Assembly: GCA_017436245.1 (NCBI GenBank) | Contig: JAFSDN010000044.1 | Coordinates: forward strand, 1 to 44,357 | Length of the DNA stretch: 44,357 nt | Direction of reading: 5' to 3' | DNA from: Clostridia bacterium | Lineage (GTDB): Bacteria; Bacillota; Clostridia; Monoglobales; Monoglobaceae | Shown here: positions 1 to 44,357 of the stretch, one piece after another | How the letters are laid out: the number at the start of each line of letters is the position of its first letter | Numbering within the stretch: the first letter of the stretch is position 1 | The notes under the pieces: model-generated | Told to the model about the DNA's origin: nothing | Database searches by the model: none | Seen by the model: only the letters and a program-made list of their open reading frames with translations | Made by a program: the position numbers and the translations under genes

Positions 1-482
1 AACCATTCAAGAACCTGATTCACAAGTCCGTATTCATAATGGAACAGGATTGTTGCCATATATCCCACAACTACCCACGAAATGAATCTTGGCAAAAACA
101 GTATTGTCTGATAGGTTTTCAGATACACTCTCTTGTCAATCAAATCCATAAGCAGTGCAATCATTACCGAAACTGCCGCAACAATGAAAATTGACAGGAA
201 GTTATAAAACAGGGTGTTCAGCAATATTCTTGTTGCCGCATCTGACGAGAACAAAAATCTGAAGTTGTCAATTCCGTTCCACGCACTGCCCAGAATTCCC
301 TGCTTGGGCTTGAAGTTCTTGAACGCAACAATGGAGCCGCCCATTGGTACATAACAGAACACTATCAGCCAGATTATTCCCGGCAGGGCAAGACACAGCA
401 GTTGCAGAGTCTTTCCGTTGCCCCACTTCCTTCTCTTTCTGACCACTCCGTCTTTGGTCATCTTTTCGGTCAGTTTTTCCAC
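1..482 (-). CDS. LplB-type sugar ABC transporter permease, 3' end missing
   Basis: Inner-membrane subunit of a binding-protein-dependent importer for oligosaccharides (LplB/YtcP class). The gene runs off the left edge, so only about 160 N-terminal residues are seen. After a basic stretch (RKRRKWG) comes a first membrane helix, then the family-typical AFKNFKPKQGI...SAWNGIDNFRF segment, then two more hydrophobic helices. I place the start at the GTG at 482-480, because an AGAGG lies 10 nt upstream and an in-frame TGA immediately precedes it; the ATG at 461 has no good ribosome site. It lies downstream of the discoidin/GH4 operon on the same strand and has its own consensus promoter. It probably imports fragments released by those secreted proteins, which is inference from position. 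The solute-binding protein and second permease are not in the window. Confidence 0.85.
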   Translation of the reverse strand, partial: MEKLTEKMTKDGVVRKRRKWGNGKTLQLLCLALPGIIWLIVFCYVPMGGSIVAFKNFKPKQGILGSAWNGIDNFRFLFSSDAATRILLNTLFYNFLSIFIVAAVSVMIALLMDLIDKRVYLKTYQTILFLPRFISWVVVGYMATILFHYEYGLVNQVLEW

Positions 483-540
483 TCACATCATTCCTCTCAC
501 TTATAAACAATCGCTGTCTTTTTTTTACGCCCTGAAAGCA

Positions 541-597
541 GAAATGACTTAACCTTTTTCAAGATTTAAGTCATTTCTTTGTTCAGAACCGACTTAA
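541..597 (-). repeat. Inverted repeat and three ttaagtc motifs in the permease leader
   Basis: A perfect 12-bp inverted repeat pairs gaaatgacttaa (541-552) with ttaagtcatttc (566-577) around a 13-nt loop. A third copy of gacttaa lies at 591-597. All lie in the 5' leader between the promoter at 626-654 and the permease start. No T-run follows the stem on the minus strand, so it is not a normal intrinsic terminator. It could be an operator or an RNA control structure for the transporter. Confidence 0.5.
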
Positions 598-625
598 TAC
601 AACAGTTCTAATTCTGCATAGTACC

Positions 626-654
626 ATTATATACTGTGTTTCAGCATATGTCAA
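626..654 (-). promoter_or_regulatory. Consensus sigma-A promoter for the ABC permease
   Basis: On the minus strand TTGACA (654-649) and TATAAT (631-626) are separated by exactly 17 nt. Both boxes match the consensus. The promoter starts only about 9 nt after the stop codon of the discoidin gene at 664 and gives a leader of roughly 130 nt to the GTG at 482. Confidence 0.85.
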
Positions 655-663
655 ATATGCCTT

Positions 664-3600
664 TTACTTTTGAGTATAAATATCCATAATACCGTAACCA
701 AGTTTTAATCTCCAGGATGCATTGATATACTCAGTAGCATCCTTATATATTCCAACATAGCGGTAATTGGTATTCTTATATGCTTCAGGAACATGGTAGA
801 GAACAATTCCCGAATCCTTTGAACCGTCATTTCCGCCTGCAACACCTGTCTGGGTATATATGGTCACACCGTTTGACAAATCAACATTATTTGAAAGAAT
901 AACTTTGAAATTGCTGCGGCGTGCCAGATTTGATGCGTCTGTTCCCGATGCATAATCTGCATATGCAATTGTGTCTACCTTTGCACCACTTGCACCCAAA
1001 TCATAGTACATAAAGAGTACTTCTGTTGAATCAGATGTCAGCTCGTTCCAGAAATGCTCATATGTCTGCAATGTGTTTTCACCGTTAAGCTGTCCAACCT
1101 GAGCATTTGAAAGTGTGCTTGTCTTTGAACGCCATACCTTTGTTCCTCTGTTCTTGATTTCAAAGTTTGCACGGCTAACACCAGCTGCATCAGCATAATA
1201 TTCCGAAGGAACATTAACGTTGATTTCCGCAATACCCAGCTTGCCTGTTTCATTTTCAACAAGAACGTAACGGTAAGGGGTTTCGTCATACATGGGATAA
1301 TTTGTTGCATTTGTCTTGTCGGCAACTGTTGCACCCTGACTGTGAACCAGTTCCTTTGTCGCAAACTGAGGATCATTTGACACATAGATTGAATAGTTTG
1401 ATGCCGCTGTGTCGTCATTCATAGGCAAATAATCTATTGATGCAATGGGATATGATGCACCAAGGTCAACAACAAGGTTGTTACGCTTTGCATCTGTTGC
1501 AGAACCGCTTTCATAATATGTTGCGGGATCATTGTCAACAGCATATGCCCCTGCGTGACCTGTTGAGTTTGTGATTGTGTATACCATGCTGTCAGATGCC
1601 GCATCTGTCACTGAATCATATTCCACCTGTTTGGGCTTTGCAGTATAAATGTCCATTATACCGTAGCCAAGTCTCAAGCTCCAAGCCGCATTGACATAAG
1701 ATTTGGTATCCTTGTATATACCAACATAACGATAGTTGTTATTCTTGTATACTTCGGGAACATGATAAAGAACAAGACCCGAATCCTTTGAGCCGTCATT
1801 TCCGCCTGCAATGCCATTCTGTGTATATACCGTCACGCTGTTTGACAAATCAGCATTATTTGAAAGAACTACCTTGAAATCACTGCGTCGTGCCAAATTA
1901 GCAGGCTCTGCATCCGATGCGCAGTCTGCAAAAGCAATTGTATCAACCTTTGCACCGCCTTCACCCAAATCATAATACAGATACATAGTATCCGTTGAGG
2001 TTTCTGACAGATTATTCCAAGTGTGTACATAAGTCTGCAATGTATTTTCACCATTAAGCTGACCAACCTGAGCCTTAACTGCGTTGGGCATAGCTGAACG
2101 CCATACCTTTGTTCCTCTGTTCTTAATCTCGAAGTTTGCACGGTTAATGCCAACTGCATCTGCATAATATTCCGAAGGAACATTAACGTTAATTTCTGCA
2201 ACACCAAGCTTGCCTGTTTCCTTTTCGACAAGAACATAACGGTACGGTGTGTCACCAACAACCACATAATTTGTAGCATTAGCTTTGTCTGCAACTGTTG
2301 CACCCTGGCTGTGAACCAGTTCCTTTGCCGCAAACTGAGGATCATTTGACACATAGATTGAATAGTTTGATGCCGCTGTGTCGTTGTTCATGGGCAAATA
2401 ATCAATTGATGCAATGGGATATGATGCACCAAGGTCAACAACAAGGCTGTTACGCTTTGCATCTGTTGCAGAACCGCTTTCATAATATGTTGTCGGGTCG
2501 TTGTCAACAGCATTTAAGCCTGCGTGATCTGTTGAATTTGTGATTGTGTATACCATGCTGTCAGATGCCGCATCTGTTACTGAGTCGTATTCTTCTGCCT
2601 GCTGATAGTTGTAAACATAAACCGAATTCATACGAAGCTGAAGCTTGTCGTTATACTTTGTATCTTTGTAGAATACAATATATTCATACTGTTTTGATGT
2701 AAACTGCTGAGGTACATCATAGATAATCAAGCCTGAGAATCCATAAGTAGGATGACCTGCAATACCTTCCTGAGTTACAAGAACATCTGCATCAGCCAAA
2801 TCAAACACGGGCTGACCGCCGGACAATGTGCATTCTCCTGCTTCAAGACCGAGAATCTTGAAATTAGAACGGAAATCAAACTGGTTTTCACCTGTTCCGG
2901 TGTCACCTGATTCAAGTGCAATATGGCTGACAGGTGAAACATTATTCAAAGGAATAGCAAGAGAAATTGCATCATAGGTTGTCTGACTGATTTGCTTTCC
3001 TCCAAGAACATTGTAAGCAAAAGCACTGGCTGTTTTTCCGTTAGCTGTTCTGTAACCGTAAACGTTATCGGTCAGATAATTCTGTCTGTCAACACGAACA
3101 TCATAAAACTCTGACGGTACATTAACCTTCAGATCCTTAATGGCAAGAGAACCATTACCGAAAATCTTTTCAACAACAACATAACGGTATGAGCCTGCAT
3201 CCTTCACAGGAAAAACAGTTGCTTCTGTTGTGGAAACAGCTGTTTCGCTTACGGCGCAGATATACTTAACATTTGAGAATACAAACTGCGAATCATTGGT
3301 GACAAAAATATCAAACATTTTTGCCGATTCCTCATCTGCAGGAAGATATTCAATTGAGTTAACGGGATATTCGGCACCCAAATCCACAATATAGCGTTGT
3401 TTGAAACATCCCTGGTCTGTTGCAGTAGATGCGCCTTCGGTATATGCTTCCCAGTATGTTTCAACATTGCCGTCCACAGCCGCTTCGGGCCAATGTCCGT
3501 CCGTTGCAGAAGATGCAAACACAGCAGAAGATGCCGCCGCATCAACTGTTGCAACAGGAGTTGCCGCACTGTTTGTCTTAACTTCTGTCAGAGGCGATGC

Positions 3601-3936
3601 TGTCGTCTCGTCCCAAAGCAAGAATTTTGTGGTTGCAATACTATCAAAATAATTTGCCTTTTGAGCATTTATTGCAAAATTTGCCCAAATCTTGCCATTT
3701 TCGACGGTAGCTTCTTCTGATTCAACACCAACCATTCTGTTCTGAGTGTCAAAACTTGCCGCATAAAACATCAGGTCTTTTCCTGCAAGAGCCGAGCCTT
3801 CAGCCATAACAAGATAGCCGCCGCCGGTTGAATACACATCAAGAGTTGCCGAATTGTCTGCCGCTCCGACACTCTGTACGCCTACCATGCTGAACAACAT
3901 AGCTGTCAAAATCAAAGTAATTATTAATTTTTTCAT
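664..3936 (-). CDS. Secreted multi-discoidin protein without anchor
   Basis: A protein of about 1090 residues that should be exported and bind glycans; no catalytic domain is recognised. The signal peptide is MKKLIITLILTAMLFS... . The ATG at 3936 is chosen because GGAGG lies 7 nt before it; the ATG 18 nt further upstream would place that ribosome site inside the gene. A short beta domain (about residues 30-110) is followed by six F5/8-type-C-like (discoidin) modules in three pairs, each pair starting with a D-G/D-N-D...T-Y-W/Y-E pattern and VDLGA.YP. The last two pairs are a tandem duplication. There is no SLH, LPXTG or dockerin motif, so it should be released or held by other proteins. It is the last gene of the GH4-headed operon, 83 nt after the propeller gene. 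The first two-thirds is homologous to the C-terminal part of the 1977-residue protein at 18139-24072. Confidence 0.8.
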   Translation of the reverse strand: MKKLIITLILTAMLFSMVGVQSVGAADNSATLDVYSTGGGYLVMAEGSALAGKDLMFYAASFDTQNRMVGVESEEATVENGKIWANFAINAQKANYFDSIATTKFLLWDETTASPLTEVKTNSAATPVATVDAAASSAVFASSATDGHWPEAAVDGNVETYWEAYTEGASTATDQGCFKQRYIVDLGAEYPVNSIEYLPADEESAKMFDIFVTNDSQFVFSNVKYICAVSETAVSTTEATVFPVKDAGSYRYVVVEKIFGNGSLAIKDLKVNVPSEFYDVRVDRQNYLTDNVYGYRTANGKTASAFAYNVLGGKQISQTTYDAISLAIPLNNVSPVSHIALESGDTGTGENQFDFRSNFKILGLEAGECTLSGGQPVFDLADADVLVTQEGIAGHPTYGFSGLIIYDVPQQFTSKQYEYIVFYKDTKYNDKLQLRMNSVYVYNYQQAEEYDSVTDAASDSMVYTITNSTDHAGLNAVDNDPTTYYESGSATDAKRNSLVVDLGASYPIASIDYLPMNNDTAASNYSIYVSNDPQFAAKELVHSQGATVADKANATNYVVVGDTPYRYVLVEKETGKLGVAEINVNVPSEYYADAVGINRANFEIKNRGTKVWRSAMPNAVKAQVGQLNGENTLQTYVHTWNNLSETSTDTMYLYYDLGEGGAKVDTIAFADCASDAEPANLARRSDFKVVLSNNADLSNSVTVYTQNGIAGGNDGSKDSGLVLYHVPEVYKNNNYRYVGIYKDTKSYVNAAWSLRLGYGIMDIYTAKPKQVEYDSVTDAASDSMVYTITNSTGHAGAYAVDNDPATYYESGSATDAKRNNLVVDLGASYPIASIDYLPMNDDTAASNYSIYVSNDPQFATKELVHSQGATVADKTNATNYPMYDETPYRYVLVENETGKLGIAEINVNVPSEYYADAAGVSRANFEIKNRGTKVWRSKTSTLSNAQVGQLNGENTLQTYEHFWNELTSDSTEVLFMYYDLGASGAKVDTIAYADYASGTDASNLARRSNFKVILSNNVDLSNGVTIYTQTGVAGGNDGSKDSGIVLYHVPEAYKNTNYRYVGIYKDATEYINASWRLKLGYGIMDIYTQK
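667..2592 (-). repeat. Tandem internal duplication of about 957 bp
   Basis: The segment 2592 to about 1636 and the segment 1623 to about 667 encode the same two-module discoidin unit twice in a row. Each starts with EYDSVTDAASDSMVYT and ends with GYGIMDIYT. DNA similarity is high throughout, with mostly synonymous differences, pointing to a fairly recent in-frame duplication. The homologous protein at 18139-24072 has only one copy of this unit. Confidence 0.85.
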
Positions 3937-4019
3937 ACATTTTCCTCCATTCATAATGATGAATTCTGATTTATTAAAAACGCTATCCTCCCTTCATAGA
4001 ACTTTATTTATTTTAAATT

Positions 4020-5492
4020 TTATTTAATGACAAATGAATAAACATCCGCATCACTCATTGTGAACCTGAGCATAATTGTTTTTCCTTCCAGATTCTTAAG
4101 TTCTGCACCATCCTGAAATAAAACAGGTCTATCAAGTGCATCACCGAATATTTCATAGCTTGAAAAGCCGTCAAGCGGTCTTCCGCAATCATCCAGAACA
4201 TCGACAATGATATATCCCTTTGCCGAGGTTCTGAAGTTAAGCTCCATTTTTTCGCCCGTAAAGGTAAAAGGCTTTGTCACAATATTCTTTTCCTCATAGA
4301 CTGCACGAAATGATGCAAATCCGTCCAAACGTATGGTATACCGATACAGTCTTGCAGGATCTGTTCCACGATGACCTTCCTTCATAAACATTGAAATCTC
4401 ATTGGTTATATGAGGATATTCCCTTGGTGTTTCAATCATACCGTATGCAGGATAGCAATCACCGTATATCCAGTTGAAGGTGTGCTCTGTTTCAGGAGTG
4501 AACATCGCCTCATCAAACCTATGCCAGTCAAGACCGTTTCGGGAGCTCATAAACAATCCGTCGGTTAGTGCCCAGGCAAGACGGGGAAGAGTTTCAAAGT
4601 GCTCTTTTCTCTTTTTAATGTTTCCTTCGCACATCTGGTCGAAATTTTTCAGCCATCTGTGCTTCTCGGTGTATCTTGTTGGAAATCCAACAGCTATATG
4701 AGGAGCACGGTAATATGGAATTACATTATTTGTATACAGCTCATAATCATCCTTCTCACCGTATCGCAAGATAACAGGATTAGACCAGTTTTTGAAATCG
4801 TCCGATTCCATATACCTGATGTCACGCAAACCGCCTGCTGTTCCGGCGCCTGGGCCTTTGTGAAGACCCCGCACATACGCCACATACTTTTTCTTTCTTT
4901 TGTCCCAGTAAGCTACATTCAGAGAATCAAAAATTCCGCCATTGGGCACACTTCCATCGGTCATCATCCATGCTTTTTTGAAATGTATTCCATCAGGGCT
5001 GGTATAGCACCAAAGCTCACGGTTGTCAGGAAAAGGCTTTCCTTCACGCTCAAAATGCGAAAGTGCTTTAAATCTTTCCTCGGGCAAGCACGCAGGATTC
5101 TCATCCTTGAAGACAAAGAAATTGTCCAATTGATGCTCCTTGCTCTGTTTCAGAATAATATTGTTTTTAGTATTGCCTTCAAACTCACAAACGTTCAGTT
5201 CAGGACGATGCCAGGTGATTCCATCCTTGCTTTCCATAAAGCAAGCATTAAAAGGCTTTTCAACACCGTTATGTACTGCCATAATTCCAAGATAATACAT
5301 ACGATATCCTTCATCTGTTTCAACAATATTGAAATAGATGCTGGAATCACCCTCCCAAGGTTTGTCAAGGGTGCATACCAACTCACGTTTGATGGGTTTG
5401 TTCATGGTAAGTACAGCGGTTGTCTTGCTTTCGTCCACCAAATGATAGTCCCAGAACACCTCTCTGTTGTTTTTCTCAATATGCAAAGACAT
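4020..5492 (-). CDS. Cytoplasmic five-bladed beta-propeller glycosidase-like protein
   Basis: A 490-residue protein without signal peptide. Blade-like repeats read as in the GH43/GH32 superfamily: short aromatic strands such as YRMYYLG, KDGITWHRPEL, PDGIHFKKAW, ESDDFKNWSNP and RNGLDWHRF. A C-terminal beta-sandwich begins near residue 390 (EKNIVTKPFTFTGEKMELNF). This is the usual layout of five-bladed-propeller glycosidases, but I cannot assign a numbered family or a catalytic triad with confidence. The start has GGAGG 8 nt upstream, only 15 nt below the stop of the preceding SLH gene, so the two are co-transcribed. With GH4 it is one of two operon products expected to stay in the cytoplasm, presumably acting on imported oligosaccharides. 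An intracellular lectin-like or phosphorylase role is also possible. Confidence 0.65.
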   Translation of the reverse strand: MSLHIEKNNREVFWDYHLVDESKTTAVLTMNKPIKRELVCTLDKPWEGDSSIYFNIVETDEGYRMYYLGIMAVHNGVEKPFNACFMESKDGITWHRPELNVCEFEGNTKNNIILKQSKEHQLDNFFVFKDENPACLPEERFKALSHFEREGKPFPDNRELWCYTSPDGIHFKKAWMMTDGSVPNGGIFDSLNVAYWDKRKKKYVAYVRGLHKGPGAGTAGGLRDIRYMESDDFKNWSNPVILRYGEKDDYELYTNNVIPYYRAPHIAVGFPTRYTEKHRWLKNFDQMCEGNIKKRKEHFETLPRLAWALTDGLFMSSRNGLDWHRFDEAMFTPETEHTFNWIYGDCYPAYGMIETPREYPHITNEISMFMKEGHRGTDPARLYRYTIRLDGFASFRAVYEEKNIVTKPFTFTGEKMELNFRTSAKGYIIVDVLDDCGRPLDGFSSYEIFGDALDRPVLFQDGAELKNLEGKTIMLRFTMSDADVYSFVIK

Positions 5493-5507
5493 ACAATTTA
5501 CCTCCGC

Positions 5508-8500
5508 TTATTTATACAAATACACAATCGCTGACCTGGGAGTACCGCCTGAGTTCAGTATCATATGTCTGTACGCCTCAGCCTCATATGGCGACAAATC
5601 GCTGATGTTTTTGATGGTTTTTTCATATGGATCACACAGGAAATTCTTTGTCAGCATATTCTTCATATAGACATATTCGCTGTATTCACCGCTGGTTTCA
5701 TCCCGATACTGTGTCCGGAATGAATATGTGGTATCCGTCAGCTTAGAAAGCTCGCCAAACTGATAATAATATGTTGCTATATAGGTTGCCACATTGGTTG
5801 AGCCAACACAAAGCCACGATGCACGCTTCTGTTCGGGAAGTTGATTTTCGTCAAAATCAAAAACTCTGTCCACTGCTGTAACGGTTTTTCTGCCATTCAG
5901 GGTTTGATACCTGATTATGTCTCCAAAGCCGATATCTGATGCACTCTTGATTAACACACTTTCAAGTTCAGGATTTGCGGCAATGGTCTTCGCAAGCAAA
6001 ATTCCATCCATCTGCCATTCATTGCCAAGATACTGTGTTGCAACACCATTTGTGGGAGCTGTGATAAACTCCTGATAATACAAACCGTGTTCAACCAAAA
6101 TGGCATCCTCTTCCACATAAATAGTGGCTTTTTGCTGTGTCAGTACATTATAACCCGATATCTCAATATACACCGTTTCATCTGTTTGGTCGTATACCGT
6201 AGAAACCTCTTCAACCAACAACGAAGGTGCGACAGGGTCTGTTACAACATCATAGGTGCCCTGCAAATCTGCATATTCCCTTCTCTGTGCCGCGAACTTG
6301 AAGAAACCGGTTTCAGGGTTCTGCATATACAAATCGATATCCTGGTTTTTGATGTTCAGGTTTGTTGTCACATTAACCACTTCGGGATAAACCTGATAAT
6401 AATCATCGTACGCATATCCTTTCCAGAAGTCACCATTAACGGTACTGCTGTTTCCGTCGTCCTTCACCGGAAGAACAAAAACGGGAGATTTGTTTTCAAT
6501 TTTTGCAGTTTGGGTGTGATTCAACCAGAAGGAGCCCGATGCCTTTGAATACATTTCTCTGCCCACACGGTTTTCAACAGAATAATTCATGGAAGTATCT
6601 TCCTCATGCTCTGTTCGGTTTAGTGAATCCAGTTCGGCAATTTCATTGTTGCCGTTCAGCTTGAAACACATAAAATTAAGTGTGTAAAATCCGTTTGCGT
6701 TCTGTGTCAGAATGTTTTTCAGTTCCTTTACTGAAACAGATACTCCATCCAGCTTGACCTTCTTTGCATAAGGATAAACTTCCCATTTGTTGTGCTGTGT
6801 GAAAACACGGCTGTAAAGAGGCTCATCAAAGCCTGATTCCTGCTTATGACCCTGGAAGAATCCAATGATCCAGTCCTGACCCAAAACTTCTTCAGCTTTG
6901 ATCATCCACAAAATTCTGTCACTGTCATCCAAAAATACTGTCACGGTATCACCCAGCGAAAACATTCCGGGGATATTGTCCTTTTCATAAGCAAATTCAT
7001 ACTCAACTCCGCTGAGCGTAAAGCTTTCACCTGATGTAGCTTCAATAACACGGTTTTCAAGCTTTTTGCACTCAACGATCCGCGCAACATCACCATCCGC
7101 TGATGTGTAAACCTTTACCACCTGATTTGCTTTCAGTCTCTTGAGTTTCTCCACATTGCCAAGATAGTTATAATATGTTACATTTTCTTCATCAAATGTA
7201 AATCTTTGACCTTCGGAATCTGTCAGAGAAAGACGTTCATCCTGAACGAATACCGACATAAGACGGTGCACTGTGTATTCATTTACAAATACCACATCAA
7301 ACCTTTTGTCATCGTTATTATCCAAAAGTGTAATATCACCGTTTTCTATAAGTAAATCGGAAGGCTGATATGAAAGCTGCACCACACCGTTGTAAACCAC
7401 ATCATATTTTTCGGAAAGAGTATACTTTCGGCTTTTGTCAGATGAATCATAAGCCTTTATTACATTGCTTCTGATATCTGATTCCGTGCAATCCAAAGCC
7501 GATGCATCAATGACTATCTCGCTGTTTTCCGGACTTTCCCAGAAAACGACAATTTTGTTGGGATTGTCCTCATATGTTCCCACCGTCACGTGCTTTCCTA
7601 GACTGTCTTTCAGCATATTTTCACTGTCATCAAAGGTTTTGCCGCCTACGACTGCTTTAGTAGTATCGTTTGCAACTTTCTTTTCATCAATCAAAGAGGT
7701 CTTCTTGTTTTCCTGAACAATACCTTCATGAAGTATCATCTTATACTTAGATTCAAGCAGGCTTTCTCTTTCTCGGCCAACTGCCGTATATCCGCCTGCA
7801 GCTGAATATATTATCTCTGCCTGAGGCTTGGTTATGGCGTTTGCCATGATGATATATGCATCACCGCGTTTCAGGAAATCATCATATTCACCCGATGTTG
7901 TGTTTTCTTCCAGATCCAGCTTTTTGCCGTGCTTGATTACCGCCTGAATATAATATATGGGTTCAGCATACATTGATGTGTCATAGCCCATTGCTCTCAA
8001 AGTCATTAACAAAAAGTCCGCTCTGGTCACATAATCATTGGGGCGAAATCGTGAATTACCGTCACCTGTGATATATCCCAAAGCATATGCTGTCTGGATT
8101 GTGTCAAAGTATTGATTTGCCTCATCAACGTCCAAAAATACGGGTGTGCTTATTGATTTCCCGTTGGTCACTTCACCATTAAAGACCTGCACAATCAGGC
8201 TGACAGCCGTTGCTCTTGTCATCAGGTTTTCCTGATTAAACTCACTTTCTTCAGGACACGCCCCAATTGCATTGAGCAAAGACAATGCTCCATATAGCTC
8301 TGTTCCCTTTTCCACATCATCAAAACTCAAGCCTTCTTTTTTCAGGGCACTCAAATCGGAATATACTTCAATTTCAGCCACGTGTGCAATGTTTGTGCCT
8401 GATTCCTTAGGCTTTTGAATTCGCACATAACGGAAAGGCAGACCGTTTGTTTCAAAAATGATATTCTCCATGTATGGCACCGGAGCGGAATCCATTTCAT

Positions 8501-8858
8501 ACTTAACAACCTCGCCCGAAAAATCTGCCGTATTTGAAAGCATCAGCACAAAATCCTTACGGTAATGTTCGATGTCAGAATCCTTACGGGGAACAAGCTC
8601 AACGGATGTAATCTGGTGCTGAGCACCCAAGTCTACCTGCACCCACATTTCATCGCCGGGGTTTGCACGTGTCCACCAAGTATTATAATTACCGTCTGTC
8701 ACATAATAATCATATGCTCCATGCTGATATGAATAGGCGGTGGTTGCCTTTCCCAATGCAAGGTTTGGCAATTCTGCTTCTGATGCACTGACCGGGAACT
8801 GCATCAATCCTACGGTAATAGCACAAATCAAAACACATATAATTAACTTTTTCACCAT
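5508..8858 (-). CDS. S-layer-anchored protein: discoidin, N-terminal SLH, large beta-rich tail
   Basis: About 1116 residues. The signal peptide starts at the ATG at 8858 (MVKKLIICVLICAITVG), with AGGAGG 9 nt upstream. One discoidin module follows (about 30-165, with NLALGKATTAYS, DGNYNTWWTR and VQVDLGAQHQI). Then come two clear SLH motifs and one degenerate one at about 185-345 (LMTRATAVSLIVQ; YALGYITGDGNSRFRPNDYVTRADFLLMT). The remaining 770 residues are beta-rich, of unknown function, and end in a block with SDIGFGDIIRYQTLNG and YYYQFGELS. SLH motifs bind pyruvylated wall polymers, so the protein should sit on the cell wall with its C-terminal part exposed. The order discoidin-SLH-tail and much of the tail are shared with the protein at 35472-38744. 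It follows the 8878-12750 gene by 19 nt. Confidence 0.8.
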   Translation of the reverse strand: MVKKLIICVLICAITVGLMQFPVSASEAELPNLALGKATTAYSYQHGAYDYYVTDGNYNTWWTRANPGDEMWVQVDLGAQHQITSVELVPRKDSDIEHYRKDFVLMLSNTADFSGEVVKYEMDSAPVPYMENIIFETNGLPFRYVRIQKPKESGTNIAHVAEIEVYSDLSALKKEGLSFDDVEKGTELYGALSLLNAIGACPEESEFNQENLMTRATAVSLIVQVFNGEVTNGKSISTPVFLDVDEANQYFDTIQTAYALGYITGDGNSRFRPNDYVTRADFLLMTLRAMGYDTSMYAEPIYYIQAVIKHGKKLDLEENTTSGEYDDFLKRGDAYIIMANAITKPQAEIIYSAAGGYTAVGRERESLLESKYKMILHEGIVQENKKTSLIDEKKVANDTTKAVVGGKTFDDSENMLKDSLGKHVTVGTYEDNPNKIVVFWESPENSEIVIDASALDCTESDIRSNVIKAYDSSDKSRKYTLSEKYDVVYNGVVQLSYQPSDLLIENGDITLLDNNDDKRFDVVFVNEYTVHRLMSVFVQDERLSLTDSEGQRFTFDEENVTYYNYLGNVEKLKRLKANQVVKVYTSADGDVARIVECKKLENRVIEATSGESFTLSGVEYEFAYEKDNIPGMFSLGDTVTVFLDDSDRILWMIKAEEVLGQDWIIGFFQGHKQESGFDEPLYSRVFTQHNKWEVYPYAKKVKLDGVSVSVKELKNILTQNANGFYTLNFMCFKLNGNNEIAELDSLNRTEHEEDTSMNYSVENRVGREMYSKASGSFWLNHTQTAKIENKSPVFVLPVKDDGNSSTVNGDFWKGYAYDDYYQVYPEVVNVTTNLNIKNQDIDLYMQNPETGFFKFAAQRREYADLQGTYDVVTDPVAPSLLVEEVSTVYDQTDETVYIEISGYNVLTQQKATIYVEEDAILVEHGLYYQEFITAPTNGVATQYLGNEWQMDGILLAKTIAANPELESVLIKSASDIGFGDIIRYQTLNGRKTVTAVDRVFDFDENQLPEQKRASWLCVGSTNVATYIATYYYQFGELSKLTDTTYSFRTQYRDETSGEYSEYVYMKNMLTKNFLCDPYEKTIKNISDLSPYEAEAYRHMILNSGGTPRSAIVYLYK

Positions 8859-8877
8859 AAATTTCAACCTCCTTTCT

Positions 8878-11800
8878 CTAATCCGCATTCATTTGTTCGT
8901 ACAAGGTTAATGCTCTGTCAAATATAACCGCCGCCTCTGCACGGGTGGTATTGTTTTTTGGCATAAAGCAACCATCTTCATAGCCATTGATGATTCCTGC
9001 CGATGCCAGAACCGAGACTGCATATTGAGCATAAGTGTCAATACTTTCATAATCTTCAAAAAGTGTTACACGTTCACTGTTAAAGCCTCTGTTATCCAAA
9101 GCACGGTAAATCATTGTTATCAAATCCTGTCTGGTGACCTTTGTGCCCACACCGAATTCTTTAGCCGAAATACCCTTGACAATATTATGTCTGACTGCTG
9201 ACGATACATAAGGATAATACCATGCATCCTTTTCGCAGTCCTCAAATGTATTTTTCTCATCAGATATATCAAAACCAAATGTCAGAACAATCAATTTCAC
9301 AGCTTCTTCCCTTGTGAGGGTTGCTCCGGGATCAAATATACCTTCACCCTTACCGTTCAAGATTTCCTGTTCAGCCAAACGGTAAACCGAATCCTTTGCC
9401 CAGTCATATCCTTCAAGATCATCAAAACGAACATTTTCTTCGGAAACTTCAGAAACTGTGGGAACAACGGGCGCTACTTCAACCGGTTTTGCGGGATATC
9501 CTTTATAGCCGCCTCCACCGCCGCCGCTTCCGCCACCCGAAGGTGAATTATCCTTTTTAGTATTTTCAATATCGCTGATGATATCAGCAACTTCCTTGTT
9601 CATTCCCGATGCATAGCCTTTGACTGCTGTGGCAGAGTTCTTCAAATTCTTTGCAATCTGAAGATAAGTAACCTCAGTATTCAAGGTCTTTTCCGAAATT
9701 CCAAGCGCATCGGCATATTTTTCCAATGCCGTGATTATCTCTTTGCTGTTTCCTTCCTGAATCAATGACAATGCCACCGCTCTTTTCATAGCTTCAGCAA
9801 AATCTTCTGCAGAGTCAAGGTCAATATGCTTTTTCACCTCTGTCATCAGCTCTTCAAACTCTTCACTGTTATAATATTCAGAAAATACGTCCGGCAAAAA
9901 CTTTATATATGGGCTAATTACGGAATCATAATCCTTTTCAGACTTAACACAGCCTGCCACGACTGCCATACCCAAAATCGCCTCAACATCCTGAACCGAA
10001 TCAATCTCCGTAAGCTCAGAATCAAACAGTTCAGCATGGTCACGCATCATCACAAACATATTGCCGAATTCATCACCAATGAGCTGAATATCCGCCGCCG
10101 CTTGTGAAAAATAATCCTTATATTTATCAAATAATGAAGAAAAGTCTGTTGCTGAAACAGTCTTGAACTCCTGAACAAGCTCTGTGGTATCGATATTTTC
10201 CAGAATATTCACCTGTGAACTTCCGCAAAGCATTGAATTTTCGGAGCCTATCTTCATTTCATATTCTCCAAGGGCATCCGCATCCGAGAATGTAAACTCA
10301 AAGGAAAAGTCACCCTCATCACTGGGTTTCTTTGCTTCAGCATAACGGATTTCGTTTATATTGCCGCCATCAAAGCCTACACCCTGATCCATAACAAGAG
10401 CAAACACAGATTCCGCATCGGTTGAACCATTAAAAGTGTACGTCTGTGTATTTCTTGTAACCTCTTCTTCATACTCCGAAGCATCCCGATTTTCAAAGGT
10501 TATGATTTCCTTTACGCCTGTCAGGTCATTAACAACCCCGAGCAAATTCATATCCGAAAGATTGTCAATTACAAGCATCTGAATATTGTCAATATCCTCT
10601 GCCGCAACATTCTCAGCTTTGAAATCAACCGTGATATCCAAATTCCCTGTACCACCGTTTTCAAGAACATTTTCCGCACCACAACATCCAAGGTATTGAT
10701 TATTCTTATCAAAAGCACTGAAAATGAATGAACCTTCCGAACCTGACAGTACACTTCCTCTGACGTTCAGCTCACCGTCTTCCATAACGGCAACAAGATT
10801 GGCAAAGGTTAAAGATGCCACATTGACAGCTTTTGTATAAAAGTTCATTGTGTTTGCCGAGAATCTCACCTTGCCTGCATAAACCTCCTCAGCCAAAGCA
10901 CCCACATAACGGTATGCAGTGTCTCTGTACGCTTCATCTGTTTCATAAACAACCAATCCGGAATATTTCACACTTGGTCGTCCCGCAAGACCCTCCTGAT
11001 AAACCAGAACATCATAGTTCTGATAGCTTGGGTCGTTTGTGCCGATAAACATAAAGTTACTGCGGTTATCCATCTGCGTATCATCTGTTCCCACCGAATT
11101 CAGCGAATACAAAATATGAGAAATTGTTTGTGGTGTTCCCAGGTCAAACATCATATAAAGAGGAGAACCGTCACTTGAATGACTTACCAGGCTTGTGTTG
11201 TTCTCGCTTGCAAATGCACTCGCCGTCAATCCCGAAGGCGAACCTCCGGCACGCATTGCCTTGAGGTTATTGTTGATGTGTATAACGCGGTTATTCTCAC
11301 CAAATGTATCAGAGATATAATCCTGATGCACATACACATTCAGTTCTGCAATGCCAAGTGAACCGTCGCTTGATGCCTTTTCAACAGAAATATAGCGATA
11401 AGATGCACCGTCGGGTACCTCATAATAAGTTGTTTCATCGGAGGATGCCGGACCTCCCTGTGTGGCAAGTACTTCTTTTTCCACCAAATCGTTGTCATTT
11501 GAGCCGTAAACCGTGAATCCACCTGCACTTTCGAAATCCGCCGGAGGAAGATATCCGATGACGCTGATGGGATATTCCTGTCCCAAATCCACAACAAAAC
11601 CGTGCTCAGCAGCGGAATTTCCGCTCATCCAGTAGGTGTTGGGGTTTCCGTCCACTGCATTCTGGGGTGCATGGAGAGTTTTATAGGTTGAAGCAAAAGC
11701 CGCACAATCAACTGCCACATCAACCTTATCCTTCAGGCTCACAACCGTCTTGGCAGAAAAAATATTAAGAGAGTTTACTGCAAATCTCACCTTTCCGCCA

Positions 11801-12750
11801 ACCATCTTCTCCGCCATGATACCAACATATCTGTATTTGTTGCCCCTATACTGTTCGTCGGTTTCATAAAGCACCATACCCGAATAATTGCTGTCGGGAT
11901 TTCCTGCCAGACCTTCCTGAGTTGCAAGAATGTCATAATCAGAATAGTTTGCAGAATTTGAACCGATTACCTTGAAATCTGTACGGTGTCCCAAATCGTT
12001 TTCCGAAGGAATTTCAGCAACGGTGCTTGCTGAATAGGTCACATAGCCGATATTCTGTGACGAACCCAGATCAAACATAAAATAAATGGGGTTACCGTTG
12101 CTGGTATGGAATGCTTTTTGACCCACATCCGATTCACAACTGAAAGCCTTTGCCGATAGGCCTGATGGTGCTCCGCCGTAGCGGTTACCCTTCATATTGT
12201 TATTCACGTGATGATAGGTTGCCTCATGTTCAATTGCCTCGCCGTCGTTCTGAACATAAACATTGATTTCCGCAATTCCAAGTCTGCCTGCCGAAACAGA
12301 CTTTTCAACAACAACATAGCGGAAAGCTTCTGCTTCCTCAACTGTCAGATATGTTTTTTCAGTCAATGGAGCTGCCGAATCCCCCTGACTGTAAACAAGT
12401 GTCTTGTCAAGAAATTCATTGTCATTTGACAAATAAACTTCAAATCCTGCGGCTGCTTCATCGTCAGCCTGAGGAAGATAGCCAATTGTATCAATTGAAT
12501 ATTCCGAACCCAAATCCAGAACAAAACGATGTTCATTCATGGAATCTCCGCTCTTCCAAACAGTATCCGGGTCGCCATCAACAGCACTTTCAGCCCCAAA
12601 GCCGGGCTTCCATGTGGAGGCAAATGCCGCACAACTCTTTGCCGCATCCGTTAACCCGTTCAGTTCGGGAATATCTTGTGCCGCAACAGGAATCATCACC
12701 GTTTGCAGAATCAAAATAAAGCTAATAAAAAGCGTCAAAAGTTTCTTCAT
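8878..12750 (-). CDS. S-layer-anchored protein: four discoidin modules, helical domain, C-terminal SLH
   Basis: A 1290-residue exported protein with signal peptide MKKLLTLFISFILILQTVMI. Four discoidin-like modules (about 35-170, 180-330, 345-475 and 480-640) form two pairs; each pair is a VDGDPDTVW/VDGNPNTYW module followed by a GGAPSGL/GGSPSGL module. Beta segments, then a helix-rich domain of about 210 residues (about 860-1070) and a glycine linker (GGGSGGGGGG, near 1072) lead to three SLH motifs (1103-1290; FDPGATLTREEAVKL, KVTRQDLITMIYRAL, TTRAEAAVIFDRAL). The SLH block anchors it to the wall and the discoidin array should reach outward. Its ATG overlaps the preceding TAA by one base, indicating translational coupling. 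It stops with TAG. The same architecture recurs at 38760-42752. Confidence 0.85.
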   Translation of the reverse strand: MKKLLTLFISFILILQTVMIPVAAQDIPELNGLTDAAKSCAAFASTWKPGFGAESAVDGDPDTVWKSGDSMNEHRFVLDLGSEYSIDTIGYLPQADDEAAAGFEVYLSNDNEFLDKTLVYSQGDSAAPLTEKTYLTVEEAEAFRYVVVEKSVSAGRLGIAEINVYVQNDGEAIEHEATYHHVNNNMKGNRYGGAPSGLSAKAFSCESDVGQKAFHTSNGNPIYFMFDLGSSQNIGYVTYSASTVAEIPSENDLGHRTDFKVIGSNSANYSDYDILATQEGLAGNPDSNYSGMVLYETDEQYRGNKYRYVGIMAEKMVGGKVRFAVNSLNIFSAKTVVSLKDKVDVAVDCAAFASTYKTLHAPQNAVDGNPNTYWMSGNSAAEHGFVVDLGQEYPISVIGYLPPADFESAGGFTVYGSNDNDLVEKEVLATQGGPASSDETTYYEVPDGASYRYISVEKASSDGSLGIAELNVYVHQDYISDTFGENNRVIHINNNLKAMRAGGSPSGLTASAFASENNTSLVSHSSDGSPLYMMFDLGTPQTISHILYSLNSVGTDDTQMDNRSNFMFIGTNDPSYQNYDVLVYQEGLAGRPSVKYSGLVVYETDEAYRDTAYRYVGALAEEVYAGKVRFSANTMNFYTKAVNVASLTFANLVAVMEDGELNVRGSVLSGSEGSFIFSAFDKNNQYLGCCGAENVLENGGTGNLDITVDFKAENVAAEDIDNIQMLVIDNLSDMNLLGVVNDLTGVKEIITFENRDASEYEEEVTRNTQTYTFNGSTDAESVFALVMDQGVGFDGGNINEIRYAEAKKPSDEGDFSFEFTFSDADALGEYEMKIGSENSMLCGSSQVNILENIDTTELVQEFKTVSATDFSSLFDKYKDYFSQAAADIQLIGDEFGNMFVMMRDHAELFDSELTEIDSVQDVEAILGMAVVAGCVKSEKDYDSVISPYIKFLPDVFSEYYNSEEFEELMTEVKKHIDLDSAEDFAEAMKRAVALSLIQEGNSKEIITALEKYADALGISEKTLNTEVTYLQIAKNLKNSATAVKGYASGMNKEVADIISDIENTKKDNSPSGGGSGGGGGGYKGYPAKPVEVAPVVPTVSEVSEENVRFDDLEGYDWAKDSVYRLAEQEILNGKGEGIFDPGATLTREEAVKLIVLTFGFDISDEKNTFEDCEKDAWYYPYVSSAVRHNIVKGISAKEFGVGTKVTRQDLITMIYRALDNRGFNSERVTLFEDYESIDTYAQYAVSVLASAGIINGYEDGCFMPKNNTTRAEAAVIFDRALTLYEQMNAD

Positions 12751-15700
12751 TATTGCTCACCGCCTTTGATAATCAATTTCTGATGCTTGTTGAATACTCC
12801 AAAATAGCCTGTCGAACCAATTCCATCGTTTATCAGAGTATCCAGTATCTGCTTGCCGTTCAGACTGATTTTTACACTGTCAGTCGCTTTTTGGGCTATT
12901 ATGTTGATGTCAACACGGTTAAAATCACCGTATTTAAAGTCCGAACAATCCACCTCTGTGCATTTTGTTCTGACTCCTGCAACCACCTGATATAACTCTG
13001 CGTTCTGACCCTTGATGTTTAACTCATAATAAGTATTTTTTTCATACAGACCTTTTCTTTCCAAATCCTTGGTCTGACTGCTGAAGATAAAGCCAATACC
13101 CTCATTAACATCAGGTCGTTCCGCCCATACATCAAAGCTCACATTTTCCTTCATGGGAGTGGTATACATTGTGGCATCGAACCAGGGCTGCAATGTAATT
13201 TTTCCGTCATGTGCAACCAAATCTGTATTTGGATTTGCGGTATACCATTTTTCGGTTTCAGCCTTTATGGTTCCCATCTCTGCACCGTCAAAATCATCAT
13301 TTTTAATAGTTATTGTCCAGAAATCATATTCTCCCAACGGAACATTCAACACAGGAACCCTCACCGATATTTTATGTCCGGCTTCTTTCAAATCAGCCGC
13401 AACTCTTGCGTTGGCAGAAGTTTCAACAATTAAATCATCGAATGATAAATCTACCCCTGCAGGTAAAGTTATATTAACGATTTTCTGAGCTTTGTCAATT
13501 TCCGTCTCGCCGTCTTCCACATATACATAAGTAATGTCTGCGGCAAACTTTTGAGCCTCCAAAGCCTCATAGGCTTCTTCCAACTCCAGAACCGCCACAA
13601 ATTTGTCAGCCTTTGTCTGAGGATTGGTCGCCTTCACCGCTTCATATTTTTCTTTAAATTGCTGAATTGCTTTTTCAGGATATGAACCGAGTGCATTGCC
13701 AACCTTTGCTTCGCTAATCTTCTTGTCACACATCGCCAGCATTTCATCCCATTCAGGATGCTTCACCGAATCATATGCTCTTTCAATTTCGTCACGAAGA
13801 GCTGACTGTTCTTCAATTCTGCCGCCCGAAATGTCATCGGTGCTGTTGTTCGTGCCTCTTAATCTATCAATGTGGTATTGCAAGGTATACTTAAATTCAG
13901 GGGCATAAAGCCATGGCAAATCGCCAAATCTACCTGAATCCACAATATTGCTTGCCATACCGATAAAATACTGAACACGTCTTACCGCTTTTCCGTCGTA
14001 CACACGCAAGCATGGGCTTTGGGTGTATGGTCCCTTCATCAACGGATATTCATTCTGAGGAACTCTTTCACGGATATATTCAAATTCCTCGGTAAGTCCT
14101 GCATTCGCCATTATTCGTGCCGCTTCTTCGGGAGGATTTGTAATGTCAATGATGTGATCATTTTTAACCACATGGGTTTCTTCTTCACGAAGTGAGTTTG
14201 TCAGGTTGTCAAACACTCCCACATCTGACCATATTCCGTCAATGGTACAGTTATATGAATATGTTGCAAAATGAGCAGTTGTTGAGCTTTCAAGAACCAC
14301 ATTGTCCTTCCATGTGGTCTCTGTTGATCCCTCATCCATATACATAGCAAAGCCCTGATTTCCGTCAAGACGACTTATGTAGTTTCCAACAAGCTCATCC
14401 TTGGGTCCTGTTCCCAGGTGATATATTCCACCGCCGTCATTGGTATATCTCATAACATTGTGAATGCGATTGTAATTCACCTTGTTTCCTCCGCCTGTGG
14501 TCTGAGGATTTCTCCAGTTCCAACCGAAGGAAATTGCTGAATAGGGTGCATCATAAATTTCGTTATGTTCAATCACCATATTTTTTGTATAATACGCAAG
14601 AATTCCCAAGCCTTGGGTATTTACCATCGCAGGTCTCTGAATATAGTTGTTTGCAATGGTGATGTTTGTTGGCGCACCTCGCTGTCCTGAGGGACCGATG
14701 TCATAGCTATAAATCCAGATACCCGTAAGAGCAAAGGGTTCAAGCTTTGTTTTGCGAAGCATAACAAAACGATACTTGTTGTCTGTTCCGTCAATTGTTG
14801 TGATTACACTTGCAGGGTCAGTCACTGTTCCCAAAACTTCATATTCCTTAAAATCCTTGTCATTTGAAGCCAGAACCTCAAAGTTACTGCGTTCCACGCT
14901 ACTTACCTTGCCCGTCGACTGTCCGTCCTCAAATGAAAGTCTGATGCTGTCAATTGAATATTCACTATCCAAATCTATCTTAATCCACGGATAAATGCCT
15001 TTTTCAAGAACATTTTCGGTGCTTCTCCAACCCCAGCCGGGTTTCAGCGACTGCTGAACCGTTGCAGAATCCGATGTGTCAACATATGAACCGTAATCAC
15101 TGATTGCTCTCCATGAAATTCCAAGCATATCGCCATAGTAGTTTGAAGCCGTGTAGCCCTTTCGCCACATAATGTTTGTTGGTCCTTCAATAGCCTGTGG
15201 TTCAACAAAGTCCATCTGCATTGCATTACCCACGGTTATTGCTGATGAACCAAGGTCTGTGAACACATTTCCGATAATTTCGCAGTTGTGAACACCTTCG
15301 GGCAAGCAAAGAGCTGTTGATGCTTCACCAAAGAAACGGCATGAATAGAAATCAATCTCATCAGCCCACTTAACTTCAACGCCGCCTTTGATGGCTCTGC
15401 CCTCCGAACCTCCGCCCATACTGTACAGAACTTCTCCCTGTCCTCCAACATAGCCGTGTTCCATAGCACTGAAGCTTGAATGAGCAAAGCATATATCCTC
15501 AAATCTCACATTATGTATACGGTTGTCGTAGTCAACACCCGAAACCAGCATAAGCTGATCTTCCTGAGGACAAATAACCTCGGCTGTTGTCATATCTTCG
15601 CCGTCACGAGGCATATATGAAAGAATTTTTGTCTTTTTGTTAAAATAAAACTCTCCCGGCTCATCAAGAAGCTCATAGGCATTCTGAACCTCAAACTCAA

Positions 15701-16448
15701 TTGGATAACCGATGTCCGCTGTTCCGTGAGCACTGACGCCTGTGTCCTTCACGTTTCCTTCCCAGAAACCTTCTTCCATAAGAACAATAACATTGTCAGG
15801 ATTTTCAGGGTCGGGGATTATATCCTGCACATTTCCGTACTGTGATTTCCATGTAACCGCCCAATGAAGCTGAACATCCTCAGAGTTTTCAAGAAAACCC
15901 AGCTGTGACTTGCTCACATAAAAGCCTGTCCACATACCATCAGCATTCTTATAATTCCTTATACCTGAAATCTTGTCCTGGGTCTGTGCACGGATGCCCA
16001 TTGCATCATTGACATACAAATCTCTTGCAAAATCAAGATGCTCTGCTTTTGCGTGCCAGATACCATTTTCGCCCTTCTGCCAACCCGTGACAACACGTCC
16101 GCCCGAAATCACAGGCATATTCTCTCTGTCACCACGGTAAATAATGTCATATCCGTTGCTTCCCGAATCCTCAGCACGCAATCTAATTCTGTCATCAAGT
16201 TCATATCTGCCGGGAGCAATATTTACTATAATATTACCCGTCATATTTTTATTATGCTTCTGCACCTCCTGCACCGCACGCTCAACGGTTAAAAAAGGTG
16301 CCGACTGCGTCCCGGAATTCAGGTCGTTTCCGATTGGGCTTACATAAAGCTCCATTTGCACAGATGCCGTAACTTCTGCAACCACAGAAGAGGGCAGAGT
16401 CCCCACAAGCAGCAAAAGTGCAAGTACCATACTTTTAATTCTTGACAT
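12750..16448 (-). CDS. Secreted right-handed beta-helix protein, GH141-like, with inserted discoidin
   Basis: A 1232-residue exported protein; the signal peptide is MSRIKSMVLALLLLVGTLPSS and the start has GGGGAGG 5 nt upstream. After it come YVSPIGNDLNSGTQSAPFLT and SGGRVVTGW, the entry sequence typical of GH141-type parallel beta-helix glycosidases. The helix continues to about residue 780 with N-rich rungs (NCEIIGNVF, NITIANNYI, MVIEHNEIYDAPYS). Acidic segments NDGGGIY (near 673) and YMDEGS (near 703) are candidate catalytic positions. A discoidin-like domain (about 440-580) is inserted in the helix. Then follow a helical segment (about 870-975), an Ig-like strand region and a jelly-roll domain (about 1054-1228). 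Enzyme activity is inferred; polysaccharide lyase or pure binding remain possible. The first 965 residues nearly duplicate the protein at 18139-24072. Confidence 0.75.
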   Translation of the reverse strand: MSRIKSMVLALLLLVGTLPSSVVAEVTASVQMELYVSPIGNDLNSGTQSAPFLTVERAVQEVQKHNKNMTGNIIVNIAPGRYELDDRIRLRAEDSGSNGYDIIYRGDRENMPVISGGRVVTGWQKGENGIWHAKAEHLDFARDLYVNDAMGIRAQTQDKISGIRNYKNADGMWTGFYVSKSQLGFLENSEDVQLHWAVTWKSQYGNVQDIIPDPENPDNVIVLMEEGFWEGNVKDTGVSAHGTADIGYPIEFEVQNAYELLDEPGEFYFNKKTKILSYMPRDGEDMTTAEVICPQEDQLMLVSGVDYDNRIHNVRFEDICFAHSSFSAMEHGYVGGQGEVLYSMGGGSEGRAIKGGVEVKWADEIDFYSCRFFGEASTALCLPEGVHNCEIIGNVFTDLGSSAITVGNAMQMDFVEPQAIEGPTNIMWRKGYTASNYYGDMLGISWRAISDYGSYVDTSDSATVQQSLKPGWGWRSTENVLEKGIYPWIKIDLDSEYSIDSIRLSFEDGQSTGKVSSVERSNFEVLASNDKDFKEYEVLGTVTDPASVITTIDGTDNKYRFVMLRKTKLEPFALTGIWIYSYDIGPSGQRGAPTNITIANNYIQRPAMVNTQGLGILAYYTKNMVIEHNEIYDAPYSAISFGWNWRNPQTTGGGNKVNYNRIHNVMRYTNDGGGIYHLGTGPKDELVGNYISRLDGNQGFAMYMDEGSTETTWKDNVVLESSTTAHFATYSYNCTIDGIWSDVGVFDNLTNSLREEETHVVKNDHIIDITNPPEEAARIMANAGLTEEFEYIRERVPQNEYPLMKGPYTQSPCLRVYDGKAVRRVQYFIGMASNIVDSGRFGDLPWLYAPEFKYTLQYHIDRLRGTNNSTDDISGGRIEEQSALRDEIERAYDSVKHPEWDEMLAMCDKKISEAKVGNALGSYPEKAIQQFKEKYEAVKATNPQTKADKFVAVLELEEAYEALEAQKFAADITYVYVEDGETEIDKAQKIVNITLPAGVDLSFDDLIVETSANARVAADLKEAGHKISVRVPVLNVPLGEYDFWTITIKNDDFDGAEMGTIKAETEKWYTANPNTDLVAHDGKITLQPWFDATMYTTPMKENVSFDVWAERPDVNEGIGFIFSSQTKDLERKGLYEKNTYYELNIKGQNAELYQVVAGVRTKCTEVDCSDFKYGDFNRVDINIIAQKATDSVKISLNGKQILDTLINDGIGSTGYFGVFNKHQKLIIKGGEQ
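13510..16350 (-). repeat. Long repeat, copy 1 (matches about 21135-23970)
   Basis: This stretch encodes the beta-helix and helical segment and matches 21135-23970 at roughly nine of ten residues by eye, with many identical DNA runs. Similarity falls sharply at the low-coordinate edge, just after the shared ITYVYV codons. Same orientation, about 7.6 kb apart, so recombination between copies could delete the GH4 gene and its promoter. Confidence 0.8.
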
Positions 16449-16486
16449 AGTTACCTCCCCTTTAAAAATTATATTTTTAAATGAAA

Positions 16487-17806
16487 TTAATAGAGTACAC
16501 GGTTACCTGCCGCATTATGTGCTTCAATCATTTCGTCACACATAGCAACAATATCGTCAATGGGAAGCTCAGCCGCAGTATGGGGATCAAGCATAGCCGC
16601 CTGATATACATGTTCTCTCTTCTTTGTTACAGCTGCTTCAATTGTCAGCAACTGAACGTTAACATTTGTCATATTCATTGCAGCAAGCTGGGTTGGCAGT
16701 TCACCCACATATGTTGGCTGAATGCCGTTTGCATCAGCAAGGCAAGGCACCTCAACGCAGGCATCCTTAACCAAATTGGGAATAAGACCGTGGTTTATAA
16801 CATTACCGCCAAAGGAATAGGGAACATTTGTCACCATGGCTTCCATAATACGTGACGGATATTCAATACTGCGTTCAGGATGCTCAATTCCCTTGCCGCT
16901 GAGGATTGCTTCCTTCTGATTTTGCCATCTGTCCAGAACCTCAAGACTGGTTCTTATGTAACGTTCAAGAGGAATATTATATTTCTCAATCAATTCAGGA
17001 TGATGTGATTTGATAAAGAAGGGGTTATATTCCGCATTGTGCCATGTGGATTCTGTACAATAATATCCAAAGCGTCTGATATATTCAAAACGAACCATAT
17101 TGCTGTGTATTTCGGTGGTATTCATCACTTCGGCTCTTTCTCTCAGCTTGGGATAAAGGTCGTTGCCATCCTTGTCACGGATTTCAAGAAGCCAAGCCAT
17201 ATGATTTATACCTGCAATTTTGCCTGTAACACCTTCGGGCAAATCCAGACGCATTGTTTCAAAAAGCTCACCGATGCAAGTCTACCAGCTATGGCAAAGT
17301 CCGATGTTTTTCATTCCGGTATATCTCTGCAAAAACCCTGTATTCATCGCCATGGGATTGGAATAGTTCAGGAACCATGCATCAGGACAAACCTCCTCCA
17401 CGTCTGCTGCAATGTCACGCAAAACGGGAATCATTCGAAGACCTCTGAAAATTCCGCCAATACCGAGAGTGTCGGCAATGGTCTGACGGATGCCGTATTT
17501 TTTTGGGATTTCAAAGTCCATTTTTGTTGCCTCAAATCCACCGATTGCAATTGCATTGATAATAAAATCAGAGCCCCTCAATGCTTCCTTGCGATTTTCA
17601 ACTCCAAGATAGCTCTTAATCTTTGCACGGTTATCATTGAGCTTCTGATTCATCCACTCCACCAGGATTCTGGATTCCTCCAGACGTTCAGGATTAATAT
17701 CGTACAAAGCAATTTCACAATCCTTCAAGGCAGGTGTCAGCATTGTGTCACCCAAAACATTTTTTACAAAGGCAGTGCTTCCTGCACCTACAAAAGTAAT
17801 TTTCAT
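16487..17806 (-). pseudogene. GH4 NAD-dependent glycosidase interrupted by one in-frame amber codon
   Basis: GH4 enzymes cleave alpha-glycosides (for example alpha-galactosides, alpha-galacturonides or alpha-glucosides) in the cytoplasm by an NAD- and metal-dependent redox mechanism. The start is the ATG at 17806, with AAGGAG about 9 nt upstream. The N-terminus has the NAD fold motif MKITFVGAGS. Later come IGGIFRGLRMIPVL, NYSNPMAMN (near 155), the metal-binding Cys-His of GLCHS (171-172) and GINHMAWLLE. Codon 175 (17284-17282) is TAG, and reading continues in the same frame (TCIGELFETM...) to TAA at 16489. The full length of 439 codons is normal for GH4. In relatives a glutamine commonly lies just after CHS, so a CAG to TAG change explains it. 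It is either a recent pseudogene, a sequencing error or a suppressed stop. It heads the operon, 38 nt before the beta-helix gene. Confidence 0.85.
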
Positions 17807-17837
17807 ATAAAACATCTCCTTTTTTTTCTTTACTATT

Positions 17838-17902
17838 ATTATACATTGTCGCGCTGCCTAATGAAATGTTATAATGTATCAATAATTTATCATTTTGTAA
17901 TA
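17838..17902 (-). promoter_or_regulatory. Regulated promoter of the GH4 operon with AraC-type operator
   Basis: A TATAAT box (17843-17838, minus) lies 32 nt before the GH4 ATG and has no good -35 box. The 38-bp element at 17865-17902 lies 21 nt upstream of that box. It matches 24139-24176 at all but two positions; its left part is aatgttataatgtat and its right part ataatttatcattttgta. A weak -35 with a conserved element just upstream is the usual layout of an activator-dependent promoter. The AraC protein at 24200 is the obvious candidate. Confidence 0.75.
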
Positions 17903-18094
17903 TAAAAAAGAATATATTTGAACATATTCCAATAATTACCGATTTTTGCAAACCCTATCAATAACGTGATTTCAGCGGATTTTCACTTTAAAATTTTTTC
18001 AAGCGCATACATTAGCTACGAACAAAAAGATGTCACTTTGTTTATTTTTTCACATAGTATCACAACCCCTTGTGTTAAACTCCGATACTCAATA
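17903..18094. other. AT-rich intergenic segment with a small cruciform
   Basis: Between the operator of the GH4 operon and the terminator of the 1977-residue gene no credible gene is seen. The only structure noticed is a nested hairpin at 18056-18089, where agtat and atact enclose cacaa-cccc-ttgtg. Its role is unknown. Confidence 0.4.
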
Positions 18095-18131
18095 CAAAAA
18101 AGAAGGGATGCATTTTTGCATAGCATCCCTT
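18095..18131 (-). terminator. Intrinsic terminator of the 1977-residue gene
   Basis: On the minus strand the stem aagggatgc (18131-18123) pairs with gcatccctt (18111-18103), followed by CTTTTTTG. It begins 8 nt after the stop codon at 18139 and separates this gene from the GH4 operon. Confidence 0.9.
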
Positions 18132-18138
18132 TTACAAA

Positions 18139-21100
18139 TTATTTCACCGTATAAATATCCATAATACTGTAACCAAGCTTCAACCGCCATCCTGCATTGA
18201 GATACGCAACGCTGTCTTTATATATCCCCACATAACGGTAGTTAGTGTCTTGATATTCTTCAGGTACGTGGTAAAGCACAAGTCCCGAATCCGCAGAACT
18301 GTCGTTACCGCCTGCAATGTCTTTCTGAGTGTATATAACAGCACCCTCCGACAAATCAGCATTATTCGAAAGAATCACCTTAAAGTTTCTTCGTCTTTCC
18401 AGATTAGGCTCGTTGGCGTTTTCCGCACAGTCAGCAAATGCAATTGTATCAATCTTTGCTCCGCCTGCTCCCAAATCATAGTACATATAAAGCACTTCTT
18501 TGGAATCCGCCGTCAGACCATTCCAGTAATGTTCATATGTTTGCAATGTGTTTTCACCGTTCAGTTGTCCCACCTGAGCTTTTGCAAGAGTGTCTGTTTC
18601 CGAACGCCACACCTTCGAGCCTCTGTTCCTGACTTCAAGATTTGCACGGCTTACACCTGCCTTATCACCATATGAATCAGTTGATACATTAACATTGATT
18701 TCCGCAATACCAAGCTTACCCATTCCGGATTCCTTTTCCACCAGAACATAGCGGAACGGCTTGGAACCCTCAAGTTTGTATGTGGAAGGATTTACTGTAT
18801 CTGCAACTATTGAACCCTGACCGTGCACCAACATCTTATCACTGAACTGTGAATCATTGGTGACATAGATTGAGTAATTTGATGCCGCCACAGCATCATT
18901 CATGGGCAAATATTCAATGGATTCAATGGGATATTCTGCGCCCAAATCAACCACAAAGTTATTCCGTTTTGCATCTGTTGCCGAACCGCTTTCATAATAT
19001 GTTGCAGGGTCGTTATCAACAGCACAAAAACCTCCGTGTCCTGCTGAGTTTGTAATTGTATACACCATGCTGTCCGATGCTGCATCCGTCAGCAAATTCC
19101 GGTTTTCGCAGTTGAAAATATATATACTGTTCATACGAAGCTGCAGCTTATCATCCGACGTATCCTGAGTGCCGTTATCATATTTCTTATCCTTATAAAA
19201 GCCTATATATTCATAAGCTTTGTTTCGGAACTGTTCAGGCACAGGATACAAAATCAAGCCCGAATATCCCTGTCCGGGAAGACCTGCAATTCCGTCCTGC
19301 ACCGTCAGAATGTCACAATCAGCTAAGTCGAACACCGGTTGTCCACCCGAAAGAACACATTCTCCCGATTCAAGACCGACAATTTTGAAATTGGATCTGA
19401 AATCAAACTGATTGGCACCTGTCCCCATGTCACCCGACTCGATTGCAATATGTGTAACATTTGAAGATTCCGAAAGCGGAACAACCAAGGATATACTGTC
19501 ATAAGCGGTTTGTGTAATTGCCTTTCCGCCCAAAACTGAATAAGCAAATGGTGCCGCAGTTTTGCCATTATGCGTACGGTATCCATATGCATTTTCGCTC
19601 AGATAATTCTGTTTTGTTGAAGATTCTCCACAAATACACGATGGCACATTAACCTTCAAATCCTTGATTGCCAAAGGGCCGTGACCAAAAGTCTTCTCCG
19701 CAACCACATAGCGGTATGATTTTCCATCGTTTACGGTGTATGTTGTGGCACAAGTTGTCGGAACAGCAATATTGGTTTTACGATGAATGTATGTCACATC
19801 TTCAGGCAAAAAATGCGGATTGTTTGACACATAAATATCAAACATTTTTGCCGCATCCTCGTTGGCAGGCAAGTATTCAATGGACTGAACAGGATATTCC
19901 TCTCCCAAATCAACAATAAAACGCTGTCTGTAACAGGACGCACCCGTGTCGGTTGATGCACCTTCGGTATATGCCTCCCAATAAGTTTCCTCATCATTAT
20001 CCACAGCCGCCTCCGGCAAATGCCCATCATTTGCAGAAGAAGCAAATACAGCCGATACTGCCGCCATATCCACGGAATCCGCAGATTTCGGAGCATCATT
20101 AGTTTGTTCCGTTATAATTGGCATTAATGAATCTTTCTCCCAAAGGAAAAACTTTGTTGTTTCAGTCTCGCCACTTTCATAAGAGCCTTCAGGGAAGCTT
20201 GCCCAAAGCTTTTGGGATACTCTCTTTGCATCAGTGGATTGAGCACCCAGCATTTTCCCACTGCTGTCATAGTCAGCCGCAACAAACAAATAGTCTTCAT
20301 TCTCCAAAAATTCACCCTTCACCGTTGCAACGTATCCACCGTTAACCGAATAAACATCCATCACTTTATCCACAGACGATATATCTTCAGAAATCAAATC
20401 CTTGATTTTCAGTTTCTGATGCTTGTTAAATACGCCAAAGTAACCCTGAGCACCAATACCGTTCTGCACCTCAACATTCAGAATCTCATTTCCATTCAAA
20501 TCAACCGTAACCATGTCTGTCATGTCTGCGGAGCTTACATTGATGTCAAAATGATTGAATTCGCCATAGGAAAAATCCAAATTTTCCACTGTGGCATAAT
20601 TGCTTCTTATTCCTGCCGACACCTTATACAGTTCAGCAACTTGGTTTTTAAAATTCAATTCATAATATGTATTTTTTTCATACAAACCGTTTCGCTCCAA
20701 ATCAGCCGTATGACTTCCGAAGATTAGTCCAATCCCATCAACCGCATCAGGTCGTTCTGCCCAAACATCAAAACTGATTTTACCAGTCATAGGTTTTCCA
20801 TACATATTTGCATCAAACCACGGTTGCACAGTTGTTATGCTGTTATATTGAGGAATCATCGTATTGGGATTACGTTTAACCCAAAAACCTTCCGATTCCT
20901 GCTCATACCTGACTGGCTCGGATGAAACATTAAGAGACCAAAAATCATATTTTCCCAAGGCTGTGTTCTTTACCGGAATGGTCACGGTGCTGCCGTATTT
21001 GATATTTGTAGGAACAGTTGTTATTTCTGCCCCGTCCGAAACCTCAAAATCTAATTCAAGCTGTGACAAATCCAAACCCAGAGGTAACGTCAGGAAAACT

Positions 21101-24072
21101 GTCTTGTTTGTTTTATCCATCTTCGTCTTGCCGTCTTTTACATACACATAAGTAATATCTGCGGCCAACTTTTGAGCTTCCAGAGCCTCATAGGCTTCTT
21201 CCAAATCCAGAACCGCCACAAATTTGTCGGCCTTTGTCTGAGGATTGGTTGCCTTTATGGCTTCATATTTTTCTTTAAATTGCTGGATTGCTTTTTCAGG
21301 ATATGAGCCGATGGCATTTCCAGCCTGTGCTTCACTGATCTTCTTGTCACACATCGTCAGCATTTCATCCCATTCAGGATGCTTCACCGAATCATATGCT
21401 CTTTCGATTTCGTCACGAAGGGCTGACTGTTCTTCAATTCTGCCGCCCGAAATGTCATCGGTACTGTTGCTTGTACTACTTAATCTATCAATATGGTATT
21501 GCAAGGTATACTTAAATTCAGGGGCATACAGCCATGGCAAATCGCCAAACCGTCCCGAATCCACAATATTGCTTGCCATTCCGATAAAATGCTGAACACG
21601 TCTTACCGCTTTTCCGTCGTATACACGCAAGCATGGGCTATGGGTATACGGACCTTTCATAAGCGGATATTCATTCTGAGGAACTCTTTCACGGATATAT
21701 TCAAATTCCTCGGTAAGTCCTGCATTCGCCATTATTCGCGCAGCTTCCTCAGGCGGATTTGTTGCATCAATTATATGACTGTTTTTAACAACGTGTGTTT
21801 CTTCTTCACGAAGTGAATTTGTCAGGTTATCAAACACCCCCACATCCGACCATACTCCGTCAATGGTACAGTTATACGAATATGTTGCAAAGTGAGCAGT
21901 TGTTGAGCTTTCAAGCACCACGTTATCCTTCCATGTGGTCTCTGTTGAACCGGCGTCCATATACATGGCAAAGCCCTGATTTCCGTCAATTCTGCTGATA
22001 TAGTTTCCAACAAGCTCATCCCCGGGCCCGTTGCCCAGATGATATATTCCGCCACCGTCATTGGTATATCTCATAACATTATGAATGCGATTATAATTCA
22101 CCTTGTTTCCTCCGCCTGTGGTCTGCGGTTCATTCCAGTTCCAACCAAAGGAAATTCCCGAATAAGGTGCATCGTAAATCTCATTATGTTCAATTACCAT
22201 ACCCTTTGTGTAATAGGCAAGTATTCCCAAACTCTGAGTATTTACCATTGCAGGTCTCTGAATGTAGTTGTTTGCAATGGTAATGTTTGTTGGTGCTCCT
22301 CGTTGTCCTGAGGGTTTCACATCATAACTATAAATCCAGATACCCGTAAGAGCAAAGGGTTCAAGCTTTGTTTTTCTGAGCATAACAAAGCGGTATTTGT
22401 TGTCTGTTCCGTTAATTGTGGTAATTATATTTGCAGGATTGGTAACAGTGCCAAGAACTTCATATTCCTCAAAATCCTTGTCATTTGACGCAAGCACCTC
22501 AAAGTTACTGCGTTCCGTATCGCTTACCTTTCCTGTCAACTGTCCGTTTTCAAAAGAAAGCCTGATGCTGTCAATTGAATATTCACTGTCAAGGTCAATC
22601 TTTATCCACGGAAAAATGCCCTTAGCAAGAACATTTTTCGTGCTACGCCAACCTCGTCCCGGAGTCAAAGACTGCTGAGCCGTGGCAGAATCGGACGTAT
22701 CAACGTATGAACCATAGTTACTTAATGCTCGCCATGATATTCCCAAAGGCTCACCGTACATATTGGACGCAGTATAGCCTTTTCGCCACATAATATTTGT
22801 GGGACCATCTGTTGTCGCAGGCTCCACAAAATCCATCTGCATTGCATTTCCAACGGTTATTGCCGATGAACCAAGGTCTGTGAACACATTTCCGATAATC
22901 TCACAGTTGTGAACGCCTTCGGGCAAGCAAAGTGCTGTTGATGTTTCACCAAAGAAACGGCAGGAATAAAAGTCCACTTCATCAGCCCACTTAACTTCAA
23001 CTCCGCCTTTGATGGCTCTGCCTTCAGAGCCGCCGCCCATGCTGTACATAACTTCGCCCTGACCGCCAACATAGCCGTGCTCCATGGCACTGAAGCTTGA
23101 ATGTGCAAAGCAAATATCCTCAAATCTTACGTTATGTATACGGTTGTCGTAGTCCACACCCGAAACCAGCATAAGCTGATCCTCCTGAGGACAAATCACC
23201 TCAGCTGTTGTCATATCTTCATCTGCTCTTGGCATATATGAAAGAATTTTTGTTTTTTTGTTAAAGTAAAATTCTCCCGGCTCATCAAGAAGCTCATAGG
23301 CATTATGAACCTCAAACTCAATTGCATAGCCAAAGTCTGCAGTGCCATGTGAGCTTTCCCCCGAAGAACTTACATTCTTTTCCCAAAAACCTTCTTCCAT
23401 AATCACTATAACATTATCCGCATTTTCAGGGTCGGGAATAATGTCCTGCACATTTCCGTACTGTGACTTCCATGTAACCGCCCAGTGAAGCTGAACATCC
23501 TCGGGATTTTCAAGAAATCCCAGCTGTGACTTGTTCACATAAAAGCCCGTCCATTTACCTTCTGCATCCTTGTAATTTCTTATACCCGAAATCTTGTTTT
23601 GAGTCTGAGCACGGACTCCCATTGCATCATCAACGTACAAATCTCTTGCAAATTTCAAATGCTCTGCCTTTGCGTGCCATATGCCATTTTCACCCTTCTG
23701 CCAGCCCGACACAATGCGTCCCCCCGAAATTACAGGCATATTGGCTCTGTCGCCTCGATAAATCACGTCATATCCGTTGCTTCCCGAATCCTCCGGGCGC
23801 AGTCTTATTCTGTCATCAAGCTCATATCTTCCGGAAGCAATATTAACTATAATATCACCCGTCATATTTTTATTGTGCTTCTGAACTTCCTGAACTGCAC
23901 GTTCCACAGTCAGGAACGGTGAATCTTCAGAGCCGTAATTCTGATCGTTCCCGTTCACGCTGACATAGAGTTCCATCTGTATACCGGTATTCTCGCTATC
24001 CGCAAGCACTTCTATCGGCAGCATACCAGTCATCATCAGAAACACAAGCAGTAAACTTTTCACTCTTGACAT
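18139..24072 (-). CDS. Giant secreted fusion: beta-helix (GH141-like) plus discoidin array
   Basis: A 1977-residue exported protein. The start is the ATG at 24072 (MSRVKSLLLVFLMMTGML), with AGGGG 8 nt upstream; it aligns with the start of the 1232-residue paralogue, so the upstream GTG at 24081 is not used. Residues 1 to about 1224 repeat the whole 12750-16448 protein: beta-helix with inserted discoidin, helical segment, Ig-like and jelly-roll domains ending FNKHQKLKIKD. The rest repeats the 664-3936 protein: short beta domain (about 1235-1330) and two discoidin pairs, ending GYSIMDIYTVK. So it is a head-to-tail fusion of two proteins that also exist separately in the next operon. No wall anchor is seen. 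It is transcribed alone from the promoter shared with araC and ends at a strong terminator. Hydrolase or lyase activity is inferred from the beta-helix only. Confidence 0.8.
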   Translation of the reverse strand: MSRVKSLLLVFLMMTGMLPIEVLADSENTGIQMELYVSVNGNDQNYGSEDSPFLTVERAVQEVQKHNKNMTGDIIVNIASGRYELDDRIRLRPEDSGSNGYDVIYRGDRANMPVISGGRIVSGWQKGENGIWHAKAEHLKFARDLYVDDAMGVRAQTQNKISGIRNYKDAEGKWTGFYVNKSQLGFLENPEDVQLHWAVTWKSQYGNVQDIIPDPENADNVIVIMEEGFWEKNVSSSGESSHGTADFGYAIEFEVHNAYELLDEPGEFYFNKKTKILSYMPRADEDMTTAEVICPQEDQLMLVSGVDYDNRIHNVRFEDICFAHSSFSAMEHGYVGGQGEVMYSMGGGSEGRAIKGGVEVKWADEVDFYSCRFFGETSTALCLPEGVHNCEIIGNVFTDLGSSAITVGNAMQMDFVEPATTDGPTNIMWRKGYTASNMYGEPLGISWRALSNYGSYVDTSDSATAQQSLTPGRGWRSTKNVLAKGIFPWIKIDLDSEYSIDSIRLSFENGQLTGKVSDTERSNFEVLASNDKDFEEYEVLGTVTNPANIITTINGTDNKYRFVMLRKTKLEPFALTGIWIYSYDVKPSGQRGAPTNITIANNYIQRPAMVNTQSLGILAYYTKGMVIEHNEIYDAPYSGISFGWNWNEPQTTGGGNKVNYNRIHNVMRYTNDGGGIYHLGNGPGDELVGNYISRIDGNQGFAMYMDAGSTETTWKDNVVLESSTTAHFATYSYNCTIDGVWSDVGVFDNLTNSLREEETHVVKNSHIIDATNPPEEAARIMANAGLTEEFEYIRERVPQNEYPLMKGPYTHSPCLRVYDGKAVRRVQHFIGMASNIVDSGRFGDLPWLYAPEFKYTLQYHIDRLSSTSNSTDDISGGRIEEQSALRDEIERAYDSVKHPEWDEMLTMCDKKISEAQAGNAIGSYPEKAIQQFKEKYEAIKATNPQTKADKFVAVLDLEEAYEALEAQKLAADITYVYVKDGKTKMDKTNKTVFLTLPLGLDLSQLELDFEVSDGAEITTVPTNIKYGSTVTIPVKNTALGKYDFWSLNVSSEPVRYEQESEGFWVKRNPNTMIPQYNSITTVQPWFDANMYGKPMTGKISFDVWAERPDAVDGIGLIFGSHTADLERNGLYEKNTYYELNFKNQVAELYKVSAGIRSNYATVENLDFSYGEFNHFDINVSSADMTDMVTVDLNGNEILNVEVQNGIGAQGYFGVFNKHQKLKIKDLISEDISSVDKVMDVYSVNGGYVATVKGEFLENEDYLFVAADYDSSGKMLGAQSTDAKRVSQKLWASFPEGSYESGETETTKFFLWEKDSLMPIITEQTNDAPKSADSVDMAAVSAVFASSANDGHLPEAAVDNDEETYWEAYTEGASTDTGASCYRQRFIVDLGEEYPVQSIEYLPANEDAAKMFDIYVSNNPHFLPEDVTYIHRKTNIAVPTTCATTYTVNDGKSYRYVVAEKTFGHGPLAIKDLKVNVPSCICGESSTKQNYLSENAYGYRTHNGKTAAPFAYSVLGGKAITQTAYDSISLVVPLSESSNVTHIAIESGDMGTGANQFDFRSNFKIVGLESGECVLSGGQPVFDLADCDILTVQDGIAGLPGQGYSGLILYPVPEQFRNKAYEYIGFYKDKKYDNGTQDTSDDKLQLRMNSIYIFNCENRNLLTDAASDSMVYTITNSAGHGGFCAVDNDPATYYESGSATDAKRNNFVVDLGAEYPIESIEYLPMNDAVAASNYSIYVTNDSQFSDKMLVHGQGSIVADTVNPSTYKLEGSKPFRYVLVEKESGMGKLGIAEINVNVSTDSYGDKAGVSRANLEVRNRGSKVWRSETDTLAKAQVGQLNGENTLQTYEHYWNGLTADSKEVLYMYYDLGAGGAKIDTIAFADCAENANEPNLERRRNFKVILSNNADLSEGAVIYTQKDIAGGNDSSADSGLVLYHVPEEYQDTNYRYVGIYKDSVAYLNAGWRLKLGYSIMDIYTVK
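21135..23970 (-). repeat. Long repeat, copy 2 (matches about 13510-16350)
   Basis: Second copy of the 2.8-kb direct repeat, inside the 1977-residue gene. Beyond its low-coordinate end the two proteins stay homologous but only at about half identity by eye, so the high-identity block has a sharp edge that does not follow a domain boundary exactly. Confidence 0.8.
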
Positions 24073-24111
24073 AATACACACCCCTTTGGTATTTTATAAT
24101 ATTCTGTTTTT

Positions 24112-24176
24112 ATTATATATTGACAATATGGTTAACACAATGTTATAATGTATTCATAATTTATCATTTTGTAATA
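24112..24176. promoter_or_regulatory. Divergent promoter region with shared AraC-type operator
   Basis: Minus strand: TATAAT at 24117-24112 drives the 1977-residue gene and lies 21 nt from the operator at 24139-24176, the same distance as in the GH4 promoter. Plus strand: TTGACA (24120-24125) and TATAAT (24144-24149), 18 nt apart, form a near-consensus promoter for araC. The araC -10 box lies inside the operator. A protein bound there could activate the minus-strand gene and repress its own. Confidence 0.75.
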
Positions 24177-24199
24177 CAAGAAAGGAATATTTTTTTCTT

Positions 24200-24973
24200 A
24201 TGGCAAAAAATATTATTATCCCCGACGAAAACCTAAACTCCCTGAATCCAGTGCGTTTTGGCTATGAAGCCTGCAAAAAATCCCATTCATACGGGCCAGC
24301 AATGCGCACGCATTGGCTTATTCATTTTGTTGTATCGGGATTTGGTTTTTTCAGAATTGAAGACCGGGAATATCACGTCTCTCCGGGTGAAATGTTCGTT
24401 ATTCCTTCCTTTGTTGAAGCATATTATGAAGCAGATTCAGAAAATCCCTGGAGTTACATCTGGATTGGATTTACCACCCCCGACAAACCACCAATTGCCC
24501 TTGATGATGTTATTTGTTGTCCGGAAGCTCTAAATATTTTCAATGCAATGAAGACATGCGAAGTCATGAACACGGGCATAAATGCGTTTTTAAGTGCAAG
24601 ACTCTGGGACTTGTTTTATTTGCTGATAAGCAAATCCGCGCCACAGCCCAATTACGTTGAAAGGGCATTAGACTATATTCACTCAGAATATACGAAGGAC
24701 ATCACCGTTGACCAGATTGCGCATTTTTTAAATATCAGCCGAGTATATCTCTCAACCATTTTTAAAGAAAAAATGGGCATTTCCCCCAAGCAGTATCTGC
24801 TGAATTACAGAATGAATATCGCTACAATTATGATGTCAAACCATCCGACAAGTATATCCATAATCGCCAATTCCGTAGGCTACAGTGATATTTATAATTT
24901 TTCAAAAATGTTCAAGCGTCATTATGGTGTATCACCAAAGAAATATATCGAACAACACAAAAAAAACAATTAA
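24200..24973 (+). CDS. AraC-family transcriptional regulator with cupin sensor domain
   Basis: A 257-residue regulator, the only plus-strand gene here. Residues about 20-100 form an AraC-type cupin sugar-sensing domain (HWLIHFVVSGFGFFRI, YHVSPGEMFVIPS). Residues about 160-255 hold two helix-turn-helix motifs (ITVDQIAHFLNISRVYLSTI and ISIIANSVGYSDIYNFSKMF), ending in the signature FKRHYGVSPKKYI. An AAAGGAA precedes the ATG by about 12 nt. It is divergent from the 1977-residue gene; the 38-bp element in their shared promoter reappears before the GH4 operon, so it probably activates both transcripts in response to a released sugar and controls itself. The ligand cannot be read from the sequence. 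Confidence 0.93.
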   Translation: MAKNIIIPDENLNSLNPVRFGYEACKKSHSYGPAMRTHWLIHFVVSGFGFFRIEDREYHVSPGEMFVIPSFVEAYYEADSENPWSYIWIGFTTPDKPPIALDDVICCPEALNIFNAMKTCEVMNTGINAFLSARLWDLFYLLISKSAPQPNYVERALDYIHSEYTKDITVDQIAHFLNISRVYLSTIFKEKMGISPKQYLLNYRMNIATIMMSNHPTSISIIANSVGYSDIYNFSKMFKRHYGVSPKKYIEQHKKNN

Positions 24974-25020
24974 AAAAATCAGCCTGCAAAAGCAATGTTT
25001 TGCAAGCTGATTTTTTATTT
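24974..25020 (+). terminator. Intrinsic terminator of araC
   Basis: Immediately after the TAA, aatcagc-c-tgcaaaa pairs with ttttgca-a-gctgatt around a 6-nt loop, followed by a T-rich run. A-runs on the other side allow use on both strands. Confidence 0.9.
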
Positions 25021-25048
25021 TCCATAAAACAAAAACATAAATTCAATT

Positions 25049-25091
25049 GTCCGTGCGAAATTTTCTGCCGTTGGCAGAAACGCACATGGAC
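25049..25091. repeat. Long interrupted hairpin between convergent genes
   Basis: An outer stem gtccgtgcg/cgcac-at-ggac encloses a perfect inner hairpin ttctgcc-gtt-ggcagaa. No T-run follows on either strand at the right place, so it is not a clear terminator. It lies in the gap between araC and yitT and looks like a mobile or dispersed intergenic palindrome. Confidence 0.5.
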
Positions 25092-25128
25092 GAAAAAAGC
25101 TGTATCCTTTTCTGCCCGCCGCAGGCGA

Positions 25129-25147
25129 GCGCCAAAGGCGCTTTTTT
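25129..25147 (+). terminator. Short GC-rich hairpin with T-run
   Basis: gcgcc-aaa-ggcgc followed by TTTTTT on the plus strand. The T-run overlaps the yitT stop codon, so it would act against plus-strand readthrough from araC. The preceding gccgcaggcgagc resembles dispersed intergenic repeats in Firmicutes. Confidence 0.6.
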
Positions 25148-26009
25148 ATCTGTATATGTAAAATCCATTTCCTAGAATCTTCTGCGATTCCGAGAATACT
25201 GTAAATGCCTGTGGGTCAATTTCCTCTATCCTCTTTTTGAAATCAATGGTTTCATGCTCCTTCAAAGCACAAAAAAGCATTTTTTTCTCTTCATTGGTGT
25301 ATGCACCCACAGCATCAATCACGGTAACACCTCTGTGTGAGCTTCCAACAAGAAAACTTGCAAGCTCGTCTCCTTTATCCGATATTATAAAAGCAATGGT
25401 GGAAAGATTAAGCCGTGCCACAAGCCAGTCAATGGCATAAGTGGAAACAAAAAGCGACAAAATACCAAAAAGAGTCAGGTTCACTTCTCTGAACACAATC
25501 AGAGCTGCCACAATAACCAATCCGTCAATCAGCATAAGCAGCTTACCGATTGGCATTTGAGGAAACTTATGCTGAACAAGTCTGCCGAGAATATCCGTTC
25601 CGCCGGTTGACGCCCCCGAAACCAACGCAAGCCCAATTCCGATGCCGTAAAGAACTCCTCCGAAAACCGTTGCAAGCAAAACATCGTTTGTAAGCGGAGG
25701 CAAATACGAAAACAACTGAACCATCAGCGAAAGCAGTCCTGCACCAAACAGAGTCTTTACCGTAAATTCCCATCCAAGCACCTTTAATCCTATAAGTAAA
25801 AGAATAATATTAAGCACACCAAAGGTCACGCCCGGAGGAAAATTCAGAGTGTGGTACAAAATCGTCGACACACCCGACATTCCACCGCCAACAACCTTGT
25901 TTGGCGTCAAAAAAAGACTTATTGCCGCAGAAGTAATAATAATACCCAAAACCGTAAAGAAAACATCTTTCACACTTTTTGCCATCCTGAAACCATTTTT
26001 TTGTGTCAT
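25146..26009 (-). CDS. YitT family membrane protein (DUF161/DUF2179)
   Basis: A 287-residue membrane protein. Five or six hydrophobic helices cover about residues 14-190 and include the family segments FLTPNKVVGGGMSGVSTILYH and GLALVSGASTGGTDILGRL. The C-terminal 80 residues form the soluble DUF2179 domain (HRGVTVIDAVGAYTNEEKKMLFCALK). The family is widespread in Firmicutes and its substrate is not established; anion or metabolite transport has been proposed. The ATG at 26009 has AAGGGA about 11 nt upstream; MAKSVKDVFF a few codons later is an alternative start. It seems to be a single-gene unit, separate from the glp operon above it. Confidence 0.9.
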   Translation of the reverse strand: MTQKNGFRMAKSVKDVFFTVLGIIITSAAISLFLTPNKVVGGGMSGVSTILYHTLNFPPGVTFGVLNIILLLIGLKVLGWEFTVKTLFGAGLLSLMVQLFSYLPPLTNDVLLATVFGGVLYGIGIGLALVSGASTGGTDILGRLVQHKFPQMPIGKLLMLIDGLVIVAALIVFREVNLTLFGILSLFVSTYAIDWLVARLNLSTIAFIISDKGDELASFLVGSSHRGVTVIDAVGAYTNEEKKMLFCALKEHETIDFKKRIEEIDPQAFTVFSESQKILGNGFYIYR

Positions 26010-26101
26010 ATGAGAAACATCCCTTCACATCTATAATCAGAATTTATTTCAACATAAGATACTTTACTACAAAATGGCTTTTTTTGCAATACTTTTTTTA
26101 A

Positions 26102-26124
26102 ATTTATTCACCAATTGAATAAAT
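26102..26124 (-). terminator. Weak AT-rich hairpin after the glp operon
   Basis: atttattca (26102-26110) pairs with tgaataaat (26116-26124), touching the TGA stop of the HAD gene. The following minus-strand bases are TTAAAAAAAG rather than a T-run, so intrinsic termination would be weak. Confidence 0.3.
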
Positions 26125-26909
26125 CATCCTTTAATGATTTCATATAATTCCTTAACATTTTTGAGCACGTATGTAGGATTTATTTTATATTTTTCAATAT
26201 CGGCTCTGGTACTTTCACCGCTGAGAACCATAACCGAGTCAATCCCCGCATTAAGTCCGCAGGCAATATCTGTATAAATTCTGTCACCTATGATAACCGT
26301 TTCATCCTTTGTGTAACCGGTCTTTCCCATTGCAAGAAGCACCATTTCAGGCTTGGGCTTGCCAATAAATTGTGGTCTGCGTTTTGTTGCATTATAAAGC
26401 ATATCGGCAACACTTCCGCAATCGGGCACATAGCCATAGGATGTGGGGCACACATAATCGGGGTTTGTTGCAATATAGTCAACACCTCTGCCAAGCAAAA
26501 CACAGGCATCCTCCAGCTTTTGGAATAAAAGCTGTGTGTCAAAGCCCATAACAAGACAGTCAATATCATCTTCAAGCCTATCGGTGATATTAAAACAACT
26601 GAGCTCATCCTTGAGTGAATCCGTACCGAAAACATATATTTTTTTGTACTGTTTTTTTGAAAGATAGATGGCTGTTGCCTGTGATGATGTTAAAAAATCA
26701 TCGGCAGTTGTTTCCACACCCAGGCTGTTCATTTTTTCAACATATTTATTTACGCTTTTTGAGGAATTATTTGTCAGAAACAAATACTTTCCGCCGACTT
26801 TTTTTATATACGAAAGAAACTCGTTAACACCGTCAAACAAATCATCGTCAAGATACAATGTTCCGTCCATATCAAGCAAAAAAAGTCTTTTTTTCTTTAA
26901 TTCTTCCAT
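26124..26909 (-). CDS. HAD-IIA (NagD-like) phosphatase
   Basis: A 261-residue cytoplasmic phosphatase. The catalytic motif LLDMDGTLYLDDD (Asp13 nucleophile, Asp15 acid/base) opens the protein. Motif II is LTNNSS, and GKPKPEMVLLAM plus VIIGDRIYTDI supply the Lys and acidic residues. Length and the class IIA cap fit NagD/p-nitrophenylphosphatase relatives, some of which dephosphorylate small phosphoesters such as glycerol phosphates. The ATG at 26909 is chosen because AAGGAG ends 9 nt before it. The gene starts 13 nt after the glpP stop and is the last gene of the operon, so a role in glycerol-phosphate or related phosphoester turnover is reasonable; the substrate is not known. Confidence 0.88.
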   Translation of the reverse strand: MEELKKKRLFLLDMDGTLYLDDDLFDGVNEFLSYIKKVGGKYLFLTNNSSKSVNKYVEKMNSLGVETTADDFLTSSQATAIYLSKKQYKKIYVFGTDSLKDELSCFNITDRLEDDIDCLVMGFDTQLLFQKLEDACVLLGRGVDYIATNPDYVCPTSYGYVPDCGSVADMLYNATKRRPQFIGKPKPEMVLLAMGKTGYTKDETVIIGDRIYTDIACGLNAGIDSVMVLSGESTRADIEKYKINPTYVLKNVKELYEIIKG

Positions 26910-26922
26910 ATCAAACATCTCC

Positions 26923-27441
26923 TTACCACAAATCACTCTCAGAGGTTGAAGCCGCAACCGCACCTGCCTCAAGAATCATTCTGACATCTTCTTTGTTGCG
27001 CACAAGACCTCCTGCAATAATGGGAATATCAACATTTTCATGAATTTCACGTATTGCAACGGGAATGACACCGGGCATTACCTCAATCATATCGGCACCG
27101 TTTTTCACGATTGTCTCCGCTGTGCGAAGCGAATGGGAATCAAGAACAAAAATTCTTTGCACCGTTTTCATTTCCAGCTCCTTTGCTGTTTTAATCATCA
27201 CGGCACGGGTGCTGATTATACCGTCAACGCCAAGTCTTTTCAAAAATCTCAATCCATATTTATCTTTTCCTATTCCTTCGGCAAGATCTATATGAACAAA
27301 AAGTGTTTTATTGTGTTTATGACAAATCTCAACATATTCCTCAATTTGTTCAATATTCGGTGCCAGATCAAACACTATTTTGCAATTTGATTCACAGGCT
27401 TTCAGCAACATATCCTTGTTGCTTATTGCAGCAATTACCAT
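26923..27441 (-). CDS. glpP: Glycerol-3-phosphate-responsive antiterminator GlpP
   Basis: A 172-residue TIM-barrel-like RNA-binding regulator. In Bacillus subtilis GlpP binds glycerol-3-phosphate and lets RNA polymerase pass a terminator in the glpD leader. Family features here include VFDLAPNIEQI near the start, FVHIDLAEGIGKDKYGLRFLKRLGVDGIISTR, FVLDSHSLRTAE and ADMIEVMPGVIP...PIIAGGLVRNKEDV. It lies inside the operon it should control: a terminator hairpin is present in the leader at 30545-30597. The ribosome site GAAGGTG overlaps the stop of the preceding DUF1667 gene, 9 nt upstream. Confidence 0.93.
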   Translation of the reverse strand: MVIAAISNKDMLLKACESNCKIVFDLAPNIEQIEEYVEICHKHNKTLFVHIDLAEGIGKDKYGLRFLKRLGVDGIISTRAVMIKTAKELEMKTVQRIFVLDSHSLRTAETIVKNGADMIEVMPGVIPVAIREIHENVDIPIIAGGLVRNKEDVRMILEAGAVAASTSESDLW

Positions 27442-27450
27442 AAAACGGTT

Positions 27451-27813
27451 TCACACCTTCCTGACATCGGCACAAACAACAACGTTTGCATCTGTGCCCA
27501 AAATATTTCTGCATAAAATATCACCAACCGTATATCCGTTCTGACCATCGGGGCAAAGGCTGTTTATATCCCTCATACATTCAAAAATCATAGATTTTGG
27601 AATTGCCTTATCCGTTTTGACCGGAATTATATACCCGTCCTGAGTTCTTACTGTTGTGGTGATTACACGCTGGGGATTTGTGCATTCGGTTACTGCGTAA
27701 TCTCTGCCTCTTTTGCATCCGTTACCTTCAACCGACACAACCTCATTCCCCTCCTGCTCAACCTCAAGCAGGCATCCCAGCGGACATACTATACATGTTA
27801 AATTCTTTTTCAT
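27451..27813 (-). CDS. DUF1667 iron-sulfur protein of the glp operon
   Basis: A 120-residue protein. Four cysteines near the N-terminus (C7, C10, C14, C33 in CIVCPLGC...GNGC) have the spacing of a [4Fe-4S] site like that in molybdopterin oxidoreductases; a second part (about 45-120) has three further cysteines. The family nearly always sits beside a GlpA-like flavoprotein and a second FAD oxidoreductase, as here, so it probably passes electrons from glycerol-3-phosphate oxidation. I use the ATG at 27813 because GGAGG lies 6 nt upstream of it; the ATG 12 nt earlier contains that site. Confidence 0.88.
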   Translation of the reverse strand: MKKNLTCIVCPLGCLLEVEQEGNEVVSVEGNGCKRGRDYAVTECTNPQRVITTTVRTQDGYIIPVKTDKAIPKSMIFECMRDINSLCPDGQNGYTVGDILCRNILGTDANVVVCADVRKV

Positions 27814-27839
27814 TTCTGCCTCCATTGTATTACAATTTC

Positions 27840-29087
27840 TTATTCTTTGTCAATACAAACTTTAATTTCCGCGGTGTTTTCGGAAACCGAATTTGCTTTC
27901 AACTCTATATACTGCATTTCGCCCGGAACAAGTTTCTTTTTCTTTACGCTGTTTACCACAACACCGTCGGCAAGAACATTAACCTTTACATCTGAAAAAA
28001 CAGCTCCTGCTCTGTAATACAGTCTTATGTTTTTTGTGTTATCCGTAACAATCTGTGGAACGCTGTACCTTATTTTTCCGTCTGTGACCACAGGAACATG
28101 CATGGACTTTTTCAGTTCATTACGAATATATAATGCCGCACTTTCACCGGCAATTTCACCTTCCTCGGAAACAAAATCGGCAAGGTCGTGAACGTGCAGA
28201 ACATTTCCGCAGGCAAAAACACCTTCGATTTCCGTTTCACGGTTCTGGTCAACAAAGCATCCCTTTGTCACGGAATCAAGATTCAAGCCCGCAGACCTTG
28301 ACAATTCATTTTCGGGAATAAGACCAACCGAAAGGAGCAAGGTATCACATTCAATGAACCGTTCCGTGCCTTGAATCGGCTTCATTTTTTCATCAACCTC
28401 AGAAATTGTTACGCCTTCAATTCTGTGTTCACCGTGAATTTCCGTCACCGTGTGGCTGAGATAAAGAGGAATATCAAAATCATTAAGGCATTGCTGAATA
28501 TTTCTGGCAAGTCCGCCTGAATATGGCATAACCTCGCAAACGGCATGAACCCTTGCACCTTCAAGGGTCATTCTTCGTGCCATTATAAGTCCGATGTCAC
28601 CCGAGCCGAGAATAACAACATTTTTCCCGGGCATATACCCCATCATATTAACATATTTCTGGGCTGTTCCTGCACTGAAAATACCCGACGGCCGTGTGCC
28701 GGGAATGTTAAGTGCTCCCTTTGAACGTTCACGGCAACCCATTGCAAGAATTATGGCTTTTGCCCCGATTTTTTCAATGCCTCTTTCAGATGACATTGCA
28801 GTAATCATCTTTTCAGGAGATATATCCGTTACCATTGTATTACACTGCACTTCAACAGGCAGCTTTCTCAGCTCAGCTTCACACCTGAAGGCATATTCCG
28901 GTCCTGTCAGCTCTTCCTTGTATCTGTGCAGTCCAAAGCCATTATGTATGCATTGCTGCAAAATTCCGCCAAGATGCGAATCACGCTCCAGTATAAGTAT
29001 ATTCTCAACACCGGCATTATAAGCACTGACTGCCGCACACATACCGGCAGGACCTCCGCCAATTATAACAAGATCAACATTACGCAT
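27840..29087 (-). CDS. NAD(P)/FAD-dependent oxidoreductase, partner of GlpA
   Basis: A 415-residue flavoprotein. The N-terminal FAD site is VDLVIIGGGPAGMCAAVSA, followed by LILERDSHLGGILQQC. A second dinucleotide site NVVILGSGDIGLIMARRM lies near residue 160. GVFACGNVLHVHDLADFVSEEGEIAG is the C-terminal FAD-contact motif near 285. The last 100 residues form a beta domain. It overlaps the GlpA-like gene by 8 nt (ATG at 29087 inside ...CACAATGCGTAA), with AGGAGG 9 nt upstream. With the GlpA-like and DUF1667 proteins it forms a three-part complex resembling GlpABC, probably linking glycerol-3-phosphate oxidation to NAD(P) or another carrier. The exact acceptor is inferred. Confidence 0.88.
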   Translation of the reverse strand: MRNVDLVIIGGGPAGMCAAVSAYNAGVENILILERDSHLGGILQQCIHNGFGLHRYKEELTGPEYAFRCEAELRKLPVEVQCNTMVTDISPEKMITAMSSERGIEKIGAKAIILAMGCRERSKGALNIPGTRPSGIFSAGTAQKYVNMMGYMPGKNVVILGSGDIGLIMARRMTLEGARVHAVCEVMPYSGGLARNIQQCLNDFDIPLYLSHTVTEIHGEHRIEGVTISEVDEKMKPIQGTERFIECDTLLLSVGLIPENELSRSAGLNLDSVTKGCFVDQNRETEIEGVFACGNVLHVHDLADFVSEEGEIAGESAALYIRNELKKSMHVPVVTDGKIRYSVPQIVTDNTKNIRLYYRAGAVFSDVKVNVLADGVVVNSVKKKKLVPGEMQYIELKANSVSENTAEIKVCIDKE

Positions 29088-30525
29088 TGTGAACATCCTC
29101 CTTTGTCCTTCCTGACAAAATATATGCTTCATTACTGCTCTTTTTTACCTTTTCAATGGGAATTCCCAATTCTTTTGAAATCAATTCCATTATATAAGGT
29201 GAACAAAATCCGCCCTGACAACGCCCCATCTGAGCTCTTGTTCTCCTTTTTACCCCGTCAAGGGTTGTTGCCTTTGGATTTGTGCGTATCGCCTTCAGAA
29301 TTTCGCCTTCGGTAACATTTTCGCATCGGCAAACAATTTTACCGTATGATGGGTCCTTCTTAATTAACTGATTTTTTTCTTCCTCTGTCATCTCAGAAAA
29401 CTTTTCCACAGATTCACGGTACGGATTAAAATCATCACGCTTTGCAAACTTAAACCCATTGTTTTCAAGAAGCTCCACAACGTATTCAGCAATGGCAGGC
29501 GATGCCGAAAGGCCGGGAGATTCAATTCCTGCCACATTAACAAAACCACGCATAGGCATATTGATTATAAAATCTCCCGTACTGCCCACCGAGCGCAATC
29601 CGCAAAAGGATGTGATTGTCAGATTCAGGGGAATATTTTTGACCATTCTTGCAGATTCAGCAATTATTTTATCAAAGCCCTCTCTCTCGGTTTTGCGATT
29701 TTCCTTATCCTCGCCGTCAACCGCCGTGGGGCCAAGAATCAAATTTCCGTGAACCGTGGGTGAAACAAGGATACCTTTACCCATTTTCGTCGGAACCGTA
29801 AACAAAGTATGGCTCACAACATCCCCGGCTTCCCGGTCAAGAAGAATATATTCACCCTTTCTGGGATGAACATCAAATGAGGTATCTCCTGCCATGCCGG
29901 CAACCTCATCGGAATAAATACCTGCTGCATTAATAACCGTTTTTGCAAGTATGCTTTTTTCGTTATCCACACATATCTCAAACTTATTTTCAAGCTTTTT
30001 GATTTTCCTTACGGAATGATTAAGTTTAAGCTCAACACCATTATCCATGGCATTTCCGATTGCTGCTTCCGCCAATCCGTAGGGGCACACAATTGCACCT
30101 GTTGAAGCATAAAGTGCCCATTCAACCGAATCTGAAATATTGGGTTCCAGTTCCTTTATCCGTTCACGACCGATTATCTCAAGACCTTCAATTCCGTTTT
30201 TTATGCCATTTTCCATTATTCCCTCAAGGGTCTTTTTATCCTCATCGCTATAACCAAGCACAAGGGAACCGTTACGTCTGTATCTGACACCAAGCTCACG
30301 GCAAATATCCTCCATCATATCCGAGCCACGCTTATTCAGCAAGGCTTTGAGACTTCCTGCCTTTGCATCAAAACCGCCGTGGACAATTGCAGAATTTGCT
30401 TTTGTTGCACCCATGGCAACATCCGAATCCTTTTCAAGAATACAAATCTTCAGTTTGTATTCCGCCATTTTTCGTGCAATCATTCCGCCCACAACACCGG
30501 CACCAATAATTACAACATCATACAT
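29080..30525 (-). CDS. GlpA-like glycerol-3-phosphate dehydrogenase with BFD [2Fe-2S] domain
   Basis: A 481-residue FAD protein. MYDVVIIGAGVVGGMIARKM is the FAD site, followed by ATKANSAIVHGGFD typical of the DAO/GlpA family. Residues up to about 350 are the catalytic part (FCGLRSVGSTGDFII, VAGIESPGLSASPAIA). The C-terminus carries a BFD-like [2Fe-2S] domain with Cys399, Cys401, Cys436 and Cys441 (CRCENVTEGEI...GRCQGGFC). The expected reaction is oxidation of glycerol-3-phosphate to dihydroxyacetone phosphate; a 2-hydroxyacid substrate is possible from sequence alone, but glpP downstream favours glycerol-3-phosphate. The start has GGAGG 7 nt upstream. It is the first gene of the five-gene operon. 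Confidence 0.9.
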   Translation of the reverse strand: MYDVVIIGAGVVGGMIARKMAEYKLKICILEKDSDVAMGATKANSAIVHGGFDAKAGSLKALLNKRGSDMMEDICRELGVRYRRNGSLVLGYSDEDKKTLEGIMENGIKNGIEGLEIIGRERIKELEPNISDSVEWALYASTGAIVCPYGLAEAAIGNAMDNGVELKLNHSVRKIKKLENKFEICVDNEKSILAKTVINAAGIYSDEVAGMAGDTSFDVHPRKGEYILLDREAGDVVSHTLFTVPTKMGKGILVSPTVHGNLILGPTAVDGEDKENRKTEREGFDKIIAESARMVKNIPLNLTITSFCGLRSVGSTGDFIINMPMRGFVNVAGIESPGLSASPAIAEYVVELLENNGFKFAKRDDFNPYRESVEKFSEMTEEEKNQLIKKDPSYGKIVCRCENVTEGEILKAIRTNPKATTLDGVKRRTRAQMGRCQGGFCSPYIMELISKELGIPIEKVKKSSNEAYILSGRTKEDVHNA

Positions 30526-30544
30526 TTAAACTCCTCCTTTAACG

Positions 30545-30597
30545 CAAAAAAGACGCACCAAAACAAACATAAATATGTACGTTTGTTTTGATACGTC
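30545..30597 (-). promoter_or_regulatory. Leader terminator, GlpP antitermination target
   Basis: Between promoter and start codon the minus strand carries a long hairpin. The arm agacgtatcaaaacaaac (30597-30580) pairs with gtttgttttggtgcgtct (30568-30551), with a few mismatches and an 11-nt loop, then a run of T (30550-30545). It is a full intrinsic terminator in the 5' leader. With glpP in the same operon this matches the B. subtilis glpD arrangement, where GlpP plus glycerol-3-phosphate allows readthrough. Confidence 0.85.
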
Positions 30598-30621
30598 TCC
30601 AAATCTCTGTATCTGTAATCT

Positions 30622-30650
30622 ATAATACCTTTTTTCTTGTAAAAAGTCAA
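30622..30650 (-). promoter_or_regulatory. Sigma-A promoter of the glp operon
   Basis: TTGACT (30650-30645) and TATTAT (30627-30622) on the minus strand with a 17-nt spacer. It begins 14 nt after the stop codon of the YczE-like gene and gives a leader of about 90 nt containing the terminator hairpin. Confidence 0.85.
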
Positions 30651-30664
30651 GTAAAATTTTTATA

Positions 30665-31306
30665 TTATTTCAAAAGTCTGTCACGGTATTTTCCAAACCG
30701 CCTGTTCATAATACGCAACACCGGTCCAACCGAAAGTGCCGTCACAACTGTCCCCACACTTACAGTCACCAATGAACCAAAGGCCAGAAAACACGCAGTA
30801 ACCGAAATTACAACAGCCACAACGTCATAACAAATCTTTACCTTTGGGAAGTCGGTATTTGCTTTTTTTGCAATTGCCTGCTGCAATCCCTCAGGTGGCT
30901 GCTGCATAATATTTGCAGGAACATAGAAAAACAATCCCAAAGAAATGAGCATTATACTTGCCGCAAACTCAATTATGCGAAACCACATATCTTCAGGCAA
31001 GGGAACATTTGCCATAACCCCATTGGTAAAGCTGGTAAAATATCCGTAAACAAGACCCACAAAAAACTGCAGAAGATAAATCACCTTAAAATCCCGTCTC
31101 AGCACCAGCGCCTCTATTCCAAGCAGAACAGTATAATAAATCACCGTGGCAACACCCATATCAATTTCCCAGATTCGCTGTGCAGTATAGGGAATTGAGC
31201 TCACGGGCGAAACCCCGAAATCCGCCTTTACTGAAGCCGCCACACCCAACGCCAGTATAAACAGACCGCAAAAATACAGAATCAGCCTTGTTACAATATT
31301 CTTCAC
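30665..31306 (-). CDS. YczE/YyaS-like integral membrane protein (DUF6198)
   Basis: A 213-residue protein with about five membrane helices. The N-terminal segment LILYFCGLFILALGVAASVKADFGVSPVSSIPY is typical of the YczE/YyaS group, whose function is unknown. A hydrophilic insert at about 135-155 precedes two final helices. It starts with GTG at 31306, with AAGGGGTG about 8 nt upstream, and lies 11 nt after the stop of the NSS transporter, so the two are co-transcribed. Any role in transport is inferred from context. Confidence 0.8.
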   Translation of the reverse strand: MKNIVTRLILYFCGLFILALGVAASVKADFGVSPVSSIPYTAQRIWEIDMGVATVIYYTVLLGIEALVLRRDFKVIYLLQFFVGLVYGYFTSFTNGVMANVPLPEDMWFRIIEFAASIMLISLGLFFYVPANIMQQPPEGLQQAIAKKANTDFPKVKICYDVVAVVISVTACFLAFGSLVTVSVGTVVTALSVGPVLRIMNRRFGKYRDRLLK

Positions 31307-31317
31307 CGAAACACCCC

Positions 31318-32703
31318 TTAAATACTGAACATTTTAAGTGCAGGAATAACATTTGAAAGTGCATCAAGAACCGATGAAATCAGAATCAGCACAATGCACA
31401 CGGGTGCCGCATACTTAATGACAAAAACAAAGAGCTTTTCACGCCTGAAGTTTGACGAAATCTTCACTTCTTCAATAACTGTTTTGGGCTTTATCACAAA
31501 ACCCACAAACACGCAGGTAAAGAAAGCAACAATCGGCATCAGAACATTGTTGCTGATAAAGTCAAAGAAGTCAAGGAACTGCATACCAATAATTGTCACA
31601 CCTGCCCATGGGCCGTAACCCAATGTTGAAGGAAGTCCCACAAGAACTGCTCCAATGAAAACAACCAGACATGATTTTTTTCTGTTCAGGTTGAATTTAT
31701 CACTGATAATTGACACAACAGTTTCCATAAGAGAAATTGATGATGTAAGTGCAGCAAACAAAACAAGAATAAAGAATGCTGCCCCAACAAACTGACCAAC
31801 AGTTCCCATGCTTTTGAATACGTTTGGCAAAACAGCAAACATAAGAGTAGGACCCTTTGCAACATCTGCATCTGAGCCTGAAACGGCAAACACAGCAGGA
31901 ATAATCATCAGACCTGCAAAAAAGGCAATTCCTGTATCAAAAATTTCGATATTTGTCACCGAAGATTCAAGGTTCACGTCCTTTTTCATATAGGAACCGT
32001 ATGTAATCATAATTCCCATGGCAAGTGACATGGAATAAAACAGCTGTCCCATTGCCGCAAGAACCGTTGTCGCTGAAAAATGGCTAAAATCGGGAATGAG
32101 ATAGTACTTCAACCCCTCAAAATTACCGTCGGCACCGTCAAGATAAACCGAATATGCTGCAATGGCAACGGTAAGAACAACAAGCACGGGCATCATAAAC
32201 TTGCTTACCTTTTCAATACCCTTTTCAACACCGAAAAGAACAACAAGAGCGGTCAGTCCGATGAACATCATAAACCAGCCGATTGGCTCCCATGTTGATG
32301 AAATAAATGCACCAAAATAGCCATCTGCCGCCGCTTCTATACCATTTCCCGAAACAAAGGCAAACAAATATTTTGTAACCCATCCGCCGATTACCGAATA
32401 ATACGGAAGGATTATTGCAGGAACAACTGCCGCAAGAAGTCCGACAAAAGCATACTTTTTGTTCAGTTTTTTGAAGGCACCGATTGCACTGAGTCCGGTT
32501 TTACGTCCGATTGCAATTTCAGCAGTCATAAGCGCAAAGCCCAACGTAACCGCAAGAACAAGATAAACAAGCAGAAAAATACCTCCGCCGTATTTTGCGG
32601 CAAGGTACGGAAATCTCCATATGTTTCCAAGACCGACTGCCGAGCCTGCAGCCGCAAGCACAAAGCCTATTTTACCGGTAAAGTTACTTCTTTTTTCATT
32701 CAT
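31318..32703 (-). CDS. Sodium-dependent transporter, NSS/SNF family
   Basis: A 461-residue LeuT/MhsT-type symporter. Helix 1 has the family signature GFVLAAAGSAVGLGNIWRFPYLAAKYGGG, where unwound main-chain groups bind sodium and substrate. Hydrophobic segments along the chain fit 11 to 12 helices. Bacterial members import amino acids (Trp, Tyr, Leu and others) with sodium; the substrate here is not predictable. The start is the ATG at 32703 (MNEKRSNFTGK), with GGGGAG 8 nt before it; the longer open frame upstream lacks a ribosome site. It is first in a two-gene unit with the YczE-like protein and has its own promoter. Confidence 0.93.
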   Translation of the reverse strand: MNEKRSNFTGKIGFVLAAAGSAVGLGNIWRFPYLAAKYGGGIFLLVYLVLAVTLGFALMTAEIAIGRKTGLSAIGAFKKLNKKYAFVGLLAAVVPAIILPYYSVIGGWVTKYLFAFVSGNGIEAAADGYFGAFISSTWEPIGWFMMFIGLTALVVLFGVEKGIEKVSKFMMPVLVVLTVAIAAYSVYLDGADGNFEGLKYYLIPDFSHFSATTVLAAMGQLFYSMSLAMGIMITYGSYMKKDVNLESSVTNIEIFDTGIAFFAGLMIIPAVFAVSGSDADVAKGPTLMFAVLPNVFKSMGTVGQFVGAAFFILVLFAALTSSISLMETVVSIISDKFNLNRKKSCLVVFIGAVLVGLPSTLGYGPWAGVTIIGMQFLDFFDFISNNVLMPIVAFFTCVFVGFVIKPKTVIEEVKISSNFRREKLFVFVIKYAAPVCIVLILISSVLDALSNVIPALKMFSI

Positions 32704-32737
32704 TATGTATTCTCCCCAAATTAATATATTTTGCTTA

Positions 32738-32766
32738 ATTATACTATACTTTTCCAAAAAAATCAA
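32738..32766 (-). promoter_or_regulatory. Sigma-A promoter of the NSS transporter operon
   Basis: TTGATT (32766-32761) and TATAAT (32743-32738) on the minus strand with a 17-nt spacer, 35 nt before the start codon. Confidence 0.8.
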
Positions 32767-32805
32767 TTATTTTAATAAATTTTTTCTTTTAACAAATAAT
32801 TTTAC

Positions 32806-32854
32806 ATAAAAATGAGATTATTGCCACAAATTTCGGGCAATAATCTCATTTTAA
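32806..32854 (-). terminator. Intrinsic terminator of the GH26 gene
   Basis: Directly after the TAA at 32855 the arm aaaatgagattattgcc pairs with ggcaataatctcattttt around an 11-nt loop, with T residues at the 3' side. A-runs on the other side make it potentially bidirectional. Confidence 0.9.
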
Positions 32855-34564
32855 TTAATAACTTATGATAACTGTGTTTGTTGCATCATCCCATCCCACA
32901 TCGCATTGAAAGGCTTCACTGACCGCACGCACAGGCACAAGGGTTCTGCCGTTGAGAATCTTGGGAGCGACATCCAGCAGAATTTCCTTTCCGTTTACCC
33001 ACATGGCATTATTACCCACAGACATCTTAATTGTAATATTCTCTTTAACAGATGCAATACTTTGAGTTTCTTCAATCCACTGAACCTCCGCACCAAGTGC
33101 CTCAAATATTTTTCTGAGCGGAACAAGAGTTCTGTCATTTTCAAGAACAGGCGGCTGATCAAATCCCACTGTCTTTCCGTTAATTACAACCTTAATTTCC
33201 GCAATGCTCTGATTCATAGCAACGTCAGGCTCAGCACCAAATCTCACAACATTGCCGGTTTTATACAATTCATACTCCTTTGAAACGCCGTAGGACGAAA
33301 TTGTAAATTTGTGTTTGCCATCAGCCAAATCAGACAAATACAGATTACATTTATACGGAATCTGATTGGATGAATGATACCATTCGTCGTCTATGTAATA
33401 ATTAACCGTAAGCTCAGGTTGATTTGCAATATATGCAAATGAATATAGCGGAACATATCCGTCCTTTGCGCACAAAGTTCCTGCATCATTTGCAGGTTGG
33501 AATACAAATTCTGAATTCTTTCCGTATTCAGTTATGTATGCGCCGCTGTTTTTGGCTTCGTTGAAAATATCTACCGCATACGGATAATCGGAAATATTAA
33601 ACTTTTCAACTTCGTCGCCTCTGTATACATCAAAATAATTTATCATTTTGATTTGAGGATATTTCATTACAAGATACCAGAGCAAATTCCGCAACCTTGG
33701 AGTTGCCCAGCTCTGACAGTCCTCGTTATAGCTATTGCTTGTTGTAACACCGCTTTCGCTTATCATCACCGGCTTGTTTATGCCGTTTTCAGCCATAAAG
33801 TCCATAAGAGGCTTGATTTTGTTTGTTGCCCATGCAAAATCACTAGTCATAAAGTAAACACTGCTCTTATATTCAGCGTCTTTATTTCCCATAAAATATT
33901 TCACCATATAGCAACTCACGCCAACCCAGTCAACATATTCATCACCCGGATAAAAATATTCCATTGGTCTGTCCAGAGCACCAAGGTCATTGGGTGACCA
34001 TACCATTGCAAGATTGGGATATTCATGAACCATATCAGCAACTCTTCTGAAAATTTCAATGTACAGTTCGGGGTCATCACCAAGATTTGAACAGTTCATT
34101 TCGTTGGCAAATCTGATGAACATTGGCTTGTTGTATGCATTAAGATTTTCCAGCGTGCGTCTTACATGGTCATAATCAACATTTGCCATATCATAAATTG
34201 TCCAGCCAACCATTGTGACAACATTATCGTTTTGCACCATTACGTTTGCAGGATAATATAAGTCAGACTCATTCATTTCATCAATATTGACAAGATACGA
34301 GCCCAGGGGCATCAGCTTATCAGAAAAACCTGCAACAGCCCCTATGTACGCACCGCCTCTCGGTTCAAATTTTGCACCGTAATAGGGGGATTTTTCAATA
34401 TCCGCCTGAGCGTACAGTTCAAATGCGGTTTCCGTCACCATATCAGTTTTTTCATAATACAGTTCTCCCCAGTCGGGTTCAGGAAAATTAAATGCCGTTA
34501 CCGTTGACGTCATGGAAAAAATCACGTAAAAAACCAGCATAATTATTGATAAGCTTTTTTTCAT
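32855..34564 (-). CDS. Secreted GH26-family glycoside hydrolase with copper-amine-oxidase-like tail
   Basis: A 569-residue exported enzyme; GH26 members are mostly endo-beta-1,4-mannanases, with some xylanase and lichenase members. Signal peptide at 1-24. The (beta/alpha)8 catalytic domain spans about 55-345. The likely acid/base is Glu155 in RFANEMN, with the nucleophile Glu270 in MISESGV; MVWSPND and WVGVSCY are also family-like. A small beta domain (about 350-450) is followed by two repeats of the copper-amine-oxidase N-terminal-like fold (457-569; NDRTLVPLRKIFEALGAEV and NGRTLVPVRAVSEAF), common at the ends of secreted clostridial proteins and perhaps wall-associated. The start has AGAGGTG 8 nt upstream. 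It is a single gene with a perfect promoter and strong terminator, so expression looks independent of the AraC regulon. Exact substrate is not known. Confidence 0.85.
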   Translation of the reverse strand: MKKSLSIIMLVFYVIFSMTSTVTAFNFPEPDWGELYYEKTDMVTETAFELYAQADIEKSPYYGAKFEPRGGAYIGAVAGFSDKLMPLGSYLVNIDEMNESDLYYPANVMVQNDNVVTMVGWTIYDMANVDYDHVRRTLENLNAYNKPMFIRFANEMNCSNLGDDPELYIEIFRRVADMVHEYPNLAMVWSPNDLGALDRPMEYFYPGDEYVDWVGVSCYMVKYFMGNKDAEYKSSVYFMTSDFAWATNKIKPLMDFMAENGINKPVMISESGVTTSNSYNEDCQSWATPRLRNLLWYLVMKYPQIKMINYFDVYRGDEVEKFNISDYPYAVDIFNEAKNSGAYITEYGKNSEFVFQPANDAGTLCAKDGYVPLYSFAYIANQPELTVNYYIDDEWYHSSNQIPYKCNLYLSDLADGKHKFTISSYGVSKEYELYKTGNVVRFGAEPDVAMNQSIAEIKVVINGKTVGFDQPPVLENDRTLVPLRKIFEALGAEVQWIEETQSIASVKENITIKMSVGNNAMWVNGKEILLDVAPKILNGRTLVPVRAVSEAFQCDVGWDDATNTVIISY

Positions 34565-34616
34565 TTAAACATACACCTCTGAATAATTTTGTTTATTGGG
34601 ATTGTACCAAAAATTG

Positions 34617-34645
34617 ATTATACACCAAAAACTCCAAAATGTCAA
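34617..34645 (-). promoter_or_regulatory. Consensus sigma-A promoter of the GH26 gene
   Basis: TTGACA (34645-34640) and TATAAT (34622-34617) on the minus strand, 17 nt apart, both perfect. It begins 12 nt after the stop of the preceding gene, with no terminator between. Confidence 0.88.
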
Positions 34646-34657
34646 AACATTTTAAAG

Positions 34658-35443
34658 CTATATTTCAAAGATACCCAGAAGCGGACAATGGTCTGACGAA
34701 TCCAAAGCCCTTTGAGTTGTAAGGATTTCAAACTTCTTTACCTTTATTTCAGCATTGCCGTAAGTAAAAATGTAGTCAATTGTGCGTCCAGGCATTGCAC
34801 CGTCAACATAAATTCCTTCATCATTCAGAATGGGATACTCATGATGAGTGAATAAATCAGTTGTCTCCTCGGCTGTATGTCTTATGTCACAAAAACCATC
34901 TGCAAGCATTTTTTTGTAAGGTTCATCCCCCTGCTCGGAGTTTTCTCCGTTATTGAAGTCACCGCCGATTATAATGGGAATATTATATTTTTCAACCATT
35001 TCATCACAAAAGGCTTTTAGCTCTGCAACATTCTGAAGTCTCTGCTGATTATCTTCCTCACCCCGGAACATCCACCAGAAATGAGTAGACGCAACCAACG
35101 CTTTTTTCATTGTGGCTTTATCCTCTATAACAGCCCATGCCACGGATTTTGAATTTGCATCATTATGCCCCGTGTAAAGAAAATATCCGCTGTCAATCAG
35201 ATTATATTTTTCTGTTTTGTAAAACAAACCCGTATAATTTCTGTCGGCAAGTTCAGGGCACACCTCCGAATAGGTTGCTTCAAGCAATTTGGGAAGGGGT
35301 GCATCCCCGGCACGGTTTGTGCCGGGTCCACATTCCTGAAAACAACAAACATCTGCATCAAAATCATTAACAAGAGACGCAATCAATTTGTTGCGATATT
35401 CACTTGGATTGTAATTCCATACATTCTGACAATAAACTTTCAT
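34658..35443 (-). CDS. Endonuclease/exonuclease/phosphatase-fold hydrolase
   Basis: A 261-residue protein of the DNase I-like superfamily, which cleaves phosphodiesters or phosphomonoesters with Mg2+. The metal and catalytic set is present: Asn7 (YCQNVWN), Glu37 (CCFQE), His121 (STHF), Asp162 and Asn164 (GGDFN), Asp223 (DYIF), Asp251 and His252 (SDHCPL). No signal peptide. The ATG at 35443 is preferred because AAGGAGA lies about 9 nt before it. It starts 29 nt after the stop of the SLH gene 35472-38744, in the position held by the propeller enzyme in the other cassette. It may act on a phosphorylated glycan or polyol rather than DNA; this is inference. Confidence 0.88.
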   Translation of the reverse strand: MKVYCQNVWNYNPSEYRNKLIASLVNDFDADVCCFQECGPGTNRAGDAPLPKLLEATYSEVCPELADRNYTGLFYKTEKYNLIDSGYFLYTGHNDANSKSVAWAVIEDKATMKKALVASTHFWWMFRGEEDNQQRLQNVAELKAFCDEMVEKYNIPIIIGGDFNNGENSEQGDEPYKKMLADGFCDIRHTAEETTDLFTHHEYPILNDEGIYVDGAMPGRTIDYIFTYGNAEIKVKKFEILTTQRALDSSDHCPLLGIFEI

Positions 35444-35471
35444 GTTATGATTGTCTCCTTTCAAATGTCAA

Positions 35472-38400
35472 TTATTCATATGCATAAACCAATATCACCT
35501 GAGGATTACCGGTGTTCGAATACACCATAGCCTTATAGCGGTCAACTCCTGCAAACTGATGTGCATCAGAAACTGCTGTAATTGTTGTTCCTCTGCCGGT
35601 TTCTTCAACCACCAAAACTTTTGCGAAAGCATCCTTGAGATAGGTTTCACGATTTCCTGCAATTGTTGTAATGGTCAGAGTATTTTTGGTTGCTGAGCTT
35701 ATGCTTCCAAACTGATACCTGTAATAACCGTGGTAATAATCAGGATAATTTCCACCCACAGTATACCATGTATCGCCCATTGGCGCATCGCCGCCCACAG
35801 GCTCAACAGACGGGTCAAAATCAAATATGCGTTCTGCCGCTCTGACCGTGCTTCCCTGAGTCTGGTAACGGATAATGTCGCCAAAGCCAATGTCTGTGAC
35901 AGGTTTTGCATATTTAATCTTTTCTGCATCTGATAATGCAATAAATGCACTCATGTCAACCCAGTTTTTGCTTGACGAATTATTGCTGAGACATTCGGGT
36001 TTTTCCTGATACAAAAGTCCTGTTTCAATTATGCTGAGGTCTTCCTTTGCCATAAACGACGCTTCCTTCTGTGTTTCAAGGTTCAAACCCTTGACCTGAA
36101 CCACAATATCGCCGTCAGCTGACATAGCCTTTGTAACCTCCTGCACCACCAGCTGAGGTGCTGAAGTGTTTGTTACTGTTGTGAGCATGCCACCGGTTGG
36201 TGCCATAGCAGAAGCACTATATGAATTTGTTGTTACAAAAACCGTAGGATAGCCTTCCTCGTCGGGCATATATCCCTGAAGATTCTGAGTTTTGTTGGAA
36301 CGGTTTCCGGCAACATTCAGAACCGTTGACATACTGTACAGCTCGTCAAAATCCGGGTCTGTTGTAAAGGAACCGGCAACAACAGGCAACACAAATGTTG
36401 GAGTGTCAGCCTTTGCCTGACTAATCATCAGATGCTTGCTCCAGAAAGCCGATGAATCTTTTGTGAACATACCTTCTGTAATTTTGGTATCCATTTTGCT
36501 GAATGTAATGCCATCATCTGCTTCAGCATCACTTAGAACAATCGTATCAATTGCTCTAAGCTCTCCGTTGCTGTTGAGCTTGTATCGAATCAGCTCCTTG
36601 TCATAAATATTCTGACCTGCCGCTCTGGTCAAAGCAGAGGCAAATTCAGCTTTTTTCATGGTAACGCCATCAACGGTAATTTTGTCTGCAACAGAATAAA
36701 CTTCCCACTTTTCATCCTGCGTGAAGAGCTTGAATCTTATATCGGTTGAAATGAGCTGTTCAATTCCGTATGTCTGAGAAAAGGCAATTTCCCAATTGGT
36801 GGATGCCGCCTCTTCATCTCTATTAACCCAAAGAATCTCACCCGCTTCATCAATATACGCTATTACCGCATCTCCGCTCTTTACGTCCGAACTTTCCATG
36901 TTACTGCCGAACGAAACAGAATATTTTACGTTATCAATAACCGCCGTAGTATCCGACAATGCCGACAATTTGCCAAAAATCGGCTCATTGTAAAGAATTA
37001 TTCTGCAATGCTCACCGTCAGGAGTGGAATAGAGCTTGACAACACTATCTTTTGTCACCTTTCTCATTGCCTGAGTTTTGCCATTCATATCAGTTACCGA
37101 GAGGTTTTCAATCTTCACAGTTTTGCGAACACCCTCTGTATCTACAAACGTTAGTTCCTCCTCATCCGAAAAGGTACTCACCAGATAATGAAGGGTATAT
37201 TCTTCGATTAAAACAACATCGTAACCGCTTTCACCATCATTATTAACCAATCGAAGCTGACCGTTTTTAATTAGCAAATCCGACGGCTTGTAATAAGGCT
37301 CAGCAACTCCGTTTTTAATCACATAAAAATCTTTTGCAAGGCTGTAACTCTTTTCTTTTCCATCTGTATTTTCAGCAACTATTTTTCCTGCCAAAATATC
37401 TGCCGCAGAAGACATGAGATATGCTGCGGGCAAAACAACCTCCAGATTATCATCGGTCTGCCATGCATAGAATATTTCTCCGCTGTCAATATAAGATGCC
37501 GCAATAACCGACTTTCCAAGGTATGCATCCAAAACACCCTTTGAGTCCGTAAAGTATTTACCACCAATCACAGCATTGCTGTCATGATTTTTTTCATTTC
37601 CATCCAGAGTGCTGATTCCGTTTTCCTCAACTATACCTTCGGTCAGAACCACGTTATAACGGCTTCTGAGCAAGTCCTCGCCCTTTTCATAATGCACCAT
37701 ATCCGGCTCAATTACCGACACTCTGTATTCAGGCGCAAGAAGTGCATTATAAAATACTGTTGCAACGTCGCCACGGCTTATGGGTTCGTCGTATGATTCC
37801 ATTGAAACATCCTTGAACAAATCCATATCCTCAACAAGTTTCAAAAGTCTTGCGTTCATATTCATTCTGGTGAATATGTTTATAACATCGCTGTAACCAA
37901 TTGCACGAAGGGTCATATACATAATCTCACGCTTGGTTACATAGTCATTGGGTTTGAAATATGCTGTTCCGTCACCGGTAATGTAACCCGAATTATAAGC
38001 AGCACACACACCATCATAATTCTTATGGCTTTTCGGAACATCCGCAAAAGGCATTTCACCGCCTGCTGAACCGCCAAATGCATCAACAACCGCCTGTGCA
38101 GCTTCGGCACGGGTCATAAGGTGGTCAACGCCGTAAATACTCTCGCTGACCGGCTGCATTAATCCAAAATATGATAATAGAGTTATTGTACTTTCCTGCT
38201 TTGAGCCTGCAACGTCATCACCAAGAACAATTGCATCGGGGTCAACAAGCTCACCGTAGATTTCCATTTCACCCAATACGAAGATAAAAACGTCAGTTTT
38301 CACCGCTCTCACATAACGGTAAGGTGTTTTGAGCGTAATAGGGATTTCAACAGGTGCTTTAAACGCCGTAGGGGTTTCACCAATGGCATCAACTCTCACC

Positions 38401-38744
38401 TTGTCGGAAAAGTCGGGCGTGTTGGCAAACTCCAACACCATACGTCTTCTATAATCTTCATGGTCAATATCATGACGGGTGTGGAGAACAACAGAGCTGA
38501 TTCTGTACGGTTCGCCCAAATCAACCTGAATATATGCACCAACCTCCAGGTCGTCACGAACCCAGTTTGTCGTAAGGTTGCCATCGTTAATATGCTCCAT
38601 TTTATAGGAAGGGTGGGTCGAACTTGCTGTCACGGGCTTGCCTATTGCAAGATTATCACCGTTTGCCGAAACAGAAATATGTTGAATAAATAATGTACTT
38701 ACAACAAGAGTAAGACTTAATAATAATGTAACTATTCTTTTCAA
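35472..38744 (-). CDS. S-layer-anchored protein: discoidin, N-terminal SLH, large beta-rich tail (second cassette)
   Basis: A 1090-residue exported protein paralogous to 5508-8858. The start is TTG (38744) with AGGAGG 7 nt upstream and signal peptide MKRIVTLLLSLTLVVSTLF. A discoidin module (about 30-165; NLAIGKPVTASSTHPS, TTNWVRDD, IQVDLGEPYRI) is followed by SLH motifs at about 185-345 (LMTRAEAAQAVVDAFGG; YNSGYITGDGTAYFKPNDYVTKREIMYMT). The tail of about 740 residues has the same ordered blocks as the paralogue (YNVVLTEGIVEEN, KPSDLLIKNGQL, DIGFGDIIRYQTQG, YRYQFGSIS). Its start lies 15 nt after the TAG of 38760-42752, so the pair is co-transcribed in the same order as in the first cassette. 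Confidence 0.8.
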   Translation of the reverse strand: MKRIVTLLLSLTLVVSTLFIQHISVSANGDNLAIGKPVTASSTHPSYKMEHINDGNLTTNWVRDDLEVGAYIQVDLGEPYRISSVVLHTRHDIDHEDYRRRMVLEFANTPDFSDKVRVDAIGETPTAFKAPVEIPITLKTPYRYVRAVKTDVFIFVLGEMEIYGELVDPDAIVLGDDVAGSKQESTITLLSYFGLMQPVSESIYGVDHLMTRAEAAQAVVDAFGGSAGGEMPFADVPKSHKNYDGVCAAYNSGYITGDGTAYFKPNDYVTKREIMYMTLRAIGYSDVINIFTRMNMNARLLKLVEDMDLFKDVSMESYDEPISRGDVATVFYNALLAPEYRVSVIEPDMVHYEKGEDLLRSRYNVVLTEGIVEENGISTLDGNEKNHDSNAVIGGKYFTDSKGVLDAYLGKSVIAASYIDSGEIFYAWQTDDNLEVVLPAAYLMSSAADILAGKIVAENTDGKEKSYSLAKDFYVIKNGVAEPYYKPSDLLIKNGQLRLVNNDGESGYDVVLIEEYTLHYLVSTFSDEEELTFVDTEGVRKTVKIENLSVTDMNGKTQAMRKVTKDSVVKLYSTPDGEHCRIILYNEPIFGKLSALSDTTAVIDNVKYSVSFGSNMESSDVKSGDAVIAYIDEAGEILWVNRDEEAASTNWEIAFSQTYGIEQLISTDIRFKLFTQDEKWEVYSVADKITVDGVTMKKAEFASALTRAAGQNIYDKELIRYKLNSNGELRAIDTIVLSDAEADDGITFSKMDTKITEGMFTKDSSAFWSKHLMISQAKADTPTFVLPVVAGSFTTDPDFDELYSMSTVLNVAGNRSNKTQNLQGYMPDEEGYPTVFVTTNSYSASAMAPTGGMLTTVTNTSAPQLVVQEVTKAMSADGDIVVQVKGLNLETQKEASFMAKEDLSIIETGLLYQEKPECLSNNSSSKNWVDMSAFIALSDAEKIKYAKPVTDIGFGDIIRYQTQGSTVRAAERIFDFDPSVEPVGGDAPMGDTWYTVGGNYPDYYHGYYRYQFGSISSATKNTLTITTIAGNRETYLKDAFAKVLVVEETGRGTTITAVSDAHQFAGVDRYKAMVYSNTGNPQVILVYAYE

Positions 38745-38759
38745 ATTTCGTCCTCCTCT

Positions 38760-41700
38760 CTACTTCTCGATTATATTTAAAAATCTGTGGAATATAACTG
38801 CCGCTTCTGCACGGGTTGCATTGCCCATTGGATTGAAGCTTCCATCTGTGTAGCCGGTGATAATTCCAAGTCCGCTCAGGGTATTCACCGCCGACTTTGC
38901 ATAGTCAGAGATATTTGCCGAATCTGCAAATTCTGATGTATCACCGTTATATTCTATTCCCAGCTTTGCAAGGGCACGGCTGAGCATAACAGCAAGGTCC
39001 TGTCTGGTAACATTCATTCCAACGCCAAAGCTCTGTTTTGAAACACCGTACACAAGCTCATTAACCTTTGCCGCCGTCACAAAGGGATAATACCATTCGC
39101 CAACTCTGCAGTCGGAATAGTTATTTTCACCAAGACCGTCGGTGGTGAGCTCCATAGCCAGAATAAGCAGCTTCACCGTTTCTTCACGGGTGAGAGTTCC
39201 CGATGGGTCAAAGAAGCCGTTACCCTTCCCGGCAATAATTCCTCTTTGGCTGAGGTCGGTTATTGCCTCCTCTGCCCATCCGTATGCAACGATGTCAGAA
39301 AATCCCGACTGAGGCTTTTGTACATCGGCAGTATCGGTAAGCTGTGGAACAGCAACGGGAGTTGCACCCCCAAGGCTCATTCCTCCGCCGCCACCGCCCG
39401 AAGAATGACCTTTTTCCGTTGATGTAACTTTGTCTTTGTTCTTAAGGTCTTCCAGAATGTCAGATACTTCCTCATCCATTCCGTCTGCATAATCCGACTT
39501 CACGGTTGTCATATTATTTGAAAGTTTCTTTGCAATATCAAGCATTGAATACTTTGTTGAAAGGGTGCTTTCCTTGATTCCAAGCTGTTTGCTAAAGTTT
39601 TTCAGAGCATTTTCAACGTCCTCTATGCTACCATCTGCAATGAGACAAAGTGCCGAAGCACGTCCCAAAGCATTTGCAATTTCCTTTGCGGTAACAGGAG
39701 AATTCTTCTGAACTGCCGAAAGAATCTCCAAAAATTCATTCTCATCGTAGCTGTCGGTAAACACCTTGGGCATTGAACCGATATAAGGCGTTATGTCTGC
39801 ATCATTATCAAAAAATGCACCATCAATCACGATTGCAGCCTTTGCCGCTGCTGTAATGGCTTCAACGCTGTTCCAGTTTTTGATATTTTCAGCAAACAAG
39901 CCTTTTTCAAAGCCTTCCTTTGCCAGCATAAAGCTCTTTGCCATGGTATCGGAGGCAAGAAGCTCGTCTGTAACTGTTCCGAAAAATCCGCTGTTTTCCC
40001 GAACCAGTCTGGCGAAATTCTCTTCCGAAACATTCTCAAAGGCGCGAACTACAGTTGATGTATCAGTATTTGCAAATACATAACTGCTTTCCGAAAGAAC
40101 TGAGTCTGCGTTATCTGTTGCAAAAACAATACCGTATTCGCCTTCCGCCGCATCAGATGGCATTGTATAATCAAAAGTATACTTCCACTCTGAATTGTCG
40201 TTCTTGGGTGACTTGGCAATAATATGTGCAAAAATGTCACTTGCACCAAAGCTTTCTGCATCTGAACCGGGCTTCAGAATAACCATTGCCATAACCGAAC
40301 AGTCAGCACTGACTGTTGCACTGATACTAGTTCCAATCTGATTATATTCAATTGCGCCCTCATTCTCGCCCTCATATGCCGGACGTTCGGTTTGCTTGCG
40401 CAGATTTTCATAATATTTTATGATTTCTCTGCCCTTGATGAGAGCCGCTTCCCATACTCCATTTGTTCCGTCCTCAACAGCCGCCGAAATTCTGAGACTG
40501 TTGAATGCACCGGCATGAGCCACCGTGCTCTCGGCATATGCGGTTTCCACGCCATCGTCTGTGTTGCGTACAAAAATACCAATGAGCTTGTCAGCATTTT
40601 CGCCGTTTAATATATCAGTATTGATAACAAGCTCGCTGTCGCTTACCGAAGCCGTAATACCCGATATTATGTGGTCGCCTCCTGCTTCTGCAACATAGTC
40701 ACTCACCTCAGAGCTTTGTGCATATGCCTGCAGGGTATTTATTTCAAGTCGGTTAAAGTTGTTTGCCGCTCCTGTCAGATTTGTTGCATGGGGCTTGATT
40801 ACGCCCACATAGCGATATTTGTTATCTTTTAATGCCTCAGGAACTTCAACAACCACAAGTCCGCTGTCATTCTTGCTGTCGCGGTTAAGAGTGTCAACCT
40901 GAGCAATAACGTCATAATGACCTTCGCTGAAGTTATCCTTTGCACTTGAATAGCTGTCGGTTGCAACAATTTTGAATGCATTGCCGTAGTCAGCACTGCC
41001 GCTCTTCACCTGAACCGCAACATGGCTGAGCTTAACATCCATTCCCATATCCGTAATTATACGCATAGGCACTGTTTCAGATGTTGCATCACCTGCGGAG
41101 GTTGTGGGGTTATCGTCATTGAAGCCCGCCTTTTTGGACTCATTATACTTACTTGTATTATCATGTGAATTTGCAAGGTTTGACATAAAGATAGGCTTGT
41201 TCAAGGTCATAAGGGACACAGCGCCTGATGTCGCATCATTTTCCGCTTCAGCATTGGGAACATATACCGCAACCTCTGCAAGGGCAAAGTCGGCATCCTC
41301 CGCATCGGCTGAGCGCTCAAAAATAATGTATCTGTACTCGCCCGATGCAGCTTCTTCAACATACATCTCTTCGGTATCAATTGTTTCCACGTTCAGAATT
41401 GCGGTTTTATCCTTGAAAAGAGCATCCGATACGCCATACACCGTCATATTATCAGCAGAACCCGAAAATGCAGGCAAAATACCGATTCCCTTTACCGTGT
41501 ATGTATTACCTAAATCAACAATAAGCTGTTCCGAGTTGGATTCAAAGTTCTTTGCCGTCCAATAGGTTTCAGTATCGCCGTCAAGAGCTTGTCTCGGAGC
41601 TGTCCCTTCATCGGAGCTGATTGAAAAAGCAGGCTTGCCTGCTGCAACATCCGAAAGCTCACTCAAATCAAAGCCATCATCGGGTATAATCTCTCCGCCG

Positions 41701-42752
41701 CCTTCACCTTCGCCACCTTCACCGCCTTCTTCGCCGGCAGCTTTTGGAGCATACGCCTGGAATGTGTTGACAGACAGACGGGTGTACTTTTGTTCGGGGG
41801 ATGCACAAGGCTTTATTATACCAACCCATGAATACAAATTATCCTTGAATTCATCAGGAACATCAAAAACAATCAAGCCTGAATTATCCTGACCGTCCAA
41901 GGGAGTTACCGTCACTTCGGCAAGAACATCATAATCCGCTTCCGAATAGATGTTTTTTGCCGAGGTATAGCTGTCGGTTGCAACAATCTTAAAGTAGTTA
42001 TAATAATCCTGCGACTCTGATGCACACTGATAAGCCACATGACTGAGCTTTGTGGGGGTGCCAAGGTTCACCATCATTCTGATAGGAGCCACCTTTGCGG
42101 CAGTGGTTCCCGTAGCTGTACTCCTGTCTCCATCAAGGAGATTTGCTCCAATTACGCCTCTGCTTTCAAGATATCTCGTATAATCCATACTATCTGCAAG
42201 ACTGCTGATGAGTATACTCTTGTCGGAAGTTGTAACAAGAGATACGTTTTTGGCATCCAAAGATGCTTCGTCTGATGAATATACTTCTATTTCAGCAAAC
42301 CCGAAGGGTGTTTCGGTCTCCTCTGCCGCACGTTCAAAAACAAGATAGCGGTATGCAGTTTCGGTATCAGCAACTGTCACATTACCGTCACCAAGTGCTT
42401 CAACCACCGCAATCTGGCTTTTGCCTTCATACGCATTGACTTCTGCACCATAGATTGTAACATTTTCCGCAGAACCGTCCTCCGCAGGAATAAGCCGTAT
42501 GCCGTTTATGGTCTGAGCTTTGCCCAAATCCAGCATAAGCTCTCTTGCATAGCCGCCTCCGTTTCCTGAAAGCCATGCAGTTTCGGTGTCACCGTCAACC
42601 GCCATCGAGGGCACGGTATCTGACGCTGAATTAATCGCGAAAGCCGCCTTACCCTGTGCTATATTTACACTTTCTGAATTTGCTGCAACAGGAACATATA
42701 CAGACAATATAATAAACACGGTCAAAATCAAGCTGAGTATTCTCTTATTCAA
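38760..42752 (-). CDS. S-layer-anchored protein: four discoidin modules, helical domain, C-terminal SLH (second cassette)
   Basis: About 1330 residues. I place the start at the TTG at 42752 (MNKRILSLILTVFIILSVYV), because AGGAAGG is 9 nt upstream; the in-frame ATG at 42761 directly abuts that site. Four discoidin modules form two pairs (VDGDTETAWLSGNG and LDGDTETYWTAKN lead the pairs), with an acidic Gly/Glu linker (GGEGGEGEGGG) between pairs. A beta region, a helical domain homologous to that of 8878-12750, a second glycine linker and three SLH motifs (about 1170-1330; FDPSGTLTREETVKLLIL, NVTRQDLAVMLSRAL, NATRAEAAVIFHRFL) follow. It stops with TAG. Role: wall-anchored glycan binding, inferred from domains. 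Confidence 0.82.
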   Translation of the reverse strand: MNKRILSLILTVFIILSVYVPVAANSESVNIAQGKAAFAINSASDTVPSMAVDGDTETAWLSGNGGGYARELMLDLGKAQTINGIRLIPAEDGSAENVTIYGAEVNAYEGKSQIAVVEALGDGNVTVADTETAYRYLVFERAAEETETPFGFAEIEVYSSDEASLDAKNVSLVTTSDKSILISSLADSMDYTRYLESRGVIGANLLDGDRSTATGTTAAKVAPIRMMVNLGTPTKLSHVAYQCASESQDYYNYFKIVATDSYTSAKNIYSEADYDVLAEVTVTPLDGQDNSGLIVFDVPDEFKDNLYSWVGIIKPCASPEQKYTRLSVNTFQAYAPKAAGEEGGEGGEGEGGGEIIPDDGFDLSELSDVAAGKPAFSISSDEGTAPRQALDGDTETYWTAKNFESNSEQLIVDLGNTYTVKGIGILPAFSGSADNMTVYGVSDALFKDKTAILNVETIDTEEMYVEEAASGEYRYIIFERSADAEDADFALAEVAVYVPNAEAENDATSGAVSLMTLNKPIFMSNLANSHDNTSKYNESKKAGFNDDNPTTSAGDATSETVPMRIITDMGMDVKLSHVAVQVKSGSADYGNAFKIVATDSYSSAKDNFSEGHYDVIAQVDTLNRDSKNDSGLVVVEVPEALKDNKYRYVGVIKPHATNLTGAANNFNRLEINTLQAYAQSSEVSDYVAEAGGDHIISGITASVSDSELVINTDILNGENADKLIGIFVRNTDDGVETAYAESTVAHAGAFNSLRISAAVEDGTNGVWEAALIKGREIIKYYENLRKQTERPAYEGENEGAIEYNQIGTSISATVSADCSVMAMVILKPGSDAESFGASDIFAHIIAKSPKNDNSEWKYTFDYTMPSDAAEGEYGIVFATDNADSVLSESSYVFANTDTSTVVRAFENVSEENFARLVRENSGFFGTVTDELLASDTMAKSFMLAKEGFEKGLFAENIKNWNSVEAITAAAKAAIVIDGAFFDNDADITPYIGSMPKVFTDSYDENEFLEILSAVQKNSPVTAKEIANALGRASALCLIADGSIEDVENALKNFSKQLGIKESTLSTKYSMLDIAKKLSNNMTTVKSDYADGMDEEVSDILEDLKNKDKVTSTEKGHSSGGGGGGMSLGGATPVAVPQLTDTADVQKPQSGFSDIVAYGWAEEAITDLSQRGIIAGKGNGFFDPSGTLTREETVKLLILAMELTTDGLGENNYSDCRVGEWYYPFVTAAKVNELVYGVSKQSFGVGMNVTRQDLAVMLSRALAKLGIEYNGDTSEFADSANISDYAKSAVNTLSGLGIITGYTDGSFNPMGNATRAEAAVIFHRFLNIIEK

Positions 42753-42800
42753 ATATATCATCCTTCCTGTAATTTTTTTGATAGAACTGTTACTATATTT

Positions 42801-42875
42801 TGTCATTCTGAGCGAAGTCGAAGAATCTCTCGACTTTACGTTTATTCAAGATCCCTCCCATCGCTCGGAATAACA
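42801..42875. repeat. 75-bp imperfect palindromic intergenic repeat
   Basis: tgtcattctgagcga (42801-42815) and tcgctcggaataaca (42861-42875) are near-perfect inverted ends, with two mismatches in 15. The core (gaagtcgaagaatctctcgac) resembles a palindromic repeat scattered between genes in many bacterial genomes. It contains no open frame and lies 48 nt upstream of the 42752 start, in the leader of the second SLH cassette. Confidence 0.75.
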
Positions 42876-42905
42876 AGTTTTCAAATTTTTCTCAATACAA
42901 CATTT

Positions 42906-44357
42906 TTAGTTTTCTCTGATTGCACGAAGCTCACAAACATAGTTTGAAGCCTTTGAAACTTCGTATCTAACCACCACATAACGGTATGCGCCTGAGCCGT
43001 CAACATCAAAGCTGAATTCACCGGTTTTTCCGTTGCCGTTTGTTTCAATCAGATTTCCTACATATTTAATATCAGCATTTTCGTTGTTCTGTACAAACAG
43101 GTTATAATATGCTTCCAATGCTTCTGCACCATCGGTTTTGCCGGTGAGTGCCATAGCTTCTTCAACTGTGGGGTTGGGATTAATATTGCTCAGATATATT
43201 TCTCTGCCGGCTGAGCCTCTTTCGTACTTGGCATAACCTGTTACCTTGTTGAAGTTCTTTGCAGAGCCAAGGTCAACATAAACAAGTCCGTTTATTGTTG
43301 CAGGGCCCCAACCGATTTCGGTAGCTATGTCACCGTCTGTAAGCTTTGTTCCCTGATTCTTTACCTCCGGCTTTGCTTTCCATCCATCGCCATCACCAAA
43401 CTTAACTTCTAATGAAGGCTTGTTTGCAGAAAGCAGGCTAACGGGAGGACAAATCTCGCTTGCAACGATGGGCCTCAAATCGCCTTCCATATCCCAGAGC
43501 ATTGTTCTTGCGTAAACAACGCTGTCGGCATATTCTTCTTCTGCAAAATCAACGCTTGTGTCAAGTGCCGCACCAACGCCCTTTTGTGGTGCAATTGCCG
43601 CTGTCTTTACTCCAAGAAGCTTGTCATTGTCGTCATAAGCCGCCGCAATAAACTTATATTCTCTGCCTGTTACCGAAAGGAGCTTATCTGCCTTCACACT
43701 GAACTTTGTTGCAACATTTGCATCCTGTTCAAAGGTCACATCCGTGAATATTTCATCAAAGCTTGCTTCCCTTGTGTATACATCAAGCATAGCAAGAGAT
43801 GATCTCGCCCATGTTCCGCCCGCAGGTCTCATATCGGGAATACGAACACCAACATAACGGTATTTGTTGCCCTCCATAGCCTCTGTTGCGGCATAGATTC
43901 TCATTTTCTTCTGAGGCTGCATTCCGTTTGAATCCTCTGTGAACATAATCACAGCATTATCGGTTGAAAACTCATCTGTGTTTGAAACAAAGATTTCTGC
44001 ATTGCGGTTCACATTATTACTATTGTAACCATCACTGCTCATTGCAGTTACGTAGTCAATTTTCTGAGCACTGCCCAAATCTATCATATAATACACATCA
44101 CCTGTTGCACCGCCATATGCTGCCCATTCTGTTGTCATATCACCATCTGTAGCTCCGGTAGGGTTATCAAAATTTTCATCCTTAGTGTCAGCTCTACTTG
44201 CCTTTGCAGGCATACCGTAGCTTATGAGGTGCATTCTATCGTCTGTAGTGAATGAACAAGTCTGCTGTGCCGCTGTTGAATCGCTGTAAACACCCAATTC
44301 AATCATTGTGAGTGAACGGTGATATTCAGCAGGGTCAGACTGATACTTTTTCACATT
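42906..44357 (-). CDS. Discoidin-module protein, 5' end beyond the window
   Basis: The frame is open through the right edge, so the N-terminus and signal peptide are missing; the GTG near 44354 is not a supported start. The visible 483 residues hold a discoidin-like module (about 50-195; NPTGATDGDMTTEWAAYG, MIDLGSAQKIDYV, GNKYRYVGVRI), a beta segment resembling the one between modules in the neighbouring proteins (FIAAAYDDNDKLLGV), and a C-terminal discoidin-like module (about 315-480; LTDGDIATEIGWG, VYVDLGSAKNFNKV, YRYVVVRY). It ends 153 nt before the 42752 start, with the palindromic repeat between. It is probably secreted and glycan-binding like its neighbours. Confidence 0.75.
   Translation of the reverse strand, partial: NVKKYQSDPAEYHRSLTMIELGVYSDSTAAQQTCSFTTDDRMHLISYGMPAKASRADTKDENFDNPTGATDGDMTTEWAAYGGATGDVYYMIDLGSAQKIDYVTAMSSDGYNSNNVNRNAEIFVSNTDEFSTDNAVIMFTEDSNGMQPQKKMRIYAATEAMEGNKYRYVGVRIPDMRPAGGTWARSSLAMLDVYTREASFDEIFTDVTFEQDANVATKFSVKADKLLSVTGREYKFIAAAYDDNDKLLGVKTAAIAPQKGVGAALDTSVDFAEEEYADSVVYARTMLWDMEGDLRPIVASEICPPVSLLSANKPSLEVKFGDGDGWKAKPEVKNQGTKLTDGDIATEIGWGPATINGLVYVDLGSAKNFNKVTGYAKYERGSAGREIYLSNINPNPTVEEAMALTGKTDGAEALEAYYNLFVQNNENADIKYVGNLIETNGNGKTGEFSFDVDGSGAYRYVVVRYEVSKASNYVCELRAIREN

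Follow-up and report, generated by a model that had tools for sequence, protein, structure and literature searches.

In Escherichia coli, the AraC-family regulator MelR is encoded divergently from the GH4 alpha-galactosidase MelA, with tandem MelR sites in the shared intergenic region of the MelR-melAB system. Equally, the araI1-araI2 sites of the E. coli AraC protein at PBAD are direct half-sites with a 21-bp spacing. It is through araI1 and araI2 that AraC activates PBAD (PMC4760080), an AraC/XylS-type regulator, RafR, controls the alpha-galactosidase operon of the raf/aga system in Streptococcus pneumoniae (PMC6336424), and for the AraC-type activator CphR of Rhodococcus sp. YH-5B two imperfect direct repeats have been mapped to -35 to -69 in the cphR-cphA2 intergenic region (PMC6205950). 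A literature search found no paper on the AraC regulator family considered here.

The locus lies in a contig of 44,357 nucleotides (JAFSDN010000044.1, hereafter the window) of a Clostridia bacterium of the family Monoglobaceae. It carries two copies, A and B, of a 38-bp element which is very probably, as judged from sequence comparison, the operator of the adjacent AraC-family protein encoded at 24200-24973. The features are, by position:

664..16448, minus strand: the other five genes of the GH4 operon (GH141-like, SLH and F5/8 type C proteins)
16487..17815, minus strand: GH4 alpha-galactosidase gene, first of the six operon genes, with an in-frame TAG at 17282-17284
17838..17843, minus strand: -10 box TATAAT of the GH4 operon promoter, its position conserved in relatives; predicted start near 17831
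17846..17875, plus strand: vestigial promoter in copy A, TTGTCG-18-TATAAT, no gene downstream
17865..17902, minus strand: predicted operator copy A, upstream of the GH4 operon
17865-17881 and 17886-17902: half-site 1 (promoter-proximal) and half-site 2 of copy A, structure taken from orthologues
18139..24072, minus strand: gene of a giant secreted protein with a GH141-like N-terminal region and F5/8 type C domains
24112..24117, minus strand: -10 box TATAAT of the giant gene promoter; predicted start near 24105
24120..24149, plus strand: araC promoter TTGACA-18-TATAAT, conserved in orthologues
24139..24176, minus strand: predicted operator copy B, between the giant gene and araC
24139-24155 and 24160-24176: half-site 1 and half-site 2 of copy B, structure taken from orthologues
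24200..24973, plus strand: AraC-family regulator of 257 aa (Pfam HTH_AraC, HTH_18, AraC_binding), probable ligand of both operators

The regulator belongs to the AraC/XylS family by its C-terminal double helix-turn-helix, with matches to PF00165 in two stretches (E=8e-21), PF12833 (E=2e-19) and PF02311 (AraC_binding, E=1e-15), and its N-terminal region is a cupin-like ligand-binding domain. It is no orthologue of MelR: the NCBIfam model of MelR scores 58 bits against a cut-off of 253 and aligns to the helix-turn-helix part only. The NCBIfam model of AraC covers only residues 148-255, again the helix-turn-helix part. The GH4 product matches the NCBIfam alpha-galactosidase model PRK15076, and an intact GH4 adjoining an orthologous regulator scores above the cut-off of this model. 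Five further tightly packed minus-strand open reading frames follow the GH4 gene down to 664; two of their products (8878-12750 and 5508-8888) combine S-layer homology and F5/8 type C domains and may thus be enzymes anchored at the cell surface. For the giant protein, translation likely starts at 24072, with an ATG that follows AGGGG, and not with the GTG at 24081; its GH141-like N-terminal region (PDB match BT_1002, E=3e-36) is followed by the F5/8 type C domains. The TAG in the GH4 gene (17282-17284, minus strand) stands where every aligned homologue has a glutamine (GLCHSW*TC versus GLCHS[VW]Q) and reflects a nonsense mutation or else an error of assembly; recoding as glutamine is unlikely, as the genes nearby form long frames free of stops under translation table 11.

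Copies A and B are identical at 36 of 38 positions, the mismatches being positions 16-17, and 100 dinucleotide shuffles of the window contained no match to the element with up to three mismatches. Each copy is separated by exactly 21 nt from a minus-strand TATAAT, for which the best -35, tested at 16-18 nt spacing, matches the consensus at 3/6 positions in both cases. On the plus strand, copy B contributes the -10 (24144-24149, inside half-site 1) of a promoter that reads into araC with a 12/12 consensus match. The preliminary description had reported these two near-identical copies, their 21-nt distance to TATAAT boxes with poor -35 elements, the overlap of the second copy with the divergent araC -10 and the layout of a six-gene GH4 operon, all of which hold. 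It overlooked that copy A also covers a plus-strand TATAAT (17870-17875), with the weaker -35 TTGTCG; in both copies the plus-strand TATAAT is preceded by TG. No clear terminator was found between the giant gene and copy A, and read-through from the copy B promoter into the GH4 operon is possible. Equally, positions 17000-25200 gave no Rfam match to a structured RNA or riboswitch, and tblastn of 17903-18138 gave no significant match to a decayed araC beyond copy A.

Orthologous regulators, searched for in 100 relatives and by a scan of GTDB genomes, were found mostly in metagenome-assembled genomes of gut Clostridia, and a near set of 33 non-redundant loci encodes AraC proteins 45-66% identical to the window regulator. 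Upstream of the orthologous araC genes a footprint is conserved, ATTATA-TTGACA-n17/18-TATAATGT-n7-ATTTGTCATTTTGTTGT, and in 29 of the 33 near loci a GH4 alpha-galactosidase gene lies divergent from araC across this same intergenic footprint. Other divergent genes occur opposite a retained block, namely galT-galK in L056, a GH31 gene in L086 and a dockerin-bearing GH20 gene in L072; in L056 (3140-6234), the orthologous regulator and the same operator face galT and galK. By eye, the same type of operator is also seen in L068 (5358-6780) between an AraC orthologue and a divergent short AraC-like helix-turn-helix protein. As a GH4 gene matching PRK15076 and an orthologue opposite galT-galK both point in this direction, galactose or an alpha-galactoside is the likely inducer.

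The conserved block resolves into two direct-repeat half-sites, 17 bp + 4 bp + 17 bp, which are 21 bp apart from centre to centre. In a column permutation of the ungapped near-set alignment, the internal repeat was strongest at offset 21 among offsets 8-26 (p=0.0026), and offset 21 was again best in a distant set (p=0.016), both p-values being approximate as the sequences are AT-rich and related. Half-site 2 served as the anchor of the alignment. Half-site 2 of the near set reads ATTTGTCATTTTGTTGT, and the distant clade has ATTGATTTTTGTTG...TTTGTTATAATGTTG. A similar half-site pair was noted by eye at the more distant AraC/GH4 pairs of L034 (about 13540-13660, half-sites 21 bp apart) and L042 (about 10760-10900), where the araC -10 sits in half-site 2 and not in half-site 1.

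If the minus-strand -10 box is taken as -12 to -7, the element spans about -34 to -71, close to the -35 to -69 of the CphR repeats, although the CphR half-site sequence is unrelated and the CphR pathway concerns 4-chlorophenol. Like araI1-araI2, the element consists of two direct half-sites 21 bp apart adjoining a promoter that would be activated; unlike in the E. coli AraC system, a distal looping site was not found for the window operator. Direct repeats about 21 bp apart, with a proximal half-site adjoining or overlapping the -35 of a promoter that lacks a good one, are the features expected of an AraC-type activator operator, as which the element may be classed. In 33/33 loci of the near set and 14/15 of the distant set, a constant distance (+/-1) separates the best minus-strand -10 from the operator. 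The minus-strand -35 is poor (at most 3/6) in 20 of the 33 near loci and reaches 4/6 or 5/6 in the remaining 13, such that activator dependence of the minus promoter appears not equally clear across all of them.

The divergent araC promoter, the -35 of which matches at 6/6 positions in 22 of the 33 near loci, behaves differently. Its -10 is located at alignment column 48-49 in the near set (28 loci) and at column 70 in the distant set (9/15), a shift of one half-site (21 bp). Since the GH4 -10 remains at a fixed distance from the operator while the araC -10 moves by 21 bp, it is an evenly balanced proposition that an operator half-site doubles as a core promoter hexamer of araC and that the araC promoter has slid exactly one half-site along the operator. 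If true, a self-limiting araC promoter would have been re-registered on its own operator with the target promoter undisturbed.

The window differs from the common arrangement in that the GH4/araC intergenic region is present twice, with the giant gene between GH4 and araC. The first ~1225 residues of the giant protein are 81% identical to the product of operon gene 2 (12750-16448, minus strand) and residues 1238-1977 are 63% identical to that of operon gene 6 (664-3954, minus strand); the giant gene therefore seems to have arisen by fusion of an entire gene 2 duplicate with the larger part of a gene 6 duplicate. Copies A and B go back to a single ancestral intergenic region, with one operator between GH4 and araC, which was duplicated along with operon genes, the operator being kept on each side. 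The simplest history may be a duplication of the operon with its promoter, followed by deletion of the stretch between, including the second GH4. The nearest relative of the window GH4 is encoded elsewhere in this genome (C78, 74%), and the clade also includes, on a long branch, the GH4 of L052, which has a near-type regulator; a near-type operator and this GH4 clade therefore exist together outside the window.

The 81% protein identity shows that the duplication is real and not ancient, and the likeness of A and B might then reflect recent duplication or gene conversion with no selection on the element. This is extremely improbable, as the operator is 95% identical between the copies, compared with 44% in the two flanks of 60 and 62 nt combined (Fisher p=5e-9) and 61.5% at fourfold-degenerate positions of the duplicated gene linked to it (Fisher p=1e-5), and a conversion restricted to exactly the operator would be unlikely. 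A related proposal, according to which only the araC core promoter and its 5' leader were copied and copy A is a dead relic without any role as GH4 operator, accounts for the retention of the TG-preceded plus-strand TATAAT in both copies and for the very good conservation of the araC -35 and -10 among orthologues, yet is very unlikely: copy A has no araC downstream and its plus-strand -35 has decayed while its 38 bp were kept, half-site 2, which lies downstream of the plus-strand -10, is likewise conserved in copy A, and the distance to the GH4 -10 is constant also in the distant clade, despite a different location of the araC -10 there. As the whole operator of copy A was kept with an araC-type -35 off consensus, selection there probably acts on something other than an araC promoter.

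The genome was also scanned for further sites. In 1.81 Mb (120 contigs, 74% complete) both copies were recovered and no further one; half-site matches with two mismatches on contigs C45, C68, C106 and C109 stand without a second half-site (3-5/17). Within the family, scanning 38 genomes for the block gave nine matches, of which eight either are the window copies or lie between araC and GH4 and one (G031), with three mismatches, is unassigned, and the window operator as a general regulon motif of the family was rejected, the block being almost confined to araC-adjacent loci. Of the AraC regulon proposed earlier, the two sites stand, but they arose by local duplication and do not belong to a dispersed set. 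Contig C37 of the same genome encodes an AraC paralogue, 59% identical, that could cross-bind A and B; it is paired with a divergent GH4 gene and an operator related to theirs. It is highly improbable that A, B or both are controlled chiefly by this paralogue in place of the window regulator, since the operator of the paralogue is identical to A and B at only 26-27 of 38 positions (11-12 differ) and the window regulator directly adjoins copy B.

Conservation of the block at orthologous araC/GH4 loci together with half-sites at an activator position makes control of both the giant gene and the GH4 operon by the adjacent regulator the best reading, in support of the earlier claim of one regulator for both minus-strand units. 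From the geometry we infer activation of both units and autorepression of araC. In the proposed mechanism, an inducer, probably galactose or an alpha-galactoside, would bring an AraC dimer onto the two half-sites, which lie at about -34 to -71 in the minus-strand promoters; there the dimer would substitute for the missing -35, switching on the GH4 operon from copy A and, probably, the giant GH141-like/CBM32 gene from copy B. As the -10 of the strong araC promoter falls within half-site 1, occupancy of copy B would at the same time limit araC transcription.

Compared with the described systems, the circuit would be MelR/melAB-like by function and no new class. The near loci share with MelR-melAB an AraC-family regulator divergent from a GH4 alpha-galactosidase (29/33) with tandem sites between, whereas in the window the giant gene now separates the two, the operator overlaps the -10 of the regulator itself and the operon encodes secreted GH141-like, CBM32 and SLH proteins. 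With RafR the locus has in common an AraC/XylS-type regulator and an alpha-galactosidase operon in a Firmicute; raf/aga, however, includes an ABC transporter and sucrose phosphorylase in the place of secreted GH141-like and CBM32 proteins.

For a widespread AraC regulator family of gut Clostridia, a specific operator and a likely inducer class can now be proposed. Furthermore, the window suggests how a sugar operon can grow, in that a segment of an operon was copied into the operon's own divergent promoter and then fused into a giant surface enzyme, which apparently was kept under the same regulator because the operator was retained on each side.
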